From Hyphomonas sp. (lineage in GTDB: Bacteria; Pseudomonadota; Alphaproteobacteria; Caulobacterales; Hyphomonadaceae), in the NCBI GenBank assembly GCA_017792365.1, contig CP051229.1, positions 1,116,001 to 1,180,000 on the forward strand: a stretch of DNA of 64,000 nucleotides. Direction: 5' to 3'. This document shows positions 1 through 64,000 of this stretch, one piece after another (position 1 is the stretch's first letter; each line of letters begins with the position of its first letter). Below the pieces are notes generated by a model, which made no database searches, was not told where the DNA came from, and was given only the letters and a program-made list of their open reading frames with translations. Made by a program: the position numbers and the translations under genes.

Positions 1-1591
1 AAGCGATCGGCTTCGAACTCGACGCGAACGCCGACATTCCAGACTTGTCGCAACTCGCATCAGCCATGAACATCGCCGCGCCTGGCGGCGGGGTGCTGGG
101 CGAAGCGAAAGCCTCAAGCAGGATTGCCGGCACGGTCGGCGACATCCGGTTCGACAACGTCAACCTCGCCCACGATAGCCGTCTGCTGAAACTCTCCTAT
201 GCTGGTGGTGCGAGGATGACGGACGCCCTCACCTACAATGGCCGTCTGACGCTGGAAGCGCCCGACCTCAAGCAGCTGGCCAAGGCGACAGGAACCGAAC
301 TGCCCGCCGGGGACACGTACCGTTCGTTCTCGCTCACCGGAGACACGTCCGGCAGCGCTACGGATGTCATGCTGCGCAACGCAGTCGTCGAATTCGATGA
401 CATCCGCGGTACAGGCCAGGCCGCTCTTGATTTCGCAGGCAAACCCCGGCTGTCAGGCGCGCTGGAGACCGGTCCAATCGACATCACGCCGTACGCGGCG
501 GCCTCAGGCGCGCCCAAGTCTCAAGGCGCCGCACAGAAAGGTTGGGGCTCCACCCCGATCGACCTGAGCCCATTACGAATGGCCGACGCCGATATCGCGC
601 TGAATGCGCAAAGCCTGAAGTTTCGCCAGTTCGATTTCGGACCGTCAAAGCTTCGGGTCGTCCTCGCCGACGGCCTCCTGAACGCAGCGATCGATCAGAC
701 AACCTTGTTCGGCGGCGCGGGCGGTCTTCAGCTGGTGGCGGACGGATCAAAGTCGGTTCCCGAAGTGGGGCTGAAGGCCAACATCGATGGCCTTGCGATC
801 CAACCCTTTCTCCAGGCGGCGGCGAACTTTGGAATGGTTGAAGGCACAGGCGATCTTACGATCGACGTCGCCGGCGCCGGCGCGAACCTCGCGAGCTTCA
901 TGTCCTCCTTGCAGGGCCGGGCGGGGTCGCATTCGATCAGGGCACCCTGAACGGCGTCGATCTCAACGCGCTGGCTGAATCAGCGAAGACGGCGCTCACG
1001 TCAAAGAGCGTCCCAGTCTCGGCCTTTGGCGCTGACGCCCAGACCGCCTTCCGCAATCTCGCCGCCAACTTCTCAATCGAAGACGGGGTCGCAGCTGTCG
1101 CGGATATGCGGCTTCAATCAGGCGAAGTGGCTGTCACCGGCGGCGGATCTCTGGATATCGGCAACCAGTCGCTGAGCTTCACGCTCTTCCCCGAATTCGC
1201 CAACGCATCCTCCGGCGTCAACGGCTATGGATTGCCGGTGAAGTTTGCAGGCGACTGGAACGGGGTCCGTGCATCTTTGGACTTTGACTGGCTGATTGAG
1301 CGAGCCACAGCCGACGCGAGGACACGGGTTCAGGACGAAATCCGAAAGGAGCTGCAGGACCAGTTGGGAGACAACTTCTCCAACCTGTTCGGGTCCCGCG
1401 CGACTCCGCCAGCCCCTGTTTCTGAGATTCCGCCGCCTGATCCGGAGCCAGCAACTGCGGACAGTGTCGAACCCGCGACACCAGACGAGCAGCCAGCGGC
1501 CCCCGAGCCGCAAGCGCCGGAATCGGTCGAGGACCGGCTGCGCCGCGAAGCAGGCCGCGCGCTTGGCGACCTGCTTCGCAACGACAACTAG
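1..1591 (+). CDS. AsmA-family protein, C-terminal part (frameshifted, 5' end outside window)
   Basis: The reading frame is open from base 3, so the gene begins upstream of the window. The visible part has the repetitive beta-rich pattern of AsmA-like proteins, which are inner-membrane-anchored periplasmic proteins linked to outer-membrane lipid homeostasis. The first frame stops at 950 (frame 3), but frame 2 continues the same protein to 1591. Adding one G to the GGGG run at 923-926 restores the expected GVAFDQGTLNGVDLNAL, which is typical of the AsmA C-terminal domain. The end is a Pro/Glu-rich linker followed by a charged tail (EDRLRREAGRALGDLLRN). The break looks like a homopolymer sequencing indel rather than decay. 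Family assignment is from sequence character only. Confidence 0.8.
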
Positions 1592-1592
1592 A

Positions 1593-1940
1593 CTAGGCGA
1601 TGCTCTTCGGCGGTAAATCGACCGCCGCCGATATGCGCGCGCTCGCCGCCTCCATGGCCGAGCGCAGCGCCTCCCACTCGACGTTCGATGCCGGGCGACG
1701 CTCCGCCTTGAGCCTTGCGACCTGTTGCAGGACATCGTCGATATAGTTTGCGATGGAAGCATACGCCTCCGCCGTCAGCTCCGCGGCGTTGAACGCCTTT
1801 TGGATGAGCTCGGCGGCGCGCCGCGCGCTCTTTGCCGCCCCGGAATCGGAGTCGATAGCATCGGCGAGCAGCTCAACAATGTTCAACAGGAACAGAACCT
1901 GTCGACGCACCCGCTGATAAGCGTGGGGATCAATACTCAT
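1593..1940 (-). CDS. Hypothetical protein, 115 aa
   Basis: This is the last gene of a three-gene minus-strand operon. Its ATG overlaps the stop of the upstream lipoprotein gene by four bases (ATGA), suggesting translational coupling. The protein is soluble and mostly helical (LLNIVELLADAIDSDSG, RRAAELIQKAFNAAELTAEAYASIANYIDDV), with an Ala-rich amphipathic character that could form a helical bundle. I do not recognise the family. It is convergent with the AsmA-like gene, whose stop is two bases away. The coupling to a lipoprotein and a small holin-like membrane protein suggests a shared envelope role, but that is inference. Confidence 0.6.
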   Translation of the reverse strand: MSIDPHAYQRVRRQVLFLLNIVELLADAIDSDSGAAKSARRAAELIQKAFNAAELTAEAYASIANYIDDVLQQVARLKAERRPASNVEWEALRSAMEAASARISAAVDLPPKSIA

Positions 1941-2401
1941 TGGCCCGCGCCCTCCACTCGAATTGCCGCCTGGCTGACTTCGGCGGCATAGTCCGCGATG
2001 GTGTCGTTCGCCCTGACGAGCAGCACCTCGATCTCATCGCGCATCGCGTTGCGCTCGTCGGCGGCCGCCGCGCCGGCGGACTTCATCGCCCCGTAGGCCT
2101 CCGCCAGCCGGCTGAGCTCGGTGATCAACGGCGTTCCGATCCGGTCCGCCCGCGCGATGGACGCCTTTACGGTCGGCGGCGTCGCCTTAAGCTCGACGAT
2201 CCTCACCGCCTCCGCCTGCACGGCTTGCCAGGCTCCCGTGGCGGCGAATGCGAGAACATCCACATCAGCGCCCTGCAGAATGCCGTAATCTGGCGTCGCC
2301 ACGTCTTGCCCGACGACCGCGCCAACGCCGTCGTTCAACGCGGCGCACGCTCCAAGCGAGCCGGTCGCCAGAGCGGCAGCGGCTATCATATGCCTCAGCA
2401 T
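1937..2401 (-). CDS. Small lipoprotein, 154 aa
   Basis: A start at 2401 gives MLRHMIAAAALATGSLGACAALNDG, a short lipoprotein signal with the lipobox LGAC, so the mature protein should be membrane-anchored at Cys19. Longer upstream starts in this frame yield basic, unstructured sequence and are rejected. The rest is helical and Ala/Glu-rich (AAADERNAMRDEIEVLLVRANDTIADYAAEV). The start overlaps the end of the upstream holin-like gene by seven bases, and the stop overlaps the next gene. A lipoprotein beside a small two-helix membrane protein recalls phage lysis cassettes (holin plus spanin), but no endolysin is present, so I do not assign that function. Confidence 0.65.
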   Translation of the reverse strand: MLRHMIAAAALATGSLGACAALNDGVGAVVGQDVATPDYGILQGADVDVLAFAATGAWQAVQAEAVRIVELKATPPTVKASIARADRIGTPLITELSRLAEAYGAMKSAGAAAADERNAMRDEIEVLLVRANDTIADYAAEVSQAAIRVEGAGQ

Positions 2402-2637
2402 GGTTTCTCCAATTTTCCCGAAATGATTGAAGTGATCGGCCCAGTGGCGACCACGCGCCCGTAGACGCCGCCGCCGATGCCAACCAGGATCCCGGCGACC
2501 ATCGTGGTCACCAGGCTCCAGTCGGTTTCGGCCTTGGCGACCTCCTGCCAGACCGCCAGAGCGAGCGTCAGACCGCCAGCGGTCAGGAACCTCAGCGTGG
2601 TCGACAGGATTGCGGGCTTGGGTATTGCCCCCGTCAT
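2395..2637 (-). CDS. Small two-helix membrane protein, holin-like
   Basis: The protein has 80 residues. The ATG at 2637 is preceded by AAGGAGG six bases upstream on the minus strand; a GTG two codons earlier lies inside the ribosome-binding site and is rejected. It has two hydrophobic stretches (around LRFLTAGGLTLALAVW and TTMVAGILVGIGGGVYGRVV) joined by a short charged loop (QEVAKAETDWS), the size and topology of a phage holin or a small structural membrane protein. It is the first gene of the operon with the lipoprotein and the 115-residue protein. It lies outside the island, 167 bases from tRNA-His. Function unproven. Confidence 0.6.
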   Translation of the reverse strand: MTGAIPKPAILSTTLRFLTAGGLTLALAVWQEVAKAETDWSLVTTMVAGILVGIGGGVYGRVVATGPITSIISGKLEKPC

Positions 2638-2803
2638 TTGCACCTCCTTGCGAAAGCCAGCCGGATGGCCAGCGACGCCCGCAGTGTGCGTGCCACGACA
2701 AGCTGTTGGACTGATTGCGGTTTATCCCTCAGGCCGCTTGCCCCCGGGTCCGCATCGGCGTAAGACCACGCCCTCGCCCGCAGGGTGCGCCCACGGCCGA
2801 TGT

Positions 2804-2880
2804 GCCGCCTTAGCTCAGTTGGTTAGAGCGCTAGATTGTGGATCTAGAGGTCTCCCGTTCGAACCGGGAAGGCGGTACCA
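2804..2880 (+). tRNA. tRNA-His (GTG)
   Basis: This is a 77-base cloverleaf including a genomically encoded CCA (2878-2880). The anticodon stem CTAGA/TCTAG encloses loop TTGTGGA, giving anticodon GTG (His). The T arm reads CCCGTTCGAACCGGG. The acceptor stem pairs GCCGCCT with AGGCGGT. The base before position 1 is T, so no G-1 is encoded, and the discriminator is A73. That combination is unusual for tRNA-His in general but known in alphaproteobacteria. The 3' half is the integration site of the large island that follows. Confidence 0.95.
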
Positions 2881-2882
2881 TT
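2833..2882 (+). repeat. attL: 50-base direct repeat at the left end of the genomic island
   Basis: These 50 bases (anticodon loop through CCA plus TT) recur without mismatch at 47026-47075. After the repeat both copies continue with a similar A-rich stretch (left TTAAAATCAAT, right TTTAAAATCAAT). A perfect copy of a tRNA 3' end flanking an integrase-bearing segment is the classic signature of site-specific integration by a tyrosine recombinase. The intact tRNA is kept at this end. Confidence 0.93.
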
Positions 2883-3192
2883 AAAATCAATGACTTAGCT
2901 GCCCTCGCCACCTCATCACGCCGGCCCGATTTTCGTTTTGGGTAACGTTTTGGGTAACAACTCGGCTCTCGACATTTTGAAATTCGTGAACGCCTGAACG
3001 AGCCAAGTGGACGAAGCCAGTCTGGCGACGGAACTGTCGACACACCAAGCGACCCAACGTTCGAAATACCCGTGCGCGCTGTCTGGATGTCCGCGGTCAC
3101 TCTAATTCCAGCCGCCGAATGCGTGTAGCCCGACCTCCACTCGCCGGAAGCCGCCAATCTCAAGATACCACCGACAATTTCTCGCTATCGGG
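2881..3192. other. Left island end, no gene
   Basis: These 312 bases between attL and the esterase stop hold the candidate arm-type repeat (2940-2960) and otherwise nothing I can support. A minus-strand open frame here runs through the tRNA in antisense and has no coding character. Confidence 0.6.
2940..2960 (+). repeat. Candidate integrase arm-type site, left (GGGTAAC x2)
   Basis: Two GGGTAAC heptamers start 12 bases apart (2940 and 2952), separated by GTTTT and followed by AA. The same 21 bases occur without mismatch at 46888-46908 inside the right end. In a circular form these would lie on either side of the core, about 58 bases on one side and about 120 on the other, the layout of P and P' arm sites of tyrosine integrases. 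Binding is inferred. Confidence 0.6.
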
Positions 3193-4588
3193 TCACGGCC
3201 TCGGCGGCCCGTCAGGAAGATCGGCGGCTTTCGATAGTTTGAAGGTCTCACCAATTACAGCCGCCTGGTCGTTGCTCACGGTATAAGCTGGCCACTCAAA
3301 ACCTTCGGCACACTCTAATTGGGTTGTACCGGCAGGCGCCTTCATGAAAGCCACCCAGCATGAGTGAACGCGATCGCCCACGGCCCGATCAGTTGCGGTG
3401 ACCTGTTCCCCGCCCCAGCTGGAGGTATCGAGACTGTCGAATGTGTACATGATTTCACCGGAATGAATTGCGCCGTTCGGCCACTGGCTCTGGCGCCATT
3501 CAGGGACGTACTCGAAGCGATAAAGGAATGTTGGTCCCTCAGAGAGGCCTGCGATCTTGCGCGCATTCTGGAAGAAAGCTTCGCCGCTATTCTGGCCGAT
3601 GATCACCGGAATATTCGTGGCCCTACCTTCCGCCATGAGATCCACGGTTGGCTTTTCACGCAGTCGACCATCGACGATGGCGCCAGCGAAAGCGCCCCGC
3701 TGTGTTTCCGGCCTCGCCACAAAACTCTGCGCTGAAACCGTCCGCAACTGTTCAGCTGTGGCGTTCGAGTCCAAGTGCCGCCGCGCCGGCCAGACCTTTA
3801 GCCTCTGCCGCGTCTAGCGACATGTTGTTTGCGAGGAACGAGCCGGACTGGATGATCGCCTTGTCGAACAGACCTTCAGCCTCGGGAATCCCCATCAGGT
3901 CCAGCGTCATGATGCCGCCGGCAGACTGTCCTGATAGCGTCACGTTATTCGGATCACCTCCAAAGGCCTCAGCGTTCCGCTGCACCCAGCGAAGCGCCTC
4001 TATCGCGTCCATCAGAGCATAGTTTCCGATTGGAGCATCAGGCCCCGCTTCTGCCGTCAGCGCGGGGTGTGCGAAGACACCTAGGCTGCCGAGCCGATAA
4101 TTGATGGCGATCGAGACAATCCCCTGTTTTGCATCCTCTACAGCGTTGTAGGAGCCGAGATGGCCGGCGCCCAGGAAGGACGCCCCGCCGTAGAGCCAGA
4201 CACGCACCGGGGCGTTAGTCGCGTTCTCAGGGGCCGTTACATTTAGATAGAGACAGTCCTCGGAAGTCATGCCGGCGACACCGCCGCCATTGGGTGTCAC
4301 CCCATCCGGATTGACCGGCTGCGGGCACGGCGGCTCATAGGTTATCGCGTAGCGGTCTCCTGCCCAGCTGTCTGGAGCTTCCGGCGGTTTCCATCGCAGT
4401 TCGCCGACCGGCGGCTTTGCGAAAGGGATGCCGCGAAACTTTGCGACGCCATCTTCGCGTAGGCCGATCACGGCGCCAGCGTCGAGCTGAACCCTGACGC
4501 TATCGGCCTCAGACGGCGCCGTTTGCGCCGACGCATTAGCCAGAGCAATTGCTCCGACAACAAGACTGCTTGCTACGAACTTGCCCAT
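3193..4588 (-). CDS. Exported carboxylesterase type B (frameshifted)
   Basis: The ATG at 4588 has AAGGGAG seven bases upstream and a Sec signal peptide (MGKFVASSLVVGAIALANASA). The N-terminal part shows the type-B carboxylesterase pattern: FRGIPFAKPPVGELRWKPP, SEDCLYLNV, the nucleophile elbow GQSAGG, and GNYALMDAIEALRWVQRNAEAFGGDP. Its frame ends at 3752. A second frame (from about 3774 down to 3193) supplies the C-terminal half, including the candidate His region HSGEIMYTF. The break lies near 3765, around AALGL/DSNATAEQL. Whole length is about 465 residues, normal for the family. With two further esterases near pobA and the lig genes, it probably releases aromatic acids from esters such as 4-hydroxybenzoate esters; substrate not established. 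Confidence 0.82.
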
Positions 4589-4659
4589 CGACTTACTCCC
4601 TTGGATTCTTGATTGGCTGCGGCAGCTCTACTTCCGCCGCAGCAAGAAATGCTGTCGTC

Positions 4660-5790
4660 CTAGTTGCTCGCGAAGGGCGACCCGGGCCCAGCAGGCAAGG
4701 CCGGCGGCGACCACTCGCCGTCTGAGATTTTGCCGCCGCGCGCTGACACGGCGAGCTCCATCAGCTTGTCCGTCACGTTAGGTTCCAACCCCTCAGTGTG
4801 ACCCTTCATCAGGCGGACCACGTCGGCGACCACCCGACCATCCTGGCAATTGGGATACGTGTAGACCTGCGCACGACCAGACCTCGGGTAGCGCCCCCAA
4901 CCATCTGTACCCGGGTCCTGACGGCTGGCATCCCAAACGTAACCGGGCTGGGGATCCAAAATGTCCTCTTCCTTGCGCCGCGCATCGCACTGAAACTTGT
5001 CAGCAAGAGGGGACGCCTCGCCCGGGATCGTCTCATACTCGCCGGCCGTGAAGATGAAAGAATAGTCGCAATCGCCGCCGGGCGGGTTGTCGTCGCCTTG
5101 GGGCATGCGGAAGTTCGCCGGAGGAGATGGCGGATCGTCCGGGTCGCGCTGCCAGACAGGCGGGCCGCCATCTGCGAAGCCGCGTCCAGCGGCCTCGCTC
5201 GGACCTACGCGGCCGCCCGACAGGCTGATGCGAACATCGACCTTGTCGCGAAAGTAGTCAGTGCAGACGAGCCTTCGGGAGGTCATGCCGCCTTGGCTAT
5301 GCCCGGCGAGAATAAAACGCTCGACGTTCTCCTTGCCGACCGACGCGACAACCTGATCAACGATGTTGTGCAGGTATTCGTCATCGGCTGCGCTCCAGAA
5401 GCGAACGGGGGAACCCGGTGTGATCACGATGAGATTGCGTTCATCTTTAACGTCGAAGAACGGCGCATAATTGCGCTGCCAATTCGCGTAGGAACCGAAG
5501 CCGTGCAGGCTCATGACAATGTTGACCTTGTCGCCCGGCTGATAGTCGCTCGGACAATCAAGGAAGTAGGTCCTCCGCGTGTTCAGTTCGACATTGTTGC
5601 CTGGCTGCGTGATGACGGCCGTATCGCAGTTCGTGTCTGGACAGTGGTACGACGGCGGCGCGGCGCAATTCGTGCCAAGCAGAGTCGCCGATCCCGTTGT
5701 CGGCGTTTGTGCGGATACACTCGCACAGGCTGCTGCGCATAGCGCAATCGTCACCGCTCCACTCGATTGCCGAATACCCATTGATTTCAT
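4660..5790 (-). CDS. Exported alpha/beta hydrolase, PHB-depolymerase/feruloyl-esterase-like
   Basis: The protein has a Sec signal (IALCAAACASVSA) and an alpha/beta hydrolase core: RTYFLDCPSDYQPGDKVNIVMSLHGFGS, the nucleophile motif GHSQGG after ERFILA, and a late His in RLMKGHTEGL. The pattern matches the LpqC/poly(3-hydroxybutyrate) depolymerase-like esterases that include feruloyl esterases. The Cys-rich N-terminal part (TNCAAPPSYHCPDTNCDT) fits a disulfide-bonded periplasmic or secreted enzyme. GGGAGG lies directly before the first ATG (5790), so the second ATG (5781, MGIRQ) with ten-base spacing is the likelier start. It sits 71 bases upstream of the type-B esterase in the same direction, perhaps co-transcribed. 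Role inferred: hydrolysis of aromatic esters feeding the adjacent pathway. Confidence 0.78.
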   Translation of the reverse strand: MKSMGIRQSSGAVTIALCAAACASVSAQTPTTGSATLLGTNCAAPPSYHCPDTNCDTAVITQPGNNVELNTRRTYFLDCPSDYQPGDKVNIVMSLHGFGSYANWQRNYAPFFDVKDERNLIVITPGSPVRFWSAADDEYLHNIVDQVVASVGKENVERFILAGHSQGGMTSRRLVCTDYFRDKVDVRISLSGGRVGPSEAAGRGFADGGPPVWQRDPDDPPSPPANFRMPQGDDNPPGGDCDYSFIFTAGEYETIPGEASPLADKFQCDARRKEEDILDPQPGYVWDASRQDPGTDGWGRYPRSGRAQVYTYPNCQDGRVVADVVRLMKGHTEGLEPNVTDKLMELAVSARGGKISDGEWSPPALPAGPGSPFASN

Positions 5791-5943
5791 TCCTCCCTCG
5801 ATTTGTTCGGCCCAACCTTGGTGTCGATGGGCTTCTGTCTGTTGTTCAACGCTGTACTAGATAGCTTCTGTCGACTGATTGCTTGTCGCGTCGCCTCGGC
5901 GCCGAAGCGTCCCGACGGGTCGTCTGTTTCTCGTGGTCGCGGC

Positions 5944-6753
5944 TCACTCATTCGCCATTGCCAGCGATCTGGAGCGGTAGGCGCGCGGAGAGACGCCCAC
6001 GTACTGCGCGAAGAGACGCGAAAAATATGCAGGATCGTCATACCCTAGTGCGAGAGCAGCCTCGGTGACCGTCATGCTTGAATAGAGTAATAGCCGTCGG
6101 GCCTCAGCCATGACGCGCTCCGTCACAATCCGTACAGGCGATTCTCCAGCAACATTGCGACAGGCAGTCCGCAAACGCGTCGCGCTGACCCCCAACGCAT
6201 TCGTGTAATCCTCGACCGTCAGACGATCTCTGTAGCTCCGTTCCAGAAGGTCTCGGAAACGGGCGACCAGCTCGACTTCCGCCCAGGTTCCCTCCTCCGC
6301 TCGCGCCGGCACAGCCCTCGCGAGTTCGACGAGTAGAGATGTAAGCAAGCACTCCACCATCAAGTCGTGCCCCAGCGCTCGCCAGCTCAATTCCCGCTCC
6401 AGTCGGATAACCGTGGAGGCAAGCGTGTCAGCATGATCCCGATCGAGTTTGAGCAAATCTGGCCGGGCGAAGATTTCCGCAATCGCGAGATCTCGTCGAC
6501 AGAGGTCCGCCAAATACTCTGCAGACACGGTTGTAACCCAGCCATCACTTCCGGGTTCGAACTCGAATCCATGGACGCAATTCGCTGGTGTCAGCAGCGC
6601 ACAGGGACCGGAAAACTCGGCGACCTCACCATCGTGCTCCAGAACGCCACCGCCATCTAGAACCAGAATCGCGTGATGCAATTGCGCGTGAGCGTGACGG
6701 CGGATGTTCCAGTGGCTGGGCCGGCAGCGAGCTTCCAAATTCTCCACGTGCAA
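5944..6753 (-). CDS. pobR: AraC-family regulator, PobR-like
   Basis: The N-terminal part is a cupin-like sensor region (HAHAQLHHAILVLDGGGVLEHDGEVAEFSGPCALL). The C-terminal part (about residues 165-262) is an AraC/XylS DNA-binding domain with two helix-turn-helices (LTVEDYTNALGVSATRLRTACR and MTVTEAALALGYDDPAYFSRLFAQYVGVSPRAYR). It is divergent from pobA, the usual arrangement of PobR, which activates 4-hydroxybenzoate hydroxylase in response to 4-hydroxybenzoate. No ATG fits: after an in-frame stop the only starts are TTG (6753) and GTG (6747), so initiation is weak or non-canonical. The intergenic region carries two inverted repeats that could be its operators. Confidence 0.8.
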   Translation of the reverse strand: MHVENLEARCRPSHWNIRRHAHAQLHHAILVLDGGGVLEHDGEVAEFSGPCALLTPANCVHGFEFEPGSDGWVTTVSAEYLADLCRRDLAIAEIFARPDLLKLDRDHADTLASTVIRLERELSWRALGHDLMVECLLTSLLVELARAVPARAEEGTWAEVELVARFRDLLERSYRDRLTVEDYTNALGVSATRLRTACRNVAGESPVRIVTERVMAEARRLLLYSSMTVTEAALALGYDDPAYFSRLFAQYVGVSPRAYRSRSLAMANE

Positions 6754-6795
6754 GAAGCGAGAGCCGGCGTCGCGAGGCGGCTCTCATACAGAAAA

Positions 6796-6816
6796 AATGT
6801 AGGAAAATCCTGCATT
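6796..6816. promoter_or_regulatory. Inverted repeat in the pobR-pobA intergenic region (A)
   Basis: AATGTAGGA and TCCTGCATT flank AAA, matching at eight of nine arm positions. It lies 43 bases upstream of the pobR start codon, where an autoregulatory operator would be expected. Function inferred from position and symmetry. Confidence 0.4.
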
Positions 6817-6851
6817 AGCGAGTGTTTCCGCCCTGCCTTCCTGCGGCCCTA

Positions 6852-6889
6852 TTGGACATTCGTAGCTTGGACTCTGCTGAAATGTCCAA
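6852..6889. promoter_or_regulatory. Inverted repeat in the pobR-pobA intergenic region (B)
   Basis: TTGGACATT (6852-6860) and AATGTCCAA (6881-6889) are perfect nine-base complements separated by 20 bases, about 90 bases upstream of pobA. The internal TTGGAC (6868-6873) adds a partial direct repeat of the left arm. This is a good candidate for PobR or another activator binding at the pobA promoter; not proven. Confidence 0.45.
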
Positions 6890-6977
6890 CTAATTTGTTG
6901 TTCTGTCCATGGATCAATCCGGCATTGCGGGCACATAAGTGCCTAGGCGCCAGGGAGCGCAGGTGCAGGGAGTGTCG

Positions 6978-8213
6978 GTGAAGACCCAAGTCGGCATAAT
7001 TGGGGGCGGGCCCGCCGGATTGTTGTTGGGGCTGCTCCTTCGACAGCACGGGATCGAAAGCGTCGTTCTCGAACGTCGCGATCGCGCCTACGTCGAAGGC
7101 CGCGTGCGCGCCGGGGTACTCGAACAGACAACTGTCGACATCATGCGCAGCCTCGGCGTCGGTGGCCGTATGGACCGGGAGGGCCTGCCGCACGATGGGT
7201 TCTGCATTTCTTTTGACGGTGAATTGTTCCGGATTGATCTCAAGCGGCTGACGGGCGGCTCGCAAGTCACCGTCTACGGTCAGTCGGAGGTCATGAAGGA
7301 CTTGTTTGACGCTGCCCCACAACGAGGGCTGCAAATCGAGTTCAATGCGGAAAACGTATCTCTTCACGACATCGATACTGGCACACCATCGATCAGCTGG
7401 TCGCAGGACGGCGATCTCAGACAACTGAGTTGTGATTTCATCGTGGGATGCGACGGGTTTCACGGCGTGAGCCGCACGTCGATACCGTCCGATGTCCGCC
7501 GGGAATATGAGAAAGTCTATCCGTTCGGGTGGCTGGGTATTCTGGCTGAGGTCCCGCCCGCTGGCGAAGAAGTCATTTACGCCAGCCACCAACGCGGCTT
7601 CGCGCTCGCCAGCATGCGCTCGCGCACCCGCAGCCGGTACTACATTCAGTGCGCGATTGATGAGAACCTAGACGAATGGCCAGACCGTCGCATCTGGGAT
7701 GAACTCGAAACACGGCTTGGTCCCCACGCCGCACGGAATCTTACCCGCGGCCCCTCATTCGAAAAAAGCGTCGCTCCATTGCGGAGCTTCGTTACCGAGC
7801 CGATGCGCTATGGCCGACTCTTCTTGGCCGGAGACGCCGCCCACATCGTGCCGCCTACCGGGGCAAAAGGTCTGAATCTGGCCTCCTCGGATGTCCTCTT
7901 TCTCTCCGAGGCCCTTGCCCACTTCTATAACACGCGCTCGCCGACAGGGATCGACGAGTACTCAGCTCGGGCGCTGGCGCGTGTCTGGAAAGCCGAACGA
8001 TTCTCGTGGTGGTTCACCAACATCACTCATCGGTTCCCAGACACAACGGCGTTGGAACGCCGTCTACAGTTGGCCGAAATCGACTACATCCGCGGCTCGA
8101 CGGCGGCCCAGACAACGCTGGCCGAAAACTATGTCGGCCTGCCGCTGGGAAGCGGCGGCGCAGCCCCCACTCATCACAGTGCTACCGCGATGCGTCTTAT
8201 GGAGGAGTCCTAG
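6978..8213 (+). CDS. pobA: 4-hydroxybenzoate 3-monooxygenase
   Basis: This class A flavin monooxygenase converts 4-hydroxybenzoate to protocatechuate with NAD(P)H and O2. Motifs in order: the FAD-binding GxGxxG at the N-terminus (VGIIGGGPAGLLLG), VLERRDRAYVEGRVRAGVLEQ characteristic of PobA, the DG motif (FIVGCDGFHGVSR), and GDAAHIVPPTGAKGLNLASSDV near residue 290. The length (411 residues) is close to the roughly 394 of Pseudomonas PobA. GTG at 6978 is chosen because AGGGAG lies a few bases upstream and it begins just before the Rossmann motif; earlier starts add unrelated residues. It is the first gene of the lig operon, three bases before ligK. Confidence 0.93.
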   Translation: MKTQVGIIGGGPAGLLLGLLLRQHGIESVVLERRDRAYVEGRVRAGVLEQTTVDIMRSLGVGGRMDREGLPHDGFCISFDGELFRIDLKRLTGGSQVTVYGQSEVMKDLFDAAPQRGLQIEFNAENVSLHDIDTGTPSISWSQDGDLRQLSCDFIVGCDGFHGVSRTSIPSDVRREYEKVYPFGWLGILAEVPPAGEEVIYASHQRGFALASMRSRTRSRYYIQCAIDENLDEWPDRRIWDELETRLGPHAARNLTRGPSFEKSVAPLRSFVTEPMRYGRLFLAGDAAHIVPPTGAKGLNLASSDVLFLSEALAHFYNTRSPTGIDEYSARALARVWKAERFSWWFTNITHRFPDTTALERRLQLAEIDYIRGSTAAQTTLAENYVGLPLGSGGAAPTHHSATAMRLMEES

Positions 8214-8216
8214 CCG

Positions 8217-8900
8217 ATGGGCGTCGTCGTAACCGACATCGCGCGCGCTGACCCAAAGACGGTGGACGGGTTTGCCAAGATCGGCGTTGCCACTGCGCAC
8301 GAGGCGCAAGGTCGAAAAGGTCTGCTCGCGTCCTACATGCGTCCGATCTATCGGCCCGCCCACATCGCGGGCACCGCCGTCACCTGCGAAGTCGCCCCTG
8401 GCGACAACTGGATGATCCACGTCGCTGCCGAGCAATGCAAACCGGGAGACGTTCTTGTCGTAGCGCCGACAAGTCCCTGCGAAGACGGATACTTCGGTGA
8501 CCTTCTGGCCGGTTCGCTCATGGCGCGCGGTGTCCGGGGACTAATCATCGATGCCGGGGTCCGTGATGTTGCCGACCTCACGTCGATGCAGTTTCCTGTC
8601 TGGTCCAAAGCGATCTTTGCGCAAGGCACGGTAAAAGAGACGCTTGGCAATGTGAACTTGCCGCTCGTTTGCGCGGGGCAGCTGATCAACCCTGGCGATC
8701 TCGTGATCGCGGACGATGACGGTGTTGTCGTCGTCCGCAGAGATGACGCGCCCAAAGTCCTCGAGAAATCTCTAAAGCGCGAAGCAATGGAGGCTGAAAA
8801 GCGCGAACAGCTGACCGCCGGGGTGCTCGGTCTGGACCTCTACAGCATGCGCGAGCGCCTGGCTGAGAAAGGCCTGAAGTACATAAAGAGCAGCGAATAG
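8217..8900 (+). CDS. ligK: 4-carboxy-4-hydroxy-2-oxoadipate aldolase
   Basis: The final enzyme of the 4,5-cleavage pathway splits 4-carboxy-4-hydroxy-2-oxoadipate into pyruvate and oxaloacetate; family members also decarboxylate oxaloacetate. The sequence matches the RraA-like class II aldolase fold: [63 protein letters not shown] (Arg and metal-binding Asp), and ADDDGVVVV. Its 227 residues equal the usual length of LigK/GalC/HmgA aldolases. It starts three bases after pobA and ends directly before ligU. Confidence 0.93.
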
Positions 8901-9998
8901 ATGCAGACGGCAATCGCCTGTTCGATCATGCGAGGCGGTACGTCCAAGGGGCTGTACTTTCTCGCTTCAGATCTACCCTCCGAACCGGCCGTTCGTGATC
9001 GAGCGCTGTTGGCCGCTTTGGGTTCGCCAGATCTACGACAGATTGACGGTATGGGTGGCGCACACCCCCTCACCTCCAAAGTCGCTATCGTATCCGTCTC
9101 AGATCACGCCGACGTGGACGTCGACTACCTATTCCTGCAAGTATCGGTCGATCGGCCAGATGTTTCCGACAGTCAGCCCTGCGGCAATCTTCTCGCTGGG
9201 GTTGGCCCATACGCAATCGAAAAAGGCCTTGTCGCTGCGTCGGAAGGCTTCACCGACGTCCGCATTCGCACTGCCAACAATGGTGCAGTGGCAGTGGCCC
9301 GCGTCCAGACTCCGGACAAGCGTGTAACTTATGTGGGTGACGCGCAAATCGATGGCGTACCTGGCTCGCACGCGCCGATCACGATCGACTACCTCGACAT
9401 CGCTGGCACCAATTGCGGCGCCCTTCTGCCGACTGGCAACGCGCGCGATGTTCTCGGCGGTCTTCAAGTCACTTGCATAGATAACGGCATGCCGGTGGTG
9501 CTGCTTCGCGCCGCAGACTTGGGTCTCACCGGCTATGAAACCCCGATCGATCTGGAATCCGACGGAGCGCTGCGGACAAGGCTCGAAGCCGTCCGAATTG
9601 AAGCTGGCCGCGCCATGAATCTCGGCGACGTTGCTGGCAAAACCGTGCCGAAGATGACGATTATAGCGGCGCCGCGACATGGCGGAGCTATCAGCACCCG
9701 AACATTCATTCCGCACCGCGTTCACGAAGCCATTGGCGTGCTCGGCGCCATCAGCGTCGCAACTGGCGCTCTGCTTCCTGGTTCCGTCGCCGATGGGATT
9801 GCCGATCAGGGTGACTATTCCGGTAGCGGCGCAAGGACGATGGACATCGAACATCCAAGCGGCTTCTTCACCGTCGATATGGAAATCGAGCAAGACGCCA
9901 ATGGCTTTCGTGTGAAGCGGTCTGCGCTTCTGCGCACGGCCAGGATGCTGATGGATGGTCGTATTTTCATCCCTGCAAGCGTCTGGAGCGGCGCATGA
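8901..9998 (+). CDS. ligU: 4-oxalomesaconate tautomerase (PrpF family)
   Basis: This PrpF-like protein of 365 residues has two-fold diaminopimelate-epimerase-like halves (MRGGTSKGLYF near the start and IPHRVHEAIGVLGAISVATG later). In the pathway, LigU/GalD isomerises 4-oxalomesaconate before hydration by LigJ. Lys60 (PLTSKVAIV) and Cys94 (SQPCGN) are 34 residues apart, the same spacing as the catalytic Lys66/Cys100 I recall for Sphingobium LigU. The gene abuts ligK and overlaps the next gene by four bases. Confidence 0.9.
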   Translation: MQTAIACSIMRGGTSKGLYFLASDLPSEPAVRDRALLAALGSPDLRQIDGMGGAHPLTSKVAIVSVSDHADVDVDYLFLQVSVDRPDVSDSQPCGNLLAGVGPYAIEKGLVAASEGFTDVRIRTANNGAVAVARVQTPDKRVTYVGDAQIDGVPGSHAPITIDYLDIAGTNCGALLPTGNARDVLGGLQVTCIDNGMPVVLLRAADLGLTGYETPIDLESDGALRTRLEAVRIEAGRAMNLGDVAGKTVPKMTIIAAPRHGGAISTRTFIPHRVHEAIGVLGAISVATGALLPGSVADGIADQGDYSGSGARTMDIEHPSGFFTVDMEIEQDANGFRVKRSALLRTARMLMDGRIFIPASVWSGA

Positions 9999-10879
9999 GT
10001 GAGATGTCCATCGCCCTGATCGGCATTGGCGAAGTCGGCGGCATCCTCGCTGCCGATCTGGGTGGACGCGCTTCGCTGACCGGGTTCGATAAACGGCAGT
10101 CTGAAGCCAATGCCCCAGCTGCCCGCAACGCCAAGACCTTTAGCGTGCGGTGCGGTGCAAACTCAGCTGAGGCGTCAGACGGCGCCCAGCTTATCGTCAG
10201 CGCCGTGACCGCCGCTGAGACTTTGAACGCGGCCGAGGCCGTCGCGACGACCAGGTTGCATGGAGCTTGGTATCTCGACCTCAACTCCGCCTCCCCGGGG
10301 ATGAAACAGCAGTGCGCAGAAGCAATTGGCGCAGCCGGGGGGCGCTATATCGAAGCCGCGGTTATGAGCCCCGTCCCGCCCAAACGGCTGGGCACTCCGA
10401 TCCTTCTGGGCGGACCGCACGCCAACGACTTTATCTCCGTTGCGGAGCCCCTAGGGTTTTCAGCACTCACCGTCTTCTCCACGGAGCTAGGCAAGGCCTC
10501 GGCAGCCAAGATGTGCCGGTCCGTCATGGTCAAAGGCATAGAGGCGCTTCTCACAGAGTCACTGCTGGCCGCTCGATCATACGGTGTTGAGGACACGGTG
10601 CTGCGCTCACTCGACGACCTGTTTCCAGGTCCCGACTGGACGGCGCTATCCCGCTACATGATCTCGCGCACGCTTGAACATGGCGCACGCCGCGCCGAAG
10701 AAATGCGTGAAGCGGCTCGCACCGTGACCGAAGCCGGGATTGAGCCACATATGAGCGCGGCAACAGCCGAGCGTCAGGACTGGGCTTCACAATTTCCCGC
10801 TGCGGCGCATCACGCAGAGCTGGCGGAGATGCTCGACGTCATGCGGGCTGCGATGAACATTCGTGAGGCCACACCATGA
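9995..10879 (+). CDS. NAD(P)-binding dehydrogenase with DUF1932, function unknown
   Basis: The protein has 294 residues and is related to 6-phosphogluconate/beta-hydroxyacid dehydrogenases. It has an N-terminal Rossmann motif (IALIGIGEVGGILAADL), a substrate-loop-like stretch (LDLNSASPGMKQ), a catalytic-type lysine region (GKASAAKMCRSVMVKGIEALLTESL), and a C-terminal helical DUF1932-type domain. It overlaps ligU and ligJ by four bases at each end, so it is translated with the pathway. None of the established steps from protocatechuate to pyruvate and oxaloacetate needs such an enzyme. A side-product or keto-enol reduction role is possible; I assign none. Confidence 0.85.
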   Translation: MSEMSIALIGIGEVGGILAADLGGRASLTGFDKRQSEANAPAARNAKTFSVRCGANSAEASDGAQLIVSAVTAAETLNAAEAVATTRLHGAWYLDLNSASPGMKQQCAEAIGAAGGRYIEAAVMSPVPPKRLGTPILLGGPHANDFISVAEPLGFSALTVFSTELGKASAAKMCRSVMVKGIEALLTESLLAARSYGVEDTVLRSLDDLFPGPDWTALSRYMISRTLEHGARRAEEMREAARTVTEAGIEPHMSAATAERQDWASQFPAAAHHAELAEMLDVMRAAMNIREATP

Positions 10880-11898
10880 TCATCGATTGCCACGGCCACC
10901 AAACGATCGTTCCTCAGCCGCACCTCGATTTTCGCGAGGCGCAGATGGCGTGCCTTAACGACGCTTCACTTCCGCGCCCGCGCCAGCCTGAGATTTCAGA
11001 CGACGAGATCCGCGAAGGGATTGAGTCGAACCAGCTAAAGCTGATCCGCGAACGCGGCGCCGACATGACAATCTTCTCGCCGCGTGCGTCCCGGATGGAA
11101 CCTCATATCGGCGACGCCGATACTGCGAAGGAATGGTCCATCGCCTGCAACAATCTGATTCACCGCGTCACGACCCTGTATCCGGAGACATTCATCGGGG
11201 TGTGCATGCTACCGCAAACACCGCACACGGGCTTGGACAACTCCATCGCGGAACTTGAGCGCTGCGTTAACGAGCTGGGTTTCGTCGGCTGCAATCTCAA
11301 TCCTGACCCGTCGGGAGGCCACTGGACCGCGCCACCCCTGACCGACCGCTACTGGTATCCGATCTACGAGAAGATGGTTGAGCTGGAAGTCCCGGCGATG
11401 ATCCACGTTTCCGGCTCCTGCAATCCGACTTTCCACGCAACCGGCAGCTACTACATCGCTGCCGATACCAACGCCTTCATGCAGTTCATAGAAGGCGACC
11501 TGTTCAAAGACTTCCCCGAACTCAAGTTCATAATTCCTCATGGCGGCGGCGCTGTTCCCTACCACTGGGGGCGCTATCGCGGCCTTGCCGACATGCTCAA
11601 TCGCCCGGCGCTCGATGGGCATGTGATGAAGAACGTCTACTTTGATACCTGCGTGTACCACCAGCCGGGTATCGACCTTCTGTTCGAAGTCATCGATATC
11701 GAGAATATACTCTTCGGTTCGGAGATGGTCGGGGCTGTTCGCGGGATCGACCCCCAGACGGGCCAGTATTTCGACGACACGAAGCGCTATGTTGATGCGC
11801 TGACAATCTCCGCCAGTGACAAGCAGCGCGTCTTCGAAGGCAACGCTCGTCGCGTATATCCCCGCCTGGACCGGGCGCTGAAAGCGCGCGGGCTATGA
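10876..11898 (+). CDS. ligJ: 4-oxalomesaconate hydratase
   Basis: This amidohydrolase-superfamily enzyme of 340 residues hydrates the 4-oxalomesaconate tautomer to 4-carboxy-4-hydroxy-2-oxoadipate. The N-terminus carries the metal-binding HxH (MIIDCHGHQTIV). A second His lies in PAMIHVSGSCNPTFH, then IIPHGGGAVPYHWGRYRG, and the C-terminal NILFGSEMVGAVRGIDPQTG carries the acidic ligand region seen in LigJ. It overlaps its neighbours by four bases (ATGA) on each side. Confidence 0.93.
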   Translation: MIIDCHGHQTIVPQPHLDFREAQMACLNDASLPRPRQPEISDDEIREGIESNQLKLIRERGADMTIFSPRASRMEPHIGDADTAKEWSIACNNLIHRVTTLYPETFIGVCMLPQTPHTGLDNSIAELERCVNELGFVGCNLNPDPSGGHWTAPPLTDRYWYPIYEKMVELEVPAMIHVSGSCNPTFHATGSYYIAADTNAFMQFIEGDLFKDFPELKFIIPHGGGAVPYHWGRYRGLADMLNRPALDGHVMKNVYFDTCVYHQPGIDLLFEVIDIENILFGSEMVGAVRGIDPQTGQYFDDTKRYVDALTISASDKQRVFEGNARRVYPRLDRALKARGL

Positions 11899-12802
11899 GC
11901 ATGGCACTTGCTGACAAGTCTCCCGGCTGGATCGACTGGCATCCCAATCCCTCCAAACCAACGTTTGTCCCTCCCCCGGGGGCAGTCGATGCCCATTGCC
12001 ACGTCTTCGGTCCGGCAGATCAGTTCCCCTTCGCGCCGGAACGGAAATACACGCCATGCGACGCCTCGCGCGATCAGCTCTTCGCGTTGCGCGACCACCT
12101 TGGTTTCACGCGTAACGTGATTGTGCAGGCGACATGTCACGGCGCAGACAATCGAGCGCTTGTGGATGCGCTGAATCATTCCGATGGCCATGCCCGTGGT
12201 GTCGCCACGGTGAAGCGCGACGTAACCGATGATGAGCTCCGAGCGCTACATTCCGCCGGCGTGCGGGGCGTGCGGTTCAATTTCGTGAAACGTCTCGTGG
12301 ACAACTTGCCAAAGCAACCACTGCAAGAAATCGCCGAACGGGTCGCGAGTCTGGGATGGCATATCGTGATCTACTTCGAAGCGCACGAGCTGCCCGAACA
12401 CTACGACTTCTTCACCTCGTTGCCGACCGACGTCGTGGTCGATCACATGGGCCGGCCTGATGTCACCAGGTCGCCTGACGGTCCGGAGTTCGGGCTTTTC
12501 CTACAACTGATGGAGCAGCATCCCAATTTCTGGTCGAAGGTGTCATGCCCGGAGCGGCTCTCGGAAATCGGTCCGCATGGCTATGGCGACGTTGTTCCCT
12601 TCGCGAGGACTGTCGTGGAGTCATTCCCGGATCGCGTCCTATGGGGAACCGACTGGCCGCACCCAAACATGACAACGCATGCCCCCGACGATGGCAAACT
12701 CGTCGATTTCATTCCCAAGGTCGCAGTGACCAGCGAGCTGCAGCGCAAACTCCTCGTGGAAAACCCAATGCGACTCTACTGGCCCGAGCAACTGGCGGCG
12801 CC

Positions 12803-12806
<4 letters not shown>
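11895..12806 (+). CDS. ligI: 2-pyrone-4,6-dicarboxylate lactonase
   Basis: LigI hydrolyses 2-pyrone-4,6-dicarboxylate to 4-oxalomesaconate. The 303-residue protein shows the amidohydrolase pattern of the family: VDAHCHVFGP near residue 35, GVRGVRFNFVKRLVD, VVVDHMGRPD, and RVLWGTDWPHPNMTTHAPDDG with the catalytic Asp. It is embedded between ligJ and ligA with four-base overlaps on each side. Confidence 0.93.
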
Positions 12807-15019
<2,213 letters not shown>

Positions 15020-15081
15020 AATCCGCCGCCCGGATCCAGCAAGTACCCGCCTTTCAATTACCGACACGAGGGAGTCAGAAC

Positions 15082-16650
15082 ATGCGTTCGAAGATGATGA
15101 CACGGGGTTCGCTTGTCGCACTGTCCTGTGCGCTTGCAGTCGCGGCTTGCACCAGCAATGAACCGATCGATACATCATCCGGTCAACGGACTGCGGCCAA
15201 CGCTCCGACCGCATGCGCAGATATCGTTTCGCTCTCCCTTACCAACACGACAATTGAAACGGCTGAAACCATTGAAGCCGGCGCTCTGGGACCAACTGGA
15301 CCCGCAGCAGCCGCAAGCGCCAACCTGCCCGCGTTCTGCCGCGTCACCGGATCGATCGCGCCGACTGCAGATTCCGACATCAAATTCGAACTCTGGCTTC
15401 CCACCGAAGAAAACTGGAACGGCAAGTTCATGCAGACCGGAAACGGCGGCGCCGCCGGTTCGATCATGGTCTCCTCGCTGCCTGAACGACTGGCGCGCGG
15501 GTACGCTGTGACCAATACCGACACAGGACACACGGGCGGCGGCGGCGATTTCTCCTGGGCATTCGACCACCCCGAAAAGGTCACCGATTATCAGTACCGC
15601 GCGGTTCACGAGCTGACCGTTGTCGGCAAGGCCATCACCACGGCCCGGTATGGCCGCGCACCCGATATGTCCTACTGGTATGGCTGCTCGACCGGCGGCC
15701 GGCAGGGACTGAAAGAAGTTCAGATGTATCCCGATGACTATGACGCCGTCGTCGCCGGAGCGCCGGCAAACAACTGGGCTTCACTGCAGCTGCACAGCAT
15801 ATTCTACTCCAACAATCTCGGCGAAAATGGCCTCCCCCTCAACAAGCTTCGGTTGCTCAACGAGGGCGCGGTCTCCACCTGCGATTCTGACGACGGCGTC
15901 GCTGACGGCGTGATCTCCAGGCCGAGCCTTTGTGAGTTCGACCCCGTGCAGATCCAGTGCGCCGATGGCGACGCAGGCGCGACATGCCTGACCCCAGACG
16001 AAGTGGCCGCTGCCCGCCGCCTTTATGATGGACCGCGCCTGAGCGATGGAACGCAGGTCATGCCGGGCCCCGGTTTCGGCAGCGAAACGGCCTGGGCTGC
16101 AAACGCTTCTCCTGCTTTCCAGATCGGCACGAGTTTCATGCGCAATGTGGTGCTCAAGGATCTGGACTGGGATCCCGCCGCGCTGAATCTCGACGTTCAC
16201 TACCCGATGTTCGAGGAGTGGGACCAGGGGCGCACCAAGGCGATGGTCCCGGATATCAGCGCTTTCACGGAACGTGGCGGCAAGCTGCTGATGTATCATG
16301 GCACGACGGACGGGCTGATCGCTCACGACAATACGGTGAATTACTACGAGAGTGTCGTCGACACGATGGGCGAAGGAGCAGTCGCAGACAGCGTCCGCTT
16401 CTTCTCCGTGCCGGGCATGGGCCACTGCGCAGGCGGCCCCGGTGTCAGCCAGATCGATTGGCTCAGCGAAATGGAAGAGTGGGTTGAAACGGGCGAGGCG
16501 CCCGACGTGATCATTGGCGCCAAACCGGGCGCTGGGGCTTCAGCTCCAGCGGAGTTCACACGACCTCTCTGCGCCTGGCCCAAGTACGCTCAGTACGATG
16601 GGTCGGGCGACCCGACTCAGGCGGCCAGCTTCAGCTGCGTCACCCCCTAA
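15082..16650 (+). CDS. Tannase/feruloyl-esterase-family lipoprotein or exported esterase
   Basis: The protein has 522 residues from ATG 15082, chosen because GAGGGAG precedes it and a clean signal with lipobox-like LAVAAC follows (MRSKMMTRGSLVALSCALAVAAC); the upstream in-frame start overlapping ligC adds only unstructured sequence. It shows the tannase-family pattern: AFCRVTGSI, GNGGAAGSI, GYAVTNTDTGH, the nucleophile YGCSTGGRQGL, and the His end VPGMGHCAGGPG. Adjacent Cys residues at Ser and His form the CS-D-HC disulfide motif. The family includes tannases, feruloyl esterases and MHETases. It follows the lig operon directly and probably supplies aromatic acids from esters; exact substrate unknown. 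Confidence 0.87.
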   Translation: MRSKMMTRGSLVALSCALAVAACTSNEPIDTSSGQRTAANAPTACADIVSLSLTNTTIETAETIEAGALGPTGPAAAASANLPAFCRVTGSIAPTADSDIKFELWLPTEENWNGKFMQTGNGGAAGSIMVSSLPERLARGYAVTNTDTGHTGGGGDFSWAFDHPEKVTDYQYRAVHELTVVGKAITTARYGRAPDMSYWYGCSTGGRQGLKEVQMYPDDYDAVVAGAPANNWASLQLHSIFYSNNLGENGLPLNKLRLLNEGAVSTCDSDDGVADGVISRPSLCEFDPVQIQCADGDAGATCLTPDEVAAARRLYDGPRLSDGTQVMPGPGFGSETAWAANASPAFQIGTSFMRNVVLKDLDWDPAALNLDVHYPMFEEWDQGRTKAMVPDISAFTERGGKLLMYHGTTDGLIAHDNTVNYYESVVDTMGEGAVADSVRFFSVPGMGHCAGGPGVSQIDWLSEMEEWVETGEAPDVIIGAKPGAGASAPAEFTRPLCAWPKYAQYDGSGDPTQAASFSCVTP

Positions 16651-16762
16651 CCCTTGATCATGGAGGTGCGGTTCGCAGGCGCCGCGCCTCCAACCTACCG
16701 GCCCACAGAGGCTAAAAAAGGCCGGGTCGATATCCAGCAGCAGGCTGCTCGGGGAGGAAATC

Positions 16763-18205
16763 ATGAGCGACCAACCAGCAGAAATCCTCGCACGAACAAG
16801 GATGGGTCGGCCTCAGATTGTCGTCGTCGCATTGTGCGTACTGCTTACAGCGCTCGACGGCTTCGACGTGCTGTCCATCAGTTTCGCCTCGCCCGGGATC
16901 GCGAGCGAATGGGGCATCTCCCGAGCGGCGCTCGGCATCGTTCTGTCGATGGAGCTCATCGGCATGGCCGTAGGCTCTATCATCCTTGGGCAGATCGCCG
17001 ATCGCATCGGTCGACGCCCGGTAATGATCACCTGCCTAATTGTCATGGCTTTCGGGATGTACCTCGCTTCGACCGCCTCCAACGTTCAAATTCTGTCTGC
17101 CTACAGATTGGTCACCGGGCTCGGAATCGGCGGCATGCTTGCCACTACGAATGCGATGGTTGCGGAATACTCAAACGAGAAGTGGCGCGCATTTAATGTG
17201 ACATTGATGGCGACGGGCTATCCTGTCGGCGCAATCGTCGGCGGAGCAATTGCGTCCGAACTTCTCAAGTATTTTGACTGGAGGTCGGTATTCGTCTTCG
17301 GCGCGGTCCTCACGGCGAGTTTGCTGCCGTTCATCCTCGGTCTCATCCCCGAGTCTGTCGCCAATCTCGCTTCGCGGCGAACGCCTAACGCCCTGGCGAA
17401 GATCAACGGTATTCTCGGCCGTCTCGGACACGCCGCGATCGATCGCTTGCCCGATGCAACTTCGGACAGAACTGCGCCGGGCATCGCGACGCTCTTCCGT
17501 CCTCCGCTGGTCCGCGTAACCATCGTCCTAGTTATCGCGTTCTTCGCCCACATCATGACATTTTACTACATCCTGAAGTGGATACCGAAGCTCGTCGTGG
17601 ACATGGGATACGCCAGCTCTGAAGCCGGCAATGTTCTTGTCTGGGCAAATGTCGGCGGCGCGATCGGCGGGGTCCTGGTCGGGATTCTGGCCCGAAAGTT
17701 CGACGTACGATGGCTGACGATCGGCGTTCTCTTCTTCTCATTCCTGCTGGTCAGCTGGTTTGGTCGCGGGCAGGCAGACTTGCAGGGTCTCTCCATCGCC
17801 TCAGCGATGGCTGGCTTCTTCACAAACGCCGGAGTGGTCTGCCTCTATGCGATGATGGCGGCGTCGTTCCCGGCCGATGTCCGAGCGGGCGCCACCGGTC
17901 TGGTCATCGGGATGGGACGCGGCGGCGCCGCCCTCGGTCCGATCGTAGCCGGTTATCTCTTCGAGTTGGGCCAAGACCTGCTGACCGTGTCGATTATCAT
18001 GGCAACCGGCTCCGCAATCGCCTTGATCGCCCTCTTGTTGCTAGGCAGGCCTACCCAGCGAAAACCGGAGACAAAAACCCAAGGATCTGAGGCAGCGGGA
18101 CACCCCAGAGCATCCAATCTGCTGCGTGAAGATCTCGAATCGCTCGCATGGGCCAATCCCCGTCATCGGCGTCCGCTACTTATATGTCTATGCTGCAACC
18201 AATGA
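16763..18205 (+). CDS. MFS transporter, aromatic acid:H+ symporter (AAHS) type
   Basis: This 12-helix major facilitator begins at ATG 16763 behind GGGGAGGA. Motifs fit the AAHS family (PcaK/BenK/VanK): LTALDGFDVLSISFASP in TM1, the loop 2-3 motif GQIADRIGRRPVM, and RLVTGLGIGGMLATTNAMVAEYS. Located after the lig genes and the exported esterase, it most likely imports 4-hydroxybenzoate or protocatechuate. The final 50 residues after LLLLGRPTQRKPETK are unusually long and end in RPLLICLCCNQ, so the last part may be a read-through tail at the junction with the next module. Confidence 0.87.
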   Translation: MSDQPAEILARTRMGRPQIVVVALCVLLTALDGFDVLSISFASPGIASEWGISRAALGIVLSMELIGMAVGSIILGQIADRIGRRPVMITCLIVMAFGMYLASTASNVQILSAYRLVTGLGIGGMLATTNAMVAEYSNEKWRAFNVTLMATGYPVGAIVGGAIASELLKYFDWRSVFVFGAVLTASLLPFILGLIPESVANLASRRTPNALAKINGILGRLGHAAIDRLPDATSDRTAPGIATLFRPPLVRVTIVLVIAFFAHIMTFYYILKWIPKLVVDMGYASSEAGNVLVWANVGGAIGGVLVGILARKFDVRWLTIGVLFFSFLLVSWFGRGQADLQGLSIASAMAGFFTNAGVVCLYAMMAASFPADVRAGATGLVIGMGRGGAALGPIVAGYLFELGQDLLTVSIIMATGSAIALIALLLLGRPTQRKPETKTQGSEAAGHPRASNLLREDLESLAWANPRHRRPLLICLCCNQ

Positions 18206-18593
18206 CGGGCGTTCGTTCGCGCCCTGATGCAGCAGACGCAAAACCAGATGCGATGCCGCTGGACGTGTTCCGGGCCATCTTCCCCTACTGCACCGCTTTC
18301 AGGCGACGCGTGGAGGCGGGCTAGCGCAAGAACGACGGCACCGATCGGACAGGCCTTCGAAACTGCACGATGTTCCCAACTGCGATTTTCGGTTAACGGT
18401 GAACATTCGCGGCGCTATATGTACGTATCGAATTGACGCCAGCCACTATATATAGGCCATCGCCATCCCCGGCGGGGTGAGATGTCTGGGTGCCTCGACC
18501 GCGATGGTGTCAGGCGCCCAAATGGTGAGAGGCGTTGAACCGATGGACACCGATTGAAGGCATTTGCGTAACGTTGGACCCGGTCGAACAGTC
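18206..18593. other. Module junction, no supported gene
   Basis: This stretch separates the aromatic module from the replication module. It is locally AT-richer (for example ACTATATATAGG near 18446). One short frame (18184-18324, 46 codons) overlaps the MFS end but has no homology I recognise. I see no repeat, insertion sequence or RNA gene. Confidence 0.4.
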
Positions 18594-20547
18594 ATGGCGC
18601 CTACTCCCCTCGCCGATGCGCCAGACCTGCTTCGTAGCGTGTCGATCACGGCGGCGGAGGTGCCAGACCGGCTCAGTGAACTGGCGCTGACAGGCCAGGC
18701 CCGAGATGCGCTTTGGTCTGCGCTAGAGACGATTTCAGTCTTGGGCGAGGAGAGCGCCGGCACACTGGTCAAGATGGCGCTGGGTGATCATGGATTCGGA
18801 TTGGCGGATTTCGCAGCCAGTGGAGGCGGCCACGAACGCGCGGCGCGACTTTGGCTTACGGATCAGGATCACGCCAAACAGGTCCTTCGCTGGTGGTTCG
18901 CCAACAGCCGACTTTGGCGGCGGGAAAAAATTGAGAGCTTCAGAACCGCTCCGTGTACGCCTCCAACGGCATTGGACAACGACCAACGCTTCCGGCTGCA
19001 AGGCCTCCTCGAAGCCACGCTGGCGGAGTGCCTGCAATCTGGAGAGCTGAAAGAATTTCATGTGGGGCTGCGGCCCTGCCCATGGCCGGGACAGGAGGGC
19101 GCGCAGGTCCTGCAGATCGACCTCGCGTAGCTCGGATCCAGAACGGTCGAACTCGACGAAGACGGCGAAATCAAAATCAGGAGCCTGCGGTACATCGGTT
19201 TCTGTAACCATCGTCCTCGACCAGGTTCGAGGGACGCTATTTGTGACTTCGCAAAAGAATCCCAAGGCACTGCGCTCAGCATTGGCCCAGACAGTCGCAC
19301 AGTTTTTCACCGGTCAGGCTGGCGCTCCAGATCGCCTGCCCCAGATGCCCGTCCACCCAGCCAAGCTTCGTCACCGGCTCGAAGTCGACTTAGGCGGTCA
19401 CGGGTTGCTGACCGATGTGCGGACGCTCGCGTTGGGCTTCCGCAAAGTGGGACAGCCGAACATTGAATACACCATCACCGCCAGTGGTGACGCTGACATC
19501 TACGGTTGTGATGAACTGACCGGCGGCGGCGTCTTGGCGGTTGATCGCGCAGATATCGCATTCACGTTTTGTGGCGGGGGTAAACCGCCCCGAACGAAGG
19601 TTGCGGCGCTTACGGAACCAAACAGACTTGCGTTCCCACGCTTCATGACGGCGGAACAGGCAATCGCCGAGGATGTTCTCATCAGAAACGGCCTCCTCGA
19701 TGCGGACCCCAGCAAGGGTCAAAGCGGCCCGTTCGATGTTCTCGATTCCATGACCGCACCAGAATGCGCTGCATCCATCGAGCGGGAACTTGGCGCCGGC
19801 TGGTTCAATGCGTTTCTTGACGCGGGGATTCTGGCCGGAGGACCACAGGCGACGCGATATCGCTGCGCAGGATGCAACATGAACGTGCAGTTGGACATCG
19901 ACCCGACGAGAGCGGACGCTCCAACGATGACCTGCGCCTGCGGCACGCGCGTCCTTGGCGCCGATGATCTAAGGACCGTCCGGTTTCATCCCTCGCGCTT
20001 CGCCGAATGGCTCGCCACGCAATACGGCTCGCAGAATGCATCCAGGCAACCGTGGCAGGCGGGCGCGTGGGATCTCGGTGATATTGTGGGGGCCGGCAGA
20101 CAACCAGGCGTCGCTGTGATGTTTCTCCACGGCGCATCTTCACCAGGCCGCCTGGCCGCAATGAGTCAACGCATCGCATCTTCGGCTTCGCGACCGAAGG
20201 GCCTGTTAGTCTGTCTGACAAGTCGGTATGTCGGACTTGCCCTGCCGCTTGGCTGGAAGGTCGCCACAGCCGCAGGGCTGATTGGTCTGGTCGAAGGCAG
20301 CCTCGTCGCCGACCCCGCCGCGCCACACCGGATGTTGTCAGGAAAACCGGCGAAGGCGACCAAGGCCGACCGCAAGGAAGCGGAAAAGCGGCTGCTGGCG
20401 GCATTTGAAGAAATACGCGACGAAGTCGCGAATGCGCACGCAGCCGAGACCAGGATACGCGAACTCCACCCCGATGCCTGGCCGTGGAAGGTGGGAACGA
20501 TCGCCAAAAAGCTGCGAAAGCAGTTCCCGCAAACGACCACAAGATAG
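18594..20547 (+). pseudogene. Unrecognised large protein with a zinc ribbon, broken by a stop and a frame change
   Basis: Coding character runs from ATG 18594 to 20547 but changes frame. The first part (18594-19130) ends at a TAG, yet the same frame continues plausibly beyond it (ELDEDGEIKIRSL). From about 19200 the first frame continues as VSVTIVLDQVRGTLFVTSQKNPKALRSAL to the end. The whole product would be about 650 residues. Visible features are a Trp-rich helical stretch (DHAKQVLRWWFANSRLW), a four-Cys zinc ribbon (CAGCNMNV ... MTCACGTRV) near two thirds, and a basic C-terminus (KVGTIAKKLRKQFPQ). I do not recognise the family. Its place beside an AlpA/primase module suggests element cargo, possibly defence-related, but nothing in the sequence proves that. 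Confidence 0.55.
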
Positions 20548-20652
20548 CTCGTCGGCCGGAATTCCGGTTGTTGCTGCAAGAGTCTGTCCCTTCCGTCTGG
20601 CGCAAGAGTCGGCGAGGCTCCCACGTGATCACTGACGCACCGGAGAACCCAA

Positions 20653-20853
20653 ATGGACGTTGCGCATCAGACAATCGCGAGGCCGTTGGCTGTCTCACCT
20701 GCGGAGGCAGCGCGTCTGATCGGGATCGGGCGCACCAAACTGTATGAGGCGCTCTCCAGCGGAGACTTGAGGTCCTTTCGCTTCGGACGGCGGCGGTTGA
20801 TCCGCGTGAGCGAACTCGAAGCCTGGATCAATTCGTTCGAAGATGCATCATGA
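20653..20853 (+). CDS. AlpA/excisionase-type helix-turn-helix protein
   Basis: The protein has 66 residues and is a MerR-like excisionase (HTH_17) fold: VSPAEAARLIGIGRTKLYEALSSGDLRSFRFGRRRLIRVSELEAWI. GGAGAA precedes the ATG. Such proteins act as recombination directionality factors or as activators of satellite integrase and replication genes (AlpA of P4-like elements). It overlaps the following primase by four bases (ATGA), so it is produced with the replication proteins. Confidence 0.82.
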   Translation: MDVAHQTIARPLAVSPAEAARLIGIGRTKLYEALSSGDLRSFRFGRRRLIRVSELEAWINSFEDAS

Positions 20854-21764
20854 CACCTGAAGCTTTGACACGCGCCCTTGGCGGGAGCTGGTGGGGCAAG
20901 AGCGGCCTCGCGCATTGCCCTGTGCCAGGCCATGGCCGAAACCGCGGAGATCGCAACCCATCACTTTCGATCTCGAAAGGCGACCACCAGTCGCTGATCC
21001 TGTTTTGTCATGCTGGCTGCTCACAGATCGATGTGCTGCGCGCCATTGCGAAGCTGGAGAATGCTCCGCCCGGTCGCACGATGCCCGACAACCCACGCAA
21101 GACCTCCCAAGGCTCGAGCTCCGCCTGCAAGACGGTAGACTGGCGCGCCGCATGGGATGAGGCTGTCCCAATCGCCAACACGCCGGCACAGACTTATCTT
21201 AGCGAGGCGCGCAGGGTCGTAACCCCAAACGAAATCCAATGGCCGCCCGCTGACGCCGTCAGATACCACCCAAACGCCCCGTTCAACGAGGCAGGCGACT
21301 GGCGCGTACCGGGACTACTCGCTGCGGTACGAGATGCATCCGGCACCATTACTGGGGTTCAAGTCACCGGCTTGCGAAGTGACGGGTCGGCCAAGATTCT
21401 CGCCCGCAAGAAACGCCACAATTTCGGTCATTTCAAAGGCGGCGCCGTTCGCCTCGGCCCGGTCAAATCAGGTCGGCGCAGTGCAGCGCTCGCGGTGGCC
21501 GAGGGCCTGGAAACCGCTCTCGGCTTTGCACGGTTGAGCGGCTATTCCTGTTGGGCGTCACTGGGGGTTCATCTCGCCAGCTTTGCGCCGCCAATGGCAA
21601 TCGACGAACTCGTGATTGCGGCCGATCATGACACGCCCGGTTTGAAATCAGCACGCCGGCTCGCCGAGCGGTGTGGCGCGATCGCGCTGGTCGAAATCCG
21701 GCACCCGGAACGGGAAGGCGCAGATTGGGCGGATGTCTGCGCCGCACAGCGCGACGATGCCTGA
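20850..21764 (+). CDS. Toprim-domain primase-like protein
   Basis: The protein has 304 residues. It begins with a CHC-type zinc finger region (HCPVPGHG ... LFCHAGCSQIDVLRAI), as in phage and plasmid primases. A Toprim domain follows, with the acidic motif LAVAEGLETALGFARL and the DxD-type motif LVIAADHDTPG. It is the primase half of a P4-like replication module, coupled by overlaps to the AlpA-like gene upstream and the helicase downstream. It probably acts with that helicase to start replication of the excised element. Confidence 0.83.
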   Translation: MTPEALTRALGGSWWGKSGLAHCPVPGHGRNRGDRNPSLSISKGDHQSLILFCHAGCSQIDVLRAIAKLENAPPGRTMPDNPRKTSQGSSSACKTVDWRAAWDEAVPIANTPAQTYLSEARRVVTPNEIQWPPADAVRYHPNAPFNEAGDWRVPGLLAAVRDASGTITGVQVTGLRSDGSAKILARKKRHNFGHFKGGAVRLGPVKSGRRSAALAVAEGLETALGFARLSGYSCWASLGVHLASFAPPMAIDELVIAADHDTPGLKSARRLAERCGAIALVEIRHPEREGADWADVCAAQRDDA

Positions 21765-23193
21765 CATCGGCTCGTTGGGCGTCGTGTCCGATTTGCTCAA
21801 ACCTGCGAATGGGCCGGATCCGATCATACTCGAAACAGGGTCAGACTCGGAAATTGCAGAGAAATTGGCCCAAAGGCTGCGTGCAGAGTTTTGCGACGTC
21901 ACCCAGTGCGAGGGCGATTTCTACATCTGGTCGAGCACGCATTGGCGGCTGTTTTCTGTCGAGCAACTGGTCGCGCGTGTCCGGGCCTTCGACGGCGCCC
22001 TGTATCCTACTGCTCGCGGATACGGCAAAGTCCGCCTCAATCGATCCCGGATCGAGAGTGCGATATTCATCCTGAGTAGCGCCTTAGCCGATCCAGCATT
22101 CTTCACGCACGCACCAGTGGGCGTGAACTGCCTGAATGGCTTCATCACCTTCAACCAGGACGGCACAACACTACTTGTTCCTCACGAGCCGGCGCAGCGC
22201 CAAAGACACGTTCTGCCGGGAAGTTGGTCCGGTGGGTCGGGCGCCCTGCCCGCCGAAAGCCTGCTGGCTCGGCTGCTCTCCGGGTGTTTCCGGGAAGATC
22301 CCGACGCGATTGAAAAGTCCGAGCTGCTGGCTGAAATTGCAGGCGCAGCTGCTCTTGGGATCGGCGCCCAGCTAGTGGAGCCCAAAGCCGTCATTCTTTA
22401 CGGACCATCCGCGGCGAATGGGAAATCGCAAGTCCTCAACCTGCTCCGTGCGCTGCTACCTGAGAGCGCCGTCGCCTCTATCAGTCCCCGCAAGATGGCG
22501 GACGACCGGTTCAGCGTGCATCTTGCCGGCAAGTTGCTCAACGCAAGTGATGAAATCGGCGACAAGGCGGTATTCGCTGAGGCGTTCAAGGCGGTCGTCA
22601 CCGGCGACTGGATATCCGGGCGTGATGTCTATCGCTCAATGGTGAAATTCAGACCGCGCGCGCTCAATGTTCTTTCCTGCAACCAGTTTCCGCTGTTCGA
22701 GGTGGGAATGGACGCCGGTGTTCGTCGTCGTTTGCTCGTAATTCCGTTCAATCGAACGATACCATTGCCGGAACGGATCGAGGGTATCGGAAATCAGATC
22801 GGCGCGGAGGAGGCGGATCTGCTTCTTGCATGGGCCGTTGCAGGCGCTTCAAGACTGATTGCCCGAGGCGCGTTTGCTGATCTCCCCTCCGGCCGGCAAG
22901 CCATCACCAACTGGATCGCTTTGACGGACCCCGTCGGTGGGTGGCTGCGTGACCGGGATGTCGTCGAGATCACTGGAGATCCGACCCATGTCGTTCCAGC
23001 CAAGATCGGATATCGCAGCTTTCGAGCATGGGCTGTAGCCGAAGGGATCCCCACAGTGAAAATCCCAATTCAAGGTCAGTTTACCCAGCGCGTTGCCTCC
23101 GCCGCGATCCGAGGCTTGGATTTTCGAAGGCGCGCCCGAACGAATGTCTTTGTCGGCATGCGCGTCAATCGCATCGATCCGTCCGACGGATGA
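21757..23193 (+). CDS. D5/P4-type primase-helicase (superfamily 3 helicase)
   Basis: The protein has 478 residues from ATG 21757, which overlaps the Toprim gene by eight bases. The N-terminal part resembles the D5_N region (FYIWSSTHWRLFSVEQLVARVRAF). The SF3 helicase core includes Walker A (VILYGPSAANGKSQVLNLL), a Walker B-like acidic stretch (LLNASDEIGD), and sensor region LNVLSCNQFP followed by GVRRRLLVIPFNRTIP. The C-terminus has a winged-helix-like segment. Such proteins drive replication of P4-like satellites and integrated plasmids. Confidence 0.87.
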   Translation: MPDIGSLGVVSDLLKPANGPDPIILETGSDSEIAEKLAQRLRAEFCDVTQCEGDFYIWSSTHWRLFSVEQLVARVRAFDGALYPTARGYGKVRLNRSRIESAIFILSSALADPAFFTHAPVGVNCLNGFITFNQDGTTLLVPHEPAQRQRHVLPGSWSGGSGALPAESLLARLLSGCFREDPDAIEKSELLAEIAGAAALGIGAQLVEPKAVILYGPSAANGKSQVLNLLRALLPESAVASISPRKMADDRFSVHLAGKLLNASDEIGDKAVFAEAFKAVVTGDWISGRDVYRSMVKFRPRALNVLSCNQFPLFEVGMDAGVRRRLLVIPFNRTIPLPERIEGIGNQIGAEEADLLLAWAVAGASRLIARGAFADLPSGRQAITNWIALTDPVGGWLRDRDVVEITGDPTHVVPAKIGYRSFRAWAVAEGIPTVKIPIQGQFTQRVASAAIRGLDFRRRARTNVFVGMRVNRIDPSDG

Positions 23194-23516
23194 TCGGGGG
23201 GTGTATGGGCAGTGTACCCGCAATCAGCTCTTCGGGCTTGAAAGTGCTTCGCGTGTATCGGGCGAGAGGGAAACAGTTTCCATGGGGGTCATTGTGCGTT
23301 CACGAAAGGATTCTCATCCACGACGATACACTCGCGCCACTTGCGTTGTTCTCACGACAAAGTTTGCACGCAGAACTTGTCCGACCTACTCACCGCCGAC
23401 CCACCCTTTCTGGCGCACCGCCCGCAACGGACATCGGCGACCGTGCGCGGACGGGGGATTGTCTTGCGCGACGAACTCGCCAATCGTTTTGGGCAAATCC
23501 TGACGCGAGCAGTGTG
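23194..23516. other. Intergenic stretch in the replication module, nothing identified
   Basis: These 323 bases lie between the helicase and the zinc-ribbon gene. Open frames here are basic and Arg/Pro-rich without coding character. I see no origin-like iterons by eye, although an origin would be expected near the helicase. Confidence 0.4.
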
Positions 23517-24158
23517 ATGGGCGGATTTGGTTCAGGCGGACACAACAGGAAACGCGCTCACATTGAGGGCCAGCCGCGCCTGCACGCGCGGCTATTGAAG
23601 CAGCGCAATCTCCTTGCTGAGGGCATCCGCGCGTGCATGAGCTGGCAGGACAACTGGGGCCGGCAGACAGCAGCGATCGAAGTGATCGGCGGCGCGCAAC
23701 AGGTGACCCTCGCCTACTCGGTCCGCTCCAATGACCAATCGCCCTGGCGCAGAGTTGAAGAGCCGGTCCGCATCCTGCGTATGGCCAGACCCTTCGGCGG
23801 CGAACAAGTGTTCATTGCTTGTCCCGGCTGCCGGAGGCGCGTCATGTCGATCGCACTCTCAGGAGGCCGCTTTCGCTGCCGGACCTGTCATGGCCTGACC
23901 TATGCGTCCTCCCAGGAAGGGTCGACGGACCGCGCCATGCGGAGGGCCAACAAGCTGCGCAGGCGGCTGGGCTGCGAGCCGGGATGGGAAGCGCCATACT
24001 GGAAGCCGAAACACATGCGCCAGCGAACCTTCAATTGGATCGAGGAACAGATCGAGGCGGCGGAGGCCGAGGTCACAGACGCCCACATCCGGCTGCTGAA
24101 CCGTTTGGGCCGGGTTTCAAGACCCAGGGCGCGCTCTGCAGGCAGGAGCTTCTGGTGA
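23517..24158 (+). CDS. Zinc-ribbon mobile-element protein (MGGFGSGGH family)
   Basis: The protein has 213 residues from ATG 23517. The N-terminus MGGFGSGGHNRKR is the hallmark of a widespread uncharacterised family in islands and prophages (usually MGG-GSGR). A zinc ribbon follows in the middle (FIACPGCRRRVMSIALSGG and FRCRTCHGLTYASS), then a basic helical C-terminus (RRANKLRRRLGC). Nucleic acid binding is likely; no function is established. It overlaps the next gene by four bases (GTGA). Confidence 0.7.
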   Translation: MGGFGSGGHNRKRAHIEGQPRLHARLLKQRNLLAEGIRACMSWQDNWGRQTAAIEVIGGAQQVTLAYSVRSNDQSPWRRVEEPVRILRMARPFGGEQVFIACPGCRRRVMSIALSGGRFRCRTCHGLTYASSQEGSTDRAMRRANKLRRRLGCEPGWEAPYWKPKHMRQRTFNWIEEQIEAAEAEVTDAHIRLLNRLGRVSRPRARSAGRSFW

Positions 24159-25021
24159 GCCGTCGCAATGTCGTTCCACTTCCGCAGCCGGGCGATACGC
24201 TGGCGCAGGCCGATCATCTGGTGCGCGCCCTCCTGCCCTGGGAGGATGAGGGCGAGTTCCGCACACTCCGGCGAGAGCTGATGCAGGAACACGACCCCGA
24301 GGGACAGACAGAGACAGAACTGGTCGCACAGCTGGCGTGGATTGCATGGCGCAGGAGACGCCTGCTCCTGGGCGAGCGCGCGTCCCACATGGCGGCGGTG
24401 GCCGAGCGCCAGACCGCGGATCACACGCAGCGTCAGACGATCGCTCGCGCCTTGGTCGCAACGAGCCAGAAAGGCCAGAAGGAAGAGCTCCCCGCCGCCA
24501 TGACGTCAACCGCATCGGATGACGCCGCTACGATCATCGATGTTGAGGAGGACGAAGGGATGACCATGCGCGCCATCGCCATCCTCGAGACCGGGGATCC
24601 GGGGGTCTATGCCGAGGCGCTGGCGGCCCTGCGCGAAGACACTCAGGACTGGTGGGAAGACACCGTAAGTGATGATGAGATCATGCATCCCGACGGCCAG
24701 CCGCAGGAAGGTGACAAATACCTGCCCTACTCCCGCTGCACAGAGCAGCTGCTGCGCTTCCTCAAGGAGCACGTGCTTGAGATCTTCACTTCAACGCGCG
24801 GGGAAGTCTCACGACGACCAGCAATCAGGCTCCAGGCTTACGGCGAGAGCCTTGATCCATTCCGGGCAGACAAGATCTTCGCGCTGGACGAGCGGTTGAA
24901 CCGGCAGTTCGAAAAGGTCCTTGGTATGCTCCTGCGCCTGCAGGAACTACGCAAGTCGGCGCGCGGCAGTCCGAATCAAGCCTCATCGCCTTCCGCAAGC
25001 GCATCGCGCGGTCGGAACTGA
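24155..25021 (+). CDS. Hypothetical island protein, 288 aa
   Basis: The GTG at 24155 overlaps the preceding stop and has AGGAG seven bases upstream. The N-terminal part (LVRALLPWEDEGEFRTLRRELMQEHDPEGQTETELVAQLAWIAWRRRRLLLGE) belongs to a family of short, acidic, helical proteins often found beside transposases and integrative elements. The middle is acidic (IIDVEEDEGMTMRAIAILE). I do not know its function. Coupling with the zinc-ribbon protein suggests the two act together. Confidence 0.65.
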   Translation: MSRRNVVPLPQPGDTLAQADHLVRALLPWEDEGEFRTLRRELMQEHDPEGQTETELVAQLAWIAWRRRRLLLGERASHMAAVAERQTADHTQRQTIARALVATSQKGQKEELPAAMTSTASDDAATIIDVEEDEGMTMRAIAILETGDPGVYAEALAALREDTQDWWEDTVSDDEIMHPDGQPQEGDKYLPYSRCTEQLLRFLKEHVLEIFTSTRGEVSRRPAIRLQAYGESLDPFRADKIFALDERLNRQFEKVLGMLLRLQELRKSARGSPNQASSPSASASRGRN

Positions 25022-25224
25022 ACGACCTTGCACTCCTGATCCTTCTGGAAGTCTTCGACCGCCCTCAAGAGGTTGGCGGCGAACAGCATTGCCGCAAATG
25101 GCGTGAAGGCGATCTCGCCTGACTTGATGATGCTGCCGCGGGTGGATGTCGCCCGCAGGGTCGCTCGTATGACCCCGCGCTGGTGTTCGATCAGTGCGCT
25201 GCGGTCGCAGAACAGAACCGTCAT
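24976..25224 (-). CDS. Small hypothetical protein, 82 aa
   Basis: The ATG at 25224 is preceded by a strong GGGGAGGGGG. The sequence MTVLFCDRSALIEHQRGVIRATLRATSTRG is not obviously an antisense shadow, and it continues to FTPFAAMLFAANLLRAVEDFQKDQE. It overlaps the end of the convergent upstream gene by 46 bases. No family recognised. The third copy of the GGGTAAC double repeat lies about 36 bases upstream of its start. Confidence 0.42.
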   Translation of the reverse strand: MTVLFCDRSALIEHQRGVIRATLRATSTRGSIIKSGEIAFTPFAAMLFAANLLRAVEDFQKDQECKVVQFRPRDALAEGDEA

Positions 25225-25568
25225 TTCCCCCTCCCCAACACGTCTCAAAGTACTGTCTTGTTACCCATGGCGTTACCCAATTGGCCTGTCGAGCAAGAAG
25301 CGCCGGCGAACAACGCTGAACAGCAACGGATTTTCGCGCGTGGACCCGAAGAGGGATAGTCTGCGGGTCGCTCCTACTTCTTGAATGCGGGACAAGCGAT
25401 ATCCGACGGCTCCGGCCAGACGCCAGCGGTCGGAACGTGGTCCATTGCGGGACTTCACGGGGAGCGGCCGTCCGTGCGCGGCGCGTTCCTGCCGAGGTTG
25501 GCCGTTGACCGCTTCACCTCAGCTTTGTCTGTAATCGGCATCGATCGCGGCTGGGGCGGGATTGCCGA
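25225..25568. other. Junction between the replication and chelatase modules
   Basis: The 344 bases hold the third, inverted copy of the arm-type repeat (25260-25280) and otherwise nothing I can support. A plus-strand open frame from 25381 runs antisense into the CobN-like gene and is probably spurious. No tRNA fragment is present. Confidence 0.45.
25260..25280 (-). repeat. Internal copy of the arm-type repeat (GGGTAAC x2, inverted)
   Basis: Read on the minus strand, two GGGTAAC heptamers 12 bases apart are separated by GCCAT and followed by AA, matching 17 of 21 bases of the repeats at the two island ends. It falls exactly at the boundary between the P4-like module and the chelatase modules. 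It may be the decayed end of an older element or a second integrase site. Confidence 0.5.
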
Positions 25569-28500
25569 TCAAACCGAGCGGTTCCTGAGACCACCTGCAA
25601 ACCAGCCGAAAGCGAGAAGAAGCGCGGCGACGCCTCCGACGAGTACCAGAACGCGCTGGGTTTCAGCCTCTGGTTGCGGCGCAGGCGGGGTCACATCCTC
25701 AATGGCCTTGCCGACCACGTCGGGCGCTGCGCCAGGCGCCGGAGCCGCTGTCGCCGCCTGCGCCAGAGCGGCATTGTAGGACGCCAGCAAGGGCGCAGCG
25801 TCCGGCAGGCTCGCCAGGGCTTCGCCGATGAACGCAGTCATCGCCGGATTGCGGCACTGGTTCGCTTCGCATGCCGGTCCGTGGTCAGCGACACTCTCCA
25901 CAAGCCTTCGGCGATCTGCGCCAGATCTTCGGCCGAAGCCTCCCACTGACCGCGTTGCGCCGCGCCGAGCAGGTTCGTCATCAGCATCTGGTGGGCGAAC
26001 GGATTTGCACGGTCAAAAAAGGCGTCCATGCCAAGATCAAGACTATCGTCCACGAAGACAGCCTTCACCTCCGCCCAATCCTCCGAGGACACTGTATCGG
26101 TTGCGGTTGTATCCCAGAGATCGAGGTTGTCGGTGAGGAACATGAAGTTGCGGGTGCCGTCATAGCCGTGCGCCTGATTTTCCTTGAGCCATTTCGGGTT
26201 GAAGTACCGCGTGCGCAATTCTGTCTGAATCGCCTTGGCCGCCGTCTGGATTTCCGGTTCAGAGAGATCCGCGAGGCTGCTGACGAACAGCTGCGTTTCT
26301 TCTCCGGTAATGTCCTTCTTTGCGAGATTAAGTCCACCCAAAAACCCGGCCGACATGGGCTGGTCGAGCATGCCGTTCACATCGCTCGTGCGCGGCAGCA
26401 CCGCCGCATCCATACCCGTCAGCGCACCCTTGAAGGCGTCTTCTGCGTGCTGCCCGTAGAGGCCGCCGCCATAGGCGTGGCTCATGCGCCGCGTGAACAA
26501 CTCCGCCATCTTGGCCTCATCGCCACGTTGCTCGCCGGACTTGGCCAGAAACTGATGCTTGGTGAGGCGCTGGGCGCGGTGAAAACACGCGGGCTGCCGC
26601 CAACAACCGCGCGTCCTTATCGCTGGCGCCGGACGCCTTGAGCTCATCGATTGCTGCGGACATCGCCTTGGCGACAGGGTTGTCGGCTTCCGGGCTTTCA
26701 CCAGCCAGCCGTGCGGCCTCGGTGATCAGTTCGACCTTGTCCTGATAATGGTCGCGATAGGTGCCGCTGGTGGTGATCAGGATATCGACCCTCGGCCGCC
26801 CAAGCTCTTCGCGCGGGATCAACTCGACACCGATCACCTCGCCGCGCCAGTTGCGCTTGAACCGGGCGCCGAGCAAGCGCATCGCCTGCGCCTCCGATAC
26901 GCCGTTCGTGCGCGCAATGTCAGCGGAAAAGAGAACGATCGCCAGCTTGTCCGGATAGGCGCCATCATTCTCGGCGCGATATGCGTCGATCAGCGCCTCG
27001 GCCTGGGTCGCACCGATATCCTCCGCCTCGGGCGTCGGCACGCGGCGCACATCGAAATTGTAGAGGATACGGCCGGGAGGCAGCGTGTCGGGTTTGCGAA
27101 ACGGCTCGCCCATCGGTCCGGGTTCGATCCACTCCGCATCAAGCGCCGCCAGAATGGCCTCGATCTCCCTGGGAGCGGTGTTCAAGGCGTCGACGTAGGC
27201 TGGCGCCAGCGCAAGCACAGCTTCGACGTCAGGCGCGCTTTGTTTCAATACTGCTTGCACTGCATCGCGGGGTGACTGTCCGTCATCAACAACGGCTTCG
27301 ACCAGTCTGCGCGCCACTGCGCGCACGGTCGATGTCTTCTCCTCCAGCACGGCGTCCAGATCGTTGCCCAACATTCCGGCGACCATCGCCGACATGGCTT
27401 CGCCCTGCGGCGCGTCACCGAGAATTTTTCCGCCCCACGGCATGTTGCTGGCGTCCAACTCATCGATGTAGTCGCCAGCCGCCGTCGCCAAAACGTCGAG
27501 CTCAGCGGCGTCGACGTCTATTTCCAGACCGCGCGACAATCCGGAGGCTTGCACTTCCCTTCTGATCGCGGCGTCGAAACCGGCCTTCTGGGCGTCCGGC
27601 GCGCCGTCATAGCGGTTGAGCAGAGCGCGCAGTTCGCCAACAGTCTCGCTGGCGTCGGAGGGCGTGACGATGTTGTACCATCCGGGCGTGAGCGCCATGC
27701 CCTTGCGTTTGTTGCTCAGGGCGCCGCTGGCCCCCAGACGCTCGGGATGAATATGCGGCAGACCTCCAAGTATGATGCCGATATGGTCATCCGCTAATGG
27801 GCCCTGAGATTTTCCAGGCTGCAGGACAATGTTGGAGAATTTGCTGACCCACGCATCCGCTTCCCATTCATTCTGAAGCCAGAGGAAGAAGGCGAGATAC
27901 TGGTGATGCGGCGGCAGCGCATCCTTGGACATCAGGACCTCTTCGTCCTCGAGATACCCCCACATCGGGTGCGGCGCGATCAGGATGTTACCGAACTCAA
28001 TGCGCGGTATGAGAATAACGGACTGGCCATCCGGCGTTCTGGAGACCATCGTCTTGCCGGGCGGCGGACCCCAGACGGCTTCGATCTCCCGGCGGCGCTC
28101 GACCGGCAACAGATTGTACCAGGAAAGGTATTGGGACAGCGGCACCAAGGCCGCCGAACCGTCCGCTGCGCGCTTCGCCAGCTCGCCCTGTGACCAGTTA
28201 CCGACATTGGAAGCTTCGCGCGACATGCGCTCCGCCAGCTGCTCGGCCGTCGGTAGCGGCGCATCTCCGAGGGAATAGCCAGCAGCGTTTAGTTCTGCGA
28301 GAACGCGTTGAAACGAACCGGGCACATCGAGAAAGTCGTCCGGATCTCCGCCGACATCTGACTTGCCGCCAGCCTCGCTCCAGTAGGTGAACACCACGCG
28401 CTTGTCGGCATTGTTCAACCGCCGCAGCTTCGCCCAAGCCAGGGCGCGCTCCACCCGCCACTCGATCTGATCCTCCATAGGGATGTATTGCCGGGTGCTG

Positions 28501-29504
28501 GAAGCTGGATCGACGCCTGCGATCGCCAGTGGCTCGAACTGGCCTTCCCATTCCGCATCCACGACGCGGCTGGTCATTTCTGGCGCCAGTCCGCCCGGCG
28601 AAGCGCGATAATCTTCCACCGAACCCTTCGCGAAAGGAATGCTCTGGAGAACCGGCACGCCGAGCTGACGGATCTGATCTACGCCGGCCTCGCGATCCCG
28701 AACATTGAGGCGCTCGCTGTCGTTCAGCAGCACATCGATAACCGGCTGCCCGTCCCTCATGAAAGGTGTGAAGTCTGCAGCCCCGGTCCTCAGAAGCGTG
28801 ACCGCCACGCCGCCCTGCGCTTCGATCTCGGAGATGAGCAGATCCAGAGCTGCAGTGTTTTCGTGGCGGTAGTAGACAATATAGCTTGAGAGGCCGACCG
28901 CGGGCTTCGCAGCGTCATACCTGACGCCATCCGACCGCTCGCCATACCAAGCCAGATATCCGTCGAGGTCATTGAACAGGCCTGAAGCGCTGGGGTGATA
29001 GAAGCCTTGCCTTGGATAGACGACTGGCTCAGCGGCTGACTTGCGCGCCTCCGCGCCCGTCACTGCTGATGCCAGGTAGCGGATCAACGCCGCATCATTC
29101 TCGACTGAGCGGTTGGCCCAGTAGACCGGGATATCAGCGTGATGAGCGATGTCGACATTGCCCTGCAGCGCGCCGTCCGGATTGACCACGACGAGCCTGG
29201 TCGATTGTGACAGCTGCGCGATCTCGGCCGCGCTCAACGCAAGTCCCTCCGCCGACCCGTCGATGAAGACGAGATCGTAGCCGTCGAGATCGCTGCCCGC
29301 GGTCAGCGCTTTGGCTGTCGGTTCAGCCGTAAAGATGTCCACGCTCGCGGCGTCCCGTGCCCGATCTGCACCCTTGCGCAGGTCTTCCGCCCCGTTCGAT
29401 TCCTTTGCTTCGAAAACGATCGCAATTTGCGGCTTGTCATGTTCGGCCGCGCACGCTGCCCCGAGCAGCAACAGACAGGCAGCGATCAGGAAACGGCAGG
29501 ACAT
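25569..29504 (-). CDS. Exported CobN/HmuS-like chelatase, module 1 (frameshifted; motif-degenerate)
   Basis: This giant CobN-family protein (about 1300 residues when joined) has an N-terminal export signal (MSCRFLIAACLLLLGAACA) and a C-terminal membrane helix (VLVLVGGVAALLLAFGWFAGG), so it should sit in the periplasm, unlike cytosolic CobN. The main frame covers 29504 to about 26570, a second frame continues (AKMAELFTRRMSHAYGGGLYG ...) to about 25870, and the first frame resumes (ACEANQCRNPAMTAFIGEAL) to 25569; both breaks look like indels. CobN marks kept: ELGRPRVDILITTSGTYRD and PHHQY (532-536). The position of the canonical HxGTHGTLEW motif instead reads VSKFSNIVLQPGK (553-565), so chelatase chemistry is probably altered. 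A C-x5-C pair lies near the end. It is last in its module, after DUF2149 and ExbB-like genes. Confidence 0.82.
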
Positions 29505-29515
29505 GTCAGCCTCGC

Positions 29516-29893
29516 TTACTGGGGAGGAGGGATTGTTGGCGGCGCTTCGCCTTCCGGCACGTAGACGACCTGTCCGTCAGGCAGTTGGTAGGCGATGCCG
29601 AGGCGCGTGCCCTGCCCTGACAGGTTGGTGTCGGTCACCCGCTGGACCTTGATGCTCTCGCGCGTCTTGGAAATGATCTCCATCGAACCGTCTGCGTTCG
29701 TCTTGACCAGCGTGGTGCTGCTTTCTGGATCCAGGAGGTCAGTCGAGGAAAAGAGCGTGAACAGAGCGATCAGCAGCGCCACGATGAAGGCGATGCTGAC
29801 GTCGAATAGATTGGCGAGGCCCGCCAACGGATCTTCGTCCTCGCCCGGCGGCGGCCCGTGCGACCCATAGCGGTGTCGGTGAACGAAGCGCAT
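29516..29893 (-). CDS. DUF2149 membrane protein, module 1
   Basis: The protein has 125 residues with a single transmembrane helix near the N-terminus preceded by the family mark EDPLAGLANLFDVSIAFIVALLIALF. A periplasmic domain ends in YQLPDGQVVYVPEGEAPP. DUF2149 proteins sit with CobN-like and ExbB-like genes in Hmu-type clusters; the layout of one N-terminal helix plus periplasmic domain recalls ExbD/TolR. It is four bases from the ExbB-like gene and 11 from the chelatase gene, supporting a three-component complex. Role as the ExbD-like partner is inferred. Confidence 0.83.
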   Translation of the reverse strand: MRFVHRHRYGSHGPPPGEDEDPLAGLANLFDVSIAFIVALLIALFTLFSSTDLLDPESSTTLVKTNADGSMEIISKTRESIKVQRVTDTNLSGQGTRLGIAYQLPDGQVVYVPEGEAPPTIPPPQ

Positions 29894-29896
29894 GGC

Positions 29897-30459
29897 TCAG
29901 ACCGCCCCCGCTACACCAGCGCCAGAAGGCGCGCTTCGCAACAATTCCTCAGCCCTGAAAGATAGCGTCTGTGCGTCCGATCTGACCCACGCCTCACGAG
30001 AAGCGGCGATGAGGTAAGCAATCACGCTTATCGCAAGTCCGATGACCGTGGCGGCGAATGCGGTGACCATGTTGCTCGCCAGAGCCGGCAGGTTGCCCTC
30101 CGCCAGACCGCGAAGCGCATAGGCCATCGGGATCAGGGTGCCCATCAGTCCCAGCGCCGGCCCGACGCGCACGGCCAGTCGTAACTGAGCCAGCGATCGC
30201 CATAGTCGCCGCTCCTCATCCTGCAGCGTCTTCTCGATCCGCAGGTCCAGCCCCTGTCCCGGATCTATGGCGGCGCTTTCATCAAGGCGCGCGAGGGCGG
30301 ATTCCAGACTGCGCCGATGGCCGCGATATCGATCGAAGGCTTCTCTCAGGTAGGCGCCAATCGTCACCGGATTGCCGCCGCAAGTCCGAGCAGGCCATGA
30401 CCCATCAATAACCCGGCCACGATGTGCAGCACTTCGCGGATTTGATCGATCGCAGTCAT
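29897..30459 (-). CDS. ExbB/TolQ/MotA-type proton channel subunit, module 1 (frameshifted)
   Basis: From ATG 30459 the protein starts MTAIDQIREVLHIVAGLLMGHGLLGLAAA, giving the first membrane helix, then shifts frame near 30375 to NPVTIGAYLREAFDRYRGH and continues to 29897. The hallmark RVGPALGLMGTLIPMAYALRGLAEGNLPALASNMVTAFAATVIGLAISVIAY shows the two C-terminal helices of the MotA/TolQ/ExbB family. About 187 residues. Such proteins use proton flow to energise an outer-membrane or periplasmic partner. It lies between the TonB-dependent receptor and the DUF2149 gene. Confidence 0.83.
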
Positions 30460-30525
30460 GGTCGCTCCGGCAGAGGTGAAACAATGTGGCGGTCTGCGGA
30501 GAACGCTCGCCGCAGACCGCCGCTG

Positions 30526-32644
30526 TCAGAAGTCCTGGCGGTATTCCACGAGGAAGTTGCGGCCGCGGAATGGGTAGTCGTTCTTTTCGTAGTAGTACTC
30601 GTCCGTGATGTTATCGAGCTTGAACAACAACTGGCTCGCGTCGTTGATCCGCCAGCCGGCAGTCAAATCGAAAACCAGAAAATCGGGGTATTCAAACGTT
30701 CCGCCAGCGCCGTTCGTAAATACCCGACCTGCGCTGAAATCCCTGTCCTCCATGCCCTGCACATGGCGGCCGCCTAACCGCGCCGAGTAGACACCATCGT
30801 CGTACCCGAAACCGAAGTTGACCTTGAACTCAGCGACGTTCCGGATTGTGCTTGGTCCGGTCGACAGCTCTTCTTCGCGTGTGAAATAGTAGGTTAGCGA
30901 GCCATCAGCCTCCCAGACGCGCTCGCGTCCACCGAACAGCCCTCCGATGTCGAACTGTCCCTGCGCCTCCAGACCTTCTGCGGTCGATCCCGACGCATTC
31001 TCGTAGCTGGTGACCCGCAACGCTGGCGTATTGGTGGTCAGCACTGACGAGATGCGGTTCTTCACGTCGAGCTTGAACAGCGTCAGGTCGATGCCGAACA
31101 TCATCCCGTCATATCCAACGCCGATGTCGTAGCTCTCGCTTTCCTCTGGTTCGAGACCCGGATTGCCTTCGGTGATCCGGACCTGCCCCCCGACGATCTG
31201 CTCAACGAAACCCGAAACCTGTGCGGGATCCGGCACGACGAAGCCGGTGCCAGCGCTTGCATGAATACGCCACGGGCCGTCGGCATCCGGTCGAAAGACA
31301 ATGCCCGCACGAGGATTGAATGTATCCAGCGTTGACGTGCCGGGTGAAAAGGTTCGGTTGTTGCCAAGCGACGTCAGCGTCTTTGTCTCGATCTCATCAA
31401 AGCGTCCGCCAGCGTTGAGTATCAGCCTGTCGTCAAACAGGCGCGCTGTGAGGTCGGCGAAAGCGCCGATCGTCTCGCGCTCGTAGTCAGGGGAGAAGGA
31501 GCCGCGCTGCGAACCGTCGGGATTGAAGAACGCCGAGGTCTCTTCAACGAGCTGATAGTCCGCGCCGATGATGAGATCGTAGTTGTCGCTCAGCGCCCAG
31601 TTGTCCTGGAGTTGCAATCCCTTCCAGTCGATATCGTTTGTTGAACTGAGAAACTGCTCCTGGCCAGGCGGCTTGTCTGAGTAGGACTGCGCCTCCGCTG
31701 TCTGGTAGTAGAGCGCCAGCAACTCGTGGGCGCCAACCGAACCGGTAAGCGAGATGTCGCCGCCAAAGTTGGATTCATCCTTGTCGCTCTGATTGCTCGT
31801 CCCATCGGACTCCGCGCCCGGGGTCTCACTGTCCGGCGCATCGAAGCCCAGCAGACGAACCTGTGCTTCCCAGTCGCCGCCCAGCTTGACGGCGGCCCTT
31901 GCGAAGATGTTGTTGTTCACGAACTCTGTGTTGGGCCTGTCCGCACCGTTGCCCTGCGTGAACGCGCCAAACGTTTCCCCTCCCGAGCCCAGCTCATAAT
32001 CGTCGCGTTGCGCCAGATGACTGAATGCAAGGTCGAAGTTGACCGCATCGCTGAGCTCGCCCCCGATTTGCGCACCGAGCTTTGTCGTATCGTAGCTGCC
32101 GTAACCGACGTTCACGCTGCCGCCGACCTCACCCTCTGATTTCCGGGTGATGTAGTTGACGACGCCGCCCATCGCGGACGCCCCGTAGATCGCTGATGCA
32201 GAGCCCTTCAGAACTTCAACGCGCCAAGCCGGCGGTTGCGATGTTGCCCATGCTCTCGGCGCCCGCCGGACGACCGTCTATGAGCACCAGTACGCGCTTG
32301 TTGGTGCCCGAAAACTCCGGCCGAAATCCGCGAAGGCCGACGCCGGCCAACCCGCCAGGATACTGGATCACATCGACGGACGAGTTCTTCTTCAGCACAT
32401 CCGTGATGTCGACGCCGGTGGTGTTGAGGAGGTCGTCCTCGTTGATGACCTCAATCGTGGCTGGGATGTCCGCGATGTTCTGTTCCGCACGGCTGGCTGT
32501 GACCACGACGGTTTCCCGCGATCCCTCAGAATCCGGACCCGACTGCGCGCTCGCCACCCCCCCTGATGCAGCCGCGGCGGCCGCTGACAGAACCAGTGTC
32601 GCGCCGACCCCTCGAAAAAGTCTTGCTTTTAGCATGTTTGACAT
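30526..32644 (-). CDS. TonB-dependent outer-membrane receptor, module 1 (frameshifted)
   Basis: The signal peptide ends around ASGGVASA. The plug domain begins ETVVVTASRAEQNIADIP, the TonB-box-like region of BtuB/CirA-type receptors, with DDLLNTTGVDITDVLKK and VLVLIDGRPAGAE. The frame breaks near 32225 and resumes as AWRVEVLKGSASAIYGASAMGGVVNYITRK. The barrel ends with aromatic F (NFLVEYRQDF). Total about 705 residues. The EGNPGLEPEESESYDIG segment corresponds to the NPNL region of haem and cobalamin receptors; the upstream FRAP-like position reads FVVPDPAQ, so a haem motif is not intact. It is first in an operon with ExbB, DUF2149 and the CobN-like protein, so its ligand is likely a metal complex or tetrapyrrole. 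Confidence 0.87.
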
Positions 32645-32667
32645 CCCCTGAATTCAATACCCCGTAT

Positions 32668-32681
32668 CGTTACGTTATAAC
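32668..32681. promoter_or_regulatory. Candidate Zur-like site upstream of the module 1 receptor
   Basis: CGTTACGTTATAAC contains the palindrome GTTATAAC (32674-32681); the extended TACGTTATAACATA differs by one base from a symmetrical TATGTTATAACATA, close to zinc-uptake-regulator boxes of proteobacteria. It ends 24 bases upstream of the receptor start codon, where a repressor would block transcription. One site only; the call is tentative. Confidence 0.4.
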
Positions 32682-32814
32682 ATAGTCCAGTCGCTTCCGC
32701 GTTTTCCTGGATGCGAGTTGTCCCATCCGAACTGTCGAATTGAGCTTGAGCGTGCGCCTGCCCAGAAAACCGGACAGTCCATGGCAAAAATGAGCGGCTC
32801 GGCGCAGTCAAGGC

Positions 32815-32852
32815 GTTTACCGTGACCGTTACCGTTACGGCGACGTTACAGG
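32815..32852. promoter_or_regulatory. GTTAC-repeat element upstream of the module 1 receptor
   Basis: Within 38 bases ACCGT(G/T)AC-type units recur: TTACCGTGAC, ACCGTTAC twice in a row, and GACGTTACAGG. A related TTACCGTTACAGG ... CGTTAC lies upstream of the module 2 receptor. In both places the element is preceded (plus strand) by ATGAGCGGCTC. Shared binding of a regulator is inferred. Confidence 0.45.
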
Positions 32853-32910
32853 TGGGGCCGTCGGCTGGCGTGCGAGAGCGCAGTGCGGTCTGAGCCCAGG
32901 TGCAAACCTG

Positions 32911-34137
32911 CTATCGGTCCGGCTGTTTGAACTGCGACTGCAGAAGCGTCGAATGGGCCGTAGAGGATACGACCGAGCCATGGCCGACTTCGGAGAGAGA
33001 GACGTACTCGTTCCAGACAACTGCCCAACCGGTGCCGAATCGGCGGATCGCCGGGATCGATGACTGCTCGGCAGTGTGTGTCAGGCGCCGGATATTCGAA
33101 GCCGGTGCGCCGGTTCGGTCGAAGATCCGGGCGTAGAGTTCACCCTGGCCCTGGTCGCGGTCGGACCAGACGAGCGCGAGATCCTTGTCGCCGAACGCGA
33201 GATAGGCCCCAATTGATGCGGCCGCGGTGTGGCTCACGCGGTGGGATTCAGTCGCCTTCTGGATGACCGCGTCGATCGTTGCGCCTGCGCGCAGATAGAC
33301 TTCCCGGTTCCCATCCCGCTCGTCGAACCAGGTGAGCGCAGCCTCTCCATTCTTTCCGATGGCGATGTCCGGGTAGAGTGATGCGAAGCCATCGTCTGAA
33401 GACATCTGCGTTTGTACGGCGTCGCCGTTTGCGATTGCGATATGCTGCAACTCGTTCCGGGCGTTTCCCAGACCCGCATCGAACACAATGTGAAATACGC
33501 CGTCGCCTCCGACGGCCGCGTTCAGATTCCACGTGTCGCGACTGGCTGCGCCGGATTGCAAAGCGTCGCCGAGGAACTCGCCATCCGGGGACATTTGGAC
33601 GCTCCACACCTCGGCTTCTTGCGATACTGCGTCCGCGTCCTGTTCGATCCATGCGACAGCGAGGGCGTCGTCGACCGCCCGCACCACGGGGTTGCGCGTG
33701 ACCCGGTGCCGCTCGCCCAAGCGCTGGCGCCAACGCTTCTGACCTTCGATCGAAAATCGCCCGACCCACGCGCTTAGCGCGCTGGTGCGCATGTCCTTCT
33801 CGTACCAAGCCACGATGACATCGCCGTCCATGAGCAGAAGATCTGGTTCATAGGCGTGGTGCGGACCGGTCGTGATGCGAACCGGTGCGCCCCGCGTCTT
33901 TCCGGCGGGCGTCAGGAGCTGCAGGAAGATCGAATCTGGCGCTTCATATCCGCCGTGCCAGCCGGCGAGGAGCGTCTCACCATCTGTCGCGAGAGACAGT
34001 TCGTAGGCCGTCATGCCCGGAGGGCTAATAGTGCTGACGACCTGATCTGTCTGAAGTGAAGCGCATGCCGCCGCACAAGACGCTAGGGCGGCTAAAATCG
34101 CCAGCCGCAGGCCATCAGGCGCCCCGGGCAACGACAC
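32911..34137 (-). CDS. Beta-propeller-like lipoprotein downstream of the module 2 chelatase
   Basis: The protein has 408 residues from GTG 34137, with a signal peptide and lipobox (LAALASCAAACAS). The body has repeated Asp-rich blade-like units of sialidase/WD type, each with a W or F followed by D: DGDVIVAWYEKD, DALAVAWIEQDAD, GEAALTWFDERDGNREVYLRAG, KDLALVWSDRDQGQGELYARIFD, GWAVVWNEYVS. It probably folds as a beta-propeller tethered to a membrane facing the periplasm or outside. It overlaps the end of the module 2 chelatase gene by 23 bases, implying co-translation and a role in the same system. No enzyme motif recognised. Confidence 0.75.
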   Translation of the reverse strand: MSLPGAPDGLRLAILAALASCAAACASLQTDQVVSTISPPGMTAYELSLATDGETLLAGWHGGYEAPDSIFLQLLTPAGKTRGAPVRITTGPHHAYEPDLLLMDGDVIVAWYEKDMRTSALSAWVGRFSIEGQKRWRQRLGERHRVTRNPVVRAVDDALAVAWIEQDADAVSQEAEVWSVQMSPDGEFLGDALQSGAASRDTWNLNAAVGGDGVFHIVFDAGLGNARNELQHIAIANGDAVQTQMSSDDGFASLYPDIAIGKNGEAALTWFDERDGNREVYLRAGATIDAVIQKATESHRVSHTAAASIGAYLAFGDKDLALVWSDRDQGQGELYARIFDRTGAPASNIRRLTHTAEQSSIPAIRRFGTGWAVVWNEYVSLSEVGHGSVVSSTAHSTLLQSQFKQPDR

Positions 34138-37100
34138 CCCGCCAGCGCCAGGCCGCCATCAACCCGATCAGCGCGACGACCGGCCATGCGAAATCCCATC
34201 TCGTCATGGGCCGATACTCGCTTGTCTGCATTTCCGGCTGCTGCTGTGAACGGTCGATCTCTTCCATCACATACCCTTGGTCTTCCGCCATCGCCTGCGC
34301 CGCAGCCAACTCGGGAGCGCCCTGCAGATCGGGAAGCTCCGCAATCGCATCCGTCGGCGCGGATGTGCCGGGGCGCTGAGAGCGCTCCAAGGCATCGTTG
34401 CGGTTGGCGAATGTGCGCAGATCTGCAGCCGCAACCTCAATCGACTGCTCCATCGCGCCCTCGAACGCAGCACGCGCAGCTTCAATGTCAGGGGTTGGCA
34501 CCCCGACCTTGACGGCCTCGTCCATCACGTATTCGAGCAACCTCGCGTTCTCGCAGGTGACTGCGGAGCAACCGGCGCCGTGCTCGTTGACGTTGTCGAT
34601 GAACTCGCGAATGAGGGTGGCCTTTGTCGCTTCATCCGCCGCCCAGTAGTCCTTGCGGACGGTTTCGATCATCCGCGCCGTGATATCCTGGTATGCGAAG
34701 GGCGAGTTTTCCTCGAAGTATTCCTTCATGCCCATGTCGTGCTTGTCTTCAACGTAGACTTCGAAGGTTTCCTGCCACATGGCGTCATCAACGGCGGTGG
34801 TGATGGTTGCATCCCAGCCCCACAGGTACTCCACGAACTCACGCATCGCGGCGGCGCCGGCATAGCCCTCCTTCTGCATGCCTTCGATCCAGGTGGGGTT
34901 CACGTAGCGAGACCGGAACTCCTGCCCGATGAACTTGTCGAGCCCGGTCATCTGCGGATTGCCCGGGTCGCGCGTGTTGGTGACGACCGCGTCAGGCGTG
35001 GTGCCGTCTATGCTCCGCACAGCAGATGCGAGGCCGCCCATGTACATGAACATGTCGTCGTTATCGAGCGAGCCGTAGAGCATCGTCGAACTGGAATGAA
35101 CGACCTTCTCAACACCAGAAAGGTTCAGCCGGAAGACATCGGCCATCTCCTCGCCCCAGAATCCGTTGCCGAACCCGTGGCCCATCTTGCGGATGTAGTC
35201 GTTGGCGAAACCGGCTTCGTCATCCCACGAACCACTGGCGGACACGATGTTCGACGTATTGAGGTTGTATGTGCCGGGCGGCTCGTCGAAGATTCTCACG
35301 CCAGCAAGCTTGTCGGCCTCTTCCGGCGAGCGACCCAGAGCGATCAGCGCCTCCCGTGTCTCTAGATAGTGTTTGCGGACAAGGTTGTCGGCTTCCTCCA
35401 GCGCCTTCACGCGTTGCACGGCCTCGTCCATCAGCCGCGTCACGTTGCCGAACAGTCCCTCTGCGGCCGACGCAATGACGATGTCCACACGCGGTCGGCC
35501 CAGTTCGCGGCGCGGAATGACTTCCACGCCCACGACCTTGCCGCGCGCATCCCAAACCGGGCGGGTGCCGAGCAAGTGGAAGATCTGTGACTCCAGAACG
35601 CCCTCATGGCGCATCGTCTCGTCGCCCCATATGACGAACGAGACTTTTTCGGGATACGCGCCGTGTTCCTTGAGATGGTCGGCCAGCATCTGGTCAGCGA
35701 GCTTCACACCCATCTTGTAGGCGGCCGGCTTTGGCACCTTGTCAGGATCGATCCCGTAGAAGTTCTTGCCAGTCGGGTAGGCGTCCGGATTGCGGATGGG
35801 TTCCCCGCCGCTCCCGGCCGGCAGGAACTCGCCGGATAGGGCCGCGACAAGACTCTCGAGCTCGCGCGTGGCGCCAGTCCGGATGCGATCTTCCATGTCC
35901 GCAGAAAAAACCTTGCGCTCATCGGGCAGTTGCGATCGGTCCGCGCTGACCACGGCGTCCACCGTACTGGCGATCGCGTCATCCTCCGGCGTGCGACCAA
36001 AGGCGTGAAGGCCGTATGGGATCAGCTGCTCCTTGAGTTCGGCCAGATAATCCTCGATCTCGTGGATCTGCCGGTGGCTGATCTTGCTGTCGAGCTCGAG
36101 ACCGAGATCCTTGGCGATCCCCATCTCGACGATCTGAGTGCGCAGCTCGTCGTGATAAGCCTGCGCCAGCTCCGGGTTCTTGGACTCGTTGCGGTGGTGG
36201 TCGTTGATCAGCTCGGACAGCTTTGCGAGCTCTTCGGTCAGGCCGCCCTTCACGAATGGCGGCACCATATGGTCCACCAGCATCGCCGCGCCGCGCCGCC
36301 GCGCAACCAACCCTTCACCGACGACGTCCACATTGTAGATGTAAATGTCCGGCAGATCCGCGATCAGCGCATCGGGCGCATCTTCCGGGCTCAGTCCCGC
36401 GTCGCGACCATCCAGCCATTCCAGGGTGCCATGCGTGCCGACATGGACAACAGCGTCGGCCTTCAGGCCGTCACGCAGCCATTTGTACACCGCAACATAC
36501 TGGTGATGCGGCGCCAAGTCCTTCGCGTGGTAGAGCTTTACGAGATCCTCGCCCCATGCGCGCGACGGCTGAGGCGTAAGTGTGATCTTGCCGTACTGGA
36601 CGACTGGAACGATCAGCGACGCGTTGCGACCTTCGCCAATGGTCATCAACTCGCCATCAGCCGGGTCGCCCCAGTCGCTCGTGATCTTGTCGCGCAGGAC
36701 GGGCGCATACCCCTTCAACCAGCCCTCATATTGAGAGACGGGGATCCGGACGGCGTTGCCGGCGGCGATCATTTCGTTCAGCTCACCAGGCGCGGCGCTC
36801 GAAACGTTGCGCGCCTTTTCGGTGATGTCGGCGAGCACCTTGTCGGTTGAGGGCGGAGCGCCGCCAACGTCAAAGCCTTCCGCGTGCATCTTGGCCAGCA
36901 TGTTCGCCATCGTCTCGGCTACGTTGAGGTAGCTCGCCCCGATGCTCGCCTTGCCCGGCGGGTAGTTGTAGTAGAGCACCGCCACGGACTTGTCGGCGTT
37001 GGCCTTGCGCCGCAGTTCGGCGTACTTCAGCCCTCGCCGCACCGCGAGATCGACCTGGGACAGGACGGGCGATGTGATGACGGCGTTGATGCCAGTCAAC

Positions 37101-38134
37101 GGATCACGCACCTTCTCTTTCGTTCCCACCACAGTTGGCGCCACCGTCCCGACCAGTTCAGGCGTGGCGAGGTTGAATGTACCTTCGAACATCGAAAGGC
37201 CTGTTCGCGAGGTCCTCCAGTCTTCCTCGCTGCGGCCATAGAGCGTGATCAGATTGAGGGCCGGTACATTGACCTCATCAAGCCGCTTCCAGGCATCGCT
37301 GTCCGCGAACATGAAATTGAGACCAAGGATCACGTCGACGCGCGGCGTGCCGTCCTGGTTGAGCAAGAGCCGCTGTGCGCCCACGTCGCCGGGATAGCCA
37401 AAATAGGGTACGGCGACGGCGCCTGCTTCTTCGATCGAGGCGATCAGCGCATCGATCAGGGCGATGTCCCCGCTGTAATAGGCCGCCTTGAAGAACCCGA
37501 CGCCAACGCTTGGTGCATCTGCCTTCGCTTTTCCGTTGGAGCGCCGCCACTGATCGAACTCGTTCCACGTCTCGAACACACGTCCGTCGCCGCCGTCGGG
37601 ATAATAGTATCCGTAGTTCAGCGATGGCTGCGGATTGGGCAGCTTCAGGCCATCAACGCCGGCCCGGCTCAGCGCCAGCTTCATCAGGCCCAGTTGATTT
37701 GAGGACCCGCCATTCTGCCAGTAAGCCTGCGCGCGATTGTCCAGAACCGCGCCCTGTCCTTCATAAATCTCCGAGCCAACGAGGCCGACGCCTACCGCCA
37801 GTACAGCGCCATCCGCCGCAACCGTCGGGATGATGTCGATGTCGTGCTGATCGTTAAACTGACCGAGCATCTGCTCGTTCATCATGTCGAACACGAGCAC
37901 ATCAAGGGACGTCATCTCCTCGGGCTCGATATCCGCCACCGAGCTCTCAGACATCAGGACGAGCTCGACCTCGCCGCGCAGCTCCGGGTGTTCGCGCACC
38001 AAAGCCTGGAACGCGCTGAGGGTTCCGGGGAGGTTGCCATCGGAAAACACATAGCCGAGGCGCACAGGCTCCGCGTTGGCGAGGCCAGTTGAAGCGAGAG
38101 CCGCCAGAAAGAGACTAAGGAGCCGGATCAGCAA
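34115..38134 (-). CDS. Exported CobN/HmuS-like chelatase, module 2
   Basis: The protein has 1339 residues from TTG 38134, chosen because GGAGGAGG lies at 38141-38148 and the start gives a clean Sec signal (MLIRLLSLFLAALASTGLANA). A C-terminal helix (FAWPVVALIGLMAAWRW) anchors it. CobN-family marks are intact: PHHQY (542-546), HVGTHGTLEW (564-573), FVIWGDETMRHEG, LLGTRPVWDARGKV, ELGRPRVDIVIASAAEG, and HSSSTMLYGSLDNDD. Near the C-terminus GCSAVTCEN carries two Cys that align with a pair in module 1. True CobN is cytosolic and works with CobS/CobT; neither is encoded here, and export plus the ExbB/DUF2149 neighbours fit the HmuS group, for which haem dechelation has been reported in Bacteroides. 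Metal-tetrapyrrole (de)chelation is inferred. Confidence 0.87.
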   Translation of the reverse strand: MLIRLLSLFLAALASTGLANAEPVRLGYVFSDGNLPGTLSAFQALVREHPELRGEVELVLMSESSVADIEPEEMTSLDVLVFDMMNEQMLGQFNDQHDIDIIPTVAADGAVLAVGVGLVGSEIYEGQGAVLDNRAQAYWQNGGSSNQLGLMKLALSRAGVDGLKLPNPQPSLNYGYYYPDGGDGRVFETWNEFDQWRRSNGKAKADAPSVGVGFFKAAYYSGDIALIDALIASIEEAGAVAVPYFGYPGDVGAQRLLLNQDGTPRVDVILGLNFMFADSDAWKRLDEVNVPALNLITLYGRSEEDWRTSRTGLSMFEGTFNLATPELVGTVAPTVVGTKEKVRDPLTGINAVITSPVLSQVDLAVRRGLKYAELRRKANADKSVAVLYYNYPPGKASIGASYLNVAETMANMLAKMHAEGFDVGGAPPSTDKVLADITEKARNVSSAAPGELNEMIAAGNAVRIPVSQYEGWLKGYAPVLRDKITSDWGDPADGELMTIGEGRNASLIVPVVQYGKITLTPQPSRAWGEDLVKLYHAKDLAPHHQYVAVYKWLRDGLKADAVVHVGTHGTLEWLDGRDAGLSPEDAPDALIADLPDIYIYNVDVVGEGLVARRRGAAMLVDHMVPPFVKGGLTEELAKLSELINDHHRNESKNPELAQAYHDELRTQIVEMGIAKDLGLELDSKISHRQIHEIEDYLAELKEQLIPYGLHAFGRTPEDDAIASTVDAVVSADRSQLPDERKVFSADMEDRIRTGATRELESLVAALSGEFLPAGSGGEPIRNPDAYPTGKNFYGIDPDKVPKPAAYKMGVKLADQMLADHLKEHGAYPEKVSFVIWGDETMRHEGVLESQIFHLLGTRPVWDARGKVVGVEVIPRRELGRPRVDIVIASAAEGLFGNVTRLMDEAVQRVKALEEADNLVRKHYLETREALIALGRSPEEADKLAGVRIFDEPPGTYNLNTSNIVSASGSWDDEAGFANDYIRKMGHGFGNGFWGEEMADVFRLNLSGVEKVVHSSSTMLYGSLDNDDMFMYMGGLASAVRSIDGTTPDAVVTNTRDPGNPQMTGLDKFIGQEFRSRYVNPTWIEGMQKEGYAGAAAMREFVEYLWGWDATITTAVDDAMWQETFEVYVEDKHDMGMKEYFEENSPFAYQDITARMIETVRKDYWAADEATKATLIREFIDNVNEHGAGCSAVTCENARLLEYVMDEAVKVGVPTPDIEAARAAFEGAMEQSIEVAAADLRTFANRNDALERSQRPGTSAPTDAIAELPDLQGAPELAAAQAMAEDQGYVMEEIDRSQQQPEMQTSEYRPMTRWDFAWPVVALIGLMAAWRWRGVVARGA

Positions 38135-38495
38135 TCTCGCCCTCCTCCGCGCCAGCACCTTCGGCGTCCGGCACATAGATGATCTGCCCGTTGGCCAGGC
38201 GATAGGCTGTGCCGAGCCTCTCGCCATCGCCCTCTCCGGTCTGCCCCGTCAGCTTGTAGGCGGTGATTTCCTGTCCCTGCTTGACGATGATTTCCTGCTC
38301 GCCCTGCGCGTTGGTCTTGACCATTGTGACCTCGCTGTCGGGATCCATCAGGTCGCCCATATTGTAGACGGAGAATAGCGAGATCATCAGGCCAACGATG
38401 AACACGATGGACACGTCGAACAGGTTCGCGACGCTCGCGAGCGGATCCTCCTCCGCGACCTCCTCGGGGGGCGCAAGCTTCAGGAAGCGTCCCAT
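38115..38495 (-). CDS. DUF2149 membrane protein, module 2
   Basis: The protein has 126 residues with one N-terminal membrane helix in the family signature EEDPLASVANLFDVSIVFIVGLMISLFSVYNMGDLMDPDSEVTMVK, then a periplasmic domain ending AYRLANGQIIYVPDAEG. It closely parallels the module 1 copy. Its ATG shares a base with the ExbB stop (TGATG) and its end overlaps the chelatase start by 20 bases, so the three genes are tightly coupled. An ExbD-like role is inferred. Confidence 0.86.
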   Translation of the reverse strand: MGRFLKLAPPEEVAEEDPLASVANLFDVSIVFIVGLMISLFSVYNMGDLMDPDSEVTMVKTNAQGEQEIIVKQGQEITAYKLTGQTGEGDGERLGTAYRLANGQIIYVPDAEGAGAEEGEIADPAP

Positions 38496-39115
38496 CAGCG
38501 ATCTTCCATTTCGGCCACAACGACCTCGGCCAGATAGCGCTGCTCGCGGATCGTGGCTTCAACCCAGGTCTGACGCATCGCCACCAGCGCATAGGCGATC
38601 GTGCCTGTGGCCAGACCTACGATCGTCGTTGTAAACGCCACGACCATCTGACCGGCCATCGCCTGCAAATTGCCTGCAGCCATGGCCGCGAGCGAGCTCC
38701 CCATCGGGATCAGCGTGCCAATCAGTCCAAGGCTGGGGCCGATCTTCACGAGCGCTCTTGGACCGAGCAATTCCTTGCGAAGCCGCTCTTCGTGTTCGGC
38801 GACCGCATTCTCCAGCCCGCCGTGCTTCAGGGACCCCGCCTGATGAAGGGCCTGCACGGACGCCAGCAAGCTGCGCAGGGGGGCTGGCAGTTTCGATGTG
38901 CGGTCATCTCCGGCTTTCAGGACCTCGCCCTGCTGCAGCCACTGCCTGATATTGAACCCGTCGTGTTCTGACCGACGGCGGATCGCGAGGACAAGCGACT
39001 GGCCAACAAAGTAGAGCGTGAATCCCACACAGACCCAAAGGAGCGCCATGACGGGGAAGCGCAGCACCTGCCCCAGCGCGAAGAGACCGTTTTCCAGAGC
39101 ACCAAGCAGGTTCAT
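38495..39115 (-). CDS. ExbB/TolQ/MotA-type proton channel subunit, module 2
   Basis: The protein has 206 residues from ATG 39115, which overlaps the stop of the upstream membrane-protein gene (ATGA). The first helix is FPVMALLWVCVGFTLYFVGQSLVLAI; the ExbB core KIGPSLGLIGTLIPMGSSLAAMAAGNLQAMAGQMVVAFTTTIVGLATGTIAYAL carries the conserved GP-LGL-GTLIPM and Thr residues of the channel family. The copy is intact, unlike module 1. It probably forms a proton-driven complex with the DUF2149 protein to energise either TonB-like action on the receptor or the periplasmic chelatase. Confidence 0.87.
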   Translation of the reverse strand: MNLLGALENGLFALGQVLRFPVMALLWVCVGFTLYFVGQSLVLAIRRRSEHDGFNIRQWLQQGEVLKAGDDRTSKLPAPLRSLLASVQALHQAGSLKHGGLENAVAEHEERLRKELLGPRALVKIGPSLGLIGTLIPMGSSLAAMAAGNLQAMAGQMVVAFTTTIVGLATGTIAYALVAMRQTWVEATIREQRYLAEVVVAEMEDR

Positions 39116-39702
39116 TTCGTTTTCCATACACCGCGCAGCACGCCAGCTGCGATCGCCACTATCGCGAACAGAGCCGCCCAGACCGGCACGCTGATCGCTT
39201 CCGCTTCCACAAAAGTTCGATTGAGCGCTTCGGCCGAGCGCCAGCCGTCTATCACACCTGCAACGGTTGCAAACACGACCGACGCACCTGCAACGCAGGC
39301 AAGCGTCCATCCGGCGCCGCGGGTCGAGATCGTCGTCGACTTGCGGAAAACCAGAACGGCGAGCGCGAGCAGCGCGATAGATGCGCCGATTGCGAGCGGG
39401 AGCCCGGCGCCGCTCGCACTGAACAGACTTGCCGCCAGCCCCGCAAACAGCCCCGCGAAGCCCGCACTCTGGTTATGGCCCAGCGGCCGCAGTACGGCCC
39501 ACATGGCAGCAATTGCGAGCAACCCGGCAATCCATTCCGGTTGCGGCATCAACCACATTGTCGCCGCGCCCGCAGCAATGCCAAATGCCGCTAACGCGAT
39601 CGCCAGGCTCCTCACATTTCTTGAACCTGCAGAACCGAAGACAACGGCTGCAATCATGCAGGCGAGCCAGGTGGCCGATATGATGAACGGCGGAGAACTC
39701 AT
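39112..39702 (-). CDS. Polytopic membrane protein of the module 2 cluster
   Basis: The protein has 196 residues from ATG 39702 and six to seven predicted membrane helices (for example FIISATWLACMIAAVVFG, NVRSLAIALAAFGIAAGAA, WIAGLLAIAAMWAVL, LPLAIGASIALLALAVLVF, VPVWAALFAIVAIAAGVL). No family recognised. It is coupled by ATGA overlap to the ExbB gene and has no counterpart in module 1. It could be the inner-membrane transporter for the released metal or ligand, which is inference from position. Confidence 0.75.
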   Translation of the reverse strand: MSSPPFIISATWLACMIAAVVFGSAGSRNVRSLAIALAAFGIAAGAATMWLMPQPEWIAGLLAIAAMWAVLRPLGHNQSAGFAGLFAGLAASLFSASGAGLPLAIGASIALLALAVLVFRKSTTISTRGAGWTLACVAGASVVFATVAGVIDGWRSAEALNRTFVEAEAISVPVWAALFAIVAIAAGVLRGVWKTK

Positions 39703-39794
39703 GGCATTAAGATCGTTCGTCAAGCATCGCGTATCAATCAGCAATGGCGCCGCGCCACTCGGCAATCGCATCAAAACGGCGTCAGATCAAAGCT

Positions 39795-40343
39795 CTATTG
39801 CGATGGGCGGATCCGGAACTCGTTCCCCGGCTCGCCCGGAGGGATCACGTCGAAATACCCCTCTACGACCAGGCGAATGGTGACCGGATCATCAGAATGG
39901 TTCCGGAAGTACCAGCCGTGGATGCCTTCCATCGGCGCCGTGAATGACCCTGCATCAACCAGCGCTTCGGCGGCGCTATACTGAATAACAGTCTCTTCCT
40001 CGCCCTCTTCAACCACGTCGTGGCCATGGAAATCATACTCGACAGCCACATCAGCCGGCACCCCCTCCGGACCCAGCGCCTCCCAGCTGTAGAGAGCGCC
40101 CTGCCCCGGTTGCATATAGACCTTGTATTCCAGCCGGTCCTCGTCCCAACCGGCGGGACCGAGCGGGATATCGGCAGTGTGAACGGTCTTTTCTCCGGCC
40201 GCGGTATAAGACAGGAGGCCGGGATCATACTGTGGTTTCGGTGCTGCGGCGTCCGTTTCCGGCGCTTCAGCCGAGCAAGCCGCAACGAACATGAGGGCGG
40301 CTACGCCGGCACTCTGAGCCAGATAGCGTTCGACTGTTTTCAT
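39795..40343 (-). CDS. Lipoprotein of the 'transmembrane anchor protein' type
   Basis: The protein has 182 residues with TAGGAGA before the ATG and a lipobox (ALMFVAAC). The body is beta-rich with the pattern of proteins annotated as transmembrane anchor proteins: LEYKVYMQPGQGALYSWEAL, VAVEYDFHGHD, GSFTAPMEGIHGWYFRNHSDDPVTIRLVVEGYFDVIPPG. The conserved GIHGWY and the FHGH stretch could bind metal. It lies between the receptor and the membrane-protein gene in the same direction. It may be a periplasmic carrier between receptor and chelatase; this is inferred only from position. Confidence 0.7.
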   Translation of the reverse strand: MKTVERYLAQSAGVAALMFVAACSAEAPETDAAAPKPQYDPGLLSYTAAGEKTVHTADIPLGPAGWDEDRLEYKVYMQPGQGALYSWEALGPEGVPADVAVEYDFHGHDVVEEGEEETVIQYSAAEALVDAGSFTAPMEGIHGWYFRNHSDDPVTIRLVVEGYFDVIPPGEPGNEFRIRPSQ

Positions 40344-40477
40344 GTTTGTCTCCTAAACGGCAGCACAAAAAGAAAAGCCGCCACGGACCGCTACGAGCCC
40401 GTGGCGGAGAGCAGATCAGCCGGGGGAGGAGGACCGTGACTGACCTTCAGAGCACCTTTGAATGTTCTGCAGCCTCA

Positions 40478-42473
40478 CTAGTTCGTCTTGTCCATCTTGA
40501 AGCGAAGACCGACGTAGACTGCCGAGCCCGGTGTGGCGTAGCCCCGTACCTCCTCGTAATCCTCATCAGTGACGTTCTCGACGCGGCCATAGACTTCGAC
40601 CTGATCGTTCACCTGATAGCTGATCGCAGCCCGAAGCAGCGTGTAGGCGTCGAGCGTGGTTTTCACAGGCGAGAACCCGCCGGTGAAATCATTGTCGAGC
40701 TGTTCGCCATTGTATGTCACGCCGAGCGTCAGCTGGCCGCGGCTTTCCATGAAACGGAAATTGGCGTCGAGGCTGGCGAGGTTTTCCGGGCGCCGGACTT
40801 CGGGAGTGCCGTTCGGATCGGTGGATTCCACATAGGTATAGGAGCCGATCAGGTCGATATTGTCAGTCGGGAAGATCCGGAATGACGCCTCGACACCTTC
40901 GCGGTCGCTCTCGCCGGTATCGTTGACCGGGGTGCCGATGAAGGTCGGCGGCGGGAACGCCGTCATGATCTCGTTTTCAAGCGTTGACTGGAAATAGGTC
41001 AGATCGACGACTGCGAGACCGTTGGCGAACGTTTGTTCAATGCCAGCATCCCAGCCGAACGCCTCCTCGGGTTGAAGGTCCGGATTGCCCATGTAAGTGC
41101 CGGGGTTGAACCCGAACTGTTCAAAGAAGGTAGGATTGGTGACGCCAGTCCCGGCGCTGGCATGCAGACGTGCCCCCGAGTTCGGTATGACCCACGATGC
41201 CGATGCGCCATAGGTCTGCACATCTTCAAAGTCTTCGTTGTCGTCGTGCCGCGCTGTCGCCAGCAGATAGAACTGATCGGCAATTTCGGCGCGGTACTGG
41301 ACGCCGAGACCGAGCAGGTTTCTTTCCTGCTCATCCGCCTGGGCGGGCGAGAACGGCATCGTGTTGCGGTATGTCTCGTTCTCGTGGTCCGCAAATCCCG
41401 TCAGGTAGCTGAGGAAGCCGGGGCCGCCGAACTGGAACGTGGACTGGACTGAGAAATTGGTGCGCGAGGACTCGCTGCCGAACGTTCCGCCATCGGTTTC
41501 ACTGTCGGTGTAGGACGTCGAGGCGATCGTCTCCCAGACACCATCCATGAGCGTAAGCGTCGCGTCGCCGGCGATGTTGAAATCCTGGGTGTCGCTGAAA
41601 CTCGCGTCATCGAATGTTCGACCCTGGCGACCCGGAATGCCGGAGAAGTCGAAGCCGTCCAGATCGGAGCTCTTGTCCACATAGCGTGCGAATCCGCCAA
41701 CCTTGAAGACAGGAGACAGCGCTGCGCCGGCACGGAGGTACAGCGTTGCGACTTCGTTGCCTTCCTTGTCGCCGTCGATAGACGGCGGGCCGTTGAACGC
41801 GCCTGCTTCCGAGCTGTCAAACCCTTCGGTCTCGAGGAACGTGAACCCGGCCGAGAAATAGTTGCGGCCGTCGCCGAGGCCGCCGCTCGCCTGAAGTTGC
41901 TGGGTGTCGAACGAACCGACCTCGGCCGCCGAATTGAAGTAATATCCGTTCGTTTCGCGCTTGGTGATGATGTTGATCACGCCGGCAAGCGCGTTAGAGC
42001 CGTAAAGGCCGCTTTGCGGGCCGCGAAGCACCTCGATGCGCTCGACATCACCGGAAAGCAGCGTCGAGGTCTGTTTCACCGCTTCCGGCGGCGGAGATAT
42101 CGACGCCGTCGAGCAGAACCAGCGTGTGGTTGCCTTCGGCGCCTCGAATGCGCACCGCCGTCAGACCGCCGAACGGCCCCGTGCGACTGACCGCCAGACC
42201 CGGGATCTGCCGAAGCGCGTCAGAAACATAATTGTATCCGCCGTCCTCAAGCTGCTCGCTGGTGAACACGCTGATGGAGTTGCCAACCTTCTCGAACTCG
42301 ATCGGAACCGCCGCGGCGGTGACGACCACGACTTCGCGCTCACGTACTTCGGCGCTGGTTTGCGCAGCGGCTGCGCCGGTCACGATCGCCGCCAGAGCGG
42401 TTCCGAACGCCAGCTTCCCCCAAGCCGACACATACCCCTGATATTTGCTCAACTCGCCTTTGCTCCCTGACAA
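40478..42473 (-). CDS. TonB-dependent outer-membrane receptor, module 2 (frameshifted)
   Basis: The N-terminus is a signal (AWGKLAFGTALAAIVTGAAAAQ) followed by the plug (REREVVVVTAAAVPIEFEKVGNSISVFTSEQLED, IPGLAVSRTGPFGGLTAVRIRGAEGNHTLVLLDGVDI). The frame breaks near 42070 and resumes LLSGDVERIEVLRGPQSGLYGSNALAGVINIITKRE. The barrel ends VYVGLRFKMDKTN. About 665 residues, BtuB/CirA-like in length and plug motifs, with a MGNPDLQPEEAFGWDAG segment at the NPNL position. The start is uncertain: TTG at 42473, a later TTG (SKYQGY) or GTG (SAWGK) are possible. It heads the module 2 gene set. Confidence 0.86.
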
Positions 42474-42528
42474 CTGGAAACGGCCGCAACTAGCTCCCGA
42501 AGCAGCACGTTCGGTATTTCAACCAAAT

Positions 42529-42543
42529 GATGAGCGGCTCATC
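42529..42543. promoter_or_regulatory. Palindrome upstream of the module 2 receptor
   Basis: GATGAGC and GCTCATC flank a single G, a perfect 15-base palindrome 56 bases upstream of the receptor start. The related ATGAGCGGCTC occurs upstream of the module 1 receptor (near 32790), again followed by CGCAG and then the GTTAC element. This suggests a shared operator. Confidence 0.45.
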
Positions 42544-42572
42544 GCAGCTGTGCAGAAGGCGGATAAGGTCAA

Positions 42573-42599
42573 TTACCGTTACAGGCTGCGTTACAATTG
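42573..42599. promoter_or_regulatory. GTTAC-repeat element upstream of the module 2 receptor
   Basis: TTACCGTTACAGG is followed by GCGTTACAATTG, 100 bases upstream of the receptor start. It matches the ACCGTTAC units and GTTACAGG of the module 1 element. Candidate binding site for a regulator common to the two modules. Confidence 0.45.
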
Positions 42600-42622
42600 T
42601 AGGTGCATGATTTTATGAGAAA

Positions 42623-42681
42623 AAGATGCGGTCGCGGCTGTCGCGAAGGAGGCCGTTACGCGGGCCGCGACCGCACATCTT
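42623..42681. other. Long hairpin upstream of the module 2 receptor
   Basis: The left arm AAGATGCGGTCGCGGC (42623-42638) pairs with the right arm GCCGCGACCGCA(CA)TCTT (42664-42681), interrupted only by a two-base bulge, with a 25-base loop. No U-tract follows on either strand, so it is not an obvious terminator. It could be a leader RNA structure of the receptor transcript or an attenuator. Confidence 0.45.
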
Positions 42682-43284
42682 GAAGACAGGACCAGCCGCG
42701 TCCAGTCTATATCGAGTGTCCAGCGCGACGCGTTGCAGGTCGTCACGCTCCGAGCAGCGAACCGTGGGTTGGCTGAATCGCTGATCGACAGCTAAAACTA
42801 ACCCACGGCACCCGGTAGTGGAGGTGAATAACCGTTACTGTAACGCGGGGTTGGCTCCGAACTGGAGCTCGATGGGAAAATCTGTGTCTCAGTCTGTGCA
42901 AACCATCATGCTGCGGACTGATCGCTCTCAAGACTCTCGCCCTCGAAAGAGGAGACGGCGTCAGTAGCTCAACGCCGATCCACTTCAAACAATCGTCCTT
43001 AACTGGTCGCGGTCACATGCCCTCACTGACGTCGGAGCGTTCACTTGCTCGGGCGCAACCTGCTCTGCGCCCATTAGCGAACCAACGAACCTGGTCTCAC
43101 AGTTTTGCGACAAAGAAACACAGAGGCTCAGACCTGAGCTACAAGCCGGACCCGCGGCATCGCCGGTCCTATGCGAACCAACGTGACCTTGCCGACACCG
43201 GCCATCCAACCGACGCCTCACAAAACTGGCGCCAGTTTTTCTGAACATCTCAATTGCAAAGCGACCTGAACGACGGTATTGGCG

Positions 43285-43301
43285 TTGCGACTAATTCGCA
43301 A
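43285..43301. promoter_or_regulatory. Candidate Fur box upstream of the PepSY operon
   Basis: TTGCGACTAATTCGCAA has perfect TTGCGA/TCGCAA arms around five bases, similar to Fur boxes of Caulobacter-like alphaproteobacteria. It ends 21 bases before the GTG start of the PepSY gene, overlapping the likely promoter or leader, where Fe-Fur would repress. Inferred from sequence and from the iron-uptake character of the operon. Confidence 0.55.
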
Positions 43302-43322
43302 TTTCAAACGTGAGGTCCGATT

Positions 43323-44933
43323 GTGAACGCCCTTCGCCAGTCGATGGCCTGGCTGCACACCTGGACCGGACTGCTCCTCGGATGGGTGCTGTTCTTCGTT
43401 TTTCTGACCGGCACGTACGGCTATGTGAACACTGAGGTCGATCGCTGGATGCGGCCAGAGATCAAGCCGGTCGCATCCATGCCGGCGACGGCCGAATTGC
43501 TGCAAACTGCAGAAAGCAGGCTGGAAAGCGAGTACGCCGACTCTCAAAGCTGGTTTGTGTATTTTCCGGGCGGCCAGCGCGGCGCGCCGTACCAGATCGG
43601 CTGGCGGACGTGGCCGGAGGGCGATGCGCGTTTCGGAGTGTTCAACCAGGAGACGCTCGATCCTGTAACCGGCAACTCCCTCAGCGAGGAAACCCGCGAT
43701 ACGGGCGGCGGGCAGACGCTTTATGCGATGCACTACGCCCTGCATTACATTCCCTATGACGCCGCCATCCTCATCGTCGGCGCGGCGACCATGTTCATGC
43801 TGGTGGCGATTTTGACCGGCATCGTGGTGCACAAGAAGATCTTCGCTGACTTCTTCACGTTCCGGCCGCGAAAGGGTCAGCGCAGCTGGCTTGACGGTCA
43901 CAACGTTCTCAGCGTCGCCGCGCTGCCCTTCCATCTGATGATCACGTGGTCGGGCCTGATCTTCTTCATGTACACGTACATGCCCTTCGCGATCGACCAG
44001 AACTATCCGGAAGGCGAAGCGCGCGATCAGTTCTTCATCGAAGCCTTCGGAGGAGACAACATCGCTCCCGGCGTCGCCAGCCCGCCCGCACAGCGCGCGC
44101 CGCTGGTTCCGATGCTGAGAGAGGCGGAATCGCGGTGGGGCGAAGACGCTGTCTCCATGGTGCGGGTCGAGAGCCCCGGCAGGGAAGGCGCCGAGGTGAT
44201 GTTGCTTTCGCGCGAGGACAGTGTGCGCCGCGCTCGCAATACACTTGTGTTTGACGGCGAAACAGGCGCGGTGCTCAGCGAGGGTCCGGGCGGGACGGCG
44301 CCGGGCCAGCTCGACCAGGTGCTCCTCGGGCTTCACGAGGGCCGCTTCGCTGGACCTTTCATGCGTGGTCTGTTCGTGCTCGCCGGTCTTGCCGGAACAG
44401 CCATGGTCGCAACCGGGCTCGTGCTGTGGTCCACAAAGCGAAAAGCGAAGCTTGCAAAAACGGGTCAGCCACACGCCGGCATCGCGACGGTCGATGTCCT
44501 GAATGTCGGCGTCATCGCCGGCCTGCCGATCGGCATTGCCGCCTACTTCTGGGCCAACCGGCTGCTGCCGATCGAGATGGTTGGGCGCGCAGACTGGGAA
44601 GTGCATGTCATGTTCCTGACGTGGGGCGCGACATTCCTCTATCCGATCATACGGCCGTTGAGCCGCGCATGGACGGAGATGTGGGGGGTCGCCGCGTTCG
44701 CCTATGGCTTCCTGCCGGTCCTGAATGCAATGACGACGGACCGCCATCTGCTGAACTCGGTTGCTCAAGGCGACTGGGTTGTCGCCGGGTTCGATCTGGC
44801 GGCGCTGGCGGCAGGCCTCTGCCTCGGCTGGGTCGCATGGATTTCGCATCGCAAGACGGAAGCAGGCGTCAAGCGCCGCCCCGCCGCGTCGTCTGCCGCG
44901 ACCGGATCAGCTTCGCCCAGAGCCGGAGGCTGA
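43323..44933 (+). CDS. PepSY-domain membrane protein (iron uptake/siderophore reductase-like)
   Basis: The protein has 536 residues from GTG 43323. The first helix is in AWLHTWTGLLLGWVLFFVFLTGTYGY, a PepSY_TM signature. Helices follow near IPYDAAILIVGAATMFMLVAILTGIVVHKKIF (with the His-containing HKKIF end) and LPFHLMITWSGLIFFMYTYMPF, and further helices at the C-terminus. Proteins of this type (PiuB/FoxB/FsrB-like) accompany siderophore receptors and are thought to reduce ferric siderophores in the periplasm. It is followed by DUF3649 and DUF3325 genes, the standard set, and preceded by a Fur-like box. Confidence 0.85.
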   Translation: MNALRQSMAWLHTWTGLLLGWVLFFVFLTGTYGYVNTEVDRWMRPEIKPVASMPATAELLQTAESRLESEYADSQSWFVYFPGGQRGAPYQIGWRTWPEGDARFGVFNQETLDPVTGNSLSEETRDTGGGQTLYAMHYALHYIPYDAAILIVGAATMFMLVAILTGIVVHKKIFADFFTFRPRKGQRSWLDGHNVLSVAALPFHLMITWSGLIFFMYTYMPFAIDQNYPEGEARDQFFIEAFGGDNIAPGVASPPAQRAPLVPMLREAESRWGEDAVSMVRVESPGREGAEVMLLSREDSVRRARNTLVFDGETGAVLSEGPGGTAPGQLDQVLLGLHEGRFAGPFMRGLFVLAGLAGTAMVATGLVLWSTKRKAKLAKTGQPHAGIATVDVLNVGVIAGLPIGIAAYFWANRLLPIEMVGRADWEVHVMFLTWGATFLYPIIRPLSRAWTEMWGVAAFAYGFLPVLNAMTTDRHLLNSVAQGDWVVAGFDLAALAAGLCLGWVAWISHRKTEAGVKRRPAASSAATGSASPRAGG

Positions 44934-44935
44934 AC

Positions 44936-45271
44936 ATGGCTGGCGCAAGATCTCCCGTGCGGCGGGGCAAGGATGAACCGCTGCTCGCCTACAGGCTCTC
45001 GATCGCCTCACGCATCCTGGCAGCCATCGTCGGCGGCTATGCGCTCACGACACTGATCACATTCATTCTGCCCATGGTTCTGCCGCTCATCGGCGTCAAT
45101 CCAGCCGAAGCGATGCTGTGGGGGCTGATGATGAGCTTCCTGATTTATGCGGCGATCATCATGGCTGTGTTTCATCTGCGCACGGCGAAGCAGGCGTGGA
45201 TCTGGCTCGTCGGGGCCAGCCTGCCGTGCCTCCTGATCGTGTGGCTGTTCTTTGAGCCGGTGAGTGCATGA
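44936..45271 (+). CDS. DUF3649 iron-uptake membrane protein
   Basis: The protein has 111 residues with three membrane helices (IASRILAAIVGGYALTTLITFIL, AMLWGLMMSFLIYAAIIMAVFHL, AWIWLVGASLPCLLIVWLFF). The SRILAAIVGGYALT and WIWL patterns are those of DUF3649 proteins found in PepSY iron-uptake operons. It starts two bases after the PepSY stop and overlaps the DUF3325 gene by four bases. Exact function unknown; part of a ferric-siderophore utilisation unit. Confidence 0.8.
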   Translation: MAGARSPVRRGKDEPLLAYRLSIASRILAAIVGGYALTTLITFILPMVLPLIGVNPAEAMLWGLMMSFLIYAAIIMAVFHLRTAKQAWIWLVGASLPCLLIVWLFFEPVSA

Positions 45272-45558
45272 CGGTTTTGCTTGCGGTTTTCGCTCTGGTT
45301 CTGGCGACGGTGGGTTTCGCCGGGCTGGCGCTCGCCATGAATAAACATCACCGCGACGTATTCGGGCGCATGCCGACGCGCAGGCGCAAGCAGATGCTTC
45401 AGGCGATGAGCTGTGGGTTGCTGCTGTTGTCGCTGGCGAGTTGCATCGGCGCCTGGCGCGTCTCGCAGGGCATAACCGGCTGGTTCGGACTGGCGACCGT
45501 CGCCGTTGCGCTGGTCGCGCTGGGGCTCACCTACCTGCCCCGTATTCGCGCGCGATAA
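45268..45558 (+). CDS. DUF3325 membrane protein
   Basis: The protein has 96 residues with three helices (VFALVLATVGFAGLALAMNKHHRDVFG, AMSCGLLLLSLASCIGAW, WFGLATVAVALVALGLTYLP). MNKHHRDVFG and the length match DUF3325, the usual third gene beside PepSY and DUF3649. It is the last gene of the operon and convergent with the integrase, 79 bases apart. Confidence 0.8.
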   Translation: MTVLLAVFALVLATVGFAGLALAMNKHHRDVFGRMPTRRRKQMLQAMSCGLLLLSLASCIGAWRVSQGITGWFGLATVAVALVALGLTYLPRIRAR

Positions 45559-45637
45559 GCTCGCTGAGCTGCAGGCGCTATCCGATGTAGCTGACTCAAT
45601 TGCAGAAAGTCAGATGGCTGATTAGGGCCACAAACCG

Positions 45638-46849
45638 TCACTCGGCAGCAACCGGCAAGTGACCAGTAACCGCCTCTTTCAAGACGACGCGCAGCACTTC
45701 GTCGGACCAAAGCCGCAACGCCTCCTCTTTCTCTTTCGCGTAGTCGTAACGCTGATAGACGGCGGCCAATGGTCCGGCAGCTGACGTCGCATGGTTCAAC
45801 ACGCGTTCAACAACGAACGGAGCTACGCCTAGCCTCGCCATACCGGTAGCCGCCGTACGCCGCAGATCGTGCAGACGCCAGTTCGTTACGCCGCTCGACT
45901 TGTCGAGCCGACGCTTGGCCCTGCTCCAGCCTGAAAAAGACGTCTCGCCCATCACGTCTGCTCGCGACGGAAACACCAGAGGGCCAACCTGCTCGATGTC
46001 TCGCAGGATTGCCAGCGCCGGCGTTGTCAGCGGCACGACGTGCAGCCTGTCTCCCTTGTTACGAACCGCGCTGATCGTCCACGTCTTTTCTTTCAGGTCC
46101 AACTCATCCCAAGCCATGCCTCCCACCTCCTCGCGACGCTGACCGGTGAGGGCGAGGAGCCGAACGATGTCGCCATACGGATACCCTGCGCTCAACGACG
46201 CGCGCCAGACAGCCGCCAGTTCCTTGTTCGTGAGAACCCGGTCGCGGGAGACTTCCGGAGATGGGGGACGTAGCAGATCTGCAGGCGATCTCTCGATCAG
46301 TCCCCGTTCTGCACACCAGCGCAGGTAGGTCTTGATATTGGCAAGCGTCCGGTTTGCGCCGGTTGCAAATCCTTTCTCCAGCACAACCCTGACGATATCG
46401 GCGCGCGTCAGACTGGAGACCGGTGTGTCGCCAAGCTCATCGACGAGATAGATCTCAAGCCGGCGCTTGGTCTGCAGCCAGCTGCGCTGGCGCGGTTTGG
46501 CGTAGCGCTCGATATACTCCTCGACAGTTGCAGAGATGGTGTTTGCGCGTTGCTGCGTCTTCGCGACTTTCGCTTCACGCCGAGCCTCGACCGGATCAAT
46601 TCCGTTCTGCGCCTGCTCGATGATCTCGCGCGCCTTTTTGCGCGCCTCTGCGACGCCCATTCCCGGAAACACGCCGAGGGATACCCGGCGGAGTCTGCCT
46701 TCAGCGCGGGCCATGACCACGAACGTCTTGCGACGTGCCCCAACCCTCAAGCCAAGCCCGGGAACGAGCGCATCCCAGATTTCCAGCCTGCCGGCCGCGG
46801 GCGGATTGAGGTTGGCGATGCCAGTGTCTGTCAGCCGTTTCGTGGCCAT
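45638..46849 (-). CDS. int: Tyrosine-type integrase of the island
   Basis: The protein has 403 residues. It has an N-terminal DUF4102 arm-binding domain (LTDTGIANLNPPAAGRLEIWDALVPGLGLRV), a SAM-like core-binding domain in the middle, and a catalytic domain with Arg (ALTGQRREEVGGMAWDEL), HxxR (RLHDLRRTAATGMA), a late His (VLNHATS) and the nucleophile Tyr in VYQRYDY. P4-family integrases of this kind use tRNA 3' ends. It reads away from attR, with the double GGGTAAC repeat between its start and attR. Confidence 0.93.
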   Translation of the reverse strand: MATKRLTDTGIANLNPPAAGRLEIWDALVPGLGLRVGARRKTFVVMARAEGRLRRVSLGVFPGMGVAEARKKAREIIEQAQNGIDPVEARREAKVAKTQQRANTISATVEEYIERYAKPRQRSWLQTKRRLEIYLVDELGDTPVSSLTRADIVRVVLEKGFATGANRTLANIKTYLRWCAERGLIERSPADLLRPPSPEVSRDRVLTNKELAAVWRASLSAGYPYGDIVRLLALTGQRREEVGGMAWDELDLKEKTWTISAVRNKGDRLHVVPLTTPALAILRDIEQVGPLVFPSRADVMGETSFSGWSRAKRRLDKSSGVTNWRLHDLRRTAATGMARLGVAPFVVERVLNHATSAAGPLAAVYQRYDYAKEKEEALRLWSDEVLRVVLKEAVTGHLPVAAE

Positions 46850-46887
46850 GTCTCAGGGTCGCTCCCGAACATCTTAGGGTCGTTTCT

Positions 46888-46908
46888 GGGTAACGTTTTG
46901 GGTAACAA
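46888..46908 (+). repeat. Candidate integrase arm-type site, right (GGGTAAC x2)
   Basis: Two GGGTAAC heptamers 12 bases apart, identical over 21 bases to 2940-2960. It lies 38 bases upstream of the integrase start and about 118 bases inside attR, so the integrase could also autoregulate its own promoter by binding here. Confidence 0.6.
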
Positions 46909-47025
46909 AAACGACCGGAAACGACAGAACAGCACCGGACACGAGCGAGCGTGAAATCACAATACCACACTGTTCACATTATGCTTTTTCGGACGTGGGC
47001 GAACGTGAGCGAATAGCCTGTCCTA

Positions 47026-47075
47026 AGATTGTGGATCTAGAGGTCTCCCGTTCGAACCGGGAAGGCGGTACCATT
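47026..47075 (+). repeat. attR: 50-base direct repeat (tRNA-His 3' end) at the right end of the island
   Basis: A perfect copy of 2833-2882, covering the anticodon loop to CCA plus TT. The 5' half of the tRNA is absent upstream (sequence CTGTCCTA instead), so this is a displaced 3' fragment, not a second tRNA gene. Confidence 0.93.
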
Positions 47076-47171
47076 TAAAATCAATAGCTTAGCCCCACCT
47101 ATTGTCTGCGCCGTTCTCGAGCCTGCACGCCGGACGTGGGCGCTCGCCCAATGAGTCACGGCTGCAAGAAC

Positions 47172-50100
47172 TCAGGCGTTGGCGTCTCCTATCGCTTCCA
47201 GACTCGGTGAGGCCTTCCGGCTCAGTGCGCGCCGGATGTCCTCGACAATCAGCGTCACTGCAGGCGTGACGAAGATGACCATGAGACCCGAAACCAGAAT
47301 GCCAAATCCAAGACTGACGCCCATCGGGATCAGGAATTGCGCCTGTGGACTGGTTTCGAAAAGCAGGGGGCCCAGCCCCAATGCGGTCGTGAGGGTCGTT
47401 ATGACGACCGGGCGGAAACGCCGCTTCGATGCGGCGGCGGCCGCCTCGTCCGGCCCTTCACCCAGCTCGCGCTGCCGGTTGAACTGATCGACCAGCACAA
47501 CCGACGCATTCACCGCGACGCCCGCCAGCGCGACCATCCCGAATATCGAGACAAACGACATCGCATAGCCAAGAACGAGGTGGCCGAGGATCGCGCCCGC
47601 CACGCCGAGCGGTATCGAAACCATGATCGCGATCGGTTGCAGATACGACCGAAACTGCGTCGCCAGCATCGCATAAATCACCAGAAGGGCGATCAACGCG
47701 CCGCGCGTGAGGCTCGCAAAATCCTCGTTCTGTTCGCGCGCCGCTCCTGCCTGGGTCCAGCGCAGTCCGGGATATCGCGCTTCGAGCTGCGGCAGGATCT
47801 CAGCCAAGATCCGTTCGTTGGCGACACCCGAGGTCGAGATCGCTTCTTCCACATCGGCTGTGACGCTCACCACGCGCCTGCCGTCCACCCGCTCGATCGA
47901 CGAGTAGGCGCGGCTCTCCTCGATGTCTGCGACCGTTGGAAGCGGCGCTTCGGACCCATCCGGCAAACGGACGCGGAACTGGCTCAGCGCTGAGAGGCTT
48001 TCCCGCAGGTAGTCAGGATAACGCACGTAGACCCTGACCTCCTCGCGCCCGCGCTGGATCCGCTGCACCTCTTCGCCGAAGAACGCCTGCCTGAGCTGCC
48101 GCGCGATCTCGGCCGAGGCAATACCGGCCGCCTGCCCGACTTCGTTTAGGTCAAACACGAACTGCACCTTGCCGAGATCGAAACTGTCTTCGATCTCCGA
48201 GACGCCCTCAATGCCTGCAACCATCGTCTTCAAGTCATCGGTCGCCGCAAGCAGCTGTGCTTCTTCCGAATGCGTCAGCTCGTAGGCGATATCCGCCCCA
48301 AACCCGCCGATGGCAGCGTTGAACGTCAATCGTTCCACGCCCTCGATCTGCCCCGCAGCCTCTCTCCAGCGCCGCTCGAACTCCGCCGCCGAGATCGATC
48401 GCTGACCGAACGGGGCGAGCTCAACTTCGACCTGGCCGATATTCTCCGCCGTCGTGAACGAGCTTTGGCCGCCCGGTCCCCGCCCGCGAGGCGCGCCCGC
48501 CGGCCGTCGCCACGATCGAGACGATAATCTCCCGCCCAGTGGCCTCTTCGATTTCCCCGGCAATGCCCAATGCCGCCCGTTCCAGCCGTTCGACGGCGTC
48601 AACCGTGCGCTCGTAGGGCGCGCCTGCGGGAAACGAGATAGAAGCGGAGACCTCGTTTCCTTCGATGAAAGGGAAGAAAATGAACCGCACATTGCCGTTC
48701 GCAACCAGCGACACGCAGAAGATGAAGAAAGCCGCCGCGACGCCCAGCGTCACATAGCGCCATCTCGCCGCCGTCCGGACCGAGGGCTGCACAAGATTGT
48801 CGGAAAACCACGCAAAAGATCTGCTGATCCGGTCCTGTATCTGCTTCATCAGCCCCCGTGACCAGGCGCCGCCATGGCTCAGGTGCGACGGCAGAATGAA
48901 GAAAGCCTCGATCAGCGAGATGATCAGAATGCTGATCACCACCAGCGGAATGGCGCGGGATATCTCCGCAAACGTGCCGCCGGTCACCAGCAACGGCGCG
49001 AACGCGAAGATCGTCGTCGCCACACCAACCAAGACGGGCGCCTTCACCCCGCCGACGCCGCGTATGGCCGCGTCCGTGTCGCTGCTAGCGTTGTTGCGCT
49101 CGGCGTCAATGTTCTCGCCTATCACCACGGCATCGTCGACAACCAGCCCCAACACGACGATCAGACCAAACAGCGAGATCATCGACAGGGTGACGCCGAT
49201 GGACCCGAACAGCAAAAAACCGCCGAGGAACGCCGTCGTGATGCCCATACAGATCCAGAATGCGAGCTTGAGATCCAGCATGAGCACAAGAAAGAAGAAC
49301 ACGAGCGCGAAGCCGAACAGCGCATTGCGAACCAGAAGGTTGACGCGCTCGCTCAGCACCATTGTCTGATCGCGAAACTCCAGAACCTGAACGCCAACCG
49401 GCGGCGTGTAGCCGTCAAGAAACTCGTCGACGGCGCGCTTCACCGACAACACGTCCTCGCCTCTTGCTCGCGACACCTCAACAAAGATCGCGGGCGAGCC
49501 ATTGTATGTGCTGCGCACCCTGCTGCGCACAAACCCGTCATTCACCGTGGCGACATCAGAAACCCGCAGGATTGCACCGCTATTCTGCGTGCGCACCTGA
49601 ATGCTCTCGAAGGCTTCCCCCGTCTGGCGGCGCTCGTTGGTCCTGAGGAGAATTTCTCCGCCCTCGGTCACAATCGAGCCCGCGGCAAGGTCGAGCGAGC
49701 CGGCCCGAACGGCGGAAGCGACCTCCGAGAAGGTCAGGCCATACTCTCTCAGAGCCTGTTCGCTCACCTCGATCGAGATTTCGTAGTCGCGATCGCCGGT
49801 AAGCGAGACAAGCGTGACCCCCGGCGTCGACAAGAGGTCGCGCTCGATCTGTTCTGCAGCCTTCTTGAGATCGAGCGGCGGCAGATCGCCGACAACCGCC
49901 AGAGTGACTACCCCGCCCGTAGGCTCAGGGACGACAACCACCGGCTGCTCGGCATTCTCCGGCGGGAACTGACTGATCCGGTCGACAGCCGCTTCGGCAT
50001 CATCCTTCAGCCGCTGGAGGTCGACAAAGTCAGCCGCCTCGATGGTGATCGAACCCACGTTTTCAGAAGCGCTGGACGTAACACGCTTGACCCCGTCAAT

Positions 50101-50376
50101 GCCCAGCAGCGCCTCTTCGACGCGACGGGTAATCCCCTCCTCGACCTCCACTGGCGTTGCGCCCGGGTAGGGCACGGTCACCTGAACAATTCCGGGCGAG
50201 ATCGTTGGGAAGACCTCGAACCGCGCCGACAGCGCCATCAGTCCGCCGCCGACAAGCAAAACGAACATCAGCAGGTTCGCGGCCACCGGATTACGGATGA
50301 ACCACGCCGTCAGCGATTTATCGCCGGACTCTTCGGCTCCCGACTGAGGAGTCTGATCCGACATCTCATCGGCCAT
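47172..50376 (-). CDS. RND efflux transporter (AcrB/MexF-like; frameshifted)
   Basis: An inner-membrane proton-driven exporter of about 1065 residues when joined. The N-terminal frame (50376 to about 48490) has TAWFIRNPVAANLLMFVLLVGGGLMAL, the porter domain PGATPVEVEEGITRRVEEALLGIDGVKRV, and the TM4 proton-relay region GLIVVLGLVVDDAVVIGENI. A second frame continues from GRGPGGQSSFTTAENIGQVEVELAP to the end at 47172, including MVALAGVAVNASVVLVDQFNRQRE. The break lies in a GC-rich stretch near 48500. It overlaps the adaptor gene upstream by 11 bases. It is outside the island and probably resident. Confidence 0.87.
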
Positions 50377-51541
50377 CGGCGAACTCTTCCGATCCAGCGC
50401 GCGCCGCGCCTTCGCCCGCGCCTATCTGCATCCCCTCGAACGCGTTGGCAGGTGGCACAGACACCACTCCATCGGCAGCGTCGAATGCTGCGGCCACGAC
50501 AAAGTCGTCGCTCGTATCCAGCACCTCGATACGCCGCTCTGACAGCGCCCCATTCTCTGCCACCCACACGAGGTTCCTGCCGGCAAGGGCCGACGCAGGC
50601 AACCGCATCGCGCCTTCAACCTCGTCGCCTTCAATCGCGACATTCACGAACTGTCCGACCAAGAGGGCGTCCCGAGCATCAGGCTCGATGAATACCTGAC
50701 TGAGCCGCGTCCGCTCATCTAGCGCAGCGGACACGCGCGTGACCGTTCCCGAGACCACACCCTCGCTGTCCGATCTCAGGGACAGCGCGGCGGGACGGCC
50801 GATTGCTGGCGCAATCGATTCCAGCTCCTCCGTGGAGATTGCAGAGGCGACCTCCACCGCATCGATCGCGTAAACGGTGCCCACAACCTGGTTGGGCGCC
50901 ACGATCTGCCCGCGGTCGAGCCTGGTCGTCAGAACTCTGACCGCAGATGGCGCGGTCACCCGCGTCCGCTCCAGCGAGAGCATCGCGGCCTTTCTGGCCG
51001 CCTCAGCGCTCTGCAGGCGCGCGTTCGCCGCCGCAAGTTGCGGCTCCTTGACAGCCAATGGAGGCGGCTCGCGGTCCGGATAGACTTCTCGCCATTCGCG
51101 GCGGGCCAGATCCGCCTCGGTTTCGAGCAATTCGACCTCACTCTCCGCCGCGGCGATCTCGGCCAGCGTGCGCTCGAGCGCAAGCCCATATTCCCGTCGC
51201 TCGATCTGAAAGATGAGCCCGCCCGCATCTATGGTTCCGCCTGTCCGGAACGCTGGCGACACCTCCACAACCCGTCCGCCCACCTGCGCAGCTACGTCCG
51301 TACTGGTGCGGTTCTGGACAACGCCACTAAGGTTCACGGTCAGACGATGTGAGATCGAAACCGGGTCGACCACAGAAACGGTTACCGCGCGCGCCTGATC
51401 TCCGCCCGCCTGCCAGCCCGCCGGTCTGCCAGACGGCTTCAGCGCATTGGACATCAGCAAGGCGCCGACAATCACGAGAACAACCACAAGCAACTGCAGT
51501 AGTCCCGAGATTTGCCCCTTGCCCAACCGGATTTTTCGCAT
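50366..51541 (-). CDS. RND efflux periplasmic adaptor (HlyD/CusB family)
   Basis: The protein has 391 residues from ATG 51541, behind GGTGGAG; a longer start seven codons upstream lacks such a site. One N-terminal membrane helix (LLQLLVVVLVIVGALLMSNAL) is followed by the lipoyl/barrel-sandwich region (VNLSGVVQNRTSTDVAAQVGGRVVEVSPAFRTGGTIDAGG), a coiled-coil hairpin rich in Ala/Glu (TLAEIAAAESEVELLETEADLARREW), then RTRVTAPSAVRVLTTRLDRGQIV. It partners the adjacent RND pump. No outer-membrane TolC-like gene is visible. Confidence 0.86.
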   Translation of the reverse strand: MRKIRLGKGQISGLLQLLVVVLVIVGALLMSNALKPSGRPAGWQAGGDQARAVTVSVVDPVSISHRLTVNLSGVVQNRTSTDVAAQVGGRVVEVSPAFRTGGTIDAGGLIFQIERREYGLALERTLAEIAAAESEVELLETEADLARREWREVYPDREPPPLAVKEPQLAAANARLQSAEAARKAAMLSLERTRVTAPSAVRVLTTRLDRGQIVAPNQVVGTVYAIDAVEVASAISTEELESIAPAIGRPAALSLRSDSEGVVSGTVTRVSAALDERTRLSQVFIEPDARDALLVGQFVNVAIEGDEVEGAMRLPASALAGRNLVWVAENGALSERRIEVLDTSDDFVVAAAFDAADGVVSVPPANAFEGMQIGAGEGAARAGSEEFADGR

Positions 51542-51875
51542 GGCTCCACCCGCACTGATCAAAACCTACTACGCAGCCGCGCAGCATCCGGATCGCAATG
51601 GAAACCCTGTATGCTACCGACCAGAGAAGCAATCAGCGCGGGCTCAATACCTGACATCGCAGCCACCATAGCGCCGCGAGCAGTCGGCAATTGATGACTT
51701 TCGCGAAAGCGTTGATACGCCGATTGCGGACCTCCCCACAGCCTCGAAGCAGTGGTCGATCCTATTGCGAGTGGGCCGAATTGATCGACGTTAAGCGCGC
51801 GGCGCGATTGGCTAGAAAGGCGCCGTTTTCTCTCCAGTAGAGCGAACCTTAACGTCATGGCCGCGTTCGGCGACC
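51542..51875. other. Intergenic region between efflux operon and otsA, nothing identified
   Basis: A divergent promoter region of 334 bases. A minus-strand frame (51559-51858) lacks a clear ribosome-binding site and family resemblance, so I do not call it. No repeat or RNA gene seen. Confidence 0.45.
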
Positions 51876-53369
51876 ATGGACGCAGCTCAGCCTCTTTCGC
51901 AGTCGATCAGCCAGCCGCGTCTCGTGCTTGTGTCCAACCGCGTACCGGCCGAGGAGCAGTCCCCCGGCGGGCTCGCGGTGGCGATGGCGGACGCCATCCA
52001 GCGCCGAGAGTGCCTCTGGTTCGGTTGGGACGGCGATGCACATGCGCGAGTCTCCGGCGAAATTCGATGGACGGTGCGCGGACGAACGTCGTTCGGACTG
52101 ATGAGCATCGAGCAGCGCGAATTCGCGGCCTACTACGAAGGCTACGCCAACAGCACCCTCTGGCCCGCGTGGCATTATCGCCTCGATCTCAGCGCCTTTG
52201 ATCAGACCGAATTCGACGCCTACCTGCGAGTCAATGAGCTGTTTGCCGAAAAGCTCGTTCAGACGATCCGGCCGGACGACGTCATCTGGGTCCACGACTA
52301 TCACCTGATCCCGCTGATCACCCAGCTGCGGGAGCGCGGCGTACGAAACTCTATCGGCTTCTTCAGCCACATTCCCTTTCCCTCTCCCGAGATATTCGAC
52401 GCAATTCCGGGCTGCCGCCAGCTGGCGGACGGCCTCCTGTCCGCCGACCTCGTCGGCTTCCAGGCGAAGCAGGACCGGGAGAATTTCGAACGGTATGTCG
52501 CGACCAGACTTGGCGGATACTGGCTGTCGGACGGTCGGATATCTGCGCGTGGCCAGATCGTTCAACCGGGCGCATTCCCCATCGGCGTAGATGCCGAGGC
52601 CTGCCGCGCCATGGCCGAAGCGTCTTTCTCCGCGCCGAGGATCAGGAGACTCCGCGACCAGCTGGGCGATCGTCCGCTGATCATCGGCGTAGACCGGCTC
52701 GATTACTCAAAGGGACTGACCGAGCGCGTAGATGCCTTCGACCATTTTCTATCTGGCCAGCCCCCACGCGACGGCCTGCCAACCCTGCTGCAGATCGCCC
52801 CCGTCAGTCGCGGGAGCGTCAAGGCATACGTCCAATTGCGTGAACAGCTCGAGCAGCGGATCGGCCATATCAACGGCAAACATGCTGAGCTAGACTGGAC
52901 GCCCATCCAGTTCCTGACAACGCCGGTCCCCCGCAACGAGATAGCAGGCCTGCTCAAGCTTGCGAGGGTCGGGCTGATCACACCGCTGAGGGACGGGATG
53001 AACCTCGTCGCCAAGGAGTATGTCGCGTCTCAGGATCCATCCGACCCTGGCGTCCTGGTGCTCTCACAGTTCGCCGGCGCCTCCGAACAGCTCAAGGAAG
53101 CCTTGATCATCAACCCCCACGACACACGCCAGCAGGCCAAGGCGATCCGCGAGGCTTTGGCCATGCCCATCGATGAACGCAAGGCCCGGCATCAGGCGCT
53201 GATGTCGACCCTGCAGGCCAACGACAGCAGCTGGTGGTGCAATGAGTTCCTGAACGCGCTCTCGACCGTTCATCAGTCGCCAGCGGGTTTGGCTGACGCC
53301 ATCGGCGGGCACTTCTCGGCCATCAGATCGACGGGAAAACACGGTCCCAAGCACGTATCTCTTGGTTGA
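51876..53369 (+). CDS. otsA: Trehalose-6-phosphate synthase
   Basis: This GT20 glycosyltransferase of 497 residues makes trehalose-6-phosphate from UDP-glucose and glucose-6-phosphate. Family motifs are present in order: VLVSNRVP at the N-terminus, YANSTLWPAWHY, VWVHDYHLIPL-type (DDVIWVHDYHLIPLI), IGFFSHIPFPSPEIF, GVDRLDYSKGL, and PLRDGMNLVAKEYVASQ. No trehalose-6-phosphatase (otsB) gene is adjacent, so that step is encoded elsewhere. Trehalose would act as a stress protectant. Confidence 0.94.
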   Translation: MDAAQPLSQSISQPRLVLVSNRVPAEEQSPGGLAVAMADAIQRRECLWFGWDGDAHARVSGEIRWTVRGRTSFGLMSIEQREFAAYYEGYANSTLWPAWHYRLDLSAFDQTEFDAYLRVNELFAEKLVQTIRPDDVIWVHDYHLIPLITQLRERGVRNSIGFFSHIPFPSPEIFDAIPGCRQLADGLLSADLVGFQAKQDRENFERYVATRLGGYWLSDGRISARGQIVQPGAFPIGVDAEACRAMAEASFSAPRIRRLRDQLGDRPLIIGVDRLDYSKGLTERVDAFDHFLSGQPPRDGLPTLLQIAPVSRGSVKAYVQLREQLEQRIGHINGKHAELDWTPIQFLTTPVPRNEIAGLLKLARVGLITPLRDGMNLVAKEYVASQDPSDPGVLVLSQFAGASEQLKEALIINPHDTRQQAKAIREALAMPIDERKARHQALMSTLQANDSSWWCNEFLNALSTVHQSPAGLADAIGGHFSAIRSTGKHGPKHVSLG

Positions 53370-53468
53370 GGCAACCCGTCGACAACAACTCAGATCAACC
53401 GCCAGCGCCAGCTGGCGCGGAACCGCGCGGCAGGCGGAGCGTTGCCCAACCAAGCAATGGAGACGTAA

Positions 53469-54344
53469 GTGCGCGCCTATTGGAAGGGACACCTTCGACT
53501 GTCACTCGTGACAATCGGCGTTGAGCTCTACTCTGCTTCCTCACGATCCAACGAACTTTCCCTGCACCAGATCCACAAGCCATCCGGCAAGCGCATCCGC
53601 TACGAAAAGGTGGCGCCGGGCATAGGCCCGGTCGATCTCGACGATATCGTGAAAGGCGTTGAGCTCAGCAAGGGCGAATACGTGACGCTGGACTCCGACG
53701 AACTCGATGAAATCAAGCTTGATAGCAAGAAGACGATCGATCTCGTCCAGTTCGTCGAGCATTGCGAAATCGACCCTCGATACTTCAACCGCCCCTACTA
53801 CGTCGTGCCCACGGAGCAGGACGTCGCCGAGGAGGGTTTCGCCGTCATTCGCGAAGCGCTGCGTGACGCAAAGCGCGTCGGCCTTGGACAGATGGCGACC
53901 CGCGGCCGGGACCAGATCTGCGCGGTGAAACCATGCGGAGACGGACTGCTTCTCGAGACCCTGAGATACGCAAGCGAAATCCGGGACAGTGATCGCGTGT
54001 TCGGCGCGATCCCCGATGTGAAGGTCGACAAGGAAATGCTGTCCCTTGCCGGCGAGCTGATTGAGCGCAAGACGGCGCCTTTCGACCCCGCCGCATTCAA
54101 GTCCCAGTACGCCAGCGCACTGCGCGAACTGGTCGAGCAAAAGCGGAAGAAGGGAAAGGTCTCCCACGCCGATGATGATGAACTGGAGGCGAAGTCCACC
54201 GGTAACGTGGTCGACCTGATGGAAGCCCTGAAGAAAAGCGTCCAGCGCGGAGGATCGAAGTCCGGTTCGTCCCGCGCAACTTCGGCGCGAAAGAAGACGT
54301 CCACGACCGGCAAGAGGAAACCCACCCGCAAGAAGGCCAGTTAG
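53469..54344 (+). CDS. ku: Ku protein (NHEJ DNA-end binding)
   Basis: The protein has 291 residues from GTG 53469. The Ku core shows AYWKGHLRLSLVTIGVELYSA, LHQIHKPSGKRIRYEKVAPG, VELSKGEYVTLDSDELDEI and IDLVQFVEHCEIDPRYFNRPYYVVP. The C-terminus is a Lys/Arg-rich tail (ARKKTSTTGKRKPTRKKAS) that binds DNA. It acts as a ring on broken ends and recruits LigD, encoded three bases downstream. Confidence 0.95.
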   Translation: MRAYWKGHLRLSLVTIGVELYSASSRSNELSLHQIHKPSGKRIRYEKVAPGIGPVDLDDIVKGVELSKGEYVTLDSDELDEIKLDSKKTIDLVQFVEHCEIDPRYFNRPYYVVPTEQDVAEEGFAVIREALRDAKRVGLGQMATRGRDQICAVKPCGDGLLLETLRYASEIRDSDRVFGAIPDVKVDKEMLSLAGELIERKTAPFDPAAFKSQYASALRELVEQKRKKGKVSHADDDELEAKSTGNVVDLMEALKKSVQRGGSKSGSSRATSARKKTSTTGKRKPTRKKAS

Positions 54345-54347
54345 GCG

Positions 54348-56813
54348 ATGGCGGACGGGCTCGATGTCTACAATGAAAAGCGGGACTTCCGCTCAACTCC
54401 CGAGCCGAAGGGGAAGCTCAAGCGCTCAGCCGGCGCCGCGTACATCATCCAGAAACACGCTGCGCGCCGCCTGCACTACGACTTCCGGCTGGAATTGGAT
54501 GGCGTGCTTCTCAGCTGGGCGGTGACGAAGGGACCCAGCCGCGACCCCTCGGTGAAACGCCTCGCCGTGCGAACAGAAGATCATCCGGTCTCCTATGCCG
54601 AATTTGAAGGCGTCATCCCCGATGGCTATGGCGCGGGCACGGTCATGCTGTGGGACCGCGGCACATGGAAACCACGCGGAGACCCGCGCGAGGGGTTGAA
54701 GAACGGCCAACTCAAATTCGAACTTGAGGGAGAACGCCTGAAAGGCGGGTTCGCCCTCATCCGGCTGAAGCGGTCGGGAGAAAAGCGCGAGAACTGGTTG
54801 CTGATCAAGGAGCGCGACGACTTCGCGATCGACGACGCCGATCCGACCGACCTCTGGAAGGTGTCCGTCAAATCCGGCAAGCCGCTGGAGGAAATTGCAA
54901 AGGGCCACAAGCCAAATAAAAAACGCGAAGGCCGACGCAGTAAGCCTGCCCGAACCACCAAAGCGAAATCGAGTCAGCCAAAGTTCACATCCCCCCAACT
55001 GGCGACTCTGGCGGACGCGCCGCCTGAGGGCGATGGGTGGCTGCATGAAGTGAAGTTCGACGGCTACCGGATCATCGCCGTCATCCGGAATGGAAAAGCT
55101 CGCCTCTACACGCGCAACCGGAAGGACTGGAGCCACAAATATCCAGGTGTCGTGGAGACGCTGGAAACCCTCGGCATCGAAAACGCCGTGTTGGACGGCG
55201 AACTCGTCGCACTCGATGATGACGGACGAACCGACTTCTCGCTGATGTCGGCAGCGCCGGATGATCCGTCGATCCCGCTCAACTATTATGTGTTCGATCT
55301 CATCAACCTGGACGTCGCCGACATGACTGCGCTGCCGCTGATCGAGCGAAAATCTAGTCTGCAGGCTTTGCTGGAAGAAGCGCCGGAAACGCTGATCTAT
55401 ACCGACCACATAGAAGGCGACGGCGATCAGGTCATCGCGGCCGCGTGTCGGATGAATCTGGAAGGCGTCATCTCGAAGCGGGCGGACGCACCCTATCGGT
55501 CCGGACGCAACCGGGACTGGATCAAGAGCAAGTGCATCGGAAACGATGAATTCCTGATCTGTGGCTACCGGAAGTCGGACAAGCGCGGACGACCCTTCGC
55601 CTCGCTGCTGCTAGGCGAATACCTAGACGGGGCGCTCGAATATCGAGGCCGGGTCGGAACCGGTTTCGACGAGAAGGCCTTCGACGACCTCCAGCAGAAG
55701 TTCGCATCCAGAAAGCGCAAGACGAGTCCGTTTGACGATACGCCGCCAGATGCACGCGACGCGGCCGTCTGGCTCCGCCCCGATCTCATCGCGCAGGTGG
55801 CGTACTTTGAGCGCACAAAGGACGGACGGCTGCGCCACCCAAGCTTTCTGGGCCTACGAAAAGACAAGGACGCGACCGACATGAAGCGCGACGCCCAAGA
55901 CTCAAAAGCTGACCGCCAGACAGATCCGATCGCGAACGTGAAACTTTCCTCCCCGGACAAGGTGTTGTGGCCGGATCAGGGCGTAACCAAGATAGCCCTC
56001 GCCGAGTATCTCACGGAACACGCCCAATACATTCTGCCGCACCTGAAAGACCGTCCCGTCAGCCTGGTCCGATGCCCACAAGGTCGCCAGCAGAAATGCT
56101 TTTTCCAACGGCATCACAATGCATCATCGCCAGATGAGCTGGGCAGCGTGAACATCCGCGAGAAGGATGGCGAGACATCACCCTACCTTGTGATCGATTC
56201 CGAAACAGGCCTCGCAGCGGCCGCCCAGATCGGCGCGCTCGAGCTGCATGTGTGGGGCTCGCGCAGCGACATGATCGAGCGTCCTGAGCGACTTGTGATG
56301 GATTTGGACCCGGACGAGGCGCTTGGCTTTGCCGCAGTCCGCGACGCCGCATTCGAAGTGCGTGACGTTCTGGCCGCGCTGGGCCTTCAGTCATTCCCCC
56401 TGCTCACAGGCGGCAAAGGCGTACACGTCATCGCGCCGCTACTCCGTCGGAACAGCTGGGACGAAGTGAAGGCGTTCACCAGAGGAGTCGCGAACAAGCT
56501 GGCGGCGGCGGCGCCTGACAAATACATCGCGCAGGCATCGAAACAGAAGCGCAAAGGTCGGATATTCATCGACTGGCTCCGCAACGAGCGTGGCGCGACC
56601 GCCATCGCCCCCTACTCGACCCGGGCCCGCCCTGGTTGCCCGATCGCAACCCCGGTTTCATGGCGAGACCTGAAGAGGATCGACACAGCTGCAGCCTACA
56701 CCATCGAGACGGTCCCGCGCCGTTTGGCGTCTCTCAAGTCTGACCCATGGGATGGATACGACCAGCTGCGCCAGTCTGTGACCAAAGCGATGCAGGAAGC
56801 CGTAGCCGACTAG
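54348..56813 (+). CDS. ligD: Multifunctional DNA ligase D
   Basis: The protein has 821 residues with domains in order: 3'-phosphoesterase (about 1-170; KHAARRLHYDFRLELDGVLLSWAVTKGPS), ATP-dependent ligase (about 205-510; motif I Lys236 in EVKFDGYRI), and polymerase/primase (about 535-821; LVRCPQGRQQKCFFQRH, MDLDPDEALGF, LTGGKGVHVIAPL). PE-LIG-POL order is as in many proteobacteria. It repairs double-strand breaks with Ku. A Lys-rich linker lies at about 186-210. Stop is 75 bases before topoisomerase IB. Confidence 0.95.
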   Translation: MADGLDVYNEKRDFRSTPEPKGKLKRSAGAAYIIQKHAARRLHYDFRLELDGVLLSWAVTKGPSRDPSVKRLAVRTEDHPVSYAEFEGVIPDGYGAGTVMLWDRGTWKPRGDPREGLKNGQLKFELEGERLKGGFALIRLKRSGEKRENWLLIKERDDFAIDDADPTDLWKVSVKSGKPLEEIAKGHKPNKKREGRRSKPARTTKAKSSQPKFTSPQLATLADAPPEGDGWLHEVKFDGYRIIAVIRNGKARLYTRNRKDWSHKYPGVVETLETLGIENAVLDGELVALDDDGRTDFSLMSAAPDDPSIPLNYYVFDLINLDVADMTALPLIERKSSLQALLEEAPETLIYTDHIEGDGDQVIAAACRMNLEGVISKRADAPYRSGRNRDWIKSKCIGNDEFLICGYRKSDKRGRPFASLLLGEYLDGALEYRGRVGTGFDEKAFDDLQQKFASRKRKTSPFDDTPPDARDAAVWLRPDLIAQVAYFERTKDGRLRHPSFLGLRKDKDATDMKRDAQDSKADRQTDPIANVKLSSPDKVLWPDQGVTKIALAEYLTEHAQYILPHLKDRPVSLVRCPQGRQQKCFFQRHHNASSPDELGSVNIREKDGETSPYLVIDSETGLAAAAQIGALELHVWGSRSDMIERPERLVMDLDPDEALGFAAVRDAAFEVRDVLAALGLQSFPLLTGGKGVHVIAPLLRRNSWDEVKAFTRGVANKLAAAAPDKYIAQASKQKRKGRIFIDWLRNERGATAIAPYSTRARPGCPIATPVSWRDLKRIDTAAAYTIETVPRRLASLKSDPWDGYDQLRQSVTKAMQEAVAD

Positions 56814-56888
56814 GCTCCAGCGCAACCGCGCTCTTCCTCGGGCGTTGGAGGACGGGTGCGGGACGACTTTCTGATTGAGTGACATCGC

Positions 56889-57884
56889 TTGGACGCCGCA
56901 ACCGAACCGCAACTGCATCGCCACATCATCGAACCGGAACACGTCGGCCTGAAGCGGGCGCAGCCTGATGGACAGGGTTGGGCCCGGCGTCGAAGCGGAG
57001 GCGGCTGGCGGTTCACGAACGCCTCTGGCAAGTCGCTCTCGGATCCGCACAAGAGACGCTGTCTCAAACTGGCGATCCCGCCAGCGTGGCGCGACGTCTG
57101 GATCAGCCCATGTCCACGCGCCCATATCCAGGCATACGGCGAAGACGCGGCCGGTCGCCGCCAGTACATCTACCACGACGAATGGCGCGCCGCATGCGAG
57201 GCTGCAAAGTTCGAAGACCTCCCACGCTTCGCAGAGGCGCTACCCAGGTTTCGCGCGAAAGTGGCTCGCGTACTGAAAAGCTCCGAGGATGATGGCGATC
57301 TGGCGTTGGCCACCCTGGCGCGCCTGATTGACGTCTCAGGCATCCGGATCGGCAACCCGCGCTCCGCGAAAACCGCGCGCACATACGGCGCGGCGACCCT
57401 GAAGCGACGCCACCTGCGTCTCGAGGAAAACGAGGCGACCCTGAAGTTCAAGGGCAAGGGCGGCGTCGAGCACGAGCGCCACATAGACGATCCGATATTG
57501 CTGGACGCGCTCCAACATCTGGCGGGGCTCCCTGGCCCCGATCTGTTCGCCGGTCCATCGATCAAGGTGACCGGCGGCGACCTCAACGACTTCATCGCTG
57601 ACTGCATGAAGCTGCCCTTCACCGCCAAGGATTTCCGGACCTGGGGCGGCAGTGTCGCCGCGGCGCGTTACCTGCGACACGAAAGCGAACCGACGATCAA
57701 GGGATGTGCAAGCGCGGCTGCGGACTATCTCGGCAACACGCCCGCGATCGCCCAGTCATCCTATATCCACCCGGCGATCATTCGCGCTGCGAAGACTGGA
57801 GAGGTGCTCACATCCCCAGCTGGGCCTGTCAGGCTGAGAAGCGATGAACGCTTTTGCTTCGCCATCATTTCAGATGCAGAGTAG
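56889..57884 (+). CDS. DNA topoisomerase IB (poxvirus-like)
   Basis: The protein has 331 residues, TTG start. Bacterial type IB topoisomerase signature: RKRRCLKLAIPPAWRDVWISP-like stretch at about 55-80, LATLARLIDVSGIRIGN, LKFKGKGGVEHERHIDD, KDFRTWGGSVAAARYL, and the active-site Tyr in NTPAIAQSSYIHPAII. It relaxes supercoils through a 3'-phosphotyrosine intermediate. Such genes often lie near NHEJ genes in alphaproteobacteria. The start is uncertain because no strong Shine-Dalgarno is visible. Confidence 0.9.
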   Translation: MDAATEPQLHRHIIEPEHVGLKRAQPDGQGWARRRSGGGWRFTNASGKSLSDPHKRRCLKLAIPPAWRDVWISPCPRAHIQAYGEDAAGRRQYIYHDEWRAACEAAKFEDLPRFAEALPRFRAKVARVLKSSEDDGDLALATLARLIDVSGIRIGNPRSAKTARTYGAATLKRRHLRLEENEATLKFKGKGGVEHERHIDDPILLDALQHLAGLPGPDLFAGPSIKVTGGDLNDFIADCMKLPFTAKDFRTWGGSVAAARYLRHESEPTIKGCASAAADYLGNTPAIAQSSYIHPAIIRAAKTGEVLTSPAGPVRLRSDERFCFAIISDAE

Positions 57885-58115
57885 CCACTCAATCACTTTC
57901 GGAAGGTCTGCGCTGCCGACCGCACGATGGATCCCAATCTCTTCCGGGACGGATCCACATCGACGATACCCGACATCACTCAATCGAAATCGACGCTCGA
58001 CCCGCCCCACACCCGCTGCTATCCGCCGGAGTAAGGGCAAACCACTCAAAGCGTAGCTCTCTGCCCTTTGCCCACACCCTACAGGGAGAGGCGGACCGAT
58101 GTACGCTCTGCTCGC

Positions 58116-58715
58116 ATGATCGCCGGACTAGTGCTCGCCGGCGGCGCCTCCAGCAGGTTTGGTAGCCCAAAACACTCAGCCAGTATCGACGGCTGGTCCC
58201 TCGGAAGGATCGCGCTTGAGCGGCTGACGAAAACCTGCACCTCCATCGCAAGCGTCGGCGCCTCCCTGTCGGCACCCATCACGCATGAAAAAATCGAAGA
58301 CGCCAGCACCGCCGAAAGAGGCCCACTGGCAGGTGTCCTCGCTGGAATGCACTGGGCCGCCAGCGAAGGCGCAGATTGGTTGATGGTTACACCGTGCGAC
58401 GTACCGCTCCTCCCCCCGCACGTCCTCACTGACATGGCAGCGCAAACCCGAAACGCCGCCGCACCAATCGGTCTCCTGAAAGCGCCAGATGGCCCTCATC
58501 CGCTATGTTCGGTCTGGTCCACCTCCCTGATCGACCAACTGGAAGAAACGCTCGCGTCCCACCACCCCGCGATCATTCAGTTCATGGCCGAACGGGGTCG
58601 ATATGCCTATGACGTGGAAGACGCTCGACAGCTCATCAACGTGAACACGCCTTCAGACTTGCAACGGTGCCTCAAACTCACGTCCATGCACTGGTGGAAA
58701 GCGACGCATCGTTGA
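58116..58715 (+). CDS. mobA: MobA-like nucleotidyltransferase (molybdenum cofactor guanylyltransferase)
   Basis: The protein has 199 residues from ATG 58116. NTP-transferase signature at the N-terminus LVLAGGASSRFGSPKHS, GPLAGVLAGMHWAA, the metal-binding WLMVTPCDVPLLPPHVL, and a C-terminal FMAERGRYAYDVEDARQLINVNTPSDL typical of MobA. It transfers GMP to molybdopterin for Mo-bis-MGD enzymes. The Lys of the GSPK motif is present. Monocistronic here, so a related NTP transferase role cannot be excluded. Confidence 0.82.
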   Translation: MIAGLVLAGGASSRFGSPKHSASIDGWSLGRIALERLTKTCTSIASVGASLSAPITHEKIEDASTAERGPLAGVLAGMHWAASEGADWLMVTPCDVPLLPPHVLTDMAAQTRNAAAPIGLLKAPDGPHPLCSVWSTSLIDQLEETLASHHPAIIQFMAERGRYAYDVEDARQLINVNTPSDLQRCLKLTSMHWWKATHR

Positions 58716-58746
58716 CCGTCGCGCCGAACCGACAACAAGCAGCGAT

Positions 58747-59619
58747 TCAGCTACGCACGCGGGCCAGCAAACGCTCAGCCTGAACGAGATGCGGTCGATC
58801 CAGCATCTTGCCGTCAAGAGCCAGCGTCGCCGCTCCCGGATTGTCTCGAAACAGTGTGATTACGCGTTCCGCGAAGTCCACCTCGTCCTGCGAGGGTGTG
58901 AACCCTTCATTGATTGCAGCAACCTGCGCCGGGTGGATCGCCATCATCCCGACGAAACCATCGCGCCGTCCCCGGGCGATGTACGCCTTCAGCCCCGCTT
59001 CGTCCCGAAACGCCGGAAACACCGTCTCGACAGCCGGCACATCCGCCGCCGCCGCACCAGCAAGGCACAGCGCTCTGGCGATCTGGTAGGGCTGCGTCAG
59101 CAGCCCCTCCTCATCCCGCGCCGATACAGCGCCGATGGCCGACGACAAGTCCTCAGCGCCCCACGTCAGTCCGCTCAATCTCGAGCTCGATCCTGCATAC
59201 GTGTGCAGCTGAAAGAGCGATGCCGGCGTCTCCGTGGCAATTGGCAGGATCGCAATCCCCCCGACCTTCAGGCCAGCCGCCAACTCGCGTTTGCCAAGTT
59301 CGGCATCCAGCGTGGCGACATCCGCGGCAGAGTCGGGTTTCGGCAACACGATGCCGAACGGCCCCGCGGCCACCACCCCATCGAGATCATCGATCGCATG
59401 GGGTCCCGCCAGCGGATTGATCCTCACCCACAGCTGGACGCCGCCATCCCCCGACTTCGCGCTCAGGAAATCCGCCACCGCCTTGCGCGCGTCCGGCTTG
59501 CGCGCTTCAGCAACGGAGTCCTCCAGATCGAGGATCACCGCATCGGCGCCCGAGCCGTAAGCCTTCTCCATCTTGGAAGGCGAGTCGGCTGGCGCGAAAA
59601 GATATGACCGGGGGATCAT
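58747..59619 (-). CDS. CitE/HpcH-like CoA-ester lyase
   Basis: The protein has 290 residues from ATG 59619, overlapping the MaoC stop (ATGA); upstream in-frame residues belong to the MaoC overlap and are dropped. Family marks: [82 protein letters not shown] and [23 protein letters not shown]. Members cleave citryl-, malyl- or citramalyl-CoA. Beside a MaoC hydratase and methylcrotonyl-CoA carboxylase it may be a citramalyl-CoA-type lyase; substrate not determinable. Confidence 0.85.
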
Positions 59620-60071
59620 CTGCTTGACTTCTTCTGCATCAGCGCCGTGCGCTTGCAGGTGCAAACCACTTCATCCCGCTGATTGATCGCACGATGCTCG
59701 AAAACCACCAGCCCGGCGTTTGGCCGAGACTTGCTCTCCCGCTTTTCCGCAATCACCGATTCAAATCGCAGCGTATCGCCGATGAAAACCGGCTTGGGCA
59801 TCTTCACGTCGTCGTACCCAAGGTTGGCCACCAGCGTACCAAGCGTCGTATCGCCAACACTGACGCCAACCATCAACGCGAACGTGAACAGGCCATTCAC
59901 GACAACCCGCCCGAACTCAGTCGCGCCCGCATACTCAGCATCTAGATGCAGTGGCTGCGGATTGTGGGTCATCGTCGTGAAGAGCAGGTTGTCCGTTTCC
60001 GTGACGGTCCGCGTCAGCGCGTGCGGTATCGAGGCGCCGACCTCGAACTCCTCGAAATACAGTCCCGCCAT
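59616..60071 (-). CDS. MaoC-family enoyl-CoA hydratase
   Basis: This 151-residue hot-dog fold protein opens with [46 protein letters not shown], carrying the (R)-hydratase catalytic Asp/His-like region, and continues [16 protein letters not shown]. It resembles mesaconyl/itaconyl-CoA-type hydratases that partner CitE-like lyases. Adjacent overlaps with the CitE-like gene and with the carboxylase alpha gene place it in one operon. Confidence 0.85.
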
Positions 60072-61999
60072 TACGCTTCTCCCTCAGGTATCACCTGCAG
60101 GAGGACAACGCCCTCCTCTACCTGGTCGCCAGCGCTCACGCTCATGCCGCTGATCACTCCATCGATCGGCGCCTTCAGGGCATGCTCCATCTTCATCGCT
60201 TCCAGCACCAGCAAGACGTCACCCTTGGCGACCTTCGCGCCATCCTTCACCGCCGCCGAAGTCACTCGCCCCGGCATCGGCGAGCGGATCGCCCCATCCC
60301 CCGCCGCACTCTCACTGTCGGGCATCTCGCCGACGTCCAGCTCGAATACGTAGGTCTCCCCGGATTCAGCTACCAGCACGACCGGCTCACCGGCCACCTT
60401 TCTGCCAGCATCGCCATGAGACGCCCGTCGCGGATCGCCAACAACCGGTTCCTTGTCCCACGTCATGCGCACCAGCGGCTGAGCCTCACCCCGATTCAAA
60501 CGAAAACCCATCGCCTGAGCCCAAGGTGAATTCGACGCCGAGTGGCCTGCGCCGCCCGCGCGACCGAATGAGGCGGCAACAAATGTCTGCGCCGCACGCC
60601 CAAGCGTGGCCGCGCCCGGTTCAGGCTTTCCGGTCAGACTGTCGCCCGCTTGCTCGATCAGCCCGGTATCCACGTCGCCAGCCTGAAACCGCGGATTGCG
60701 CAGGCATCTCACCAGGAAACCCGCATTGGTCCGCACCGGCCACGACACTACTCGCCCGCACGCCTCTGCAAGCTTCCCGCACGCAGCATCACGCGATTGC
60801 GCATGCACGATCACCTTCGCGATCATCGGATCATAGAACGGCGTGATCTCGCCGCCCTCTTCGACCGCAGCATCGATCCGCAACCCCGCGCCATCTTCGC
60901 TGGGAAGCTCGAATGCCTTCAGACGTCCAGTACTGGGCATGAAGTTGCGTGAGGCGTCCTCGGCATAAAGCCGCGCCTCCATCGCATGCCCAGACATCGT
61001 GATCTCGTCCTGCGCCTTCGGCAGCCTCTCACCGCTCGCAACACGCAGCTGCCACTCCACAAGATCGAGACCGGTGATCATCTCGGTGACCGGGTGCTCC
61101 ACCTGCAGCCGCGTATTCATCTCCATGAACCAGATGCGGTCCGCGCGCAGGCCCTCGGAGGCGTCCGCGATGAACTCGATCGTACCCGCGCCCTCATAGT
61201 CCACCGCCTGAGCCGCCTTCACGGCCGCAGCACAAACGGCCGCACGCGTCTCCGCGTCCATCCCGGGCGCTGGCGCCTCCTCGATGACTTTCTGATGGCG
61301 CCGCTGCAGCGAACAATCACGTTCGAAAAGATGAACGACATTGCCATGCGCATCGCCGAACACCTGCACCTCGATGTGACGCGGACGCTCGACATACTTC
61401 TCGATCAGGACGCGATCATCGCCAAAGCTCGCGCTCGCTTCGCGCCGGCATGAAGACAGCGCCTCCGCGAAGTCCTTCGCCGCATCGACCTTGCGCATCC
61501 CCTTGCCGCCGCCCCCGGCCACGGCCTTGATGAGAACCGGGTAGCCGACAGCTTTCGCCTCTTTGGCCAACCGCGCTTCACTCTGGTCCTCCCCGAGATA
61601 GCCCGGCGTGACGGGCACACCGGCCTTCTCCATCAGCGCCTTGGCGGCGTCCTTCAGCCCCATCGCGCGGATGCTCTGGGGCTTTGGCCCCACCCACACC
61701 AGGCCCGCCTTGATCACCGCTTCGGCGAACTCGGCATTCTCAGACAAAAACCCATAACCGGGGTGGATCGCCTCGGCCCCCGACGCCTTGGCTGCGGCAA
61801 GGATCGCCTCGCCCTTCAGGTAGCTCTCAGCCGCAGGCGCCGGGCCTATCGCGATCGCCTCGTCCGCCTCGCGTACAAACAGGGCCTGAGCGTCAGCGTC
61901 CGAATAAACCGCCACCGTCCGCACGCCCATCCGCTTCGCGGTGCGAATGATCCGTCGGGCGATTTCGCCCCGGTTGGCGATGAGAACCGAACTAATCAA
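60071..61999 (-). CDS. Methylcrotonyl-CoA carboxylase, biotin-carrying alpha subunit
   Basis: The protein has 642 residues: biotin carboxylase domain ([42 protein letters not shown]-grasp loop [30 protein letters not shown]) followed by a biotinyl domain at the C-terminus with the modified Lys603 in [15 protein letters not shown]. Paired with the beta subunit upstream, it matches leucine catabolism (liuD/mccA). Other acyl-CoA carboxylases share this layout, but the linkage to MaoC and CitE genes and the beta-subunit sequence favour methylcrotonyl-CoA. Confidence 0.87.
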
Positions 62000-62534
62000 T
62001 GCACTACTCCCGACACGGACACAGCCTCCATCCTGTAGACGACATGCCGGCTTAGCGGATGGTCAGCGGCAAGCCTTGGATGGTTGAAATCCTGCCCCGG
62101 CGACCGCTCAAATCCGAGACGCTCCATGACAGCCTGGGAACGACGGTTGGAATCGGCAGTGTAGGTCCAGACACTCCCAATGCCCTGCTTCTCAAACGCG
62201 TCCGCCAGAACCGCCCGCATGGCCTTGGTCACCAGCCCGCGCCCCCACCAGTCCGGGTGCAGACGCCACAATGCTTCAATGCCGCTGACCGGCATCCCTT
62301 CACCAATCGGGTCCAGTCCCGCCACACCGATCAGCTCGTCGGCTTCGTTCCTGACAACCCAGGCGCCCCATCCTTGGGCTTCGATTTGCGTACGCAGCCG
62401 CTCGTAAATGGCCTTTATGACCGCCTCGGACTGCCGCCCGCCGAGCCACGGATAGACGTCCGATGATGAAGCGCGACCAGACGCTCCAGATCCTCGTCCC
62501 GCCATGCTCGCAATACTGGGTGGGGCGCATCCAT
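61996..62534 (-). CDS. GNAT acetyltransferase (frameshifted)
   Basis: The ATG at 62534 begins MDAPHPVLRAWRDEDLERLVALHH, the typical first strand of RimJ/RimL-type GNAT enzymes. The frame breaks near 62460 and resumes as SDVYPWLGGRQSEAVIKAIYERL. The core GWGAWVVRNEADELIGVAGLD, LHPDWWGRGLVTKAMRAVLADAFEKQGIGSVWTYTADSNRRSQAVMERLGFER holds the acetyl-CoA-binding segment. About 179 residues. It sits between the two carboxylase subunit genes, overlapping the alpha gene by four bases, so it is co-expressed. Substrate unknown. Confidence 0.8.
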
Positions 62535-62537
62535 GGA

Positions 62538-64000
62538 CTACATCCGGAACACGCCGAAAGTCGTCTCCGGCACAGGCGCATTCAATGACGCAGAGATCGC
62601 CAGTCCCAGCACGTCGCGCGTCTGCGCTGGATCGATGATCCCATCGTCCCACAAACGTGCGGTCGCGTAGTAGGGCGAACCCTCTTTCTCATAGAGCTCG
62701 CGAACCGGCTGCTTGAAAGCATCCTCGTCCGCCTTCGACCACGTCTCCGCATCGCGATGAACCGTCGCGAGCACGCTCGCCGCCTGCTCGCCGCCCATCA
62801 CCGAGATGCGGGAGTTCGGCCACGTGAACAGGAACCGCGGCGAGAACGCGCGTCCGCACATGCCGTAATTGCCAGCACCGAACGAGCCGCCGATCAGCAC
62901 CGTGAATTTCGGCACCTGCGCCGACGCAACCGCCGTCACCAGCTTGGCCCCGTCGGCGATCCCTCCGGCCTCATACTTCCCGCCCACCATGAACCCGGAG
63001 ATATTCTGCAGGAAAACCAGCGGGAATCTTCCGCTTGCACGCCAGCTCAATGAAGTGCGCGCCCTTGAGCGCTCTCCGAAAACAGCACGCCGTTATTCGC
63101 CGATTGCAACCGGATAGCCCCATATCCGCGCGAACCCGGTAACCAGCGACTCGCCGTACAGCGGTTTGAACTCATCGAAGCTCGAGCCGTCGACAACCCG
63201 CGAGATCACTTCGCGAACGTCGTAGGCGCGCGCACATCGTCCGGAACAATATCGTAGAGCTCGGCGGGATCGTGCTTCGGCGGCGTCACTTCGGCGACGT
63301 CCAGATCCACCCGCTTTACCGTATTCAGGTTGGCAACGATCGACCGAACGATCTGCAACGCATGCTCATCGTTCGCAGCGACATGGTCGACCACGCCCGA
63401 CCTGCGGCCATGAACATCCGCCCCGCCCAGATCGGTTGCAGTGATCACCTCGCCCGTCGCCGCCTTCACGAGCGGCGGCCCGCCAAGAAAATCGTACCCT
63501 GACTTTCTTCACCCGCGCCGCGCACGATCACGGTCTCATCCGACATTGCCGGCACATACGCGCCGCCCGCCGTGCACGAGCCCATGACGCAGGCGATCTG
63601 CGCAATGCCGGCAGCGCTCATCTGCGCTCGGTTGAAGAAGATGCGCCCAAAATGCTCGCGGTCGGGAAACACCTCGGACTGGTGCGGCAGGTTCGCGCCG
63701 CCAGAATCCACCAGATAGATGCAAGGCAGCCGGTTCTGTTGCGCGATCTCCTGCGCCCGCAAATGCTTTTTCACGGTAATCGGGAAGTACGCGCCGCCCT
63801 TCACGGTCGAGTCGTTGCAGACGATCATGACCTCGCGGCCGGACACCCGTCCGATGCCGGTAATGATCCCGCCGCCGGGCGCCGCATCGTCATACATGCC
63901 CCAGGCCGCAAGCTGCGACAGTTCAAGAAACGGCGCTCCCGGATCCAGCAGCCGCTCCACCCGCTCCCGCGGCAGCAACTTCCCCCGACCGACATGACGC
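62538..64000 (-). CDS. Methylcrotonyl-CoA carboxylase beta subunit (5' end outside window; several frame breaks)
   Basis: The carboxyltransferase subunit reads in from beyond 64000 ([21 protein letters not shown]). It shows [85 protein letters not shown]-like [32 protein letters not shown] and [37 protein letters not shown]. The frame changes near 63485 ([15 protein letters not shown]), 63210 ([17 protein letters not shown]) and two to three times within 63010-63110. So many small indels in a conserved housekeeping enzyme point to sequence errors rather than gene death. Confidence 0.86.

Follow-up and report, generated by a model that had tools for sequence, protein, structure and literature searches.

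A conserved branch of CobN/HmuS-like proteins lacking the catalytic histidine motif, represented in a likely zinc-regulated TonB-dependent module of Hyphomonas sp.

HmuS, the heme de-chelatase of Bacteroides thetaiotaomicron (PDB 9d26), belongs to a superfamily in which, according to PMC12583661 (EMBO J 2025), the motif HFG(T/A)HG with its catalytic histidine is strictly conserved throughout; the same paper reports that the H538A variant of HmuS retains heme binding. The CobN-like proteins BtuS1 and BtuS2 of Bacteroides fragilis are implicated in the removal of iron from heme in PMC6460266. In Pseudomonas aeruginosa, PA1922-PA1925 (receptor, CobN-like protein, ExbD and DUF2149 protein) are placed in the Zur regulon in PMC4542158 and PMC9431628, and a review describes Zur control of PA1922 as apparently unique to P. 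aeruginosa within the genus.

The locus compared here with these systems lies in a 64,000-nucleotide stretch of Hyphomonas sp. contig CP051229.1 (the window). Coordinates are window positions, and all features located by them lie on the minus strand. Module 1 comprises the N-terminus and plug of a TonB-dependent receptor (32216..32644), its barrel part in another frame (30526..32172, from profile and homology), a MotA/TolQ/ExbB-like, HmuU-like protein (29897..30484; PF01618, 54.2 bits), a DUF2149, HmuV-like protein (29516..29893; PF09919, 91.9 bits), and the main open frame of a CobN/HmuS-like protein (26517..29504; 995 aa), which has a signal-peptide-like N-terminus by eye and matched PF02514 (CobN/ChlH/HmuS) with 594.7 bits against a Pfam gathering cut-off of 24.5. 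The span 25569-29504 of the initial annotation is more than one open frame: the ORF ends at 26517, beyond which similarity to the orthologue L027 runs on through two changes of frame. The parts beyond the ORF are a second-frame continuation (25901..26554) with 71% identity to L027 and, after a further frame change, a C-terminal remainder (25569..25910) that ends in a hydrophobic, anchor-like stretch by eye and whose part at 25910-25638 has 36% identity to L027. The splits in the last third of this gene are most likely assembly errors, of which the sampled stretches of this genome have many. Frame abandonments numbered 34 in 344 kb sampled from this genome versus 6 in 200 kb of G012, counted with a >45 bp threshold that was chosen after the count had been seen. 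Module 2 comprises a CobN/HmuS-like protein with an intact HVGTHGTLEW (34115..38227), which matched the PF02514 profile and served as the comparison protein, a DUF2149 protein (38115..38495; PF09919, 107.8 bits), an ExbB-like protein (38495..39310, by profile match), and a TonB-dependent receptor (40478..42079) whose top NCBIfam match is of the BtuB/B12 type, under its cut-off.

The module 1 gene order, receptor-ExbB-DUF2149-CobN, was found in the window and in the related loci of genomes G285 and G609, and both Pirellula-labelled loci have the order ExbB-DUF2149-CobN. At the L027 locus, an ExbB-like gene lies downstream of the chelatase relative.

Where HxGTHGTLEW is expected, the module 1 protein reads W552-V-S-K-F-S-N-I-V-L-Q562 (27819..27851), which occupies the columns of HmuS H534, H538 and E542. 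After PHHQY (residues 532-536), module 1 continues with ...ADAWVSKFSNIVLQPGKSQG and module 2 with ...ADAVVHVGTHGTLEWLDGRD; these sequences and the alignment confirmed that the motif is gone from module 1 and kept in module 2. The DNA at 27700-27990, read by eye, is open in this frame, as had been claimed, and no other frame yielding the motif was seen there. Translation also bore out the retention of ELGRPRVD and YRD in module 1. The equal spacing proposed for the two proteins holds up to the motif and is lost beyond it, because the alignment has a two-residue gap directly after the motif and a one-residue gap at the GEG Glu. Downstream, H586-P-E-R-L-G591 (27732..27749) is specific to the subfamily and stands where the superfamily has Y-x-(Y/F); deletion of the HmuS Glu577 column follows.

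Both histidines and the glutamate are absent from all five branch sequences covering the site, the window's included (two, L028 and L029, are near-copies); the orthologue comparison that the initial annotation named as a possible refutation thus left the observation standing. The partner Glu577 is likewise missing from the branch, its column being deleted, and the new residues W-V-S and H-P-E-R are common to it. A further row, L020, is a 353 aa fragment that ends short of the motif. All 27 of the other superfamily rows carry the motif with both histidines, and the motif-less sequences form one branch of a quick tree (SH-aLRT 100), in which HmuS is a long branch; the duplicates L017 and L030 and the near-copy L029 were left out of both the tree and the 27-row comparison. 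On these aligned sequences, the replacement is ancestral to the branch. A frame slip at the motif was ruled out because orthologues from other genomes share the replacement, which upholds the earlier view that it is not a sequencing slip. Among family- and order-level relatives, matches were obtained in 11 of 61 genomes (own genome included), with 29-31% identity outside the own genome, and those viewed were CobN/BchH-like with the motif present. Plasmid relatives amounted to 70 records, each with <60% identity, and the 20 listed had 24-30%. An AlphaFold model of L027 had a mean pLDDT of 42 and was set aside.

A Zur-type box, TGTTATAACGTAACG (32668..32682), lies 23 bp before the receptor ATG at 32644 and fits two published Zur consensuses, GTTA-N5-TAAC (PMC4176598; exact at 32669-32681) and GWWAYWNNNTWHCR (PMC10393844; at 32668). 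The window contains a single exact GTTA-N5-TAAC, at the module 1 promoter (0.08 expected); the 8 kb of G285 likewise contain just one, which lies at the promoter of the module (0.01 expected), and 280 kb of this genome's other stretches contain none. In the window, in 18 kb of G609 and in 8 kb of G285, GWWAYWNNNTWHCR was matched at the module box and nowhere else (in G285 in two overlapping registers), and one match was found in the 280 kb. In G609 the box departs from GTTA-N5-TAAC at one position, and sites with a single mismatch are fairly common there (3 found versus 0.59 expected). A Zur-type box thus precedes the module in all three loci with a receptor gene upstream (window, G609 and G285), which indirectly supports the suggestion of a different metal. 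Beside the orthologues L027, L028 and L029 no receptor gene was identified, and no Zur-type box was found near them apart from a single match to the Pseudomonas consensus, at position 594 of L028, approximately 900 bases ahead of the ExbB gene. Published-consensus sites also precede a ZrgA operon of this genome and ZrgA in G609; in G285 they lie ahead of a ZnuD-like receptor and of DUF1826. In four of the six genomes searched, a box pattern made for this work (≤2 mismatches) gave no excess of hits over the same pattern read backwards (pattern/backwards: own 10/7, G609 8/4, G285 20/25, G1006 2/4, G1007 13/75, G1008 10/47); therefore many of the ≤2-mismatch sites are chance matches, and those ahead of ZIP, MerC and a Zur/ZigA pair fit neither published consensus. 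Weight was placed on the published consensuses because the box matrices are partly circular, their boxes having been located with a search pattern that was itself derived from those of the modules and then chosen for zinc context. This genome encodes a FUR-family protein (L107) whose top NCBIfam match is Zur, at 89.2 bits against a cut-off of 167. Judged solely from the DNA boxes, module 1 is likely zinc-regulated.

On balance, we consider module 1 to be a zinc-starvation-induced, TonB-driven uptake unit whose CobN/HmuS-like member comes from a conserved branch with a rebuilt catalytic cleft, and its most likely function is zinc acquisition. The unit would consist of the outer-membrane receptor, the ExbB-like and DUF2149 motor pair, and the membrane-anchored periplasmic CobN/HmuS-like protein. 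Under zinc shortage, Zur would let go of the module 1 promoter, the receptor would import zinc, free or as a chelate, and the cleft of the CobN-like protein would receive the cargo. Lacking the His538-Glu577 dyad, this protein would be unable to remove iron by the bis-His mechanism that has been put forward for HmuS; it might instead release zinc by means of H-P-E-R and neighboring residues, or might only bind the cargo and pass it on. A more specific version is tentative: the branch could be a zinc-specific class of the chelatase fold, in which the W-V-S-x-F-(S/T)-N loop and H-P-E-R replace the His/Glu iron-removal dyad and, in the periplasm of zinc-starved cells, extract Zn(II) from an imported zinc chelate that may be a tetrapyrrole.

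An unlikely alternative is a heme route, in which the CobN-like member binds or passes on heme or porphyrin with the iron left in. The gene set of module 1 is hmu-like, heme binding persists in HmuS H538A, and the receptors have the heme/haemoglobin type TIGR01785 as their top match, although all score under its cut-off of 316.85 (135.5 bits for the window barrel part, 232.7 for G609 and 202.2 for G285). Against it, the HmuS site 1 heme ligands Met79 and His254 are likewise missing, the consensus of the A1 profile having Ser and Glu opposite them; the receptor is preceded by a zinc box; and heme types also rank next for the ZnuD-like receptor of G285.

The division of labor put forward in the initial annotation, with module 1 as the non-catalytic partner of an active module 2, is improbable in this genome and fails as a rule. 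The two modules adjoin and share GTAACGGTAA-type repeats in their promoter regions. However, no second PF02514 protein was found in three of the five genomes, namely G609, which is 100% complete, and two Pirellula-labelled genomes of unstated completeness, G1007 and G1008; in G000 one canonical PF02514 sister accompanies the motif-less protein, and in G1006 two do so. In addition, module 1 owns a separate box and ExbB/DUF2149 pair, and the two receptors differ in best-match cargo type.

Decay into a pseudogene, or a sequence-error artifact, is very unlikely: frame changes do affect the last third of the chelatase gene and the receptor, and the window reads LDQ where four of the five branch sequences have LDH, but intact-frame orthologues share the motif replacement, frame abandonments are spread over the sampled genome, and the shifted part is still 71% identical to L027. 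Since the loss is shared with cousins in distant bacteria and a zinc-starvation switch is likely, the module 1 protein is probably one rebuilt for zinc uptake rather than the product of a broken gene. Cobalt or corrinoid handling, by a CobN-derived protein that serves cobamides, is equally improbable. The CobN family name and the B12-type best match of the module 2 receptor speak for it, but no cobalamin riboswitch reached the gathering threshold in window positions 20000-50000 or six related loci, and TIGR02257 (CobN) scores fall far under the cut-off of 822.05 (249.1 bits for the truncated window frame; 363.3, 358.1 and 368.8 for the full-length orthologues L027, L029 and L045).

A conserved clade without the catalytic histidine, and with its partner glutamate lost as well, is a naturally occurring control for the catalytic model; it also suggests that other uses are open to the chelatase fold. 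The zinc box ties a poorly understood PA1922-25-like set (CobN-like, ExbB and DUF2149) to zinc, as opposed to cobalt or heme, and thereby makes the role of these CobN-like proteins directly testable.

Among known systems, HmuS is the best PDB match (E 6.7e-129). It shares with module 1 the superfamily, the membrane-anchored periplasmic type (by eye for module 1), and the TonB receptor, ExbB-like (HmuU) and DUF2149 (HmuV) neighbors, seen here as a gene set. Module 1 differs in gene order, in its zinc box, in lacking the HmuS residues at the His534, His538, Glu542, Glu577, His506, Met79, His254 and His1209 columns, and in lacking the methionine-rich insertion (approximately 180 HmuS residues, 650-832, face 16 profile positions); a true HmuS orthologue is ruled out on residues. 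The column of His1209 (LSLDHxxEFMGG) holds M or Q in the branch; the orthologue LDH lies two residues before it, and its equation with His1209 was withdrawn on the basis of that offset in an ungapped alignment. CobN cobaltochelatase and ChlH/BchH Mg-chelatase have PF02514 and an ELGRPRVD-type segment in common with module 1, whereas their sampled rows retain HxGxHGxxE and the GEG/SEA-type Glu, and module 1 and its orthologues score under the CobN and ChlH/BchH equivalog cut-offs. None of the five branch sequences has the superfamily HFG(T/A)HG. BtuS1/BtuS2 are CobN-like as is the module 1 protein and differ from it in their implied heme function. PA1922-PA1925, under Zur according to the papers cited above, likewise combine receptor, CobN-like, ExbD-type and DUF2149 genes, in the order receptor-CobN-ExbD-DUF2149 as against receptor-ExbB-DUF2149-CobN in module 1; L124 and L123, which have the PA1922 order and a published-consensus Zur box, retain the His motif. 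From sequence comparison, module 1 may be read as a new, rebuilt branch of the Zur-controlled TonB-receptor/ExbB/DUF2149/CobN-like systems for zinc acquisition, related to Pseudomonas PA1922-25.

On the minus strand of the window, modules 2 and 1 lie in succession. In module 2, the PF02514 protein (34115-38227), which has an intact HVGTHGTLEW motif, is accompanied by a TonB-dependent receptor (40478-42079) and by ExbB-like (38495-39310) and DUF2149 (38115-38495) proteins. Module 1 comprises a receptor (32644-30526), an ExbB-like protein (30484-29897), a DUF2149 protein (29893-29516), and a motif-less PF02514 protein (29504 downwards). This gene set is like that of the hmu operon of Bacteroidota, described as receptor, CobN-like HmuS, ExbB-like HmuU, and DUF2149 HmuV (PMC10434189, PMC13227078). 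A lipoprotein-like ORF of 408 aa (32911-34137) was located between the modules and matched the PDIAV lipoprotein model weakly (26.7 bits, cut-off 90). The pair of modules is bordered at 20850-23193 and 45638-46849 by Toprim/DUF7146 and DUF5906 genes and by a phage-type integrase, respectively, possible remains of a mobile element. The module 2 PF02514 protein kept the His of HxGTHG and had Asp at the HmuS His1209 column, like the CobN row L071; B12-type models matched the module 2 receptor best, and this PF02514 protein is perhaps a corrinoid-side relative.

The initial annotation had reported that module 2 keeps the motif and that its loss from module 1 was not a sequencing slip, and both statements were confirmed. 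The frame was open across the module 1 site, no alternative frame restoring the motif was seen in the DNA there, and the loss was shared by all four orthologues, whose motif status the annotation had proposed to check: L027 (54% identity; genome collection, labelled Accumulibacter), L028 and its near-copy L029 (48% identity; genome collection, labelled Pirellula), and L033 of the complete genome G609. Each carried A-D-A-W-V-S-x-F-(S/T)-N-(I/L)-V-L-Q at the motif place. A further fragment from genome G285, 69% identical, stops short of the site. All 27 rows outside this branch in a 31-row alignment (CobN, BchH, HmuS, module 2, and other CobN-like proteins) carried His, Gly, His, and Glu at the four motif columns, where the branch had Ser, Phe, Asn, and Gln. 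Glu577 of HmuS, described as the partner of catalytic His538 (PMC12583661) and located in the GEG/SEA/GEA segment, was deleted in all five branch sequences. Counting HmuS residues by hand along the alignments, His506 was replaced by Ser, Met79 and His254 were without counterpart, and the His1209 column held Met or Gln, with LDH two residues earlier in four of five sequences and LDQ in that of the window. New residues specific to the branch included H586, E588, and R589 (HPER), where other rows had Tyr, Tyr/Phe, and mainly Ile or Ala. In the tree, a single edge with an SH-aLRT of 100 separated the branch, on a long stem (1.16), from all other rows; the relation to its sister was weak (support 80). 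Judged from these sequences, the motif loss in module 1 is real and inherited, and the motif-less proteins are a real, conserved, and rebuilt branch of the chelatase superfamily.

Homology of the module 1 protein to L027 fell into three pieces with changing frames (29429-26550, 26554-25901, and 25910-25638), and the module 1 receptor changed frame near 32220. True decay is a possible cause. Assembly indels are the likely one: a codon-usage scan of the window and 14 further stretches of the same genome (344 kb) found frames abandoned more than 24 bp before the stop at 34 places, versus 6 in 200 kb of G012, a genome of the same family, and at more than 45 bp the counts, made by hand from the scan list, were 25 versus 0. 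Such frequent abandonment in the sampled stretches points to an indel-prone assembly. Examples in the window were at 25904, 26586, 42087, and 48481. The motif site is untouched by the frame changes.

A division of labour with an active sister had been proposed, and it was not borne out as a rule: the motif-less protein was the only PF02514 protein found in G609 (100% complete, 0 contamination) and in the Pirellula-labelled G1007 and G1008 (completeness not given), so it seems independent of a canonical sister. Canonical PF02514 proteins besides it were two CobN in G1006 and one, in module 2, in the genome of the window (the own genome). The branch is rare and patchy. In genome samples that overlap in part, and leaving out the own genome, the class sample (384 genomes) yielded one clear member, in G285, and the phylum sample (397 genomes) one, in G609. 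Seven further matches in the class sample were about 30% identical and kept the motif, as did those of four further genomes in the phylum sample, at 503-593 bits. Three scans at E <= 1e-180 gave no additional member: one of the order to which G609 belongs (243 other genomes), one of the G609 class (368 others), and one of the G1007 class (396 others), in which G1406 exceeded the threshold and kept the motif. The genome-collection scan gave three loci. Occurrence in both Pseudomonadota and Planctomycetota, phyla assigned by MAG labels, suggests transfer. No description of the branch was found in the accessible text of open-access literature on CobN-like/HmuS proteins; since most remaining superfamily sequences are described as not yet reliably annotatable (EMBO J, PMC12583661), that data set may hold the branch without naming it.

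A Zur-type box, TGTTATAACGTAACG (32668-32682, minus strand), was located 23 bp before the ATG of the module 1 receptor. Because it was first picked out by eye, searches with a consensus drawn up from such boxes, and with the matrix built from the resulting sites, were partly circular; with that matrix, the module site ranked top in 344 kb (13.2; next independent position 6.2). At two mismatches, the pattern drawn from the boxes outnumbered its backwards control in the own genome (10/7) and G609 (8/4) and showed no enrichment in the other four genomes. Two published consensuses served as independent tests, and these carry the point despite the circular matrix and weak sites. GTTA-N5-TAAC, the consensus applied to Caulobacter and other proteobacteria (PMC4176598), had a single match in the window, at the module 1 box (expected 0.08), and a single one in the 8 kb of G285, where it stands before the orthologous module's receptor (expected 0.01); 280 kb of other own-genome stretches had none. 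In front of the G609 receptor, the site differed from this consensus at one position, as did two other places within 18 kb. GWWAYWNNNTWHCR, used for Pseudomonas (PMC10393844), matched only the module box in the window, in the 18 kb of G609, and in the 8 kb of G285 (there in two registers that overlap); the 280 kb contained one match. Boxes in three genomes are evidence for a predicted zinc regulation of the module. The earlier suggestion of a different metal gained indirect support from them; a zinc-handling role of the protein itself is putative. The top model for the module 1 receptor was of heme/haemoglobin type, below cut-off, and does not settle its cargo, since heme/haemoglobin families also rank next for the ZnuD-like receptor in G285. 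Separately, GTAACGGTAA-type repeats (32817-32838, 42573-42582, and 42829-42838, minus strand) occurred five times in the window at one mismatch or fewer (expected 0.52; at least five in 0 of 100 shuffles), each of them in the promoter region of one of the two module receptors. Only four exact copies were present in the genome (backwards control 1), a third one before another TonB receptor (L131); the repeats are a possible second shared operator.

In the own genome, published-consensus sites stood before an ABC-FtsX-DUF3299-MerC/ZrgA string, an M3 peptidase, a methyltransferase/receptor pair, and one more receptor. Those in G609 preceded ZrgA, DUF1826, and a short-chain dehydrogenase, and those in G285 preceded the ZnuD-like receptor, DUF1826, and a second receptor. 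The Pfam name of ZrgA denotes a zinc-uptake family, and DUF1826 is reported in Zur-regulated COG0523 clusters (PMC2770081). Two further own-genome sites, at 1457133 (before an HGSNAT protein) and 2543048, offered no hint of zinc. Neither published consensus matched the weaker sites that precede ZIP, MerC, and a FUR/ZigA pair. A FUR protein (best match Zur), ZigA (587 bits, cut-off 600), and DUF1826 are neighbours in the own genome, within a 12-kb stretch that also holds two of these sites. Downstream of the ABC/FtsX genes and a Zur-type box, one open frame (L109:427-1506, minus strand) encodes a MerC domain followed by a ZrgA zinc-uptake domain.

In Pseudomonas aeruginosa, PA1922-1925 are reported to encode a receptor, a CobN-like protein, ExbD, and DUF2149, to be strongly induced in a znuA mutant, and to belong to the Zur regulon (PMC4542158, PMC9431628, PMC8531726, PMC11761036); a review describes them as suspected import machinery for non-chelated zinc, with Zur control that seems unique to P. 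aeruginosa within the genus (PMC10393844). Among the CobN-like loci in PA1922 order that were examined, no published-consensus box matched at L119, L121, or L122. L124 (genome G194) and L123 (genome G324) had one at the receptor start region and kept the His motif. Both are arranged receptor-CobN-ExbB-DUF2149 and read HLGTHGTQEW or HFGTHGTQEW; in L124, another exact box follows the DUF2149 gene, at 10971. Since boxed loci in PA1922 order keep the motif whereas module 1 is without it, zinc-linked CobN-like proteins seem to exist in two forms, module 1 being of the form without the motif.
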